NCBI RefSeq assembly: GCF_024323335.1
Contig: NC_066580.1
Span: 441,707,351 to 441,771,350 of the forward strand
DNA length: 64,000 bases
From: Lathyrus oleraceus
Lineage: Eukaryota > Streptophyta > Magnoliopsida > Fabales > Fabaceae
Direction of reading: 5' to 3'
Shown here: in pieces, positions 1 to 64,000 of the stretch
How positions within the stretch are numbered: position 1 is the first letter of the stretch
Layout: every line of letters starts with the position of its first letter
Position numbers and translations under genes: made by a program
Notes under the pieces: generated by a model
Told to the model about the DNA's origin: nothing
What the model saw: only the letters and a program-made list of their open reading frames with translations
The model's database searches: none

Positions 1-424
1 ACAAATCTCTATCATTAACCATAAAGCCCAATCGTTATTGGCACCTCCCAAAACAAATCTCTATCATTAACCATAAAGCCCATTCGCTATTGGCATCTCC
101 AAAATCGAAAGCCCACTCCATATTAACCATCACTAGAAATAAAAGCTCACTTCACTGGCATCATCACTAGAAATAAAAGCTCACTTCACTGGCATCTTCA
201 TAAACTCAAATCCAATCAACATTGGTACCCAGAAAGTCTCACCTCCCAAAAGGGAGATCAATCCAAAGACAATCAATATTCATCTTGCATTACCACATGC
301 ACTGCATACAATAAACACACATGGCCTCCTTTCAAAATAAGGAAGTTTCATATCTAATAGCTCTCTCACAAAAATGAGAAATTCTCATTAACATGCACCA
401 TATGCATACATAACATAATAAATC
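1..424. repeat. Short tandem duplications in an Ogre-like 3' untranslated region
   Basis: No gene is seen. A unit of about 53 bp containing TCATTAACCATAAAGCCC occurs twice in the first 110 bases, and a 33-bp unit with AATAAAAGCTCACTTCACTG occurs twice at about 130-195. The stretch leads straight into the minisatellite and, by position, belongs to the same retroelement 3' noncoding region that ends at the polypurine tract near 3253. Confidence 0.5.
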
Positions 425-1812
425 CTTCCCATCAACCCTTTGATGAGGACATAACCTGCCTTAATTCTTCTCCGTCAATCCTTTGACGAAGACAAATTAC
501 CTTTCCGTCAACCCTTTGACGATGACAAACTTCTTTCCATCAGCCCTCTGATGACGACATTTTACAACAATTCTTTTCCGGCAACCCTTTGACGATGACA
601 AATTCTTTTCCGTCAACCCTTTGACGAAGACAAACACTTTTCCGTCAACCCTTTGACGATGACAAATTACCCTTCCGTCAACCCTTTGACGATGACAAAC
701 TTTTTTCCATCAGCCCTCTGATGACGACATTTTATAACAGTTTCTTTCCGTCAACCCTTTGACAAAGACAAATTACTCTTTTCCGTCAACCCTTTGACGA
801 AGAAAAATTACCTTTCCGTCAACCCTTTAACGAAGACAAATTACCTTTCCGTCAACCCTTTGACGAAGACAAATTACCTTTCCGTCAACCCTTTGACGAA
901 GACAAATTCTTTTCCGTCAACCCTTTAACGAAGACAAATGCTTTTCCGTCAACCCTTTGACGATGACAAATTACCTTTTTGTCAACCCTTTGACGAAGAC
1001 AAATTACTTTTCCGTCAACCCTTTGACGAAGACAAATTACCTTTCCGTCAACCCTTTGACGAAGACAAATTCTTTTCCGTCAACCCTTTGACGATGACAA
1101 ACTTTTTTCCGTCAACCCTTTGACGAAGACAAATTACCTTTCCGTCAACCCTTTGACGAAGACAAATTACCTTTCCGTCAACCCTTTGACGAAGACAAAT
1201 TCTTTTCCGTCAATCCTTTGACGATGACAAACTCTTTTCCGTCAACCCTTTGACAAAGACAAATTCTTTTCCGTCAACCCTTTGACGATGACAAATTACC
1301 TTTCCATCAACCCTTTGACGAAGACAAATTACTTTTCCGTCAACCCTTTGACGAAGACAAATTACCTTTCCGTCAACCTTTTGACGAAGACAAATTCTTT
1401 TCCGTCAACCCTTTGACGATGACAAACTTTTTTCCGTCAACCCTTTGACGAAGACAAATTACCTTTCCGTCAACCCTTTGATGAAGACAAATTACCTTTC
1501 CGTCAACCCTTTGACGAAGACAAATTCTTTTCCGTAAACCCTTTGACGATGACAAACTTTTTTCCGTCAACCCTTTGATGAAGACAAATTACCTTTCGGT
1601 CAACCCTTTAACGAAGACAAATTCTTTTCCGTCAACCCTTTGACGATGACAAACTTTTTTCCGTCAACCCTTGGACGAAGACAAATTACCTTTCCATCAA
1701 CCCTTTGATGATGACACCCTTTTCCATCAACCCTTTGATGATGACACCCTTTTCCATCAACCCTTTGATGACGACACCCTTTTCCATCAACCCTTTGATG
1801 ATGATCTCTCAT
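425..1812. repeat. Minisatellite of about 31-33 bp monomers, roughly 40 copies
   Basis: The basic monomer reads TTTCCGTCAACCC then TTTGACGAAGACAAATTACC. Each copy holds an inverted repeat, CGTCAA-CCCT-TTGACG. Variant monomers carry CATCAA/TTGATG or CATCAG/CTGATG, so both arms change together in some copies. A longer unit with CATCAGCCCTCTGATG recurs at about 535 and 708, suggesting a higher-order period near 173 bp. Because 33 is a multiple of three, spurious open frames run through the array. Tandem repeats in the 3' untranslated region are a known feature of legume Ogre elements, and the position upstream of a PPT and LTR fits that. Confidence 0.85.
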
Positions 1813-2519
1813 TGGAAACAAAAATCCAATTACCCAGTTGCAGTCCCACATGCATTGCATGCATCACTTCATGCATAATTTTTCCCTCCGAAACGGAAAG
1901 TTCCACTAAAGCCTAACCATATTTGGCACAATCCATAGACCATGCATTTGCATACCCCAGCAGCCCGTGCATACATCGACATTTTACATACATAACATTG
2001 CATCATTACATACTCTTCATATTGGGGCAAGTATGTTTAGCGTAAGTTGGATTCAAGCCTTTCTCAAAAGTGCAAGGATCCCCGTGAGCAACCCCAACAG
2101 GTTTCCCCAAAATATCTCTTTTTATTTGCCTTTTGCAAATATTGCTGGCCCTTTTTTCAGTACCTCGCCTTTTGCGAGACCCCTCTGCTTTTTGCAAGGG
2201 AAAACCCTGTTTTGCCTTTTTTGCAAGCCTCCTTGTTGCCTTTTGCACGAGAGAGTTTACCTTTATCAACTTTGGATGTTAAGCAAAAATGAGAGATTGG
2301 ACGATTGACCTATTCTCTTATCGTTTGTCTTAAAACAACTGATGTAGGTTTGGCAAGTCCTAAGTGGTAGCCATATTTCGAAAAATTCATCCCCGTCGTT
2401 GTGCCTGAGGGATATAATGAGTTTTTCGTGCCTACTGTAAATTTTCCTCTACCTTGTGTATGATAACCACCATATATATTCACCTGCCTTTTGCAAGTAC
2501 TCCTGTGCCTTTGGCACAC
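1813..2519. repeat. Noncoding retroelement 3' region with a scattered CCTTTTGCAAG motif
   Basis: No convincing gene. Between about 2125 and 2500 a short motif of the form CCTTTTGCAAG/A recurs several times at irregular spacing. It lies between two better tandem arrays and is read as part of the same Ogre-like 3' untranslated region. Confidence 0.4.
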
Positions 2520-2850
2520 TTTCAAAAATCAAACCTTCCCAGCCGTTGCTAGGGATTGACACTTTCAAAAATCAAACCTTCCCAGCCGTTGCTTGGGATT
2601 TACATTTTCAAATTCAAACCTTCTCAACCATTGCTAGGGATTGACACTTTCAAAACTAAAATCTCCCATATCGTTGCTAGGGACTAATATCTTTAGATTT
2701 CAGGTATTCCAGCCATTGCTAGGAAACGTCACTGAACTAAAACCTTCACATTCGTTGCTAGGGATCTATACCTTTAGATTTTAGGTATTCCAGCTATTGC
2801 TAAGAAGCGTCACTGAACTAAAATCTTCCCAGCCGTTGCTAGGGATTTTC
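2520..2850. repeat. Tandem array of about 43-bp units
   Basis: Units contain CTTCCCAGCCGTTGCTAGGGA followed by a spacer with TTTCAAAAATCAAA. CCCAGCC starts at 2538 and 2581 and a diverged copy follows at 2623, giving a period of 42-43 bp. Seven to eight increasingly diverged copies run to about 2850. This is the third distinct tandem family in the same 3' noncoding region. Confidence 0.7.
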
Positions 2851-3238
2851 ACTATCTTTTACATAAGAAACTTATCCCCAACGAAGTCATATTCCCTCTC
2901 ATCTTTCTTCTTGACCTTTTGTCATGAAGCTTTTCTATTTGTTTTCCAGTTGAAGAGATACTTATGTTACACAGCATAACATACATTGCATATCATACCC
3001 ATCATGACATAACCACATACAGCTGATCCATGTCCTCCCCGCATAATACCATAAATTATCCTCAACAGATGATTTCATATCAAATTTATTTTCCATCCCA
3101 TGAACAACCTTCACAAATACCCATCACTTCATATCACGTTCATTTCATTCCCAGTAGGGTGAATTTTTGGATATTTTTATTTAATCCTCTCTTACCTTGG
3201 ATGTGTAGAAGCCATTAAAACATTCAGGTTCGAGAAGA
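2851..3238. other. Gene-free end of the Ogre-like internal region
   Basis: Apparently noncoding sequence between the last tandem array and the polypurine tract. I see no gene or further repeat. Confidence 0.5.
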
Positions 3239-3253
3239 TTAAATAGGGGCAGC
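3239..3253 (+). other. Polypurine tract of an Ogre-like element
   Basis: TTAAATAGGGGCAGC lies directly before the LTR start (TATCATACCCC). A PPT at this place marks the following LTR as a 3' LTR and the preceding arrays as internal 3' sequence. Confidence 0.6.
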
Positions 3254-3350
3254 TATCATACCCCAAAATTCACCATACCCCGATACAATTTTCATCTGAT
3301 CCATGACCCTACTACACATGCATACATTCATTATTTCTATAAAAAAAATT

Positions 3351-3366
3351 GGGTAACCGGTTACCC
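3351..3366. repeat. Perfect 16-bp palindrome in LTR U3
   Basis: GGGTAACCGGTTACCC is identical to its reverse complement. Related inverted pieces follow to 3462 (GTGTAACCGATTACCC, then GGGTATCCGATTACAC). The cluster lies 80-190 bp upstream of the TATA box. Confidence 0.85.
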
Positions 3367-3540
3367 TAATCAGGGTTACCTATTACCCAGACCAAAAATT
3401 GATTTTTTGGCCATTTTGGAACTGTGTAACCGATTACCCTAATCAGGGTATCCGATTACACCTGCACAGACAGCAGAAAAAGCTCTTTTTTTTACCCATG
3501 GGACCTTTTCTTTCACCCACTTCAACCCTTTTGCTTCCCC

Positions 3541-3548
3541 TATAAATA
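3541..3548 (+). promoter_or_regulatory. TATA box of the LTR
   Basis: TATAAATA in CCTATAAATAGAGC, the standard form for plant LTR promoters. Transcription would start about 30 bp downstream. Confidence 0.7.
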
Positions 3549-5437
3549 GAGCACTATCCCCACTCATTTTTCAAGCTTGAAAGCCAAAAAACCTTTGTCC
3601 AAATCACATTCAAGCTCCCTCTTTTTAACCTAAACCCTAACTCACCCAAACCCTCTTTTCTCCTTTGAACCGCCCAACCACCATGTAAAAAATCCACCAT
3701 CTCCACACAACAAAAAACAGTAGCAAACTTGTAACCTTCACTTACATAATCATTCACCACCACCACATAAACATACAAATTTCTTCCCTTCCATTTTTCT
3801 ACCACAACAACCATAACCACCCTCTTCCAAGCTTTTTGCTTCATTCTCAAACCCAAACACAACAACAACCTAGTTTTGACACCACAATCTTGATAATATT
3901 TTGGATTCAAACTCCTTGATATTTTTGGTTTTGTTTTGTGTTTGAAAATTGATTTTTACTCTTAAGTTGTATTTTGAGAGATATTTGAGTTAACTTTGAG
4001 ACAAGTGGTTTTTGTTGGGTTTACACCCTTTTGGGGATTTTTTGCTCTTACTACTTTTTATCCACCATTTTCAATCAAACTTTGTTTCTTGTTGTTATAT
4101 TTATGTGGTTGATGAGTTCTATTAAATCATGACCATGGTTGTTTAGAGTTGATTAAATCTTCAATGTATCAAACCTATTAATGGTTTATCAATAGATCAT
4201 TCATGATACTTTGAGGCATTGATAGATTGCCTCTATTTCAACCATGCTTGGGACATTTGATACATAGATGAAACCATTTCCTTTACATTGTTCCTTGTTA
4301 TCATTTAATATTTATTGTTGACTTCTTGTTACATTTATTTGGTTGATGAGTTCTATTAGATCATGACCATGGTTGTTTAGAGTTGATTAAATCTTCAATA
4401 CTTCAAACCTATTAATGGTTGATCAATAGATCATTCATGATACTTTGAGGCATTGATAGATTACCTCTATTTCAACCATACTTGGGTCATTTGATACATA
4501 GATGAAACCATTTTCTTTACATCAATTTGTTATTCTATTTGCTTATTGTTATTCTACTAACCACTAACCATTAACCACTAACTTCTAACATTTATATTAT
4601 TGCACTTTACTTCCTTGAAATTTATTTTATTGTTCATTTACATTCAAGTCCTCATTATCATCATCATTGTACAAACTCATCATGCATGTTTATTTACTTG
4701 TTATTTATTTTATTGTCATCATACATTAAAAATAACAAAAACATGATAAAATTATAAGACCAAAAAATATCCACTCCACTCTTAATCAACTTGGACTTAG
4801 AGGATTTCATCTTAGGACCTTTGCTTGGAGGCCTTCTTTCACTCTTTGTGATACTTTGTAAACATTTGGATTTTCTTCCGTAACTTACATGCATGTTGTA
4901 AGAATGGCATCATGGCACCACCTTGGGGGACATGTTTGTAAGACCATTATCCTTTGTTTAACCTAGGTCACTTTTGCACACAAAAGGCTTTCTCTTGGGC
5001 TACCTTACAATGAGACTCTTTAATTTCTTGTTGGTTACTTTGCATTCATGTTGCATAAGCCAAATTTCATAATTAAATAAAACAAACCCTTGATTCAACG
5101 TCAAGTGGCATTTTTATAATCAAATTCAAAAGACTTAATAATTACGATTATTATTGTGCGCCACGAGCCTTAAGTGGTGGAGAATGAGTGAGAATGGAGC
5201 ATTCCTACCCTTACTCTGATTATTTTAGATGCAAGACGCTTGGCTTGTTTTCTAGAATAATCACCTCCGCCCATAGACTTTAGTACAATATAATCACAAA
5301 CATTCTTTCATAAAACCCTTATTCAAGGTAAAAACAATACAACTCATCAAACTCTTTTTTGTGCCTTAGGGCATCGTCCCGAAAACCCTTTTTTCAAAGG
5401 TAAAATCAACCAACACACAAATATTTTCTACTCCGAA

Positions 5438-5654
5438 CTACGGAGCTCTGATTCCTCATTCCCGAATGAGTGATACGTAGGCACAAGGGCCCTAATCCTT
5501 GGTGAGGACTATAATAACAAAAACACCCCCTTCTTTTTCACACATTCTTTTGAAAATAAAACAATAATAGATAAATCCCATGTATGTAAAACAACCTAAA
5601 TGTTTCCCATGGAGTACCATGGACGTAAGGGGTGCTAATACTTTCCCCTTACGT
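5438..5654 (+). other. Structured U5 module, copy 1 (hairpins H0, H1, H2)
   Basis: H0 is an outer pair CTACG (5438-5442) with CGTAG (5476-5480) enclosing CTCATT (5455-5460) with AATGAG (5465-5470). H1 is CCATGG-AGTA-CCATGG at 5607-5622. H2 is ACGTAAGGGG (5623-5632) with CCCCTTACGT (5645-5654), ten perfect pairs around a loop holding TGCTAATAC. The same layout recurs in other LTRs of the window with different stem sequences. Confidence 0.7.
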
Positions 5655-5875
5655 AACCGACTTCCGAACCCAAATCTCGGTTGCGAGACCGATTCCTTAT
5701 TCTCTTTTAGCGCTTCCCGTGCGTGTCTCTCTTCCGAGGGTTTTATCGACTATTTCCCCTCTCCTCTCTGATAGAGGTAAACTAAATAAAATTCGGTGGC
5801 GACTCTTCTGACTTTGCCTCTCTTTGGCATTCTCTTTAGTCCCGGTTCCGTTATCGTGAAATTCCGGTAGCGACA

Positions 5876-5989
5876 GCAGTTCTACTAGCTCGCGTACTGG
5901 TAATAGCCACCTTACTCTTGGGTTCATCTTTTCACCCTTGTTGGAGTTCAAAACACAATTCTTTGGTTCAGACCATACTTTGATCACAC
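5876..5989. other. Gene-free spacer
   Basis: A short stretch between the LTR end and a second U5 fragment. No gene seen. Confidence 0.5.
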
Positions 5990-6319
5990 TTCTTTTCACC
6001 TACCACCATTAGTTCTTTGAACTACGGAGCTCTGAATTCCTCATTGCATTATGAGGATACGTATACATGAGGGCCCCAATCCTCACCGAGCACTCTATTT
6101 ATTTATTCCCCTTTCCCAATTCTTTTACGAGTAATCTTAGATATCACACATATTCGGACGAGAATAATCTAAACGGTTCCCATGGAGTACCATGGATGTT
6201 TGGGGTGTTAATACCTCCCCCTTGCATAACCGACTTCCTTACCCAACATATCTCTTTCCCTCGGGTTTTATCGACGTTTTCCCTTTCCTTCGAGAATAAA
6301 TAAAGTTTGATGGCGACTC
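5990..6319 (+). mobile_element. Detached U5 fragment of a second Ogre-type LTR
   Basis: It repeats the order of the preceding U5: ACTACGGAGCTCTGAATTCC, CCATGG-AGTA-CCATGG at 6180-6195, GGGGTGTTAATACC, CATAACCGACTTCC and TGGCGACTCTG. H0 inner stem is CCTCAT (6039-6044) with ATGAGG (6051-6056). H2 at 6196-6227 is decayed in the middle. The sequence differs from copy 1 enough to be another element, not a tandem duplication of it. Confidence 0.65.
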
Positions 6320-6789
6320 TGTTGTATGTTCGAGCGTATGATACGTTCAGGTATATTTCCACTAGCTTCACTTCTAAAAGTAATTGACCGTGATTTGCTT
6401 GAGTTCTACTAACATGGACCAATATGGGCCATCATTAAAAGTGACACTGCATCACACAAGAGGTATTTTGAAATCTACCAGTTTATCTAACATGGTGAGG
6501 TCAGAAAAAGCCAAATGCAATATTCATCATTAGAGAGTACTCAGGTATATCTCTATCCTTCAGAGTTTATGTACGTTCTTTTCGAATGTTAATTGCATTA
6601 TTACACACTCTGAGGCATGTTATTTGTTTTCACCCTTGAGCCTTTCTAGCCATCCCTCTTATTATTCTCCGTTCTCAACCCACTTTGAGTCGTTATCCCT
6701 ATTGTTGTTATTATTTACCCAAATCATGCACCCGTGGCCTAAACACTTCCCTACCCTGTTTAGAGTATTATCTGTTATTTTTTATATGT
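6320..6789. other. Unassigned gene-free sequence
   Basis: No gene. Probably internal or 3' noncoding sequence of the gypsy element whose 3' end follows, but no motif confirms this. Confidence 0.35.
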
Positions 6790-7493
6790 GTTTCATTCTA
6801 AGTTTGGGGTTGATGTTGGTATAACAACCTTTAAGTTTGGGGCAGTTGTGCAATAGTACTAAAGGTGAGTGCACCTGATAAAAAAATAGTAAGCTAAAAA
6901 GATCTTAAAAGAAACAAAAATGAATGAAAAAAAATTAATAATACTCAGAAGCACTCACCAAAAGGAGAACTCGGTTGAATGATTAAGAAGTCCATACCAG
7001 TTGACCAAAGAACAACAAGGTTTAAGAAGGTCCGGCAATTATACTTTAGAACGATCATAGTAAAAAATGATTGCCATACTCTGAACCATTAGCTTACTCA
7101 TCCATATATGATCCCACCATAGCCCTAACCCCATTACAACCTAAAAGACCTTAAAAAGTGTGTGTGGTGTGCATTTTGATATGAAGAGAGAACTTATTCA
7201 AGCTTATGATTCAGTATTATGTACTCTGAATTAAGAGTATAAACACTTTAACCTCAGAGAGTCTTGGTGAGAGTGTGAATTAAGCTGACAGGTGAAAGAG
7301 TACTACAAAGTGGAAGTGTGTCCGAAAAAGCGAATGTGGTAAGCAGAGGAAACTAAAGGTAGCAACAAAAGTGAATCACGAAAGATCGCAGAAGTATTTT
7401 GGTGAAATTGAATCTTCAGTTATTTGGGGTGACATGATCATCATAGGTCCTGAATATTGCTTGAGGACAAGCAAAAAGCCAAGTTTAGAGTTG
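6790..7493 (+). mobile_element. 3' noncoding end of a truncated Athila-like gypsy element
   Basis: CTAAGTTTGGGG occurs at about 6798 and TTAAGTTTGGGGCAG at about 6831, two PPT-like tracts well upstream of the LTR. The terminal tract lies at about 7475-7493 and is preceded by the hairpin TTGCTTG-AGGA-CAAGCAA (7457-7474). The same hairpin-then-purine arrangement ends the intact Athila element later in the window. The coding part and 5' LTR are missing. Confidence 0.6.
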
Positions 7494-8880
7494 TGATCAG
7501 TCACCCTTTATGCTAGAAATTTTACCATTTATGCAACAAAAACCTAGGTAAACTGTAGTATTGTGATATGAAGTCCGAGTTTTTGAGTCAGTTTGTGTCA
7601 TGATAGTATTTTCTTGGTTTGAGTTTCTCTTGGCTATTTTTACGTTTTTGGTATGTGTAGTGTATTGAATGCAGGTATGAAAGTGCAAGGGATCGTGGAT
7701 CAGACACAAGACCGGGCCAGAACAAGAAGGCAGAGAAAAAAGGAAGAAAATGCACAATTGTTGCCAATATGCGTAATGTCAAGCCATTACGCCTATTTCC
7801 TCATCCTCGTACTCGTATGATACGAGTTCCAACAGAAGGGAGGAAAAAATGAGCTTCTATCCTTACGCGTAACAGGGAAGGCATTACGCGTAAGGACATG
7901 CATGTACGCCTACAAGGATGCTTACGCGTAGAAGACTGGGGCAATGAACTAGGCATTACGCGTAACATGTAGGTCTTTACGCGTAATGAGGCCCAAAAAC
8001 TCAGGAAGCCCAAAATGTGTCTATTTAACCCGGAAACGCGATTTTTCGAGGGTTAGATGATTTTACGGAACAAAAACACGTTCTAAAGGCTGGAGAACTC
8101 AGAATTTCAAGGTGGATTCAGATTTTCAAGAGCTTTCTGCAATTGAAGACCAATTCGTCTAGGATTTTTGTCATGACAACAATCTTTATTATGTTTTCTT
8201 TTCTTTTTATGAGTAGCTAAACCCCTCATTGATATGGGGTATCCCTGATTCAGATTTGTAATGTTTTTGAATTACAATGTGAAATAACAATAATTTATAT
8301 TATCATTGATTTGTTCTCATGATTGTTCTTATTGCTTTCTCTATCGGACAAACAAAGTTTGATGTACATGAAACAATTAGGTTGGACCGTCGTTGTTCAT
8401 GATCTGCTTGAGAATATATCATAATAGACATCACCTAGGACTAGGAATATCCTGTAATAACTGGATAATTCTTGTAATAATAATGCTTAATTTCATATGT
8501 GATTGTCTATGGACATAGCAATTAGGTTGGATGATTAAAGGTTTTCTCACTAAGAACTTAGGAGTAAACATCCTTAAGAACCGGTAATCAATTATCCAAA
8601 ATGCATTGTTGCACTGTAAGATCGAAATTGTTACATGATTCAATCAAACACCTTCCCTAACATAATACTCATATATGTTTTAATCGTGCACATACTTTAT
8701 TTATTTTATTTGCAATTGCTTTCATAATTTCACCAAATTATCCCAAAACCCCTAAGCTTTTGTTTTGTTGAAATTAATCTTGAACTATGTATCGTCAAGT
8801 CGTCCTTGAGATCGATACTATGGATTTCCCCTTTTTATTACTACATTAACATATTAGTACATTTGTTAATTTACCGATCA
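7494..8880 (+). mobile_element. 3' LTR of the truncated gypsy element (about 1.4 kb)
   Basis: It starts TGATCAGTCACC right after the purine tract and ends ATTTACCGATCA, so TGATC and GATCA form the terminal inverted repeat. U3 carries several TTACGCGTAA palindromes (7863, 7884, 7922, 7956, 7977) and ACTCGTAT-G-ATACGAGT (7811-7827), then a TATTTAA box near 8023. The target duplication cannot be tested because the 5' half is gone. Confidence 0.65.
7811..7986. repeat. Palindrome cluster in LTR U3
   Basis: One 17-bp hairpin ACTCGTAT-G-ATACGAGT and five copies (four exact) of TTACGCGTAA at an irregular 21-38 bp spacing, ending about 35 bp before the probable TATA element. Every palindrome contains CpG. 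Confidence 0.85.
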
Positions 8881-10084
8881 ACCACCATACGAGCTACGCC
8901 ATTCGGACCACTACGTCGGAGTTTGTTTCTTTTCTTTCTCTTTTGTTTATAATTGTTATTCTGATGTGTTTTATTTTTATTTATTTGATGTCATTTGAAT
9001 CAAGAGGGAGGATTGTGTTGTCGGTTTGCACATTTCGTTTTTAGTTTTACTGCATATTAAACCTTGATAGAGAGAGAGTGTCGATGAGATATTTAAGGTT
9101 AGGGCGCCGCCGCCGTTGGCCGGTCAGCCGCCCACTGCATTTAAAGCCAAATTGACGAGGGAGTTGTTGTTCTTCACGTTTGTTTTATGCAAAATAGCAT
9201 TGAGAGAGTAAAAGTTATAATGTTGTTTCTTTTTTTCCTCATTTTACTATTTCCTTGTCATATGTCAAAGTGTTACTGGGCTTTCAAATTTTGAAAAGAA
9301 ACATTTTCTTTCTCTTCCAAATAAGGCGCATCCCCCTCCTTCCAAACACATGTTTCATTTTTTTTTCGTTTTCTCATTTTCATTATTTTATTATTATTTT
9401 TATTATTATCTTTTTTTTTTATGAATAGGGTTAGTAATGGGCTTTAGGCTCATTTTGCTACTTAATGTTACCCCTAATCATTGATAAGATGTTAGCGGAC
9501 AAGTGTATGATTCTCTTCTTTATTATCCATCAGAGTTAAAATATTGTTATCACTATTGTTACTGTCACCTTTAACATCTACAATCTTGTTAATGTATTTG
9601 TGTAAAAAAATCAGTGTTTATTCAATGTGTATTATTTTTGGTAAAGGTGGTAAATGGGATGGTTTATAGATGCGAGAACCTTTATTAGAAATATTTTTGG
9701 ATTGTTAAATTGGAGAGTTCGAAAAAGTGTGCCAACATGTTCGAAATAGGATGAAGATCGTTTGGTTGAATTGTCACTCGGTGTTGGTTTGGTCTTCTTA
9801 GGAACACCGTTTGTTTTTACCATATTCGCGGGTGGTTTAAAATTTGTTGCTTATGGATAAAAAATCTTCCTCAGTTGCTCTTTGATATGAAGTTCCATGT
9901 TATCACCATCTTTAAAAAAAAACCTTGAATCACCTCCAATTCTGTCATAATAGATATATTTGACTTACTCTCCTTCATCACGCCATCATCGTCAAACCAA
10001 CACCTTTTCTAGTGAGAGTAAACCTCATTCGTACGTCCTCCTAAGTGCACAACCATATTTTGATTTATCTAAACATGTGTTCTC
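8881..10084. other. Gene-free AT-rich stretch
   Basis: T-rich runs near 9350-9420 and a short GC-rich patch with CCGCCGCCGTTGGCCGG near 9108. I recognise no gene, RNA or element end here. Confidence 0.5.
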
Positions 10085-11639
10085 TACTCACTTAGCTTCA
10101 TGATAAATAAACTTCAATCCCGCTCGAGATATATTGCCGACCAATTGTAAATAAAGATTTTTGTCTCTAAATTTATGCTCTAAAACTACGATGCTTCGAC
10201 CAAATGATGTTTGGATCTCGTTATGTTGATTTTGAATCATTTTATTCACTGATTCCCAACTCGTACACAAATCTCCTTTAATATTTATCAACCAGTTCTT
10301 CAATGTGGCATGAGCATATTCAACTCTATTAGTTGTAGTATTTCTAAAGTGTCTAACTTGATTAGTCCAAGCATAAACAATATTTTCCTTCACATGGTCT
10401 AGAATTGTCCTTTCAACATATTTCAAAAAAATTGGATATGCCACACACTTTTATGAATAATATGATAGATTCAACATATAAATATTATGTATAAGAATTT
10501 ATTATAGCATTCCAGTCATCCATTATGCTTTCCAATATCACACTAGGTTTGACTATTTTTTTTGTCTTCATCATTGATTTGTTTGGTCCCTACCGCAGAC
10601 TTAAGTCTATCTCTCACATTTTTTGTTATATGATACCTACATAGTAAACTATATGACGTATGAAACACCTTTGCAACCAAATTCATTTGTGTGGTATCAC
10701 GATTTGTGACAATCACATGTGACATATTTTCCCGGTCTCTCAACATAGTCCGACACACTTCTAAAGGCCATGTAACATAGTCTTCTTTTTCACATTCCAA
10801 AAATGAAAATCCAACTGAATAACTCGTATTTATATAAGTAACACCAACAATTTCTAGAAATGGTAGCCTCTACTTGTTGGTCTTATATGTTGAACAAATT
10901 ATGAGTACAGTGGAAAATGTGTTAAACAACTTGATGGAATCAAAATGAGTCCAAAATATATAACATTTTTCCCGTCCTCACACACTACGTGCCTAAATAC
11001 ATAATGATCATAACCCAAAAGCTTTAATTGTTGCATTTAAGATCTTGAACCTCTTATCGTCTTGTTGTTTTGGGGTGTGAACATTGTACATATGCCTAAT
11101 ATTTGCGACACTTTCATTTTTTTCCTTTTCAAAGTGGGTAGTATTTTTATGGGCTGAATCAGGTTCAATGTCATGGCATAGACAACTTTCTTCTCTCCAG
11201 AATTCAAACGACATACAATCGGATGACCGACTAACTTGTGACACAAAGCATGGTTATGTATACCACAAATCACATTAAATATCTATGTATTATTCGATTG
11301 GAGGTATCTACGCAACTTAAAAGGACACTCACATTTCCTCGATCTGGTGTCATCACATTTCAACTTTCGGATAAGTTCTTTATACTTGTCACTTCTTTCG
11401 CATCTCATTGTCACAAATGTATGTCTTTTATCATAACCAAAACTTGACCTCCCGGTTACAATATTGAATCCTAATTTGGCAGCCTCTATCCGAACTCATT
11501 GGAGTATATGTTCACGTATAGCAAACTTTTGTTTACTTGTAAATTGTTTTCCAATATCTATATGGACATCACCTTATTTAACACCAATAGATACAATAGC
11601 CTCGAAGAGAGCATCAGGAATATCATTAGTGTGCACCAT
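10085..11639 (-). pseudogene. Mutator-like (MULE) transposase pseudogene, FAR1-related type
   Basis: Reading right to left from an ATG at 11637-11639, pieces of one protein appear in shifting frames. First comes a FAR1/WRKY-GCM1-like DNA-binding region (FVTMRCERS, KCECPFKL, ICGIHNH). Then, at about 10543-10800, comes the MULE core with EVCRTMLRD, VIVTNRDT and LLCRYHITKNVR. The C-terminal helical part (about 10088-10444) has TTNRVEYAHATLKNWL. In this family the D of the TDRD-like motif is catalytic; here it reads TNRD. In-frame stops and at least two frameshifts break it, so no functional product is expected. Terminal inverted repeats were not identified. Confidence 0.8.
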
Positions 11640-12896
11640 AAGTACAACCAATCATAGCATAAGACAATTCGAATTCAATATCAAAACAATCAGTATTTCA
11701 ATTTTTAGACACATTGTGACAAATTCGAATTTCAAAATCTGGACGCAACATACAAATTTCAACAAAACAAACTAGGTGATCTAAAACAATTATCAAAATG
11801 TAATACATGTACCTTATCTAAAATTTCAACTTCTTTTGTTCTTTTTTATGCAAAAATACAGTAGAATATTGTTTTAAAGTAAAAATCTTGAATGAGAATG
11901 GAAGGAGATTTTTAGAGTTTTCAGAAAATGGTATTATGATCATGAATAGCATGAAGAGTGGTATGCATGCAAGGTGATAGTCAAATTTGTTTTCCTGCTT
12001 GGAATTTTGAAGATTATAACTTAAAATTTCGGAAATTGTAATACGCAATGTGTCTGGAGATTAAATTCCTGACATATTTTTGACAAAAATGAATGTGTCG
12101 CAAAGCTGAAATAATTTTGTTGTAAAATAAACGCGTAAGAATTTTGAAATTCTAGACTATACGAATGAATGGGGTTTCTAGAGGGTGGGATCACTAAATG
12201 TGATAGTGAACAAAAACCCATTTTAGAAACCAACATGACAAAAAGATATTATGATGTAAGTACATGGATTATTTTTTCAGTACATAAAAAATTATATCTA
12301 AAATAATCTTATATTTTGAAAGTTAAAAAGAGAAAAAAAAATCATGAATTAAATATGATATGATAAACATTACAAGTAGGTCTAACTAGAGGGAGTTGGC
12401 CAATGACCACCTTATTTAATTATCAAATTGGACAAAGAACCGGATACAAAAAGAATTTGTCCATAAGTACAATAAAACCCCCATTTTACATATTTTTCCA
12501 AGACTTTACATGCCTAAAAACAGAACCATAATTGATAAATTACTACATAGAATCTGTTATATAGTGAAAGGAGACAAGTCATAATCAATGTTGCAAAAGG
12601 GTGGTTTCAAAAATCTCAATTTGATATAGATTGAACTAACTAAATTATCAAGAAGACACTCTAACTAACATGTCAACTTCAATTAACAAAATACTAGTGA
12701 AGTGGACGCAAAGAAAAAAAACTTAACCAATTATTACACTACCAATATCCATTACTAAGAGCCTTAATACTAAATAGTTCACATGTTTGTTACTTGTATT
12801 AAATGGAGCTCTTTTTCTGGTCACCCTGTCTTCAAATATTCACTCATACACGTCTTGCCATTAATACTATCTTAGTTGGAAACTATTTAGCTTGAC
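11640..12896. other. Gene-free region upstream of the WEB-family gene
   Basis: AT-rich intergenic sequence that must contain the promoter of the gene starting at 12897. No certain TATA element or other feature is recognised. Confidence 0.45.
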
Positions 12897-13639
12897 ATGG
12901 ACAGAGAAGGTGGAACATTGATCATGGGACGTTCAGAGATTGATACTGGAGCTCCATTTAAGTCTGTTAAAGAAGCTGTTCTTTTGTTTGGAGAAAGAGT
13001 CTTAGTTGGAGAAATCTATGCCAACAAGCTCAAAGAGGTTCTAGCTTTAACTTTTTGTATTCATGCATTCATTCATGTTTTTTTGGTATATAGTTTGATT
13101 AATTTTCTTGTGATTATACATGTATAATGATGAAGATGCAAAATGAAGTAAGTGAGACTGGAAATGTACAACCCAAAGCTGGAGCATTGGCGGCCGAGCT
13201 AGAAGAAACAAAGCGAAAACTCGAGGGAGCGAAAGAAGAAGCTAACTTCTTATCTCAATGTGTAAAGTCCCTCAAGAAGGAACTTGAGCAAACAAATATA
13301 GAATTGGAAGAGACAAAAGCAAGAGAGATGAAGTTGCTTCAGAGACGCAACGATCCAGAGACAAATGAAGAGATTAAGTTTATCGCGAACGCAACCAATG
13401 TGGAAATCAAGAGACAAACCGATGACGATGATAACGAGGAAACAGTTCAAAAGAGAAGATATGTGAAATTTGCTAGTCCTCATGTATTAGCTCAAGTTAT
13501 TCCTAATAAAGATGAGTTACTTGGGAGACCTAATTCGATTAAGAAAGGTAAGAAGAAGCCAGCACTGATGCCTTTGATAGGATGGCTTTTCTCAAAAAAG
13601 AAGGCAAGTTATGAAGTTGATCACTCTCCAAAAGGTTAA
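12897..13639 (+). CDS. WEB-family (DUF827-type) coiled-coil protein, two exons
   Basis: Exon 1 is 12897-13037 and exon 2 is 13136-13639. The 98-bp intron starts GTTCTAGC and ends ATGAAG, and the join is in phase. The product is about 214 residues. The N-terminus carries the family signature [19 protein letters not shown] and [18 protein letters not shown]. Residues about 60-120 form a charged coiled coil ([25 protein letters not shown]). The basic C-terminus ends in [11 protein letters not shown]. This resembles the short WEB-family proteins of the Arabidopsis At1g75720/At2g17940 group; longer relatives act in chloroplast photorelocation, but the role of the short group is not established. 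It converges on the YEATS gene, with 400 bp between stop codons. No lesions seen. Confidence 0.88.
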
Positions 13640-14040
13640 GATATCATCATTCATAAAATGTGTCTACCAACATGCATGTCATGATTAATAATTCTCTGCT
13701 TACTTTTCTTTGTTTTCCTAGCTATGTTCTTGTTTTGATAGTGAAACAAGGTCTCAGATTTTGCATATTTGTGACTCCTAGTTCCATAATGAATACACAG
13801 TTAATACAAATATCTATCATTCATTGATGATATAAAAGTTTGAGCATAAATGGCAAGTACCGCGTGTTTTCTTCTTCTAAAATTCCAAACTGTTGGTTTG
13901 TTCTACAGATAGAAATATATTCAAAACAATCTACGACGATGATACACATGTATATAATATACGTGACTATTCGTGACTAATCTTCCAAGTGTAACCCTAC
14001 AGGGAAATCCTCCCAAAAGAATATTTTTAAGATAAACAGA
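13640..14040. other. Short intergenic space between convergent genes
   Basis: Holds the 3' untranslated ends of the WEB-family gene (plus) and the YEATS gene (minus). No separate gene seen. The spacing is short compared with the repeat-filled surroundings. Confidence 0.6.
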
Positions 14041-16209
14041 TCATGTACATTTGTAACCAGAAGGCTGTTTCGACTGTCCTTCCAACAAATTCAGTTGCCT
14101 TCGTAGCTTAACAATGTGAGCTTGGACCTAACACGTTGCAAACATAGTCAGCACATAAATCGATAATATGTTTAAAAGATTCTAAGAACTTACTGTCCCT
14201 AAATATAGAACCCTCTTGAGATCGTATAAAAAGGGATGAGAAAGAAACTCATGAGGGTCTTATATTTAAGATCGTAAGCAGTAATTCATAATACATAGGA
14301 GCATTTAATTTAGTGCTCACTATATGCATCCAACTAGTGTAAAACAAATAAAACTTTCGGCGGAAAAGAAAAACGAACTACTACATTAAGTTTCACCATC
14401 CAATAAAAGTCTCCTAGACTAGAACAAGAAGAATGCAGACAAATACAAAAACAAACAAACTACTCCATTTAAGTTTCACCATCCAAACGCAGCCTCCTAG
14501 ATTCGAATCAATGAGAATGCAGACAAATACAAAACAAACAAAAAAACTAGTGCATTAAGTTTCACCATCCAATAAGAGCCTCCTAAATACAAACAAGAGT
14601 GAAGACAAATACAATATGCATCTCGATTGAGAAAAGACGATCTTGAGTAATTGCACATTAGGAATGAGTCAGGGAATTGATCAGCATTGTCAATTGCGGC
14701 TCGTGGAAAATAAAGGTCTGTTCAAATTCCACTTTACACATCTATTTGACAATATGTTTGTACTAAAAAAGCATATTGTGGAATGATATTAATTTATTAA
14801 AATTTTGCTATGCTATAGTGTTGTATCGCCGCTATAACTTCTATTTAAGAACACTGGAATTGATTGTATTTATTTTCAGAATATAGTCCTCATAGCTGTG
14901 CATATAATAATATTTCTTTAAGGAAGAAAGAAAGACAAAATCTAACGCAGATTGAAATAGATTACACTAACAATTCTCTAGCCATGAAACAACCTATTCA
15001 AATAGAAAATTCATAATATAACAAAGCAACCAGAACCTGTTGGCGGGCTGCAGCTAGTTTTAAGAGCTCATCAGCCTCCGAGAAGTTCAAAAACCACTGG
15101 CCCAGTGGATGATCTTTGGTGTCACCTCTTTGCTTGTCATTCATATGATCATTTGGTACTGCAGAAACCAGCACTAGGGATTATTATAGAGGAAGTTATT
15201 GAAAGGGGTAATGTAATAGTCGTAATAACAAATAACAATCAGAAGATTATTGAAAGGAATGTACCCGGGTTTGGTAAATTCAAACCAGGCGGTAGCCTAG
15301 GAACAACAGCGGCAGGATGATTCTGAATGCGTGCAAGAAAACCCTCCAAAGGTTCAGGAAAAACAACCTCGTTATAAGATTCAATGACAACGGGTTTCTT
15401 CGTAGTCTGCGGACCAGACTCATCTTCAGGATATAATTTCAAATGATGATACCTACGAAAACAAACAAAAAGTTATTCAAAAAACTGCAATCTCCAAGTA
15501 GTAACAACCGGAAAAACGAATGCGGCAAAGCAAGCAAATGAAGCTCACAAATCCAACTGTTTTTCACAAGCATCACTGTGGAAAAAGAGGGTGATAGCTA
15601 TTTCAAATTCACCCCAACCACATTCTGTTACTTCAAAAGGGGGTGATTCAACAACTCTTGTAGGATTATTGAAACTAGGATGCAACTGAAACACAACCCT
15701 CTTAACCACTGCACTAAGATCTTCATTAGAAGCTCCACGTACATAAACAGTCCATCTATGAGATTGAGCCCTAGTAACATCAAATTGATTAGATAAAAAA
15801 TTGCAACAAAAAATAAAATCAGAAAAAAAAAATGAGAACACCATAAAAATCATAACTTACTCACTAGCCTTCCTACCCAAATAAAATGCAACAGTCCCAT
15901 AAACTATAGGGACACAAATTTCAACATCTTTAACTCTCTTGTTGAGATTCTGAACCAAAAATACAATCTTTATTAGAAATCCAAAAATGCAAAATAATAA
16001 AGAAGCAAATGAAAAAGGAGAGCAAAATTAGGGTTTGAAATATTTTCAGTGATCAAGGCTAAAAACATATATAAAGGTGTAACCTTTTTGTCGCTATCTT
16101 CAGAGGGTAATGAAATTTTGAGGCGAGAAGGTTTGATAGCAGTGGAACCATCATCTGAGGGGTTTTCACTTTGTTGTCTCTTGAGTGGTAATGTTTGAGA
16201 TTGAGACAT
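14041..16209 (-). CDS. TAF14B: YEATS-domain protein, TFIID subunit 14b type, six exons
   Basis: Six coding exons on the minus strand: 16209-16084, 15949-15861, 15770-15549, 15452-15265, 15158-15037 and 14127-14041. All introns are GT-AG and all joins keep frame, giving about 277 residues (Arabidopsis TAF14b is about 268 from memory). Exon 2 reads [13 protein letters not shown]. Exon 3 carries the YEATS core [16 protein letters not shown] and GWGEFEIAI. Exon 4 has [11 protein letters not shown] and LARIQNHPA. Exons 5-6 hold the C-terminal region [22 protein letters not shown] and [18 protein letters not shown] proteins read acylated lysines on histones; this type belongs to TFIID, SWR1 and NuA4 complexes in the nucleus. 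Exon 1 ([13 protein letters not shown]) is a low-complexity leader. The gene looks intact and is the best-supported host gene here. Confidence 0.93.
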
Positions 16210-17759
16210 TTTTTGATTGAGAAACAGAGAATTGGGGTTTAGGGTTTTGTGCTGAGTATACAATGCAAGAAGATAATGCTTTTGGTAGGCTTTTCTGTGT
16301 TTACTTTGATTTCTCAAGAAAAAGTGCTATGTAAAGTAGCCAAACTATGTCATGCAGAAAATAAACAAGTAGTGTATTGTGAAAAAAATAAGAAATTCCA
16401 ACCTTTAAAATAAAAAGTTCCACCATAACTATAGTATACCTTTAACAAGTGTTAAAATATATACTTTCTCTTGTGCAAAATATATTACATTTCTCTTCAA
16501 CGAGATAATATAATATTTCGTATGCTCTTAAATACTCTATTAGTTATTCGTTATTGTTAGTTTGGATAAATAGAGTAATGAGTAAACTCATAAGAGATTA
16601 ATTTGACTCTATTCAATTGATATTTACTAGTTGGTAAAAGAAAGGACAATATGATAAATTAGCAGGAGTATCATTTTTGAGATTTTGAGAAAATGGAAGG
16701 GTATAATGGTCTTTGTCCATGGATTTCCACTAGAAGGCAAAGAAGTTTTCTACAAAACTTCTATCAACTCTTATATTCCTCATTCTTACTTAAAAGTTAG
16801 TAAATGAGAGAAGAGAAGAGAAGGAGAGAAGAGAAGAGAAGAGAAGGAAGAGAAAGAAGAAGAACAATTTGGAAGTGAAATCAAGAGCTTGCTTCATTAA
16901 GAATCATCTCATAACTTCGATCATCATCATTGAGGTGAGTTCCTAGTTAGATTTAACTTTTGGAGGTATTTTCATGAGAAAGGGAATTAGGATTTTGTGT
17001 GTGAATGCTACTTGATGCATGAAATTGATGATATGATGATGGTGTGTTGTTGTGTTGAGATGTTAAGAAATGAAGAAACTTGATGAAAGCTTGTGGGTTC
17101 ATGTATTGTTGTCTTGCATGTGTGATTTTGTTGTATTTTAAACCTCCTAAGATGTTTAGTTGATGTTAGGGTATAATAGTATGAGTTACCATGTCTTTGG
17201 ATTGAGAAAAGCATGAAGAACAAGTAAAATCTAGAAATTTCAGGGTTTGATTTGAATCAGGAAGCAGAAATTATGCAGAAAAGCAATTTTGACTGATTTG
17301 ATTTGAATCAGAAGATTTTGCAATGTGAATTTAATTCTAATCAACCACTTCTGGTAGCCCCTGACTGATTTGATTCGAATCACAATTTACACTTGATATG
17401 AATCAGAAAAGTAAATTGTGTTCAAAATCTTGTTTTTGTCATAACTTGAGTTCTATAACTCATAATAAGGTGTGGTTAGTTATGTTGGAAAGCTCTTCCA
17501 ATGCTCTAGTAGATGGTGAAGTAAAAACATGATTTGTATGCCAATGATTGATAGGATGATGATGATAAACTATCATGTATGAAATGATTAGATTGAAGTT
17601 GGTTAAATATCATGTTCCTTGTTTCCACCATAAAACATACATGGTAGCTCTGATTGATGCGAGGTCGGATGCATTTGAAAGTTAACGTAGAGAGTTATAA
17701 CATAGTGAAACTTATATGTTATTATACCATTAAAATTTATTTGTTTGGTCCAGGTAATC
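16210..17759. other. Gene-free region, promoter side of the YEATS gene, with repeat debris
   Basis: The first few hundred bases right of 16209 should contain the YEATS-gene promoter (minus strand), though no sure TATA box is seen. 16800-16862 is a GA-rich tract. 17240-17410 carries repeated TGATTTGATTT/CGAATCA pieces, including the perfect palindrome TGATTCGAATCA at 17371-17382; such sequence is typical of LTR debris. No ORF is convincing. Confidence 0.5.
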
Positions 17760-19275
17760 TGTAAGACCCCAATTTTGACCCTAAGATCCCTCATGTTATC
17801 GCATCATATGCATTAGCATTGGGATCACATCTTGGCATCCTCATCACCCTTCATTTATTGGGTTTGTATTGGGAGAGATCACCAAGAACCATTTGATTGT
17901 ATCATACTTTGTATTTTATCATTTACTAACCAAAATACCAAAATATGCCATTATATAGTTTAACCCATTTGTAGGTAGTGCACATGTTCACATTTGATCT
18001 ATCAAGCTCATATTTAGGGTTTAAGACCTTCAATGCAAGAAGTTCAATAAAGAATTGGTTTACTATGTATCTAAGCATCATATATGAATCCCCATGTTCT
18101 TCACGTGTTATTTTGATCAAGAAATCATCAAGAGTTTGGAGTTGGTTTGCCTTGGAAACCATAATTCATCTGGGTATCTTATGTGACTTCTTCAACAAGC
18201 TTCTTCAACAATTGATCAAATATTTCAAGGGATACTTCATATTTCATCATATTATGCATATATGATCCTCCATGAGTCCCAAAAGTCAAGATAATAGCAA
18301 GCTAGCAAGTTGGTTCATGGTGGTTGACCAGATGAAGTCAACTGATCAAAACTGGGGTTCCCTAGACCCTATCTCCTACAATTTTAGTCATATGGAAATG
18401 ATTCCAAGATCAAATTTATTATAAATGACATTCCAAATAACTTTCATGTTGAGTTCTAGAGATATTTTTGCTTGTAAAGTCATTTTTTATGGTGAACGAT
18501 TATAGGTCATTTTGTCTAAACCCTAATTCGGAGGTCAACTTCCCAAGACCATAACTTGCTCAATTTTTATGAGATGAAATCCATTAAAGTTGCATGATCA
18601 AATTCAAGATGTCTAATTTAACTTTGGTGTTTAGAGGAAGAGAAAATTAAACTTTTAAATGCATGTGATATGAGAAGACATTATAGGTCATTTTAGACCC
18701 ATGCCATTGAACAAGTGACTTTCTTCAACTTCTAAAATGCATAACTCCTTCATAATAAATCCAAATGAGATCAAATATGTGACCACGTTGAAGGATTTTG
18801 AGAGAGATACAACTTTGATGAAGGCACGGTTCTTATTTGAAGCTCATATAAAAAGTTAGTCAAGGTGGAAGAAGTGAACATATGGCTTGACACTTAGAAT
18901 TTTTTTTTGGTATGTTTGATTTTCCAAACTTCCACCTCAAAATTCATCATTATCCAAGCTTCAAATGAAAAAGTGTTCAACATGAAAATTGTTCCTCTTG
19001 ATCTAACCTTTCCAAAAAGTCCAATTTCATCCCATTTGGACAATGTATGAGTGGCTTGCGCATGGCTTAAAGGTGGATGACCATTTGGCATAATTGAACT
19101 TGCATATTCCATACACAAATGCATGGCTTGCTAACATGACTTCAGCAATGATTGTACATGATTTTGGACCTGATTGAATGATTACATGGGCCTATCACAC
19201 GCCCATGCATCCATGCAAAGTGAAGTTGCTATTTTTGAAAATTTGAAACATGTGTGCAAATAACAAAGCCTTGGC

Positions 19276-19283
19276 TATAAATA
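19276..19283 (+). promoter_or_regulatory. TATA box of the 17760 LTR
   Basis: TATAAATA in GGCTATAAATAGAGACCC, about 1.5 kb inside the LTR and 70 bp after the CATGGGC/GCCCATG inverted pair. Confidence 0.65.
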
Positions 19284-22070
19284 GAGACCCTTTCACTCAA
19301 AATTGAGGACACTTGCGCGCCAACTTTGAATCCCCAGCCCTAAACCCCCCCCATTCAAAGGATAACCTTGAGGATTTCCATTGAAAATCGAGTTTGAATC
19401 TCCACTGTTTTGAGATTCAAATCTCCAAGAGTCCTGCTACCTTTTTTATTCAATTATACTCTATCAAGCATCCAGAGCAAGGCTAAGTGAAGTTGGAAGC
19501 AAGATCGTGGCCATCTGAACTTGCAGTGGAGGTGATTTTCTCATTTTTTTTCATTTCTTTGATTCTCACTTAATTCTTCATAATTCTTCTTGATTTTTGG
19601 TTGTCTGAAGTCCTACCAATGTAGGCAACAAGATTGAGTTGCTTTGAGGTCAAATCGAAGCAACTCAGATCATGAACCTCAAAATTCAACTCCCTATATC
19701 TTTCAGTATACTTGGAGTTAGATGAAATTGAGGCCAGACTCGAGCTCCTGAGCTTTTTTACTTTAAATTCATGTCCTCCTTTTTTATTTTGGTGATGGTT
19801 GAAGGTGGACCAGTCCGGTGAGGTCCACCGGAAAAGAAGACCAGAGTTGTAGCTCTGGTGATGTGTTGGCATCTCTCAGACCATAGGATCCTCTCATTTT
19901 ATTTTAATCTCACACGTAGGTTTTAATTACCATCCCTGCAGCGCATTGACTAGAATCCATCATGGAACGCCCGTTGAGATCCACTTGATTTGCCACCTCA
20001 ATTAATGAGGGAGATCAAGTGGTCCACGTTTTTTTAGCATTTTCTGATTTTTGTTTTATTTGACTTATTTTCGTTAATTCATATTAATTTTAATATTGAT
20101 CCAAAAAATATGAGACTTTCCCCCAAAAAAATTAAATAAATTCCTCTTTCATTTTCTGAATTAAAATTATTTTTTGGATCATTATTAATATTTTTCATGA
20201 TTTAATTGTTTTTATGCATATTTTTAATTGTTTAAAAATACTTTTAAGTTTCCAAAAATGATGAAATTTTTTCTCCAATGTCCTTTGACCTTGTTTGACC
20301 TAATGTAAATCTCATGGCCATTTATTTGGTGTTTTGATGAGGTTTTAGGATTTTAACCAACCATAATTTAATTTAATACATTTTTTAATTGATTTTTAAT
20401 TGTTTAATTGCAAAATAAATTGTGTTGAGATTTTAGTATTGACTTGTTGAGTTTGACTTGTGTTGTTGGGCCTTGGTTAAGATTGATTTGACTTTATTGA
20501 GTTAAAATCATTGAATTTAGGGGATTGATGAAATGTACATTTCATCTCCCAAAATGAATGTGATTTTAATTTGATGAGAGTCCTCCTTTGACCAATTTGT
20601 GTTGATTTCATTTCCCCTCCCTCTTCATCTCAATCCCATTATGTTCTCATTCATTTCATGGATCTATGATATCTCTACATCCTAAGGCTAGTTGATTGCA
20701 AAATCAACATAAGTATGAATGAGATTAGTTTCACCCCTTTTGCATTTTCTTTTAAGTGTTGTATGTTTTAGGAGTATGGTTCATAATACCATATGTCTAA
20801 CATGCATTAGCACTAAAAAATTTATTGCCCGATCTCAAATAGTTGTGACTTCTACATAAGTTCAATTACGATTGCTTAACATAGGGCTAAATTTTGACAC
20901 AAAAAAGCATAACATTCTAGTAAGTGAGATTGTAAGTCTCCCCTCTTTCATGGTATTGTGTGGAAACTTGGCCTTTTTTCCTTCCTTTGGAAGATGTCTT
21001 GGTTCAAGGATCCATGCTTGTGAATAGTGGGTTGAGTGTTCTCCAAAGGATGACTTACACAATTGAAAAAACAAAAGCAATACTAACTTCTAATCAACTA
21101 ACAACTAACATTTAATTTCAAGTCATTTACTTTTATGCGCTTTAAATTCAAGTCTTTATTCATTTGACATTATTCATACCATTTAACTTGTTTATTTTAA
21201 TATCATTTTCCCTTTGCTCACTTGAGCTTTACTTTGTGATTATATTGTGATTGTATATACTTGTTTGTGTTTATGGTCCTTTGACCTTAATGTACATAAT
21301 AACAACTAAAACCCTAAAAGACATTTGTGTGGACTGTTGGATTTGATCTGAGACATTGGACTTAGAATTAGGCAACAGTTCCTATGCAAAAGGACTTGGC
21401 CAATGCCAACTTTCATGAAACCAAGTGCTTGTGAAGTGAACTTTCATCTAATGCAAGTATTGAAGATCCATTTGAGTTCATCTGCAACATGATTTTTATG
21501 AAGTTGTTACTGTGAACCAGTCTCTAATGCCTATCTCTGAATTCATCTGATACATGGGAGATTATGAAGAAGATCATGGAATTGCTAAGCTTGAATGTGG
21601 CTATCTTTATTTGATGCCTTGTTTTTCACCTTGCTATTGTGTGTATTGATATTGCTTGATTCTAAAGTCCAAGGAAATTTGGGTTTCTATATGACATTCT
21701 TGTCTATTGGATTGCAGCTCATTGGTCAGATCTTTTCAACCCTTAACTTTTAAATTTTTGTTTAGGATTAGTCTCTTCATCTCCTCCCACTTATTTAATT
21801 TCAAATCTCTTCCCCCTTTTAAAATCTTCTTTGCTTGTGTTTTCTAAACTTAGACTTTATTGCAAATTAGAAACTTTGGCCTTATGCCATTGCATTTTCA
21901 AACTCTTTTCTTAATCAAACTTGTAAATGAATCTAACTATATTGACTTCAAATTTAAAAAGACAAAAATAACTAACACTCATTCAAACCTTTTTAGGCCT
22001 TTTGTGCTTTTGTTAAACTTAATTTTTTTTGTTAAAATCAATGCACTCACTTTGAAATTGATACCACGAA

Positions 22071-22250
22071 CTACGGGGTTTTGATCCCTCATTTTATATT
22101 GGTACGTAGGCACAAGTCCGAAGGTCTTGTCAAACACAAAAATACAATTAATGAATTCTTTTCTCATCCCCTCACTCTATTTATTGCAAACATCATTTTA
22201 TACAAAAACACATATGCACACAAGAAAGGGCTTCCTAGGAGTACCTAGGA
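22071..22250 (+). other. U5 module, copy 3 (H0 remnant and H1)
   Basis: The outer H0 pair CTACG (22071-22075) with CGTAG (22105-22109) is kept, while the inner stem is decayed. H1 is TCCTAGG-AGTA-CCTAGGA at 22233-22250, seven pairs. H2 is destroyed by the TAC expansion. Confidence 0.6.
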
Positions 22251-22259
22251 CACTTTGGG

Positions 22260-22300
22260 TGCTACTACTACTACTACTACTACTACTAATACTACTATTA
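22260..22300. repeat. (TAC)n microsatellite
   Basis: About ten TAC units, with one interruption, begin exactly where related LTRs have GGGTGCTAATACC. Confidence 0.85.
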
Positions 22301-22592
22301 AACAAAATTATGGATACATTACATGATGCAAGTTACAAGGGAAATCGTCCAGATACATCAAATAAAAAAACCCTAATCAAATCATATCAATCAAATAAAA
22401 AAAACTAATATCCAATCAAACAATGAATTTGATTACATCAAAAATTACCTTAAAAAATGAGCTAATTAAATGTTGAACATAATCCTAAAGCTATAAAAAC
22501 CTAAGATTAAAATAAAAAAGGAAAAAAATCAAAATCCCAAAGCTCTTGTTGTTGCAAGCCTAACTAAACACCAAATCTCTTTGCAACCTTGA
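22301..22592. other. Gene-free spacer between two LTRs
   Basis: AT-rich sequence with poly-A runs. No gene or clear element end was recognised. Confidence 0.5.
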
Positions 22593-24079
22593 TGTCATAC
22601 CCTAATTTTTAACCCTAAGATTCCACCATCATTTGTATCATCTGCATGACATCTAGCATATTTGCATTACTAACCTATTGAAAATACAAAAAAGATTTTC
22701 TACTTTGTTTGTCTTAAGCTAGTGTTTTGCGCCAAGAGCTTTCAAGGATTGATCAATCAAGACTTTGCATGAGTTTAAACATTTCAAACTACTCATCCTT
22801 CCCAAGTGATCAAGTGACTTCCATCAACAAGAATCAATTTCAAGATCATTCCATTTCAAATTCATCAAGGCCAAAGTTCATCTGATACCCTCAACTAGGG
22901 TTTTTAACCCAAAGTCAATTGGTTAACTTTTTAGCCAAGGCATGATCCCATAGCTTGAAGTATGGTTCAAAGACTTCAAATACATCATAAGTGATCCATT
23001 CACATCATCTAATGTGCCGAATAGATCCCATTCATTAAAGATTGCAAGAATTGGATTCATCTGATACAAAATCAACTCAGGCAAAGTCAAAGTTTGACTT
23101 TTGACATTTTTGGTCAACCATGGACTTCTCAACTCAATGATCATTAAAATATGGTTTATGGATGCATTTGATCAAGATAAAACAAGAAATTGGAGGTTAC
23201 TTGCAAAAAGGACAAGATTTGGTTTTGTAAATTTTTCTAAGTTATGAAAAAAATACATGTTCAAGTACCCATCTTTCCAAGTCCATAACTTGTGATCGAA
23301 GCCACCATTTTCTTTGCTCCAATGATCAGATTAAAGGTCTTAATTCATACTTAAACTTTTCCCTTGATGATTGATTCCCAAAAAATGCAAGGATTTTAAG
23401 TTATGAAGCCATGAAGTTGGTACCATAAAATTTAAACCAAATCTGCCTTCAAAAAGTGACTTACATGATCATCGTTTTTAACCATTATACACATTGATTC
23501 AAGGAAAACTCCCAACATGAAATTTGTAGAGTATGGTTGTAGCTTTCCAAAAAGTCCAAGATCATGAAATTATCATATTTGAGTTAGGAGTTTCGAAGAG
23601 ATAAAGTTGACTCTCTAAATCTGAATTTTGGGTCATTTTCATGGCAAGTTCATCATGCAACCTTGAGCCAAAGCTACATAATATTACTTTGCAGGATATC
23701 TTGCTTCTAAATCTCACCTTAATAATAATATTATACAAACCCTTGGTGCATTACACAAGGGATTGAGCCATTAACCAAGTCTTGATGCCATATTTGGAAG
23801 GTTTTGCAAAAAGCTTCATATCCATTTTGATAAAGGTCAATTTTTCCAACCACTCTTGCATTGAGCTTCCGACTTGTTTCTTTTGATCACACTTAACCTC
23901 TAAACCAGAAATCAACATCCTAAATCTCAAGAAAAATACCTCTAAACTCCTCTTTTCACTCCACTTTTTCATCATGATCCATTATGCATTTCTGTGCAAA
24001 ATGAAACCAAGTCACCAAACTAGCATTCTAATTGAACCAAGATTGATTTCTGCAAGTTACATGAACCATATGGAGCCTC

Positions 24080-24087
24080 TATAAATA
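24080..24087 (+). promoter_or_regulatory. TATA box of the 22593 LTR
   Basis: TATAAATA in CCTCTATAAATAGAGAG, the same form as in the other LTRs. Confidence 0.65.
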
Positions 24088-25821
24088 GAGAGTCAAGCCT
24101 CATAACGCAACACACCAGAATTATCACAAAAAATCCATTGTAGCAAATTCTCCAAACCTCAAACTTTCAAATTCCATTGTGCTTGTATTTTCTCCAAACC
24201 AACACTTCAAATAACTTCCAAACATCCATTAGAAGTTGTCCAAAAACTTGAACAACTTCTGTAACAACCCTACCATCATCTTCTAAATCATACATTCAGG
24301 CATTCAAGCATTCAAGCCAGGCATTCAAGCACCTCTATTTCAAAACATGATTTTATTTTTGAGGTATGTATTCATTTCTGCAATTTATGATTTAAGCACC
24401 ATTTTGCATCATTCTTGCTATCATTTCACTTGCCAAGATGTGAGGAACAAAACCCCCCATGATCATTGGTCTTAATCGGTGATGTTTGAAATTTAATTTT
24501 AAATTCAATTTTTAGGGTTCATATGCATTTTGTTTGATTTCTAGATATTTATGAAAAATAAATGAAATTGGTTAATACCATTAGATTCCCTGCGAAATTC
24601 TAAGCAATTTTGGTCTTTATAACTTTTGATTTCGTTAAGAATTGAAAGAGTTGGAGTTTTGAGAAGTTGTGAAAATGGTGAAAATAGTGGATTACAGGAT
24701 GAATGAGGAAGATGAAGTTTGGATCCATTTTTAAATTTTAAAAGTGACTTTAATATATATTTTAATTGATGTAACTTAATACATGAATTGACATTGCGCC
24801 CTAATAGTAAAACACCGGTTTGTTAAGTCTCTTGCATGCATAAGGTTTGGGGTTTGAATCCCCCTCGCCCCAGATTTTGGTTTTTATTTTTCCAAACAGT
24901 GCATGGAACCCCAAGGACATGGGTTCGAGCCTGGCCAGTGTAATATATTTTTTTCTCACTTGTTAAATATTCATTTTTCTTCATAACTTCAAATATCCAT
25001 AACTTCATGATCCCTTAACATTTTTGACCCATTCTTTTTGCCACGTGTTCATGAGAATATCTATTTTATGATGACACCAAAAAATCCCAAAATTTTTATT
25101 TATTTCACCACTTTTGATTAGATGGAAAACATGTGCTTCAAGTGTTTTTTTAAGGCTCCTAATTGATTCTTTTGGCTTATGTCTTATTTGTTCTTGATGT
25201 TGAAAGCTTGTATGATTAAAGCAAACTCTTTTAAATGTTAATTATTATCCTTAACATGTTTGAACTTGATTATCTTCATACAATGTATCAATTATTCACC
25301 TTGAATACATGTTTGAATGAATGGTTATGAGGTGATTAGGTTTTCCACTTAAGCTTGGTCTTATCATGAACTTTGATTCAAGTTTAATGTTTATTTTATG
25401 AAGACTTATAATGTGATTCATGTTTGACCTAAATTGATTCATGTTGTGTTTACCATGTACCAATGAATTCCTTTACCATGTCAAATATGATTTTGTCTTC
25501 ACAATCAATGTGTTGTATCTTGTGATGTTATGTGAAACTTCGTCATGTCTTGTTTATGTTTATCTCAATGCCTAAAAAACATGATAAATATTTTCATTCA
25601 TACCTTACTCACCTTGTGATTTCCATTTTATTTAGCCATATTTTGTGCCTTAATGTTAATGCATGTTCAATCTTGTTATTGTTTATATCCAAGGGAAAGG
25701 AATCATGACATTCTTTTCATTTTGCATGTGTGCGTTCATCTGCATTCTATACAACTTTGCTTCCCCTTAATCCAAAAACTTCTAGATACAATCTTAGGTT
25801 CCCCTCAATGTAAACCTTAGG

Positions 25822-25823
<2 letters not shown>

Positions 25824-25871
<48 letters not shown>
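25824..25871. repeat. (CT)n microsatellite
   Basis: About 24 uninterrupted CT units inside the LTR. Confidence 0.95.
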
Positions 25872-25875
<4 letters not shown>

Positions 25876-26323
25876 ATAACCACCTTCATAATAAACTTTG
25901 ACTTAGGTCATTTTTTTCCCTTTTATTTCTTAATCAAATGATTCAAAACACTTACGCATATTCAAAGATCTTTTCATAAGACCTAAAAAATATAAACCTA
26001 ATTAAAACCCTTTTGCCACTTTGGCTTTTCCATGTTTAAAACCTTTTCATAAAAGGATTAAACACGAGTCATCCCTAGTTGAGATTTAAATCTCCTATCC
26101 CATAACATTGTTGAGATTGATATTGATTCTTTTCCATTTGGAAGAGGTATGTGGCATACTTGTTGATTTTATATCTAAGTGAGAGCCCTTCTTTCAATTT
26201 GATGCAAAGATCTATCTTACACATGTTTTTGGTGGTTTAAAAGTTAGTTTTATCCTTAATATGACAATTTTTCTCTTTCTCAAAATCAACCCCAACAAAT
26301 CCCTTCTTACTTTTGAACCCAAA

Positions 26324-26518
26324 CTACGAGGTTTTGATCCTTTACGGGTACGTAGGCATAAGACTCAATGTCTTTCCAAATCATCAAATAATAAAAAGAT
26401 GTTCTTTTTCTCATCTTCCCAATCACATAGCAAACAATTTTAAACTAAACACATATATTTAAAAGGTTCCTGTAGAGTACTACAGATGATTAGGATGCTA
26501 ATACCTTTCCTTTTTCAT
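26324..26518 (+). other. U5 module, copy 4 (H0 outer stem, H1, H2)
   Basis: Outer H0 pair CTACG (26324-26328) with CGTAG (26351-26355). H1 is CTGTAG-AGTA-CTACAG at 26470-26485; the arms are complementary although they share little with the CCATGG arms elsewhere. H2 is ATGA..AGGA (26486-26495) facing TCC..TTCAT (26508-26518), imperfect. Confidence 0.65.
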
Positions 26519-26583
26519 AACACACCCTCGTAGCTTAGAATCTTCCCCCTTTTTTGCTTAGCTTAAGTTTAATATTCTAGCTT

Positions 26584-26586
<3 letters not shown>

Positions 26587-26655
<69 letters not shown>
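26587..26655. repeat. (AT)n microsatellite
   Basis: About 34 AT units within the U5 part of the LTR. The open frame across it is an artefact. Confidence 0.97.
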
Positions 26656-26659
<4 letters not shown>

Positions 26660-26762
26660 TATTGTTGAATCTTTTCCCCTTCCATTGGATAAATTAAAGT
26701 TCAGTGGTGATATTTTAATTCATGAGTCAAGTCTAATTAATAGTTTGGTCTCCAATTCTTCA

Positions 26763-26820
26763 TCGCGACTTCACTAGGGAAAGAATATTAAGTGGGTGAT
26801 ACCTAATTTGTTTATATGTG

Positions 26821-26863
<43 letters not shown>

Positions 26864-27165
26864 TATTATTATTATTATTATTATTATTTATTGCTATGTT
26901 TGCTTGGGTTTTATTATGGATATCTATAAGTGATGAGGAAATCCTAATCCAGATTAGAGAATAGAAATAAGATAGGATGGTGGTATAATCAAAGTTACAT
27001 GTCTGGAGTAATCCTAAGCATGATTAACATATGATATAACCCCGCTCAGTGGAGACCCCTTTGATGGTAATATTTGTTGTTGCGAGTAAATCGTAGTTGC
27101 ATTATCATATTCGACCTAGGAGTCTAAGAAACTAAGGACCTTTAGAACCCTTTCAACCCCTCTAA
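26763..27165 (+). mobile_element. PBS remnant and 5' internal leader of the 22593 element
   Basis: TCGCGACTTCACTAGGGAA at 26763 matches the Ogre tRNA-Arg primer-site pattern (TGGCGACTCTGCTGGGGAA) at about 14 of 19 positions. A (TTA)n microsatellite at 26822-26888 follows, then leader sequence with AACCCCGCTCAGTGGAGACC and GCGAGTAAATCGTAGTTGC, which I associate with Ogre 5' regions. It stops at about 27165 where the next LTR begins. Confidence 0.5.
26822..26888. repeat. (TTA)n microsatellite
   Basis: About 22 TTA units with one interruption. Confidence 0.95.
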
Positions 27166-27169
27166 GCCT

Positions 27170-28863
27170 TTTTAGGTTAGGGTTAGGGTTAGGTTGAGGA
27201 AGAAGATGAAGATTCATCTTCTTCAGAGTTAGGGTTCATCCAAGATGGTTATGCTTCTTCATTTTTAAGGTTAGGGTTAATCCATAAAGAGGTTGGGGTT
27301 AAGGTTCCAAGTTAGGGTTCTTGATCTGGAAATTTCCTGGATTAAGGGTTTGAAGGTATGAAGATCTCGGTTGAACTTCAACCGGAGATCTGGGTTTTAT
27401 GGTAGTTTTAGGGGCGACTTTGGGCTAGGAACGGTGGTCGGGGAAAGGGATCAGGGTGAGTGCGAGAGAGAGTGTTTAGAGAGAAGTCAAAGTAGAGAGA
27501 GAAGAAGAATTAGAAAATTAAATGGATGAAAGGATTTTTGAATAAAGACCTTGTTCATGTTCCCTCTTATGCATGCCAAGTGGCACTCGGTGAGGCTACC
27601 GATTAGTTGACTATCCCAGTCAACTGATGGTCCCCTTCCACATGTTTAACATATACCTCATTTTGACTATCAATATGGTCCCTCCATTGCAATTACTTTT
27701 TTTACTAAGTATACTCATCCAACGCACCCTAAAAGATCAGCTTGGATTTCGTTGGATCAATCCAACGCTTCTGGACGAGAGTCAATCGCTGACTCTCTCT
27801 ATGGACTCCCTGACTACATATTGGGCTCAGAGTCTAATGGGTTCTCTCCCCTTATTATTAGTTCCCCCAGTTAGAGGCCCATTGCTAGTATAATTAAATA
27901 TATACCCCCTACATTTGTATTTATTTATTCATTTTCTTTATCTTTGTTTTCTTAATAAATATTATTTTTAGATTAATCCTTGATTAATGTAAGATTAATA
28001 TTAATACTTATTTTAATTAGGTTGATTAAAAAATATAATTAAATAATTAATTAAAGTTTTTATCTTATTAACAAAAAATATCTAAAATCTAATTAAGTTT
28101 TTTATGATAACTTTTTTGATTAGTGTTGTTACTAATATTATTAAGATAAAAATTAGGGTTAATTAAGCTAATTAGATTGCTCAATAATTAAGGTTAAATG
28201 ATTAAGCAAAAATATTAAAAATATAACATCATATAATTTTCTTTTTTTATTAGATAAATATATGTACAAATATCATTTTCTTAAATAAAATTAACTATAA
28301 CATTTTGCAATTAACAAAGTCAATTAAAATCAATTTCACACAGTCAAATTATAAGTCTTCTGCCTTTGCGTATCGAGGCATTTGTTTCAAATCAAACATC
28401 TCTTCGCCCCCGATGCATTAAGAATTTTCAAAATATAAAATCAACAAACAAACAAACATTTTCAAGAAGAACTACGGTGCTCTGCTCCTTCATCAAACAT
28501 GAGGGTACGTAGGCATATAGTTGTAGCACTCTAGCGAGTACAATAACCAAAAAACCTTTTCTTGGTCCTTATTTTTTAATCAAACATTTTCCTTCAATAA
28601 TATAATTCCATGTTAATAAGTAATTAAACAATAATGAATAATAAAAGCAAACTTCCCTTAGACAAACACACACTAACCCTAGATTTAGAGAAGGGTCTCA
28701 TTGAGTACAATGGAGGTGAGGGGTGCCTAATACCTTCCCATTACTTAATCGACTTTCGGACCTTAGTCTCTCACCCTTATCTATTAGGTTTTATCATTAC
28801 TTCCTTGTTCCTTAGGAACAAATAAAAGATGATGATGACTCTGTAATTTTTCTAGTCGCGACA
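27170..28863 (+). mobile_element. Partial Ogre-type LTR in front of the leader
   Basis: Only the right part is convincing. U5 has ACTACGGTGCTCTG, ACGTAGGCATA, CATTG-AGTA-CAATG and GGGGTGCCTAATACC, then ATGATGACTCTG and TCGCGACAGCTGGGA. The last string looks like an LTR end fused to a shortened primer site, so the PBS is not intact. The left part is AT-rich, with GGTTAGGG repeats near 27175 and a GA-rich tract near 27460. No LTR start was found, so the left edge is a guess. Confidence 0.5.
28472..28746 (+). other. U5 module, copy 5 (H0, H1, H2)
   Basis: H0 has outer CTACG (28472-28476) with CGTAG (28508-28512) and inner CCTTCAT (28487-28493) with ATGAGGG (28499-28505), seven pairs including one G-U. 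H1 is CATTG-AGTA-CAATG with a flanking T-G pair at 28698-28713. H2 is AGGTGAGGGG (28714-28723) with CCCATTACTT (28737-28746), nine of ten pairs allowing G-U. Confidence 0.65.
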
Positions 28864-29759
28864 GCTGGGAAAATCTTTTGTCAAAAGGCGTTTGTACTTC
28901 CCTAAAGAGAGTCTATCCTAACCTCTAGATTTAGGGCTTTGTATGTTTTCTTGGTTTATCTGCTTTTGTTTATTTATCTTGCTATTTCTCATTTATTTAT
29001 TTCCTTTTCCTTTTTTACATTTTATATTTTATTATATTCTTATACTGACATATCATTGGTTGGAATTGATAATGTGTGAGAAGTTGAAAACCCAAGCTTG
29101 AGAAAAACCCTAAGTTAAGAAGTAGAACTGAAGTGTTTTCTGTGAGATGCCACATCTCAAAGATACATGGAAGCAACACTCAGAATAGACCCCCCAAAGA
29201 TATCTTCATAGTTGGGCTAGCCCCTCAATATGTTGATGATTTGAATGTGGTCCATGACTCTGGGAACCATTATCTAGAATCCATTCCATTCATGGTGACC
29301 TTATTTTATCAACCCCCAAGGGTTATTACTAGGGTCCTGCCCGGATGAGACTTATCCCGAAGGATTACCATAAGAAGGCTTGCTCCTTCTCATGGTAAAA
29401 CAAGGGTATAATCCATGACTCTAGGGTCACTATCATAAATTCTAGATACTACAAGCAAGGGGATTGGGTAGTCTAAAACCTAGAACTAGCCTATAATAAG
29501 GAGACTCCCTTAACTAAGTCATACTTGTATATTACCCTTTACCTATCCTAAAAATCTCAAAATATTCACATCACCATTCTCATTAAAATCATCTTTTGCA
29601 TTCAATCATTCCAGGAATCTTAATCATCCATTGTCAAGTACTGTAAGTAAGATGGAATTCGGTAAAAGGAAAACATTTTTAGATTAAGGTAAGAGAATAC
29701 AAAATAAATAACCTGAAGACCTATGTCATGGGATTAAGAAAAAATAGGAGGGACTCTCT
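28864..29759 (+). other. 5' leader of the Ogre-type element
   Basis: Noncoding sequence between the LTR and ORF1. Phrases such as GCCCCTCAATATGTTGATG and AACCCAAGCTTGAGAAAAACC fit Ogre leaders as I know them. No gene seen. Confidence 0.45.
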
Positions 29760-30281
29760 AAACTAAAAATATGGAAGAATCTTGGACCTTTTGAATTACC
29801 CTGTACAAAAGAGGCCTTGACCGCTCTAGCACAATTCTTTGATCCTACACTAAGGTGTTTTCAACTTCAAGATTTCCAGTTGGCTTCGACTCTTTAATAG
29901 TTTAACAAGGTCCTAGAGACTCTTAAACCCACAAAAGGTCCCTTCAAAATAATAGGGTATCATCCTGTAGTGGAAGAAATGGCTTATCACCTTAACATTC
30001 ATGGCACTGACTTGCAAGCCAACCTAAGGGTTCATGGGGACTTCAAAGGCTTACCAAGGGAATATCTAGAGGAACGAGCTACTAATTTCAAAACTCCCCT
30101 GAAGTGGGATGCTTTAGATAGTATCATGATCCTCCTCATCTTTGAATTAGTACTCTTTCCTACTGAAGAAGACTTTGTGAATTATGCAACAATTAATCTA
30201 TTTTTTACTGTAAAAGTTGGGGAAGAAGACCATATACATGCTCTCCTTGCAGATGTCTATCATACTCTCCATCAAAGACAT
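29760..30281 (+). pseudogene. Ogre ORF1 (DUF7745-type protein), N-terminal part
   Basis: A reading frame with a few stops contains ALAQFFDPTLRCFQLQDFQL, then LKWDALDSIMILLIFELVLF, EEDFVNYATINLFF and LLADVYHTLHQRH. These match the conserved core of DUF7745 proteins, which in legumes are encoded upstream of gag in Ogre-type elements; their function is unknown. Two adjacent stops lie in the stretch before 29970. The frame runs into the Athila LTR at 30282 and resumes beyond it at 48590. The start codon was not determined. Confidence 0.7.
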
Positions 30282-30511
30282 TGATAACATGAAACTATAT
30301 CACATTTTTAGACTTGATTTAATTAAATTATATTGTTATTTGATTCAATTTATTTTATATTATTCGATATTACTTGGTATTCTCTTATTATTTATTTCAG
30401 GTAACATTATTTGAAGCATGTGTGAAAAAGAAAGAAAAGGGGTGCAAAAAGAGGATTCTCTAGGAAAAGCATCTCACAAAGCCCAACCCACGTTTGGGGA
30501 AAGCAAAATGG

Positions 30512-30599
30512 CTGTGACGACCGCCACACTCACGTGCCGAGCGTCACGCCCCTTTACCTAGTGTTACGACCGTAACACATAGTGTGACGGCCGTCACAC
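30512..30599. repeat. Cluster of 18-bp palindromes in Athila U3
   Basis: GTGTGACG-GC-CGTCACAC (30582-30599) and GTGTTACG-AC-CGTAACAC (30561-30578) have perfect 8-bp arms. An imperfect third copy (TGTGACG-AC-CGCCACA) is at about 30513-30528. The centre ACG-NN-CGT is constant, while the outer bases change in compensated pairs. The 3' LTR repeats the cluster at 47072-47159. Confidence 0.9.
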
Positions 30600-30729
30600 C
30601 CCCACTCCTATATTTTGGCTTTGACGCGCGTAACAGAAGCACGTTCTCTCCTATTTTTCCTCTTGACTCGTTGACACTTTGGAACCCTACTGAAGATGCT
30701 TTTGAGGAAACGGTTATTTTATGGATGAA

Positions 30730-30737
30730 TATAAATA
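30730..30737 (+). promoter_or_regulatory. TATA box of the Athila 5' LTR
   Basis: TATAAATA in ATGAATATAAATAGAT, about 130 bp after the palindrome cluster. The same box is at 47290-47297 in the 3' LTR. Confidence 0.75.
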
Positions 30738-32033
30738 GATCCCAAAAGATCCAATAAGGGGATAGACCTACTCCGTGCAATATTTTCCCTGCTTTCTAAT
30801 TTTCCAGCATTCTATTTTCTTAGCATTTTATTTTCTTTTCTTTGCTAGCTTAATTTACTAAGCATTCAATTTATTTTCTCACGATAGTTTCTACACCGAA
30901 AACTATTGTGTAATTTTTACTGGATCTAACCTTACGTTAGATCATAGTATTTTATTTCTTTGTTTTTACCTTTCTGTCTGATCAAGAATTGTGAAGAACA
31001 AATCCAACCGACTTGTGGTGGAGTGTTTGAGCATCGAAGCTAGGGGATAAAACCAAGATTTCTAGTAATTTTCCAGGTTCATTAATTAATTGAGTTATTA
31101 TTTTAATTTACATATGCTATGTGCCGCTATTTATATATATAGTTTGTTTATTATGGCCGTATTTATGCATGATTGTTGTTTATGCGTGTTTAGCATGTCC
31201 GGCTAATTAATTTAGATATCGGTATGTAAAGTAAGCGGAATAAAGGAATCAAAACTGAGTTGGTTTAAATTTATTTAAAACTATAGTCACTCTTTTTCTG
31301 GTCTCAATTTACAGAGTTAATACCAAAGTTTTTGTACGAGAGTAAAAGACATAAAGAAGTTAAAATCAATAGAACGACGGTTTGAGCTTTTAACTGGACA
31401 GTGTAAATTGAACATTAACTTTAAATCAGGGCGAAAGCAATTTTTAAAGTTAATTAAATTCCAATCATTTTCAAAAATTATTTTTAAAGGTTAAATGTGA
31501 GGACGAGAGTTAAGCATTTAGGTTTAATCATATAGTCTAAGTCAACAGAGCAAGAGTTTGAGACGAGGGTGTTTAAACGGTTAGTGTTTTCTTAAAAAGA
31601 GTTTCTATAGATTCTATTGCTTTCAAAAGGTGATTTTAGATTTAACTAAATACTGAGAGCGTACGTTAATATAAAGTCATAGTCTGATTCAACAGAGCGA
31701 GAGTTTGAGGAAAAGACTTTTAATTGATAGTGTCTACTGAAAGGACTTATTTTAAAATTAAGAAAAAGACCAACGAAGATTTGATTCCCTAATTACGACG
31801 AACTACATACCGATATCCGTGTTATTTGATATTTAATCTAGATCTAAATTTAGTTTTACTATTCCCCCTAATCATCAAAGTATCATCCGCCTTAGCTTTA
31901 CGCAGTAACCCTAGAAAAACGGTATATCGATTCATTAAGTCCCTGTGGGATCAATATCTTTTAAAACTACACGATTAGACTGTGCAGTTGCAGTTAATAC
32001 CCCAATAGACTCACAAAGCCGCGATCAAGTTTT

Positions 32034-32051
32034 TGGCGCCGTTGCCGGGGA
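32034..32051 (+). other. Primer-binding site, tRNA-Asp type
   Basis: TGGCGCCGTTGCCGGGGA lies six bases after the 5' LTR. It is the exact complement expected for the 3' end of plant tRNA-Asp and is the usual primer site of Athila elements. Confidence 0.92.
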
Positions 32052-32137
32052 CTTCTATTTAGTCGATATCGCAACTCTTCTGTTACGCTGTAGAGACTAA
32101 GGCAATTTTTATTTTTCCTTCTTTTTCGTTGATTTGT

Positions 32138-34457
32138 ATGCCACACACTCGCTCACAAGGCGAACCGTACTACTTACGAATCAACGACGTTGAACGATAT
32201 CTCCGATTATTACGACGAATTCGGGAGTATCGTGCTACAAACAATCTTCCTCCAATCGAAATTCCTGATCTCAAAATCTTCTTCCTTCGACGATACCAGC
32301 AATGGCAGAACCAGCTCGAGCTCTTCGAGATTACGTCGCTCCATCGCAAGATGAGCCGCATTCGAGTATTGCTCCACCCGCAATCGAAGCGAACAACTTC
32401 GAACTTAAACCTTCACTGTTGCAGGCAGTGCAACAGAACCAATTTTCTGGAAATCCTACCGAGGATCCAAACCTTCATTTATCCGTATTTGTCCAATACG
32501 CTGATACCGTTAAAGCTAATGGTGTCACTTCAGAGGCAATTCGACTTCGTCTCTTTCCTTTCTCGTTAAGAGATAAAGCTAGAAGATGGCTTCAGTCTCT
32601 TCCTTCCAACTCAGTCACCACATGGAATGAGTTGAAGAAAGTCTTTCTTGCCCGATATTTTCCCCCAAGCAAAACAGCTATGTTGAGAGCCCAGATAAAT
32701 GGATTTAAGCAAAAAGACAACGAATCTCTTTTCGAAGCATGGGAAAGATACAAGGACATGATGAGACTTTGCCCACACCATGGTTTGGAGGACTGGTTAG
32801 TAATTCGTACCTTCTACAATGGTCTCTTGTACAACACAAGGTTAACAATAGACGCCGTCGCCGGTGGTGCGCTTATGGATAAACCTTACGCTGACGCTTA
32901 TCAACTTATCGAGAGCATGGCCCAAAATCATTATTAGTGGGGAAGCGACCGAACAATGGTAGAGAAACCTCAAATAAAAGGGGGCATGTACGAGATAAGT
33001 AGCCTTGATCATGTTAATGCAAAAGTGGATGCTCTTGCCCAGAAAATTGAAAGTTTAAATGTATCACCTCCAGCCACCGTGGTTGCCGTAACTCAAAATT
33101 GCGAAGTCTGTGGAATTCAAGGTCACACGCCTACAGATTATCAACTCCTAACAGGAATTCAAATAGAGCAGGTGAACTATGCTCAAGGAAATCCCTACTC
33201 GCATACCTATAACTCAAACTGGAAGAACCATCCTAACTTTTCATATAAAAGTAACAACGCTCTATACGCACCAGGTCAAGCTCTCAGTCAAGCCCCAACT
33301 ATACCTCCTGGATATCAAAAGTCGACCCCATCTACACCTAACAATAACGTTCCTAGGAAATCCAATTTGGAAATCATGATGGAGAACTTCATAGCTTCTC
33401 AACAGCAAACCAATAAAGAGTTCTTAAACCAGAATGTACACACTAACGAACAGATTAAACAACTAGCAAGTAAAGTAGATGCCCTGGCTACCCATAACAA
33501 AATGCTGGAAACAGAAATCACGCAAGTAGCTCAACAACAAGCGCCTACTGCTGCCCCAACTGGTACCTTTCCTGGACAGCCCCAACCTAATCCGAAAGGT
33601 CACGCTCATGCAATTATATTAAGAAGTGGAACAGAGGTAGAAGGACCGTCTGACCCAAGGATTGAGAACCAAAACTCTAAAAAGTCAACTGAGGAAGAAG
33701 GTAGACCTAAGGAAAAGGAAGAGTGTAATAAAGAAATCGTAGAAAACAAAGAACCTTATGTACCTCCGCCGCCTTACAAACCACCTATCCCTTATCCTCA
33801 AAGGCTAATTAAAACCAAAGACGCGGGCCAATTTAAAAAATTTGTTGACCTACTGAAACAATTAAACATCACAATTCCTTTTACAGAAGCTATTACACAG
33901 ATGCCTTCATATGCTAAGTTCTTAAAAGAAATTTTATCTAATAAAAGGAAACTTGAAGACAGCGAAACCGTTACACTCACTGCTGAGTGTAGCGCAATAA
34001 TCCAAAATATGCCTCCTAAACTTAAAGATCCTAGTAGTTTTTCTATACCCTGTCATATAGGAAAATTTGTCATAGATAAAGCCTTATGCGATTTAGGAGT
34101 CGGTATCAGTGTTATGCCCTTGTCCATATGCAAGAAACTTGAAATGGGAGAATTAAGACCAACTAAAATGTCTGTGCAATTAGCAGATCGTTCCGTTAGA
34201 TATCCCGTAGGAATTCTTGAAAATGTTCCCGTGCGCATAGGTCAATTCTACATTCCCGCCGATTTTATAATTATGGACATAAGAGAAGATGAAGTTACCC
34301 CCATTATATTGGGAAGACCCTTCTTAGCAACCGTCGGTGATATCATAGACGTAAAACGAGGACGACTCACTTTCGAAGTAGGAGAAGAGAAAATTGAGTT
34401 TATTCTTTCCAAATTTTTGAAAGCACCTGCAATAGAAGACACATGTTACTTCATGGA
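32138..34457 (+). pseudogene. Athila gag-protease ORF with a frameshift and an in-frame stop
   Basis: Gag starts with MPHTRSQG at 32138. The frame changes near 32300 and continues as the frame with RDYVAPSQDEP and IEANNFELKP. The gag core shows FPFSLRDKARRWLQSLP, FLARYFPPSKTA and EAWERYKDMMRLCPHH. An in-frame TAG at 32935 stands where relatives read CAG. A degenerate zinc knuckle (CEVCGIQGH, last Cys replaced by Tyr) is near 33105. Protease follows with LCDLGVGISVMP at about 34085: the catalytic Asp is kept, but the usual DLGAS reads DLGVG. VTPIILGRPFLATVGD is the protease flap and end. At 34457 the frame runs into a solo LTR and resumes at 39140. Confidence 0.85.
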
Positions 34458-34613
34458 TGTCGCATCCGCGAAAAACAACCGGCGGGCTAAAATAAAGCAA
34501 ACAGAGCCGCCACCGTGCGTTATTTATCCCAAAAGAGGGAAAGGAAACGCTCGAAGTAAACCTGGAAAAGACATGGTCTCGCGACCAAAGAGAGATGGGA
34601 TCGAGAGTCGGTT

Positions 34614-34831
34614 ATGCGAAGGGAAGGTATTAGCACCCCTACGCATCCGTCGTACTCGACGGGATCCACGCTCAAAAAGAATAGAAGAAAGGTTGCTAAA
34701 CACTGCTCAAAAGAATGCACACACACACACTAGAATAAAACACAGATGGAAGAAGAGGGGAAAAGGCTCGCTAGGATATTGCATCCTATGCCTACGTATC
34801 TCATCTGGAATGAGAATCAGAGCTACCGTAG
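34614..34831 (-). other. U5 module, copy 6 in the solo LTR (H2, H1, H0)
   Basis: On the minus strand, H0 has outer CTACG/CGTAG (34827-34831 and 34792-34796) and inner TCTCAT/ATGAGA (34799-34804 and 34810-34815). H1 is CCGTCG-AGTA-CGACGG at 34647-34662. H2 is ATGCGTAGGG with CCCTTCGCAT (34637-34646 and 34614-34623) with one mismatch. H1 arms differ completely from CCATGG but remain perfectly paired. Confidence 0.7.
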
Positions 34832-34877
34832 TTCGGCTCACGCACGCCGAAACAAAACACACACACAAGAAACCGAC

Positions 34878-35015
34878 TGCCAATCGCTGGACTTACGTCA
34901 GACTCCACACAAACAGGCAAACATGGAAACCGAACGCCAATCGCTGGACTTACATCAGACTCCGAACCAACAAACACACACAGGAAACCAACTGCCAATC
35001 GCTGGACTTATGTCG
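34878..35015. repeat. Three tandem 57-58 bp units within solo LTR 1
   Basis: GCCAATCGCTGGACTTA begins at 34879, 34936 and 34994, each followed by a variable A/C-rich spacer. A related array is in solo LTR 2 near 50995-51150. Confidence 0.8.
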
Positions 35016-35184
35016 GACTCCAAACACACCAAAGGGGTTAACTGGACGCTGAGTCGTCAAAAGAAACAAAAAAGGTTGAACAAACAAGCTAACAGGGAGT
35101 CTGGTACTCGAGCCTGCTAGCTGTCAAGCAAACACACACCAAAAAGAAAAAGGGTGCCCGGAGAGACCTCGTACGATCTCCTGC

Positions 35185-35223
35185 CTACGTACCTCATCTG
35201 GTATGAGGATCAGGGCGACGTAG
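35185..35223 (-). other. Second H0 element in solo LTR 1
   Basis: Outer pair CTACGT (35185-35190) with ACGTAG (35218-35223), inner pair CCTCAT (35192-35197) with ATGAGG (35203-35208). It is a duplicate of the H0 at 34792-34831. Confidence 0.65.
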
Positions 35224-37065
35224 TTCCCCTTAACAGGGAAAGAACTTCTAACTTAACCAGAGACTGGGAAATGACAAACTAGAAGGGAGCCTGACTCGAG
35301 CCTAATAGTTATCATGCAATCCGCAATGGTCCTAGGTTAAGGTTTCTAGCTAACTTGCACAGGGAGCAAGCTATCCTAAGCAGCACAAGCAAAGCAATAC
35401 AAACACAAGAGCAAGCATACACACAGTTAGCACACACTATATACAAACAAAGTGGGCTCACACAGGGTTAGGCTTTAGTCAAGGGGTCATGTCAACCTCG
35501 ACAAACAAGCCACTATATCAGGGTGATGTTAGCTCTTAACCCTAACATTGAGAGTTAGGGTGAAGCAGATGAAATAGGAAGTGAGGGGTGTGCCTCACAG
35601 CTCTTATCCCTGGCCAGGGAGAGCTTTTGAATAATAGAAGGTGTGGGAGTTCAGAAAGTAGGAACTCTTCTCCACAAGGATTAGACTCTATAAGATCTTG
35701 GGTTAAGATCCACAATGCATCAACATGTTATGTGAGCAAAGGGATGACACACTGAATAGCAGGAGATGGACTACACATCTCTTTTATCTGCCAATTGCCT
35801 TATCAAAGGACTTTTCCTGCTTAGCACAAAATTAAACACACAAAGACATTGCCTCTTAAGGAGGGCTTCAGACAGGTGCCTGCCCCAGTAACAGGACAGG
35901 TCTTCCAGACTACATGCAGTCAGAAAGTTATACCTCAAGTGGTTAAGCAACCAAGCAAGAGCAAATGAAAGTTCAAAATAACTTAAGCAACTTATGCACC
36001 TGAAAACAATCTAACTCAGTCAGTATACAAGTCAAAAAATCAAACAGTCAATCAATAGTCAACAGTCCACAGTACACAGTCAAACAAGCAATGCAACAAT
36101 GTGCAAGGCACAAGCTCAACTCAAATGAGCTAAGAGCCACCTACAAAACAAGTCAAGATTAGTCAACATCAACCACATAATCCAATTCAAGCAAATGAAT
36201 CAATCCTCTTATGGCCATGTACTTCTTAACCTGAAAACAAAGCTCAAACATAAGCAACAAACCACTAGGGCAAGGCCTAGGGTCAAAGAAGGAGAAATAA
36301 TTCAAAACAGAAGCTGAAATTTGACATGATGAAACCTCAAACAATTATTGACACATAGAAAAAAGTCTCACATTCATATCATTTACCAAATGCATTTCAT
36401 GATCAATCTAAGTTCAAGACAATTTTAAAGTCCACATGTGATCAACCAGAAAGATAAATCTCAATTAAATCAGAAATGATTCACAAAAATCTGGAAAAAT
36501 TCATACATACTCAAGACATCTCATATGATTAGCATGCAAAAAATCAGAACAATTGAGCATCATTTGATAGGGTAAACACAAAGCATAAGATGAACATGCA
36601 AAGGTGTGACACAAATTGTCACACCTACTTAGAAAAATCACAAAACAGAAATGATAATTGATAAAAATACCAAATCAACACCAAAATGTCAAGGAGTGAA
36701 TCTAGTTTCATCATGAAAATTTCCAGAAGCATTGGATCAACACACATTATTTCACAAAGGAAAAGGCAAGCAATGTTCAAAATATGACACATGTTAACAT
36801 TCTCTAGCACCAATTAAATTTCAGCCAAGCACAATTTCTGGAAAAATGCTCATAAAAAACTAGAAACAATAAGGAGCATGATGCAAAAATTCTCACATTA
36901 TTTGGATGAATATTTATTTAGTTATGAATTTTTAAAGTGGAAGAAAAATTAAAAAATCATGAATGAGCATGTACATGAATGGATGAAGAAAATGAAATAA
37001 AATGAAAAGCAATTTGGAAAAGATGCTGGAGCCAGGAATCGAACATGGTGCATTTTCAAAAGTGA

Positions 37066-37100
37066 ATTGGCGCGCTGCATGGCAAATCCATGCAGCCAAT
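37066..37100. other. Strong hairpin inside solo LTR 1
   Basis: GCTGCATGG (37074-37082) and CCATGCAGC (37088-37096) are perfect 9-bp arms around a 5-base loop. ATTGG and CCAAT continue the pairing outside a short internal bulge. It lies in the transcribed part of the LTR relative to its minus-strand TATA box. Confidence 0.75.
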
Positions 37101-39134
37101 CAGCGCCCAGCCCTAGCGAACCTAAGAGAACGGTTTAGCATGGCCTATGGGAACGGTTTAGCGTGGTCTATGGAATCATGAAAACCGTTGCCTAAAACTA
37201 TCATCATCTTCTTCACGTGTTCTTCGTGTGAACAGTACATGTTCATCATCATCATGAACAATTTTCTCAAAAATGGAAATTAAGCACATGTATAGCTAGG
37301 TCTTTCGATGTACATCAAGAATCCACCATTAATTTAACAAGAAACAACATAACATGCATGAATCGAAGGATTTAAGTTTCATCATCAAAACTTTAAACAC
37401 ATGTAACTTCATGAATATTCCACCAAATCACTCGATTCGAATTGCAGAATCATCACCATTAAGAGATCTACATGAATCACACAACAATTGCAAGAAATAA
37501 AGAGATCGAAAAAATGACCTCTTGAAGTGCAGCTTTCGAATCCACGTGTTTCAGCGCCTTGCAATGCTTCCAATGTGTTCTAGCAAGCTTGTATGAGTGT
37601 ATGGATGAAGTCTTGATGTTCAATTGGCCTTGATTCAACAGAATTTGAAATTCACCATTGATGAACAAGCTTCATGTATGCTTCCAAACTGCACGAATTG
37701 GCTTGGTTCCAGCTTCAATCTTGCTCACAAACGCTTAAGAATGATGAATTAATCAAGAAAAATGCATGAGATGTGAAGAAATCTTAAGAAAAAATGAGAG
37801 AGAATTTTGAGAGACTTTGAGAATTTCTAGATCTAGAATTGGAAAGTGTGAAAATTCTGTTATGATTTGTGTTATATATGAGCTCTTAATCATGATTAAT
37901 TAAGTTCTAATCAAATGCTAATGAAAAATGGTTAATTTGGAAGTGTTTTGCAAAAATTGGGATTTCACCCTTATGCATGGGATGCATGTGAATAGTGCAC
38001 GAATTTGCAATGTATTTTCTCTCAAAATATTATTTTAAGGCCAATGGAATTGATAGAATGTGTAAACAATGCCTTATTTTTAAATTTTAATTTTCCCTCC
38101 AAAAGTCAATTGAAAATGCAAATATTTATATGAATGGAATGCATGCCATGTAATGCCAATTTTGGAAACTAGAAGTTGAAACAAGAATGTTGCAAAAAGA
38201 GCCACTTGATTTGGGATTATGGTTTGAAAGTTATGCCCCTTTGAAGTTCAATGTTCATTTGACCAAGATTGATCCATATCTCTTCAACCACAAATGAGAA
38301 ATTGATGTTCTTGGACATTTTGGAAATGGGAGAGAAAGACCTACAACTTTCATGTTCAACAAAATTTCATTTGAAGCATTTTGGGTCATGTAATTTGAAG
38401 TTGAAGTTGGATGAAAACCTTTCCATTTTTGGAAAGTTCAAATTATAGGTCACTTTCTATTTTTGGCAAATTTTGACTGGACCTCAAATCCTTCAAAGGA
38501 AGTGTTTGAAATGTCAAATGAGACTTGTTTGAACATGAATGAAGTATTTCCCATCACTTCCCACCTCCAAAAATCACAGTTGACTTGTGGTTGACTTTTG
38601 CAGTTGACTGATAGATGACTTGGCTATGCACAGATGAATTTGAGCCTCAATCTTCTGATGAAATGGCTCCAAAATGAAACCCTAGCTTTCACAAGTTCAA
38701 TAAAACCATATGATGATCCCCATCTCAATGAAGACCCCATCTCCTTACAAAACCCTGACTGGCATAATGCAACTGATTAGGGTTGACCAGAGGTCAAAAC
38801 CCTAATCCCAAGGAATTTGATCAGGAATAATGAACCTCTTGGTGATGATAAGACCATGATGATGGTGATGTACCATTGCAACCAAGATAAAGATCAACCT
38901 CCCTGAGGAACCAATAAACCCTAATTGAAGCACAAACCCTCAGATGGCTAGTGATCAATTCAATGAAACCCTCAGGCTTGCATCTCTTTTAACCTCTTTT
39001 ATCTTCTGAGCAAAACTTAGGAGGATGACTTGTCCATTACATGACATGCAATATGCAATGACTAATGCCCTAAAAATGAAATACAATATGTTAAGCTAGT
39101 CCCAAGAGAGGAGGGCAAATTTTGAGGTGTTACA

Positions 39135-42100
39135 ATGGATATCATCGATGAATGCATAAAAGAAACAGAATTAGAAAATGACGAATTGTCCGACTATCGT
39201 GTAGAAGACAGACTGAATCAATGTTTAGCAATAACATCAGATCCTACGCAATGCCTTAAAAAACCAACCCTCGACCTGAAAACACTTCCCAAAAATCTGA
39301 GATATGAATTCCTAGACTTAGAACTTGAACGACCAGTGATAGTCAATGCAGACCTAGGAAAACTTGAAACCGAAAAACTCCTACATATTTTAAGAAAATA
39401 TCCAACCGCACTAGGATACAACATCACCGATCTTAAAGGGATAAGTCCTTCTATTTGTATGCACCGCATCATGCTAGAAGAAGACTGTAAAACTTCTAGG
39501 GAACATCAGAGGTGACTAAACCCGATCCTGAGTGAGGTAGTGAAGAAGGAAGTAATGAAGTTATTAGAGGCAGGTATCATATATCCTATATCCGATAGCA
39601 AATGGGTTAGTCCTGTACACGTAGTACCAAAGAAAGGAGGTATAACAGTGATCGAAAATGAAAAAGGAGAAACTATAACCAAACGAATTGAATCGGGATG
39701 GAGAATGTGCATTGACTATAGGAAGCTAAACAAAGCAACCCGAAAAGATCATTTTCCTTTACCATTCATAGACCAGATGTTAGAGCGACTAGCCAAGCAT
39801 TCCACTTCTGCTATCTGGACGGTTACTCAGGTTTCTTTCAAATACCAATTCATCCTGATGACCAAGAAAATACAACGTTCGCATGTCCTTTTGGTACCTT
39901 CGCTTATCGACGAATGCCGTTTGGCTTGTGCAATGCTCCTGCAACCTTCCAAAGGTGCATGATGGCAATATTCGCCGATTTTCTCGAAAACATCATGGAA
40001 GTCTTTATGGATGACTTTTCCGTATGCGGACAAAGTTTCGAAGAATATCTTGAAAACCTAGAAAGAGTTCTAGAACGATGTGTAAAAGTAAACCTAGTAC
40101 TTAATTGGGAAAAATGTCACTTTATGGTACAAGAAGGAATTGTTTTAGGACACATCATATCAAATAGAGGAATTGAAGTAGACAAAGCCAAAATAGAAGT
40201 AATCGAAAACCTTCAACCTCCGAAAACTGTGAGAGAAATACGAAGCTTCTTAGGACATGCCGGTTTTTACCGACGATTCATTAAAGATTTCTCTAAAATA
40301 ACTAAACCTTTAACCGGACTATTAATGAAAGACGCTGAATTCATCTTCGACAATAAATGTTTAGAAGAATTTCAAAGACTTAAACAAGCATTGATCTCCG
40401 CGCCCATAATGCAAACCCCGGATTGGAATGAACCTTTCGAAATAATGTGTGACGCAAGTGACTACACCGTGGGCGCTGTTTTAGGACAACGAAAGGATAA
40501 AAAACTTCACGTCATATATTATACGAGTAGAACTCTAGATGAAGCACAAATGAATTACGCAACGACCGAGAAAGAACTTTTAGCAGTAGTATTTGCACTA
40601 GATAAATTTCGTTCCTACTTGGTCGGAGCTAAAATAATCGTTTACACTGATCACGCTGCCATTAAGTACCTCTTAACAAAAAAGGACGCTAAACCTAGAC
40701 TCCTAAGGTGGATCTTGTTGCTACAAGAATATCATTTGGAAATCAAAGATAAAAAAGGAACTGAAAATGTAGTAGCAGATCACCTCTCTAGACTTGAAAA
40801 CCTGGAACCAGAAAGAACATCGATCAACGATGATTTCTCGTACGATAAACTTATAGCTAATTTGGAAGAAAATAGAGCTGATGAACAGGTAGAGACCACC
40901 TTGGCGGTATGCGTTACACCATGGTACGCTGATTTTGTCAATTATTTAGCCGCCGGAGTGGTTCCACTTGATTTATCCTACCAACAAAAGAAACGATTCT
41001 TCCATGACATAAAACATTACTACTGGGACGACCCTTTACTTTTCAAAAGAGGTCCCGATGGTATTTTCCGTCGCTGTATACCTGAAGAAGAGGTAGAAAG
41101 TATAATCCAACATTGTTATTCCGCTCCTTATGGTGGACATGCAAGTACATCCAAAACCTGCTCTAAAATCCTACAAGCCGGTCTTTATTGGCCAAACATA
41201 TGGAAGGATGTGCACGCCGCTGTCAAGAAATCCGATAGGTGTCAATGCATAGGAAACATATCTAGACGTGATGAAATGCCGCAAAAAGGCATTTTGTAAG
41301 TAGAAATTTTCGATGTGTGGGGAATAGATTTCATAGGACCTTTTCCACCTTCTTTTGGTAACAAGTACATACTCGTAGCGGTTGACTACGTATCAAAATG
41401 GATTGAGGCTATAGCTTCTCCAACAAACGACACACGAGTAGTAATTAGACTCTTTAAGCATATAATCTTTCCAAGATTTGGTGTCCCAAGAATAGTAGTC
41501 AGTGGCGGTGGATCTCATTTCATATCTAAGATACTCGAAAAATTATTGTTTAAGTATGGTGTAAAACATCGAGTAGCAACACCTTACCATCCTCAAACTA
41601 GTGGACAAGTGGAAGTGTCTAACAGAGAAATTAAACAGATATTGGAAAAAACAGTCGCTACATCGAGGAAAGACTGGTCATCAAAATTACCCGAAGCTTT
41701 ATGGGCATATCGAACCGCTTACAAAACTCCCATAGGAACAACTCCATTTAAGCTTATTTATGGTAAATCTTGCCACCTCCCAGTGGAGTTAGAACATAAG
41801 GCCTACTGGGCTATTCAAAATTTAAATTTAAACTATAAGGCCTCCGGTGAAAAGCGAATTCTTGATATAAACGAATTAGAGGAACTTAGACAAGACGCAT
41901 ACGAAAATGCCAAAATCTACAAGGAAAGAACGAAAAAATGGCATGATAAACGTATATCAAGGAAAACTTTCAAACAAGGCGATGTAGTCCTATTGTTTAA
42001 CTCTAGACTTAAGTTATTCCCAGGAAAACTACGCTCTAGGTGGTCTGGCCCGTTCCAAGTCACTAATGTCTTTCCTAGTGGGGCTATAGAAATTAAAGGA

Positions 42101-42220
42101 AAATATATTCAATCATTTATCGTAAACGGGCAACGTCTAAAACATTATCATTATGATGAAAACAATGAAGACTCGCAAGTCCTGCACTTAGACGTATTGT
42201 CTCCAAAATTAATAGATTAA
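39135..42220 (+). pseudogene. Athila RT-RNase H-integrase region, broken
   Basis: It continues the frame interrupted at 34457. Breaks: in-frame TGA at 39513 where relatives have an Arg codon; a one-base loss near 39802 that shifts frame just after LAKHS; in-frame TAA at 41297. RT motifs include [42 protein letters not shown] (before about 39975) and the catalytic FMDD near 40006. RNase H follows ([36 protein letters not shown]). The integrase core has [12 protein letters not shown], but the second acidic residue is lost (VVSGGGSHF in place of SDGGSHF). The zinc region lacks one Cys (KSDRCQ). The C-terminus ends near LSPKLID. The copy cannot code for active integrase. Confidence 0.88.
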
Positions 42221-42434
42221 CATTTAATAATTTTATGTCGAGCTTGCGACATTAAACAAAGCGCTTCGTGGGAGACAACCCACAAATTTTTATTTTTCTT
42301 TGATTATCCTTTTTGATTTTATTCAGTTTTCACTCTTCATTTTCTTTATTTTATTTTCCTCTTTTCTTCTTTCGGCATCTGGCCAAATCCTGACTAAATT
42401 CTTGTTTTCCTTTTCTTTAGTTAACACTAACCTG
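42221..42434 (+). other. Noncoding gap between integrase and ORF A
   Basis: It includes AGCGCTTCGTGGGAGACAAC followed by a pyrimidine-rich run. Sequences like the first often follow integrase in Athila-type elements. The pyrimidine run ending TTTTCTTTAG could be a splice acceptor tract for ORF A; this is inference. Confidence 0.45.
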
Positions 42435-43715
42435 ATGGGACATATTGATCGCATGGGTATCAAATTCCGAGGGAGAGCTCGGAGACAAAAATTTGAAGAA
42501 CTAGCTGAGAGAGAGATGCACCCAAGTTTTTATGCTGATGATTGTGCAATGACCGTTCTTGGGCTAAGAGATAGTGTCCTATATCTGCTGAGTCAAATAA
42601 GGTGGGAAACCACTCCTATTCGGAGATAATTTGTTACTTACCGGAGGCTAACTCTAGAATTCCTTAGCTCCTTGATTTATTTACCAAACCATGGAAAAGG
42701 AATAAACCGAGGTTTCATTCAATTCAGGATGTTCAATATGGAGTATCAGTATAACATTCAAGAATTTACTAACCTCTTAGGGTTCCCTACTTCTTTTGAC
42801 ACATTCACCATGAGCCAAGAAGACCTTTTTGAATATCGAGAGCTTGAGCATTTTTGGGGAAGTTTGACGGGAAATGACGACCCTGAGGAACATGAGTTTC
42901 TTTCTAGAAACATACATAACCCAGCGTTCAGTTATTTCCACAACATCCTAGCACACACTCTTTTTGGGAAAAGATCAAACATCACCACAGTATCACGTGA
43001 TGAACTCTTCATAATATTTTGTGCTTCCCAGGACCGTCCAGTGAATGGTGCCACTTATATGTTGGCGAGTTTTGACCTCCTCATTCAAGATGACCGTGCA
43101 CCGATTCAAATAGGAGGATTGATAATTATGATTGCTAATGCCATTGGATTACGCCAACCCATGCTTGATTTGAACCCTTTTTGTGGTATTCAGCCTATGA
43201 ATATACTTTTCCTTTTCAACACTATGTTTATAGGAAACCTTGGACCTGAAGAGTTTGAACTATTTATTAACAACCAAGCTTTTTACCTATTCACCATGCC
43301 CAACCCGATGACTAGTGTCCATAACCGAAATAATTGGCTCTACAACCTGGATGGAATACCTTCTCCTGTTAGATCTGTTGAAACCATCCAAGATTATGAG
43401 ATTCTTGACAACCAGATTCCTTATGCTGAGTCTGATCCGCAGACACCAACTGGTTACCATGATGCTGCCTCTCCACCTCATCCTATCCCATCTGCTGAAT
43501 CGGCAATACCTAATCTTAGACATCATATGCCCGGAACTGATTATAATACCGCTATCCAAGCCTTGATGTCAGAACAAGATGCCATTAGAGAAGAGTTAAC
43601 TAACATGGGACATGAATTTCTGGAATACATGAGTAGAATGACAAATCAATTCCACGAGTTGCTACACCGTGTCAATTCCTTTGCTCCTCCGACAAGAGAT
43701 TCTACAAGTGACTAG
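42435..43715 (+). pseudogene. Athila 3' ORF A, env position, one in-frame stop
   Basis: From ATG at 42435 the frame is open to TAG at 43713-43715 except for one TAA at 42627. Regions in order: basic N-terminus (RGRARRQKFEEL); LTLEFLSSL; FRMFNMEYQYNIQEFTNLLG; HNPAFSYFHNILAHTLFG; DELFIIFCAS; VNGATYMLASFD; IQIGGLIIMIANAIGL; NWLYNLDG; a proline/serine linker; and a C-terminal coiled coil (EQDAIREELTNMGHEF). I see no signal peptide or convincing transmembrane anchor, so it does not look like an envelope. It resembles the unnamed proteins found in this position of Athila elements (possibly the Pfam ATHILA family). ORF B downstream is a diverged paralogue. Confidence 0.7.
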
Positions 43716-44070
43716 AAGAATTGCAGTTAACTAGTTTTAGTTTTAGGAAATTTATAGTTTCGTTTGACATTATTTTTATCTTAGTATTTACTTTTCGCAT
43801 GTTTTATTTTATTTTCAAATATTCCATTATGTTTATTTTTATGAAGCTATTGGCATTATTGATTAAATTAAATTTTATCTTGATCTATGCACTATCTAAA
43901 GTTACCAATAATGATATTTAATGTATGCTACTACTTACATGGCCTATTAGAAAATATATATATACACTATGGTGTGGTAGAGTAGCATTCATGGCAATTC
44001 AAAAAAATAAAACAATAGCAAATATAATAAACAAAACTAAGAAAAAAACTTTTTTTAAGCTTCCACGCAT
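43716..44070. other. Gene-free AT-rich spacer between ORF A and the internal promoter
   Basis: T-rich sequence, then an A-rich run with TATATATATACA near 43955. No gene is supported; the short open frames here have no recognisable content. Confidence 0.5.
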
Positions 44071-44354
44071 GCTGTCACGAGCGTAGTGATTGTTGCATGC
44101 TCAGAAGTGTGACGAGCGTCACACATACTTTCACGGTCGCCACGCAACCCATGACGCCCGTAACACACTCTGTCACGAGCGTGACAGCGTGATTCCTCGT
44201 AAACGTTGTTGACCGTTATGGTAATGACCGTTACTCCCCATCTTTTCATCTCCCCATTCAACCCACCTCTTTACTCCATTCCACTCACATTCATCCACAT
44301 TTATTTTTCTCTCACCCACTCCTCTTCCCAATTTCAAAACTCTTCCTATAAATA
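44071..44354 (+). promoter_or_regulatory. Putative internal promoter of ORF B: palindrome cluster plus TATA box
   Basis: GTGTGACG-AG-CGTCACAC (44107-44124) and CTGTCACG-AG-CGTGACAG (44170-44187) have perfect 8-bp arms, and decayed copies lie at 44071-44090 and around 44132-44165. TATAAATA is at 44347-44354 in CTTCCTATAAATACC, followed by a C/A-rich leader of about 70 bases before the ATG at 44452. The ACG-NN-CGT palindrome core and its position before a TATA box are the same as in this element's LTR U3. Promoter function is inferred from the layout. Confidence 0.6.
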
Positions 44355-44451
44355 CCTACAATACATTTCTTCCTACACCACATCAGTCCAACAAACCATT
44401 CTATACAAATATATTTCACCCTTTTTTCCTTCTTTCTACCTACCTATCAAT

Positions 44452-45783
44452 ATGGCAGAGAACCAACATCAAGAAGTGCAATTCAGAAATATTATTTTCC
44501 GATCTGAAGATAGCAACTATCAACGGGAGCAGTTCGTTCGGTTCCAACAACGCGGTGTCATATCTACCAGGTACCCAGATTTAAATTGCTTACAAGAATT
44601 AGGATTACTTCAAGGTGTGCAATGGCTGCTTAGGCTTTTTGATTTAACTTTTATTTGCACACAAAATCACCCAACATACCCATCACTCACCTTGGAGTTT
44701 TTAAGTTCTTATTCCTACACCACTCCACCCGGTGAGGACGAATACTTAACCGGTACCGCAAAGTTCCGTATGTTCAACACTGAGTACTCACTATCTCAGA
44801 AACAGTTGAGTGCCATGCTACGCTTTCTTGTAGGAGACCAAGTCCACCCAAGAATCCCTCCAAACTCAGAATGGAACACGAACGCATTCAACCTCTTTGG
44901 AAAAATATCCGGTGTGGAAACCACTAATTGGGATGCACTACTTACTTCGCACATACACAACCCCACTATCCGATATTTTATCCGTATTTTGAAAAACACC
45001 ATCTTTGGAAGACCCAACGACAGCAAAGTCAACACGAAAGAATTATTCTTCCTACACTGCATCTTTTCAGCCGACACAAAGGTAAACGCCGCCTCTTTCT
45101 TACTTCACCATATCCGTACCCTTTGCGCTCGAGGCCGTCAACCTTTTGTGATTGGAGGATTAATAACCACCATCGCACTCGGCTTAAATCTAGGAGACCG
45201 ACTTCAAAATTTGCAATCTTTGCCACCCATGTTTATGGATATAAGCTATTGTCGCTCCAGCCGCTTAATAAAAAATATGGTAGGCGGGAAGTATTATCTT
45301 ATGGTGAATAACCAAGAAGTCCCAAGCGTTGTTTTGCCCAACATTGCCCTCACCGATGTCACCAACCCCAACCGATTCATCTACGATCTGAATGCTCCCG
45401 AACCTACCGAGCCTACTCAAGCAAACCCACCCCCAGATGAGTTTGATGAAATGGAGCAAGGTGATCAAGGTCCTGAACAACATTCGGTCCCACATAATCC
45501 TTCCGATAATGTGGCTGGTCCATCCTCCCGACGTCGTCGAAGAAGAAGGCCCGCAACAAATGATGACATCATGGAAGCTTTTGAACATCAAGCCCAACGG
45601 CTTGATGCCATGCATTCGCAGAATAACAAAGTAATGCAACTGATGCGCCAGATGTACCAACAACAAGAAGCGAGGAATGCAATAACCGACCAGCGGTTCA
45701 CTGACTTGCTTAACAGGTTTGATGACTTGGAAGTACGTCAACGATCACCGGGTCCGAGAACAAGAGGACGCAGGCAGAATTGA
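44452..45783 (+). CDS. Athila 3' ORF B, 443 codons, intact
   Basis: ATG at 44452 (AATATGGCAGAG), stop TGA at 45781. This is the only long undamaged gene in the element. Landmarks: LTLEFLSSYSY, KFRMFNTEYSLSQKQLSAML, HIHNPTIRYFIRILKNTIFG, TKELFFLHCIF, VNAASFLLHHIRTL, PFVIGGLITTIALGL and FIYDLNAPEP. Then come an acidic/proline linker, a basic stretch (SSRRRRRRRPATND) that looks like a nuclear signal, and a glutamine-rich coiled coil near the end. The same landmarks in the same order occur in ORF A, so the two are paralogues. No signal peptide or transmembrane segment is evident. Function unknown; the basic stretch suggests nuclear or nucleic-acid-bound activity. Confidence 0.75.
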   Translation: MAENQHQEVQFRNIIFRSEDSNYQREQFVRFQQRGVISTRYPDLNCLQELGLLQGVQWLLRLFDLTFICTQNHPTYPSLTLEFLSSYSYTTPPGEDEYLTGTAKFRMFNTEYSLSQKQLSAMLRFLVGDQVHPRIPPNSEWNTNAFNLFGKISGVETTNWDALLTSHIHNPTIRYFIRILKNTIFGRPNDSKVNTKELFFLHCIFSADTKVNAASFLLHHIRTLCARGRQPFVIGGLITTIALGLNLGDRLQNLQSLPPMFMDISYCRSSRLIKNMVGGKYYLMVNNQEVPSVVLPNIALTDVTNPNRFIYDLNAPEPTEPTQANPPPDEFDEMEQGDQGPEQHSVPHNPSDNVAGPSSRRRRRRRPATNDDIMEAFEHQAQRLDAMHSQNNKVMQLMRQMYQQQEARNAITDQRFTDLLNRFDDLEVRQRSPGPRTRGRRQN

Positions 45784-45847
45784 GTTTGGGTTCCTTCTTT
45801 TTTCCTTTTCTTTCGTTTTTTTGAAACATTGGGGACAATGTTTCATT

Positions 45848-45867
45848 TAAGTGTAGGGGGGAAAACT
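45848..45867 (+). other. Internal PPT-like purine tract
   Basis: TTAAGTGTAGGGGGGAAAAC closely resembles the terminal tract (CTAAGTGTGGGGGAGTT) and also has a hairpin just upstream. It could prime plus-strand synthesis internally. Confidence 0.5.
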
Positions 45868-46824
45868 TTGTTTCAGTTATATTTATTTACCTTTCAATAT
45901 TTCCCTTTCAAGTATGTTATTTCTCTTTTATATATATATATCAAAAATATATTTTAAGTCAAGTCCCTAGTGTGATTTTTTTTTATTATCTATTCCCCTC
46001 AAATTTTCTTGAGCCATAACAAACTTCAACACACTCAATAAGTATAAAGGATGCTTATTTTATAAAACCTGAGTGAAATTAAGACAAAATTATTACCGCC
46101 CCAGCACTCTAAAAACCTCAGCATGTTAGATCAGGCTAAGTACCTATTATACCAATTCCTTGCACTTTTAGTTTTATAGTAACCCCGAGTAGTTTATACG
46201 AGGAGTCGGCACCATCTTAATAGCAAACTACGTGGAGAGCCGATGAATATAAGTGAAGGATTCCCAAAACAACATATTAAAAATCAGGAAATGCACTAAT
46301 TAAGTTAGGTGATCCTTACCCGATCATTTAATCCAAAGGTTGCGGACCCTGCAAAAACATAGTATGAACGACCCATTGTGAGTTGGCTCAACGGTTTCTG
46401 GTGCTGAACTTGGTAGGGCGGACTACGGTCCGATCCCCCGCAATTTGCATTGGACCAAATAACGAAGTTACCCAACTTACGTACCAGAACTTCTAGCTAA
46501 AAGGGGATCAGAATCGCTAACCGGTTACTCCACTATGTGCGCGAAAGGATAAAGGGGTTAATGTGATTTCGCTAGAATGAAAACGGGTGAAATAAGAGTA
46601 AAAGAACTAGGCCGAGCTATAATAGCATGACTCGAACTGGTTTGCATAAGGTGAGGTTATCTAGTGCTGTTACAGTAATTTTTGATGTTAAGATTAAGCT
46701 CAGGTTATTTCTAAACGAGATTTACTTGCAACCTATTATGAATTGATGTGTGTTTGGAAATGTTATCTGGCTAATATTTGAAATCGATTTCCACATTGTA
46801 TCTTGCTTGAGGACAAGCAAAAGT

Positions 46825-46841
46825 CTAAGTGTGGGGGAGTT
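46825..46841 (+). other. Polypurine tract of the Athila element
   Basis: CTAAGTGTGGGGGAGTT directly abuts the 3' LTR start TGATAACATG. Confidence 0.85.
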
Positions 46842-48589
46842 TGATAACATGAAACTATATTACATTTTTAGACTTGATTTAATTAAATTATATTGTTATT
46901 TGATTCAATTTATTTTATATTATTCGATATTACTTGGTATTCTCTTATTATTTATTTTAGGTAACATTATTTGAAGCATGTGTGAAAAAGAAAGAAAAGG
47001 GGTGCAAAAAGAGGATTCTCTAGGAAAAGCATCTCACAAAGCCCAGCCCACGTTTGGGGCAAGCAAAATGGCTGTGACGACCGCCACACTCACGTGCCGA
47101 GCGTCACGCCCCTTTACCTAGTGTTACGACCGTAACACATAGTGTGACGGCCGTCACACCCCCACTCCTATATTTTGGCTTTGACGCGCGTAACAGAAGC
47201 ACGTTCTCTCCTATTTTTCCTCTTGACTCGTTGACACTTTGGAACCCTACTGAAGATGCTTTTGAGGAAACGGTTATTTTATGGATGAATATAAATAGAC
47301 CCCAAAAGATCCAATAAGGGGATAGACCTACGCCGTGCAATATTTTTCCTGCTTTCTAATTTTTCAGCATTCTATTTTCTTAGCATTTCATTTTCTTTTC
47401 TTTGCTAGCTTAATTTACTAAGCATTCAATTTATTTTCTCACGATAGTTTCTACACCGGAAACTATTGTGTAATTTTTACTGGATCTAACCTTACGTTAG
47501 ATCATAGTATTTTATTTCTTTGTTTTTACCTTTCTGTCTGATCAAGAATTATGAAGAACAAATCCAACCGACTTGTGGTGGAGTGTTCGAGCATCGAAGC
47601 TAGGGGATAAAACCAAGATTTCTAGTAATTTTCCAAGTTCATTAATTAATTGAGTTATTATTTTAATTTACATATGCTCTGTGCCGCTATTTATATATAT
47701 ATAGTTTGTTTATTATGGCCGTATTTATGCATGATTGTTGTTTATGCGTGTTTAGCATGTCCGGCTAATTAATTTAGATATCGGTATGTAAAGTAAGCGG
47801 AATAAAGGAATCAAAACTGAGTTGGTTTAAATTTATTTAAAACTATAATCACTCTTTTTCTGGTCTCAATTTACAGAGTTAATACCAAAGTTTTTGTACG
47901 AGAGTAAAAGACATAAAGAAGTTAAAATCAATAGAACGGCGGTTTGAGCTTTTAACTGGACAATGTAAATTGAACATTAACTTTAAATCAGGGCGAAAGC
48001 AATTTTTAAAGTTAATTAAATTCCAATCATTTTCAAAAATTATTTTTAAAGGTTAAATGTGAGGACGAGAGTTAAGCATTTAGGTTTAATCATATAGTCT
48101 AAGTCAACAGAGCGAGAGTTTGAGACGAGGGCGTTTAAACGGTTAGTGTTTTCTTAAAAAGAGTTTCTATAGATTCTATTGCTTTCAAAAGGTGATTTTA
48201 GATTTAACTAAATAGTGAGAGCGTACGTTAATATAAAGTCATAGTCTGATTCAACAGAGCGAGAGTTTGAGGAAAAGACTTTTAATTGATAGTGTCTACT
48301 GAAAGGACTTATTTTAAAATTAAGAAAAAGACCAACGAAGATTTGATTCCCTAAGTACGACGAACTACATACCGATATCCGTGTTATTTGATATTTAATC
48401 TAGATCTAAATTTAGTTTTACTATTCCCCCTAATCATCAAAGTATCATTCGCCTTAGCTTTACGCAATAACCCTAGAAAAATGGTATATCGATTCATTAA
48501 GTCCCTGTGGGATCGATATCTTTTAAAACTACGCGATTAGACTGTGCACTTGCAGTTAATACCCCGATAGACTCACAAAGTCGCGATCA
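46842..48589 (+). repeat. 3' LTR of the Athila element (1,748 bp)
   Basis: Same ends as the 5' LTR, TATA at 47290-47297, palindromes at 47121-47138 and 47142-47159. About 30 single-base differences from the 5' copy were counted by eye, most of them transitions, plus one TA insertion. Confidence 0.95.
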
Positions 48590-49911
48590 GCCATACAAGA
48601 CAGGGATGTATGATATTGTGATGTACTCCCTTACTCTACAAATGGCTTATCTCTCATCTAACAAGGGATGTAACTACTGTTGAAAGAATGAGTGGACACA
48701 ACTGGGCCCAATACCTAGTCTCACTCATCGATAAAGACATTCTATAGTTCCCTCAAATCCTTAACCATAAGGACATGATCTTAAGTTATGGGAACTTTTC
48801 CAATGTTCCCCTCATAGGATCAAGAGGAAGCATAACTTACAATCATATATTAGTTATGAGACAATTGGGACATCCATTGGCTTATAAGCCTGAGGATAAA
48901 TTATTGGAGGGTTTTATCTTACAAGATGCAACCATGAATAATTCGGTTGTCTTGAAGATTATTCATGCTTGGGGGCAGCTCAATAAGGGAAAAGGAAGCC
49001 TAAAAAGACCCAGGGAGGAGTCCACCATACCATATTCTCAATGGATGAGGGAAATGATGTGCATGATAAAGTTACCATTTATTCTAGATAGCCCAGTTGA
49101 ACCAAGAGCTTCTGTGCCAATTATGATCTTTTTGGAGGAAGGAAACAACCTCAACACCACCATCCTTCAAATAAAGAAAGAAAAGGAGGAATTAGAAGAT
49201 AAGTTTTACCATACTACATGTGAGAAAAACCAGTTGCACATAAACCTTAATCTAGCATTAGAACAACTCAAGAAGAGCAAGGAAATGACTAGAGTGAAAG
49301 AGGATAAAAAGGAGCAAGCTTTATGATAACCTTAGGGTTATTAGTTTGAGCCTCATAACACATAAAGATGAATTTGACAGAGCCTGGAGCCAAAGGGATG
49401 AATGGAAAGATATATGTCTGAATTCAACCAAGACCTATAAGGAGCAAAAGAAGAATATGAAGCATGTATCCAAGCTTTGGAAGCTGAAGTCTAAAGTCTA
49501 GTCAACACTCTTCGTGAAGCCGGAAGCCAATATATGGATTCAATATTACAAAGAAGAGTTGTTGAAGGACTCCTTGCCATACCTCCTTCTAAATGGAGTT
49601 GAGCCTACAAAGAGATTGTGGATCTTAAGAGACAGATGAATCTCTTGGAAGAAGCTTATGATAAGATGAGGAAATAGGGCACTTACGTAGAGGGGCATAA
49701 TCAAGCAATGGCTGACACCATCGAGGAAGATAATGCTATTATTTTAAAACTTCAAGAGAAGACTGAACATTATAGAGAAAAATACCTAAAGTTGGTCATA
49801 CTATCCACTGACCTGATTGAGGAGATACCCCGAAGTCTAAAGGAAGTTGAGTACATGACATACCTATTTAAGCCTCAAAAGGAGATCAGTGACTTTCTCA
49901 AATTATGTTGA
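48590..49911 (+). pseudogene. Ogre ORF1 (DUF7745-type), C-terminal part
   Basis: This resumes the ORF1 cut at 30281. MSGHNWAQYLVSL and LSYGNFSNVPLIG, then ILVMRQLGHPLAYKPEDKLL and PYSQWMREMMCMIKLPF, are conserved DUF7745 landmarks. A long coiled coil follows (IKKEKEELEDKFYH, LALEQLKKSKEM). After a stop near 49325 more of the coiled-coil region is visible in shifted frames, ending with EISDFLKLC before 49911. Several stops and shifts show decay. Function of the family unknown. Confidence 0.7.
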
Positions 49912-50305
49912 TATATGGTGGACGAATTTAGAGCTAGGATTAAGGAACATTGTTAGAAGTTTTCTATTGTAATGTTTTTTATTTTTATGTGTTTCCCTTT
50001 CTACAAATTATGAACAATCTTTGATTTTCTTTGTTACCGCCTCCAAATTATGGAATGAATAAAGTACTTTGAATTTCTAATATCTTTAGCTTGATTGAAA
50101 TTAATGAATGATTACGATTCATCTAAAAATATTTTTCTACATACTCATGCAATCATACATACATACTCATGAATTCATACATACATACACATGCATAAAA
50201 AGAAACAAAAAAAGTCCTCTTCTCCCATATTTTCTCATAATCATCGCTCAAGACAACCTGACTCTCCAACTGCCTTACCAAACTTGAGCTTGCCAAAAGA
50301 AGACC
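49912..50305. other. Noncoding gap between ORF1 and gag
   Basis: AT-rich, with CATACATACATACTCATG repeats near 50140-50190. No gene seen. Confidence 0.5.
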
Positions 50306-50493
50306 ATGGAACAAATCCAGTAGAATCAGGTCACGCTCAGAGAGGACATCGACTTAGTAAAAGGGAACATCAAGGGGATGGAAGACAAGATTGACTAGAT
50401 CACGCACGCCATTATTAACATGATGGCAAGAGAAGCTGAGGCTGAAAAGGCAAGGTTGCTCCCACATATACTCCTCCACCTGTGGATGGTAAC
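50306..50493 (+). pseudogene. Start of the Ogre gag, cut by solo LTR 2
   Basis: From ATG at 50306 a frame with two stops reads EQIQ, TLREDIDLVKGNIKGMEDKI and MAREAEAEKARLL, the typical helical N-terminus of Ogre gag. It is broken at 50493 by the solo LTR. Confidence 0.6.
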
Positions 50494-50643
50494 TGTCGCA
50501 TTACGCGAAAAACCGGCGGGAAAACAGAACAACAGAGCCGCCACCGTGCGTTATTTATCCCAAAAGAGGGAAAGGAAACGCTCAGAGTAAACCTGGAAAA
50601 GACATGGTCTCGCGACCAAAGAGAATGGGATCGGGAGTCGGTT

Positions 50644-50853
50644 ATGCGAAGGGAAGGTATTAGCACCCCTACGCATCCGTCGTACTCGACGGGATCCACG
50701 CACAAAAGGAAGGAAAATGGTTGCTAAAAACACTGCTCAAACTCACACACACTGGCTGAAAAGAGACACAGGAAACAAACAAGGCTGACTCGGCAGGATA
50801 TCGCATCCTGGGCCTACTTAGTCTATCAGGCATAGACATCAGAGTCAAAGTAG
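50644..50853 (-). other. U5 module, copy 7 in solo LTR 2 (H2, H1, H0)
   Basis: H1 is CCGTCG-AGTA-CGACGG at 50677-50692 and H2 is 50644-50676. H0 has outer CTACTT (50814-50819) with AAGTAG (50848-50853) and inner GTCTAT (50821-50826) with ATAGAC (50832-50837). Both H0 stems differ from the CTACG and CTCAT stems elsewhere yet pair perfectly. Confidence 0.7.
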
Positions 50854-50901
50854 TTCGGACTAGGGGGCAACATGCTCGCTAGGACGTCGCATCCTATGCA
50901 T

Positions 50902-51347
50902 ACGTATCTCCTTTGGACGAAGGAGAATCAGAGCATTCGTAGCTCGGCAAACACGCACACAAACGAACACAGGCAATGGCAAACGTGGAGCCTGAATGCC
51001 AATCACTGGGCTTACATCAGCATCCGAACCAAAAACACACACAAGGAGGCAAACGAGGAGCCTGAATGCCAATCACTGGACTTACATCAGCATCCGAACC
51101 AAAACACACACTGGAACCCGAACGCCACTCGATGGACTTACATCAGCTTCCAAGCACACAACAACACAAAACGAAGACACAGGCAGAAGAAAGGTCTCGA
51201 TTGCAACTAGGGCAAGAGGAGGGGAAGGTCTCAATCGCAACGAGGGCGAGAGAAAAGGATTAGTGTTAGTTGTTAGTCAAACTCGACAAGACATCGCATC
51301 TCGTGCCTACGTATCTCATCTGGACATGAGAATCAGAGTTGCCGTAG
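50902..51347 (-). other. Two further H0 elements in solo LTR 2
   Basis: One has inner stem TCTCCTT (50907-50913) with AAGGAGA (50920-50926). The other, at 51307-51347, has CTACG/CGTAG outside and TCTCAT/ATGAGA inside. Tandem units with GCCAATCACTGG lie between them. Confidence 0.6.
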
Positions 51348-54300
51348 TTCGGCTAAACTATTCCTGTTGGTTTGTGTTTTTTAGGTGGACAACGTCACTA
51401 CGCAATCTACCGGATGCTCGACCTTTGGAGACTTACTCACCTGTAGTAGAAGGAGTGGACGTATCCTTAGGAGGGGATAGTGTTTGTTTGTGTTTTAGGA
51501 AAGCTCAAGCAAGAAAGGAAGTCCTATACGAAGGAACCGTGCTACCTTAATTGACATGCAAACGAGACTACGCGGAGTCTAGCAAACCTAGGGGATACAA
51601 TCACACCACACAAACATATACAGCATGAAATAAACACACCAACAAGGGGCTCAAACATCGGGGCTAGGCTTTAATCGAGGGGTCATATCAACCTCAACAA
51701 ACAAGCCTCTGTATCGGGGTCAGGTTAGCTCTTAACCTTGCCATTGAGGGGCTAAGGTGAAGCTAGATGAAAGGTGGTGAGGGGTGTGCCTCATTGCTTC
51801 TATCTCTGGTCAGAGAGAGCATCAGACAAAGGAGCGTGGGTCCAGAATGGGCGGACCCTTCTACGCTCAGGACATAGACTCGACTGTACAATGTACAAGA
51901 TCTTGGGCTTGGATCTCAATGCTACAACCATGTAATGGGAGCAAGGAGAAGACTCAACTGAATAGTGGGGGATAGATTGCTTATCCCTACCTTCCACCAA
52001 TTGCCTCAAATGAGGACTTTTCCTGCTTGGGACAAATATAAACATACACAAGCATTGCCTCTTAAGGAGGACTTCAGACAGTTTGCCCGGCCCGGTAACA
52101 GCCGGGTCTCCAGACTACATGAAGAAGAAAGTTCCATACCTCAATGCCAATTGCTTATAAGCAAAGCAATGCAAGTTCTTAAGAGAACTGAGCAACTAAG
52201 CGTACCTGTACAAAAGTCAAACAGAATCAGCATCCCATTCATAATCAGACAACAATACAAGAATCAACAATGTACAATCATAATCAAACAATAATGTGCA
52301 TAGCACAAAGCTCAATGTGAACCAACATCCTACAAAACAGCCACATTAGTTTACAAGTCAAGTAAGATAATCCCAAATGTGAAACAATATCCTTAAGCCT
52401 TAACTTCTTAACCTGAAAAGCCAAAGACAAGTTCAAATGTAAGTGACAAGACCACTAGGACTAGCCTAGGGTCCAAAAGAAGGAAAAATCCTAAAACAGC
52501 AACCAATTCATGATCAAAGTCAAGCTATTTCAATTACAAAGGGATCCCAATTGGTCCCATATCCAAACTATGTACACATTTTATTCTATGCAACATGTAA
52601 GGCAAAGTGAACAAACATGGATCATATAAGAGCAACCAGCAAGATTAAATCCAAGTAAATGCCAAAACAGCATGGAAAATTCCACAAAAATTATATCCTA
52701 AACAGAGGACATTCAACATACTACATGTCAATTTTCAAGCAATTTGGGCTAGTGGAACAATGGGAATTAATTCAACATGTCTAAGCATGCAAAAACACAA
52801 TCAAATGAAGCTACAAAATGTACATTAACTTCAATTCAATGGTAAACAGTGACATTACATGGGAAATTAGTAGGACCAAAGCCAAATGAAAGCTACACAT
52901 GTCAGGAACTATTCTACCAAATTTCATGGTCATATCATTCATCATGCTCATTCTATGCACAAAATAAGGCAAACTAGTTCAAAGGAAGCACTAAGCCTAC
53001 AAACAGAATTATTGCATTCATATCCATATCAACACAATCCCAAAAATTCTCAAATAAATTACACCTAAACAGGGGGTATTCAAGGTCTACCATGTCAAAT
53101 TTGAGCTCAATTGGGCAAATGGAACCATGTCAATGAAAATCAACAAAAACAGACACAATTATAGGCTCCAAATCACAACATCAATACATGCTTCCACTTC
53201 ACAAATTCATAACTCAATGAAAACAAAAAAGAAATGGATGAGACCAAAACAGGGAGGTCCTAACATGTGTCTACTACAAGCATGTCAAATTTCATGATCA
53301 TACAATACCACATGAGCATTTCTCAATCAATCTACCAACATGTGTCATATGAGCTTGCGAATTTGTCTAACAGAAATGAAAAATCACAATCAAATTGAAA
53401 ATGCAATGTAAAATTCCACAAAAATTATCATAGCTTCCTAACATGTCAATCAACCACCATGCAAAATTTCATTTCATATCAACATGCATAGACCACTCAA
53501 TTAAATCCAGCAAATTGACATCAAGAGGTGTGACACAAGTTGTCACACCTAAGTTACAAAATTCACAACTACATAACCAGGTATCAAAAATGCATGAAAT
53601 TTACATGGAAATAAACCTCATCCAGTCAAGAATCGTCACAAAAATTGGCAAGAATTTATTTTACATCATGTGCATTTCACAATGGAATTAGTCAAAGGTA
53701 GCAAAAATGGACATGTATGGAGGAACCCTAGGTCAAATGAAAAATACACCATGCACAACTTTGACCAATAGGTCAAAAATCATCTACACTCAGCCACAAA
53801 GTCAACAAAACAATTTCCACATTTTTCTGATTTTTCTATATTTTTCTATGAATTTTTTAAGGTGCTAAAGTATTTTTATGAATTTTTTAGAATTAATTTA
53901 AATTAATTAAATTAACACAATGGCAGTTTGGTAATTCTAGAGGCGGGGGCGGTAAACACGTTTTTTGAACTTTCAAACCAGAAATCTGGATCAAACGACT
54001 TATTATCATCATCTTCAAAAAGGAAATTTCCAGAAAACTCAACGACTGCTCAAGAACACGAAATCCCAAACCATCACCAAAATGGACAATCTCACATCCG
54101 TTGGAACCGTATGATCGAGGAGAGTACGAATATGCATTCAAATCTTCCTAACAATTCCTAAATCATGTGAATCGAATGAGTTAGGGTTTTAGATCCAAAC
54201 TTCAAACTTAGATTTACTAAGCTACAGCTGATCATTCGCAATTCTGAAACCATCATCGTAATCTACATTTCATGCTCTACAACACGCACACAACAATTAA

Positions 54301-55916
54301 GCAAAGCAAGAGTTTCGAAAATCTTGAAAACCTGCTATGGCAGTAGTGAACTCGATGGAATCAGCGCGCGATTTGGCGAAACAGCTACAGCATGAGCATG
54401 AGGAAGTATGATGCGAAGCTTCAATCCACTCGATTCTACTCCTATTGCTCGAATGCACGATTTACCATTGGAGGAGCTCCTTTGGACAGTTGAGAATGGC
54501 GCGGTTTTGAGAGCTCTCGTGCACAAACAGATGAAGTAGTGGCCAATGCAAGATCGATGCCAAAAGAAATTCTCAAATTGATCAAAGAATGATGAAGTTT
54601 GATCAATTTTGGTTTTTGAGAATTCTTGAAGATTCTAGAGAATTGAGATGATTTTGGATCTGATTTTTTGATGGAATGAAAATTCTGTTATGATTTGGAA
54701 GTGATTAGGAATTTATATGATGCCTTAATCCAAGCTTAATCATGATCATTAGCCAAATTGCATTTGTTAGTGAAATGGGAATTTCACTCAAAGTGGCCAA
54801 AATGCCCTTTCTCTAAAACAGTCCATATATCAGCTCAACATTGATTCAAACAAGTCCAAAATATCACATGTGATGTGTAGAAACAAGTCCCATTTCCATT
54901 GGCCATGTATTTTTGAATTTCACCATTTGATAGCAAAATGTCCAATTTTAACCATTGCATTTTTCAAACCAAATCTCAATTTACAAAGCCTATGCATAAA
55001 GTGATGATTCAAACACATTCCAAATGCCATTCCTGAGGTGTTGCAAAAAGTCCCATCTCAAAATTCCAAATATTTTGACATTTGGACAATTTTGCCCCTG
55101 ATCCAATTTAACAGTCCAGTTGAAAAGTGACTTTTTGCATTGGCCACTTTTGGAAAAATCCAATGATGCACCCTTGAAGTACATGTCAAATTGAGTTTGT
55201 GCATATAAAGAACTTGCAATTTGGACCAACCATGTGGTAGTTATGGCCTCCTGATTACGGGTCTTTTCTGAAATTCACTGAGCCATATTTTGCAAACCAC
55301 ACATTGGATTTTTGAGTTCTTGGACTTTTTGGAAAGGTGAGAACAAGATCTTCAACTTTCATGTTGGACAAAATTCCATTTGAAGCTTGTATGATGAAGT
55401 TATTTTGAGGAGAAAAAGTTTCCATTTTTGGCAGCTGAGATTACAGGTCACCTGCTATTTTTGGAAACTTTTTGTCTGACCTCCAAATCTTCAACCTTGG
55501 TCTTTGGCATGTCAAATGAGACTTATATGGACATGAATGAGGTCTTTCAAACCATTTCCCACCTTCCAATCCATAAAATCAGGCACAGTTGACCACAGTT
55601 GACTTTCTAGGGTTTCTGGTTGACTGAACAATGACTGGTGACTTCTGAGCATCCAATCTTTGGCCAAACCACTTCAAAATGATCCTTGGACCATATGAGC
55701 TTGAAAAATCAACCCTAGGGCTTTGTCTCAATGAAAATGGCACTTGCTTGTTTGACTGACTGATTCTCCTGATCAGTTAGACCTGATTCATCAACTGAGC
55801 TTGCACTTGGGCAAATGGACAATGCAATGTTATGCAGTGGACATTGTTAATGCTATGACCTAATATGAAATGAATGTACAAAATGGTAGGGTGCAAATTT
55901 GAGGTGCTACAGTAAC

Positions 55917-56720
55917 CCCATGCAAGGATTCATCTCTGATACCCGAGGGACTGAAGCTAATATCACTTTACAAAAAACTAACGACCTTCATCCTGAAGGG
56001 TCTATCCTGATTTTTATTCAGAGTGGGGCATCTCGCCCCATACAAATATCGGTTCCACAAGACAACTACGTGGTATATGCAGTTGGAGAGAACCCATATC
56101 AAGACATAGGAAGACCTGGCTAATGCTTTCATGAGGCAATACAAGTATAACTTGGATATGGCTCGCAATCGCATACAATTACAAAATTTGTCACAAAAGG
56201 GCAACAAATCATTCAAGGAGTACACTCAGAGAGAGAGGGAACTTGCCTCAGGTGTATAACCTCCGCTATGGGAGAGTGAACTAGTTAATATGTTCATGGG
56301 AACCTTACAAGGCCCATACTACAAGAATATTATAATATCGATATCAACAAGTTTTGCTGACTTGGTGATAGTTGAGGAAAGAATCGAGAATGAGTTGAAG
56401 AGTGGTAAGATTGGAAAATCATCTTTTGGTCAACATACTAATAAGTGGTACTCTAACACCAATAACTTGAATAAAGGCGAGACCAATGTTGTTTCCATTG
56501 ATGGGTACCCCCATATTCCTTACAAACCTTATGTGGCTACACTAAATCCTAATCAGTACCCACATCAGGCATACTTTAGGCCTCAGGCCCAACAACACAG
56601 GGCACCACCTTCCCATAATCAACAACATAATGGGTATCCTCAAAGGAATCAACAGAGGCCTAGGAAGGACTTTGACCCCATACCAATGACGTATATTCAA
56701 ATTATTCCTTACTTATTATA
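55917..56720 (+). pseudogene. Ogre gag, remaining part, internally deleted
   Basis: After the solo LTR, gag resumes with a short proline-rich stretch. It then jumps directly to AFMRQYKYNLDMARNR, IQLQNLSQKGNKSFKEYTQR and LVNMFMGTLQGPYYKN, so much of the N-terminal half is missing. The C-terminal part has FADLVIVEERIENELKSGKI and a Q/P/H-rich tail. A stop near 56259 breaks the frame. Confidence 0.75.
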
Positions 56721-57602
56721 AAGAGGGTTGGTGGAGACTACACTTCTTGCGCCTCCACCAACACCTCCTCCTTGTGGCTATGATGCTAATGCCAAATGTG
56801 ACTTCTATACTGGTTCACCAGAACATACTACTGATAACTTCTTGGCTCTCAAGTTTAAGGTACAAGGCTTGCTCAATTGAACACTATTGAAAATCCAAAC
56901 ATCAAGAATAATCTGATGTTAGGGCACGATGACCTAACTATCAATGCCATTGAAGAATTAGAATACAACATCCTAATATAAGGGGTAGACCAAATTAAAA
57001 CCCTCATGTATAGAATACATGAAAAATGGATTGGCTTTGAGTTGTTCAAAAAATTGCGCGCTGATTGCAAAGTTTGTCGACTCAATCCATACAAGTGCGA
57101 GAAAATGAAAAGGTGCCTTCAACAGATGATGAACCAAGGTTTGGTTCAAAATGGATACTCGAGGAAGATAAAGGACATTTCAGCCATAGAATCTCAGGGG
57201 CATATACCTTTTGAGATCCCTTACCAAAGGAGGGAAACACGTGCATTATTCCAGATTACTATATCCATATCTTCCCAGACGCCAATTAAGATACTAGTTC
57301 CAATACCATTTTAAATTCCAATTCAGATACCAGCAAAGTTAGAAGACCCTATTGTCTTCCATGTTCTTGCGTCATTCCCTCATGAAAATACTAAGTCTGT
57401 ACCCTGGAATTATAACGCCATAACATATGTGGGAGAGAAGCCTCTAGTACTAGAACCAACAATTACTAATATTGCTGGTATTGGATATATGACTCGTAGT
57501 GGAAGAGTGTTCGCCCCCGAACAACCACCAAAGAATAATACTCCTAAAAGTTCAAATGGGAAAGAAGTTGTAAGCTCGTGAGAAGCACCTTATAAGAAGG
57601 GT
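56721..57602 (+). pseudogene. Ogre gag-protease linker region, broken
   Basis: Pieces in changing frames: CKVCRLNPYKCEKMKRCLQQ and MMNQGLVQNG near 57066-57145, then a stretch rich in PIxI and a YMTRSGRVFAPEQP-like segment near 57490. These are usual between gag and protease in Ogre elements. Multiple frameshifts and stops. Confidence 0.55.
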
Positions 57603-58145
57603 GTGCCCCAAGAGGAAGCTGAAAAACTCTTGAGGTTGATTAGGAAGAGTGACTATAAGGTAGTCGACCAGCTAAACCAATCGCCTTCTAAAATCTCTAT
57701 ATTGTCTCGTTTGCTAAATTATGAGGCTCATAGAGGAGATTCATTAAAGATCTTGAACGAGGCACATGTCACCCACGATATAACAGTAAACCATTTTGAT
57801 GAAGTAGTGGCTAACATCACTGCCAACAGTTGCTTGGGGTTCAATAATGACAAATTACCGCCAGAAGCACATGCCCACAACACGACCTTACATATATCAG
57901 TCAAATTCCAGGATAACATTCTCTCAAGGTTATTAGTATATACAAGCTCATCTCTAAATGTCCTGCCTAAAAATACTCCCGAGAAGTTGAATATTATGAG
58001 AATGTCCATGAAAGTTATCACGTTAGTAGTCAGAGCTTTTGATGGCTCGAAGAGAATGGTGATTGGAGAAGTCGACCTACCAATAATAGTGGGGCCACAC
58101 AAATTTTTGATTGCCTTCCAAGTGATGGACATTAACCCATCTTAG
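57603..58145 (+). pseudogene. Ogre aspartic protease with a lost catalytic Asp
   Basis: An open frame of 180 codons. EEAEKLLRLIRKSDYKVVDQ, LLNYEAHRGDSLKILNEAHV and HFDEVVANITANSCLGF lead into the protease fold. The active-site segment reads LLVYTSSSLNVLPK, where relatives have an Asp-Asn/Thr-Gly-Ser-Ser motif, so the catalytic Asp and Gly are gone. AFDGSKRMVIGEVDLPI follows. IIGRPWIH just beyond the stop at 58143 belongs to the same domain. Confidence 0.75.
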
Positions 58146-58430
58146 AGTTGTATTATAGGACGACCTTGGATCCATGTTGCAGGAGCCATCACCTCCACTC
58201 TTCACCCCCCCCCTTGTTTTAATGACTTATTTATGAATAAAATTGTATTTTGTTTTCAGTTAAGATCTTTTTCCCTTCATTTCAAGTTTTATTTTTGAAA
58301 AAAAAAGGCAATAAGTATTTCATACACTCTCATTACTAGCATACCATTCAAAAAATAAATAACAAGAAAAATCTTCCTCACTGCAAATTAATAAATGAAC
58401 CCATTGAAAACGACACTGCTATAATCCCTT
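58146..58430 (+). other. Protease-RT junction, expected site of the Ogre intron
   Basis: AT-rich noncoding sequence between the protease and the acidic segment before RT. Ogre elements are known to carry an intron here that joins gag-pro to RT. I could not assign donor or acceptor sites. Confidence 0.4.
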
Positions 58431-59640
58431 ACGACTTTGAATTCCCGATTAACCAAGCGGAAGAAGGCGATGAGGATGATTGCGAGCTTCCTGAAGAGTT
58501 ATCCAGACTATTGAAACAAGAGGACAAAGATATTCAACCTAACCAGGAATCAGTGGATGTGATCAATCTGGGAACCGAGGAAAACAAGAAAGGGGTTAAG
58601 GTCGACATTGTCTTAAATGATGAAATCAAGAAAAGATTAGTTGAGCTCCTATGTGAGTACACATATGTATTTTCTTAGTCATATCAAGATATGTCAGGAC
58701 TAGACACAAACATCGTTGTACACAAACTACCGCTCAAACCATAGTGTCTGTCAGTCAAGCAAAAATTGAGAAGGACTAGACCAAACGTGTCATTAAAAAA
58801 TTAGAGAGTAAGTTAGAGAGCAACTCGATGCAGGATTCTTAGTCATTGCAAAATATCTACAGTGGGTTGCTAACATCGTGCCACTTCTAAATAAAGATGC
58901 AAGAGTCATGATGTGCGTAGACTACCGATATTTGAATCGAGTCAGTCCTAAAGATGAATACCCTTTGCCACACATTGAGGTGCTGGTAGATAACACTGCC
59001 TAATTCTCGGTATTCTCATTCATGGATGGATTCTCCAAGTATAACTAGATAAAGATGGCTCCTACAGACATGGAGAAAACCACATTTATCACTCATTGGG
59101 ACACCTTATGTTACAAAGTAATGTCTTTCAAAATGAAGAATGTTGGGGAAATGTACCAAAGGGAAATGGTGACTACTTTTTATGATATGATTCACAAGGA
59201 TATATAGGTCTATGTAGATGATATGATTTCCAAATCATAAACTGAAGAAGATCATATAGTCAACCTACAAAAGTTGTTTGGTCATATGAGGAGGTTCAAG
59301 TTAAGTGCGAATCCTGCAAAGTGCACTTTTGGAGTTAGATCAGGAAAGTTATTATGGTTCACAGTCATCCAGAAAGGAATTAAAGTCGATCCCAACAAAG
59401 TAAAATCCATCCAACAAATTCTAGCTTCGAGGATAGAAAAAGAGTTTCATGGATTTATGGGGAGATTAAACTACATTGCTAGGTTCATCTCGTATCTTAC
59501 AACCAGTTGTGAACCAATCTTAAAGTTTCTCAGGAAAGATCAAGCCATCGAGTGAAATGAAGGTTGTCAAAAGGCCTTCGACAGGATCAAAGAATATTTG
59601 CATGAGCCATCTATCTTGGTACCACCAGTTCCAAGAAGAC
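58431..59640 (+). pseudogene. Ogre reverse transcriptase, broken
   Basis: An acidic lead (EGDEDDCELPEELSRLL) precedes ELLCEYTYVFS, YQDMSGLDTNIVVHKLPLKP and VKQKLRR. RT is scattered over frames with many stops: SFMDGFSKY near 59020 and the catalytic YVDD at 59211-59222. FKLSANPAKCTFGV, GIKVDPNKVKSIQQI and GFMGRLNYIARFIS follow in one open stretch (59274-59555). Confidence 0.8.
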
Positions 59641-60400
59641 CACTTATAATGTATCTAACAATGCTTGATGGTTCTATGGGATGTGTACTGGGTCAACAAG
59701 ATGAGACCAGAAGAAAAGAGCATGCAATCTACTACCTGAGCAAGAAATTCACCGATTAAGAATCCCGATATTCGCTCTTGGAGAAAACTTATTGCACTCT
59801 AGTATGGGTTGTTTGGCGTCTGAGACAATACATGGTGTTTCATACTACTTTGCTAATACCTAAGAAGGATCTTATCAAATATATTTTGGAAAGGCCATCA
59901 GTAACTAGAAGAATAGCTCAGGGGCAGATGTTATTGATTGAGTACGACATCCAATATGTCACACAAAAAGCTATCAAAGGGAGTGCGTTAGCATATCACC
60001 TCGCTCATCAACCAATGGAAGATTATCAACCTATACAGTTTTACTTCCCCGATGAAGATTTTTTGGTGATAAAGGATTGTGAGACCCCAAGTCCTGACAA
60101 AGGACCTGAACCAGGATTAGGATGGAAACTTATATTTGTCGGTGCCTCAAACACATAAGAACATGGAATCAGGATTGTCATAACTTCTCTAACAGGTTAC
60201 CATATCCCCTTTATATCTAGGTTATGTTTCACATGCACTAATAACATGGAAGAGTATGAGGCATGCATCCTAGGAATCAATGAAGCCATCGACCTAAGAA
60301 TCAAGATCTTAGAAGTATACGGAGATTCTACTCTCGTTATCAATCAAATCAAAGGAGAATGGGGGACACATAATGCTAGGCTAATTAGGTCTTAAGACCA
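59641..60400 (+). pseudogene. Ogre tandem RNase H domains
   Basis: The first, gypsy-type RNase H shows LDGSMGCVLGQQDET, HAIYYLSKKFTD and RYSLLEKTYCTLVW. After KGSALAYHLAHQP comes a second, archaeal-like RNase H: GWKLIFVGASNT, NMEEYEACILGINEAIDL and LEVYGDSTLVINQIKGEW. The first Asp of the usual DGASN is Val here. Two RNase H domains are diagnostic for the Tat/Ogre lineage. Confidence 0.8.
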
Positions 60401-61850
60401 TGTCCGAAAGATGATCACTTACTTTGATGAGATCACTTTCCATTATATTCCTCAAGAAGAGAATCAACTAGCAGACGCCCTGGCCACTTTATCATCCATG
60501 TTCAAAGTTAAGTGGCACAATGAAGCACCCTCTATAAGGATTCATCGTTTGGATGAACTAGCATACTGCATAGCAATTAAAGCGGAAATGGATAATAAAC
60601 CTTAGTTTTACGACATTAAATTGTTCCTTCAGAAATAAGAGTACCTTGCAAATGCTTTAAGAGGAGATAAGAAAACACTCAGAAGATTGGCATCCCAATT
60701 CTTCCTCAACGATGATGTACTTTACAAAAGAAATCACGACATGGTCTTGCTCAGATACATGGATGGATATGAAGCAGACATGCTTATCAAAGAGATTTAT
60801 GAAGGATCCTTTGGCACTCATGGAAATGGATACACCATGGCTAGGAAAATTCTCAGAGCAGGGTATTACTAGTTGACTATGGAGATCGATTACTTCAAAT
60901 ACGTCAAGAAATGTCATAAGTTCTAGATCTACTCAGATAAGTTACACGTGCCACCTACTCCCTTGAATGTTTTGACCGCTCCATAGCCTTTCTCCATGTG
61001 GGGTATATACATAATCAGGCTGATTGAGCCAAAATCTGTGAACAAACACCAATTCATTATAGTTGTTATCGATTACTTTACCAAGTGGGTAGAAGCTTCT
61101 TCTTACACCAACTTGATGAGCAAGTGATCACATAGTTCATCAAGAAAGAGATTAGTTGTCGCTACGATGTTCCTAATAAGATTATCACGGATAATAGGTT
61201 AAATCTAAACAACAAAGTAATGGGTGAGTTATGCGAAAGTTTTAAAATTAAAGACCATAAATTATCACCCTACAGACCAAAGATGAACGACGCAGTAGAG
61301 GCAACCAACAAGAATATCAAAAAGATTATCCAAAAGATGGTGAAAGTCTACAAAGATTGGCACGAGATGTGTACCTTTCGCACTACATGGTTATAGAACT
61401 TCAGTTCGCACTTTGACAGGAGCAACCCCTTTTTCTATGGTATATGGCACCGAAGCAGTACTCCCTATCAAAGTCGAAATCCCATATTTGAGAGTCTCGA
61501 TGGAGACTAAATTAGACGAGGCATAATGGGTACAAACAAGATTCGATCAATTGAACCTCATAGAAGATAAGTGCATGGTTGTAGTATGTCACAAAAAATT
61601 ATATCAGCGAAGGATGAAGAAAGCGTTCGACAAAAAAGTCTGTCCTCGACCGTTCGAAGAAGGTGACCTAGTACTAATAAAAATCTTACCCATCCACAAA
61701 GATCCCCGCAGCAAATAGACCCCAAACTACGAAGGGTCATACGTCGTGAAAAAGGCCTTCTCTGGCGGAGCCCTAATTCTCAGAACCATGGATGAAATGG
61801 AGTTATCATGACCTGTGAACTTCAATGCAGTCAAGAAATACTATGCATAG
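60401..61850 (+). pseudogene. Ogre integrase, broken
   Basis: The end of the RNase H domain (FHYIPQEENQLADALATLSS) is followed by the integrase lead VLYKRNHDMVLLRYMDGYEA and GTHGNGYTMARKILRAGYY. The core reads MWGIYIIRLIEPK, with Tyr where the first catalytic Asp belongs, then VVIDYFTKWVEAS, IITDN, and VEATNKNIKKIIQKMV with the Glu kept. The C-terminal part includes RMKKAFDKKVCPRPFEEGDL and AFSGGALILRTMDEME. Many in-frame stops. Confidence 0.8.
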
Positions 61851-62218
61851 AAAAAGAGGATAAAAACCCGTTAAGTCGAAAACTTGAAAGGGTGACTTAG
61901 ACAAAAATTAGGGCATCCCGGTGGATTGAAAACTTGAAAGAGCGGTCCAGGCAAAAATTAGGGACTTATAAAAATAATAACCCGATAAGTCGAAAACTCA
62001 AAAGGGCGGCTTAGGCTAAAAATGGTATATCATCCCGGTGGACTAGGACTCAAAAAGAGTGTTTCAGGAAAAAAATTAGGGATATCCAAAAGGCATATGA
62101 CTACAACACTTAGGCCATACTATAACAGGAGCTCAGATGGGAGCAATCAATTTAATCATCGTCATCAGAAGCAAAGTATTGTGCCCTCGAAGACTTAGGG
62201 ATAGTAGAACATGTTGGG
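61851..62218 (+). repeat. Degenerate tandem repeats in the Ogre 3' untranslated region
   Basis: CCCGTTAAGTCGAAAAC at 61867 and CCCGATAAGTCGAAAAC at 61981 mark two units of about 114 bp. Each has two half-units ending in AGGCAAAAATTAGGG-like sequence. A gene-free tail of about 130 bp follows before the next LTR. Confidence 0.75.
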
Positions 62219-62480
62219 TGTCATACCCCAAAATTTGCCCGTTAATGTTACAAGGCATTTTTTAAGGCACTCCAACTTATTTTTCAAGGCATTGATCTTA
62301 AAGGAACAAAGACCCAGCACATAGAGGGCCAAATCCAGAAAATGGCCTAAACTGGCCTGCTCGCTAGGCGAGCAGAATCCTTCGCCTAGCGAACCCTTCG
62401 CTGCACCGCTCGCCTAACGAAGCTTGCGAATACCAGAAATTTTGGGCTTCATTCTGAGCCCATTAGGTCACGAAAAGCAT

Positions 62481-62488
62481 TATAAATA
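62481..62488 (+). promoter_or_regulatory. TATA box of the last LTR
   Basis: TATAAATA in GCATTATAAATACCAGC, about 60 bp after the CGC-TAG-GCG palindrome cluster. Confidence 0.7.
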
Positions 62489-63975
62489 CCAGCACTTCAG
62501 TCAGAAAAAGAAAAGGGGGGAGGAGGACGGAAACGGAACGAAAACAGGAGATAGAAAGGAAAACACTCACAGACAGCAAACCCTGGAGGCTAACCCAGAG
62601 AATTCAGAGCAACCCTAAAGGAAACCCTGAAGGAAACTCATCTGCACCAAGGTTATCTCTGCCCAACTCAATCCGGCGCCAACCCTAAGAGTGACTTGCC
62701 AATTCAAGGTTGCAATCCAATTGCAAACAGGTTTGCATTACTATTACCGCTTTATGTTCTTAATTTGCATGTGGCATTATGATTGAATTTATAAAAATAT
62801 CTTAAGTGTTGCATGTGAATTTAAGTATGTATGAATATCTTGAACGTTTAACCATGTAATTTTTGTGATGGATGCCATAGGGTGTGAAGCTTGCTGGAAT
62901 CGTACTGTTCTAAAATTCAAAACCCGCAGCCGTTCGCTAGCACATCGCTAAGCGAACATGTAGCGAGTGTTTGCCAAGCCCTCGCTAGGCGAGGCAGCAG
63001 CGAACATGACAGTCGCTGATTTTTTCGTTCTGATTTTTGCTTAGCTGACATGTTTTATTGTAATCATGCATTATTTACCTGACACTATTTCTGCTGTGAT
63101 GCCTTTTATTTGGTGTAACTCTTGATTGCACCCTGATTTGGTATTCTGACCTGTTTGCTGAATTTTGTAAGGGTTCACATACTCCCGGAGAAGGTAGCTT
63201 GCTAGGTATTCCACTTTATTTGTGGGATACCCTTGGGGAGATTCACCCTAATTACCTAATTGATTATAATATGGACCTAATTACCTAATTGATTACAACT
63301 ACCTAATTGATTGTAAAATATTGCCTTTGAATATGTGATCTTGGACCTCTCTTTGTTGCCTTACGGTATTCCGGTATTATGGTCATGTCCCGCGAATGTG
63401 GGGATACACTTAGTAAAGACCCTTCGATTAAATCATCATGTCCCTATAAAATAAATCATCGTCCCTCGGATGTTGCCTGCGAATATATGATTTTGTCCCT
63501 CGGTGACCCGTCGTTGTAGCCTACGGTTAAGTGATGATCGTCCCTTCGAATGCTAAGGTATCCTTACAAATGTTGCCTTCAATGACCAATCGATGACCCT
63601 ACGATGACCCTTTTACATCCAAAGGATAAAACTACTTACTTCTCAATAGTAAGGACAGTTTTACTCTCATAAGGATAGGAAATGCCCATAAAGGCCTTGG
63701 GTAGGTATAACTCTTAATTACTGGCTCACAACCTAAAACATTTTTCATACCTCACACTTTGCGAATACTAGAAAATTACCACTTGGTATACATTCGTACT
63801 AGAATCATTGCCAAGTTATATTTTTCTAAACCGCTTTCAAAATTAAACGAGATAAATACTCTGTATACATTCGTACAAGAATCATTACAAAGTTAAACTC
63901 TCTTTTCAAAACATTTTTTAAGCAATTCACAAACACTTTTTTCAGACAAACATAAGTGATCCAGTAATTAAGAGC

Positions 63976-63991
63976 CCATGGATAGCCATGG
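63976..63991 (+). other. H1 hairpin, copy 8
   Basis: CCATGG-ATAG-CCATGG, the only copy whose loop is not AGTA. Followed by ATACAAAGG at the window edge, where H2 should begin. Confidence 0.6.
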
Positions 63992-64000
63992 ATACAAAGG

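Follow-up and report, generated by a model that had tools for sequence, protein, structure and literature searches.

In avian retroviruses the leader upstream of the primer-binding site (PBS) pairs with the T arm of the primer tRNA (the U5-TPsiC contact), and packaging signals of the MLV type consist of tandem hairpins with GACG loops. The primer activation signal (PAS) of HIV-1 is presented in one account as a leader segment upstream of the PBS that is complementary to the T arm of the primer tRNA (PMC7793103). For Ty1, boxes 0, 1 and 2.1 are reported to make a separate second contact with the T and D arms of the primer tRNA, and this contact is needed for initiation (PMC5454406); the bipartite PBS of Ty3 is reported to make a second contact with the T and D arms that is likewise needed for initiation (PMC5371799).

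The LTRs described here, from the genome of Lathyrus oleraceus, carry two contiguous hairpins, H1 and H2, followed by a box that resembles the antisense of tRNA-Arg. Our tentative reading, which we hold at somewhat less than an even chance, is that H1-H2 and the box form a leader element of Tat/Ogre retrotransposons in which a double hairpin and a second primer contact together help to start reverse transcription. In the 64,000-nt stretch of DNA that was analysed (the window), all eight H1 hairpins named in the preliminary description were found, at 5607, 6180, 22234, 26470, 28699 and 63976 on the plus strand and at 34647 and 50677 on the minus strand; the stem at 22234 has 7 bp, and the one at 28699 has 5 bp, or 6 if a T-G pair is admitted. 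The features are given below by coordinates and strand, with the evidence in parentheses.

5607..5622, plus strand: H1, CCATGG-AGTA-CCATGG (sequence, hairpin search, folding, model match)
5623..5654, plus strand: H2, abutting H1, stem of 10 bp and loop of 12 nt (folding, model match)
5658..5690, plus strand: antisense tRNA-Arg segment, resembling the complement of the T arm, variable loop and anticodon arm (alignment, duplex energy)
5785..5790, plus strand: AATAAA, possible polyadenylation signal, 4 nt upstream of GGTGGCGACTC (sequence)
5795..5805, plus strand: GGTGGCGACTC, LTR-internal repeat of the first 9 nt of the PBS, TGGCGACTC (sequence)
6180..6195, plus strand: H1, CCATGG-AGTA-CCATGG (hairpin search, folding, model match)
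6196..6227, plus strand: H2, formed in part in the MFE structure (folding, model match)
22233..22250, plus strand: H1 with the 7-bp stem TCCTAGG/CCTAGGA (hairpin search, model match of 19.9 bits)
26470..26485, plus strand: H1, CTGTAG-AGTA-CTACAG (hairpin search, folding, model match)
26486..26518, plus strand: H2, pairing partial (folding, model match)
28698..28713, plus strand: H1, TCATTG-AGTA-CAATGG, five Watson-Crick pairs and T-G (hairpin search, model match)
28714..28746, plus strand: H2 by alignment (alignment, model match)
34647..34662, minus strand: H1, CCGTCG-AGTA-CGACGG (hairpin search, folding, model match)
34614..34646, minus strand: H2 (folding, model match)
50677..50692, minus strand: H1, CCGTCG-AGTA-CGACGG (sequence, hairpin search, model match)
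50644..50676, minus strand: H2 (sequence, model match)
63976..63991, plus strand: H1, CCATGG-ATAG-CCATGG, its H2 cut by the end of the window (hairpin search)

Hairpins with an AGTA loop and a stem of at least 5 bp occur eight times in the window, against a mean of 1.66 over all 256 tetraloops; TATA/ATAT and AGGG/CCCT hairpins are more numerous still and are probably repeats. Seven of the eight are H1 copies. The other, at 58650 (TATGTGAGTACACATA), was rejected as an LTR copy: the structure model gives no match there and H2 is not seen. The AGTA loop had been called conserved, which holds for seven of the eight hairpins in the window (63976 has ATAG) and for 87 of 112 sampled copies, the remainder having ATAA (19/112) or other loops (6/112). 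The block downstream of H1 that had been described as shared is GGGTGCTAATACC, the inner stem and loop of H2; it is exact only in the two minus-strand copies and occurs as variants in others. At 22234 a CTA repeat has taken the place of the H2 loop and 3' arm, and at 63976 H2 runs off the end of the window.

Other features were seen in the window. A further conserved block, CTACGG...GATACGTA, with short inverted repeats and present in several families, lies at about 5430-5490 and 6018-6080, and similar blocks stand upstream of H1 in several other loci. A tandem repeat with many overlapping self-matches occupies 417-1804. An Athila-type element with an LTR identity of 98.2% and a PBS of a different type extends from 30281 to 48589 on the plus strand, and one minus-strand LTR with H1-H2 sits inside it, near 34.5 kb; the LTRs of the Athila-type element itself give no match to the structure model with E <1. 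Searched against Rfam, the H1-H2 sites in the window give nothing that attains a family's gathering score; the one match is elsewhere, to the plant snoRNA family snoR71 (32680-32786, minus strand, 49.8 bits), within the Athila-type element.

Further copies were taken from a single genome, the window's own (3.80 Gb, 1550 contigs). Ninety loci were fetched on GGTGGCGACTC alone (L009-L038, L039-L058, L059-L078, L099-L118), because copies should not be chosen for the hairpin, and 28 on GGGTGCTAATACC (L001-L008, L079-L098); loci L001-L118 all come from the first 4.4 Mb of contig C1. Loci and window together hold 128 distinct segments upstream of GGTGGCGACTC (at most one mismatch), a number into which some LTRs enter twice, through the internal motif as well as the PBS. 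An H2-like motif is present in 125 of them; of the other three, two come from anchors in a single truncated LTR (L051) and one is a window match with one mismatch. Two H2-like matches foreign to this element (in L001 and at window position 43349) were removed before all counts. The alignment comprises 113 copies, three of them added by hand from the window; leaving out the 22234 copy, which lost H2, gives the set of 112 copies, and alignment A1 holds 91 distinct rows.

In these copies H1 has six pairs and a 4-nt loop, and H2, with ten pairs and a loop of 12-13 nt, begins at the base right after H1 with no linker, so that H1-H2 is about 48 nt long. The mean top-residue frequency is 0.55 upstream, 0.79 in H1 and 0.87 in H2. 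The arms of H1 had been said to differ almost completely between families and yet to stay complementary. Complementarity was borne out, the middle triplets being complementary in 102 of 112 copies and falling into eight classes; the changes between classes, seen in 113 copies, are mainly confined to the three middle pairs, with the inner closing pair G-C in 109/113 and each of the two outer pairs C-G in 99/113. Single-sequence folding places H1 in the MFE structure of 10 of 11 fragments, with z from -4.83 (the 5607 copy, whose 60-nt H1-H2 fragment has an MFE of -25.4 kcal/mol) to -0.04; L030 and L038 fold no better than their shuffles (z -0.16 and -0.04), and H1 at 28698..28713 and H2 at 28714..28746 are absent from the MFE structure of their 60-nt fragment. 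In leader fragments of 274 and 266 nt the five inner H1 pairs have a probability of at least 0.98. RNAalifold, run without guidance, picks the inner four pairs of H1 and six pairs of H2.

The pairing exceeds chance. In A1, 95.2% of the H1 cells are paired (71.6% after shuffling) and the H1 covariation score is 0.587 (shuffled 0.146; as high in 0/500 shuffles); shifting the partner by 1-3 columns leaves no more than 0.089. H1 and H2 jointly are 91.3% paired, with a covariation of 0.447 against 0.179 and again 0/500 shuffles reaching the score. Simple counts in H1 are not above the shuffles, either for pairs changed on both sides (253/500) or for further pair types (500/500); for both hairpins jointly the figures are 13/500 and 250/500. 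In H2, pair 5 fails to form in 28 of the 91 rows and pair 6 in 33.

Covariation was also set against phylogeny with a test of our own that resembles R-scape (G statistic with average-product correction) and in which the null replays the substitutions of each branch at random columns. Two trees were used, one from all columns (113 copies, 200 simulations) and one from the flanks only (112 copies, 600 simulations). With either tree, H1 pairs 5, 4 and 3 and H2 pair 2 fill the first four places among 13,530 column pairs. With the flank-only tree H1 pairs 5, 4 and 3 take ranks 1, 2 and 4 of the 13,530; over all pairs, the score of pair 5 is reached in 0/600 simulations, pair 4 has an E of 0.32, H2 pair 2 one of 0.38 and pair 3 one of 0.50, and column pairs that no stem predicts follow with E >2. 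When only the 16 preset pairs are considered, E is 0.0004 for H1 pair 4 and 0.0006 for pair 3. The outer and closing pairs of H1 scarcely vary and carry little information on covariation, and H2 covaries more weakly than H1, its pairs 4-7 scoring within the null of the flank-only tree. That H1 stems change in a compensated fashion is well supported, and the conserved structure with compensated stems proposed in the preliminary description stands above the phylogenetic null on two trees. Pairing is also kept in copies with close relatives: of the 35 that share 97% identity or more with their closest sampled neighbour, 32 have all six H1 pairs intact, and as that neighbour becomes more distant the figures are 34/42, 13/19 and 10/16, a fall that agrees with decay after insertion.

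Compensated arms can arise in another way, since template switching within a hairpin (quasi-palindrome correction) makes its arms complementary. Reverse transcriptase might have copied one arm onto the other here, with no selection on the pairing, and the mode of change in H1 would suit such copying: on the flank-only tree the pair-keeping double-change branches number 10, 3 and 4 at pairs 5, 4 and 3, that is 17 in all, against two pair-keeping single changes and seven breaking ones, so that the middle pairs change as whole pairs. A hairpin free of selection should, however, drift, whereas stem length, loop, position and closing pairs are constant across families with little likeness in their flanks. 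We consider this origin improbable.

The orientation of wobble pairs bears on the same question and on the strand in use. Raw counts in the 112 copies give 110 G-U against 17 A-C in H2 and 12 against 12 in H1 (34 against 6 and 6 against 6 in 26 family representatives). The H2 contrast of 110 to 17 was dropped as proof of a sense RNA after a column-shuffle control: with the 3' letters shuffled per pair, 172.8 G-U and 80.1 A-C are expected and the difference is equalled in 1058/2000 shuffles. Relative to those shuffles A-C falls to 0.21 and G-U to 0.64 in H2, and both fall to 0.3 in H1; the stronger loss of A-C than of G-U is the sole feature of H2 that points to RNA. Genome-wide, H1 pair 3 occurs as G-U at 3,585 sites and as A-C at 1,642 (reversed control 0 each), and pair 2 as C-A at 8,457 (control 1,099) and as U-G at 3,774 (control 2,278). 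The commoner single-base variant lies on the 3' arm at both pairs, though the arms mirror each other in DNA, and for this reason the totals are to be read as a sign that the 3' arm is looser and not that G-U is tolerated. Paired sites (same strand, same class, less than 30 kb apart, as expected of the two LTRs of one insertion) give another picture at pair 3, with 40 for G-U and 4 for A-C among the first 100 matches listed for each (Fisher P 3e-10; 0.5 and 0.2 pairs by chance). This result favours RNA, and a few lucky lineages could produce the same. Read by eye, the matches listed for pair 2 contain two H1-type pairs of sites for C-A and one for U-G.

On strand these counts are mixed, and sense RNA is the putative active form of H1-H2. 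Arm copying by reverse transcriptase would accord with the overall lack of a G-U preference in H1; it would also remove the G-U pairs that H2 retains in number, and A-C variants of H1 pair 3 are rare in LTR pairs among the first 100 matches listed. Since an inverted repeat in DNA and an RNA hairpin look alike and the strand counts are mixed, H1 could be read as a site in the LTR for a dimeric DNA-binding protein, and some H1 arms are themselves palindromes. A protein half-site should show the opposite of what is seen, namely arms that vary freely over eight classes around a spacer that stays AGTA or ATAA, and H2 abuts H1 at a fixed place; we give this DNA reading little credence. The failed strand argument from H2 and the split counts in H1 have lowered our confidence in the preferred leader element and in the two-site primer system described below, and raised it for the DNA repeat and for template switching.

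The pattern CCNNNGAGTACNNNGGA, in which the H1 loop and outer pairs are fixed and the middle is free, occurs at 166,075 sites genome-wide (reversed pattern 934), GGGTGCTAATACC exactly at 92,737 (reversed control 32) and GGTGGCGACTC at 124,097 (control 515); in family representatives GGTGGCGACTC lies about 105-170 nt downstream of the H2 core. Among the first 100 CCNNNGAGTACNNNGGA matches listed, read by eye, the middle triplets are Watson-Crick complementary in 92, four more differ by a G-T pair and four are mismatched, the chance expectation being 1 in 64. Pattern scans of IMG/VR gave either no match or 11 loci with the H2 loop only, in which H1 was not seen and model scores were weak (15.7-21 bits), and a scan of a second collection of genome contigs for the motif gave no match.

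A second RNase H between RT-RNase H and integrase is a hallmark of the Tat lineage. Such an arrangement is found in L120, where an ORF at 2460-5621 matches RVT_1, RT_RNaseH, RVT_3, H2C2 and rve (RT, RNase H, second RNase H and integrase) and is flanked by two LTRs with H1-H2 (C1:602982 and 616704); from this one element with its dual RNase H pol and from the tRNA-Arg PBS described below we take the host to be the Tat/Ogre lineage of Ty3/gypsy. Ogre proper has in addition an extra ORF before gag and an intron in pol. Medicago Ogre families are reported to have a PBS for tRNA-Arg (PMC2533021). The PBS was found within the searched stretch in 39 of 110 copies, many loci ending before it, and in 29 of the 39 it is TGGCGACTCTGCTGGGGA, which is fully complementary to the tRNA-Arg(ACG) genes of the same genome.

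H1 had been assigned to U5. Of 106 copies, 45 have an exact AATAAA that precedes GGTGGCGACTC by 4-6 nt; with this type of signal downstream of H1, R is as likely as U5. If AATAAA is the cleavage signal, H1-H2 would lie in R and be present at both RNA ends; TATA motifs, through which the transcript start was sought, identified none. Retroviral R hairpins serve in 3'-end processing or strand transfer, and H1-H2 could act likewise if H1 is inside R. We regard such a function as a slim prospect, with 61 of the 106 copies lacking the exact AATAAA at that place and the signal more than 100 nt away from H1.

The 50 nt directly 3' of H2 align with the antisense of tRNA-Arg(ACG). In 26 family representatives this box reaches a mean local score of 26.5, where tRNA with shuffled letters gives 16.2 (sd 1.28; 0/2000), and the score is 26.1 (0/2000) when the tRNA end that binds the PBS is left out; the controls reach 13.4 (segment upstream of H1), 17.0 (sense tRNA-Arg) and 18.7 (antisense tRNA-Leu). 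The mean duplex with tRNA nt 27-58 has -25.6 kcal/mol against -13.8 (sd 1.6; 0/500). The box thus has the complementarity to the primer tRNA outside its PBS-binding 3' end that marks a PAS-type element, with 7 of the 26 representatives not significant when taken singly (P >0.05). In the 5607 copy CGAACCCA-AATCTC-GGTTGCG-AGACC is matched to CGAACCCAGAATCTCTGGTTCCGTAGACC, and the segment 5658..5690 forms a duplex of -39.3 kcal/mol with tRNA-Arg. Conservation of the box is moderate (mean top-residue frequency 0.64 against 0.52 in the rest of the LTR), and its higher likeness across families mildly favours use. The box may be either a working second contact as in Ty1, Ty3 and HIV-1 or a relic of copied primer.

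In the leader element that we prefer, H1 and H2 would make up one two-hairpin unit, with H1 on its 5' side, within the R/U5 portion of a Tat/Ogre-type LTR retrotransposon RNA. The 3' end of tRNA-Arg(ACG) would anneal to the PBS, which starts about 192-286 nt after the H1 start, and its T arm, variable loop and anticodon arm could anneal, in the particle, to the box beside H2. The helices of H1 and H2 are probably stacked end to end and would hold this part of the leader in a fixed shape with the box available, which may promote or time the start of minus-strand synthesis. That the Tat/Ogre elements have such a two-site primer system, with tRNA-Arg(ACG) at the PBS and at a second LTR site framed by the covarying double hairpin, is possible and, in our estimate, less likely than not.

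Packaging, dimerisation and control of reverse transcription had all been suggested as roles. The last gains support from the antisense tRNA-Arg box and the PBS. Were H1-H2 mainly a packaging or dimerisation signal for Gag/nucleocapsid, the primer match would be a coincidence of a crowded leader or a relic; a fixed double-hairpin geometry with conserved loops would suit recognition by a protein, and the Ty1 leader is described as holding packaging and primer elements together (PMC5454406). A conserved self-complementary loop is missing, however, the ATAA class (19/112) lacks the GUAC of GAGUAC, and non-palindromic stems such as CCGTAG and CCGTCG are common, all of which disfavours dimerisation through loop-loop contact. 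We judge this alternative unlikely, if worth keeping in view.

Several observations concern tRNA-Arg-like sequences near these LTRs. Inside the LTR, at 5795-5805 and at the same place in other LTRs, GGTGGCGACTC repeats the 9 nt with which the PBS begins. Positions 5679-5690 and their equivalents form a GGTTGCGAGACC-type hairpin with a GNRA-like loop, which resembles the antisense of the tRNA-Arg anticodon arm. The likeness of the CCGTAG/CTACGG stem to the tRNA-Arg anticodon loop was set aside as chance, because it concerns one stem class only. In nine H1-H2 loci (L132-L140, on C1, C3 and C5) the PBS, about 250 nt after H1-H2, is prolonged by at least 7 nt into antisense tRNA-Arg; in L132, L133 and L137 the antisense runs for about 21 nt, as if RT had copied the primer past its usual stop, and copying past the PBS therefore does happen. 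An array of twelve tRNA-Arg(ACG)-like sequences, spaced for the most part at about 3.6 kb, lies at C6:4220063-4257874, and in the three loci taken from this array (L148-L150) H1-H2 stands about 250 nt upstream of each; the H1 of L148 is of the class CTGTAG.

Among the open-licence PMC papers listed we found no description of such an element, and older Ogre papers may hold one. Of the papers listed for the motifs themselves, none has a title that concerns plant LTRs. One recent review of the plant LTR life cycle does not mention packaging signal, dimerisation, secondary structure, hairpin or tRNA primer, from which the replication signals of plant LTR elements look little described. The overall reading of the preliminary description is upheld for the compensated structure, and the function is what we infer. 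H1-H2 with the box would provide a defined 48-nt structure and a tRNA contact in a very abundant family of a large plant genome. With the structure model such LTRs can be picked out in families whose flanks have little in common, and the natural compensated stem variants form a set for structure-function tests. If the two-site primer is true, a single plant genome carries a replication signal at more than 100,000 places, and structure alone is enough to find it.

Compared with the known systems, H1-H2 resembles the MLV-type tandem hairpins in being a neighbouring pair of retroelement leader hairpins whose loops are conserved, but its loops are AGTA or ATAA and 12-13 nt long instead of GACG. 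Like Ty1 and Ty3, as the cited accounts present them, it offers a candidate second and separate contact of the element RNA with the primer tRNA; unlike them, it involves another tRNA and a box that is placed within the LTR, on the 5' side of the PBS. It resembles the HIV-1 PAS, as far as the account cited describes it, and the avian U5-TPsiC contact in that a box upstream of the PBS shows complementarity to the primer's T arm. It differs from both in that the match spans the variable loop and anticodon arm as well, the tRNA is tRNA-Arg, the distance upstream is about 190-290 nt, and two contiguous covarying hairpins precede the candidate box.
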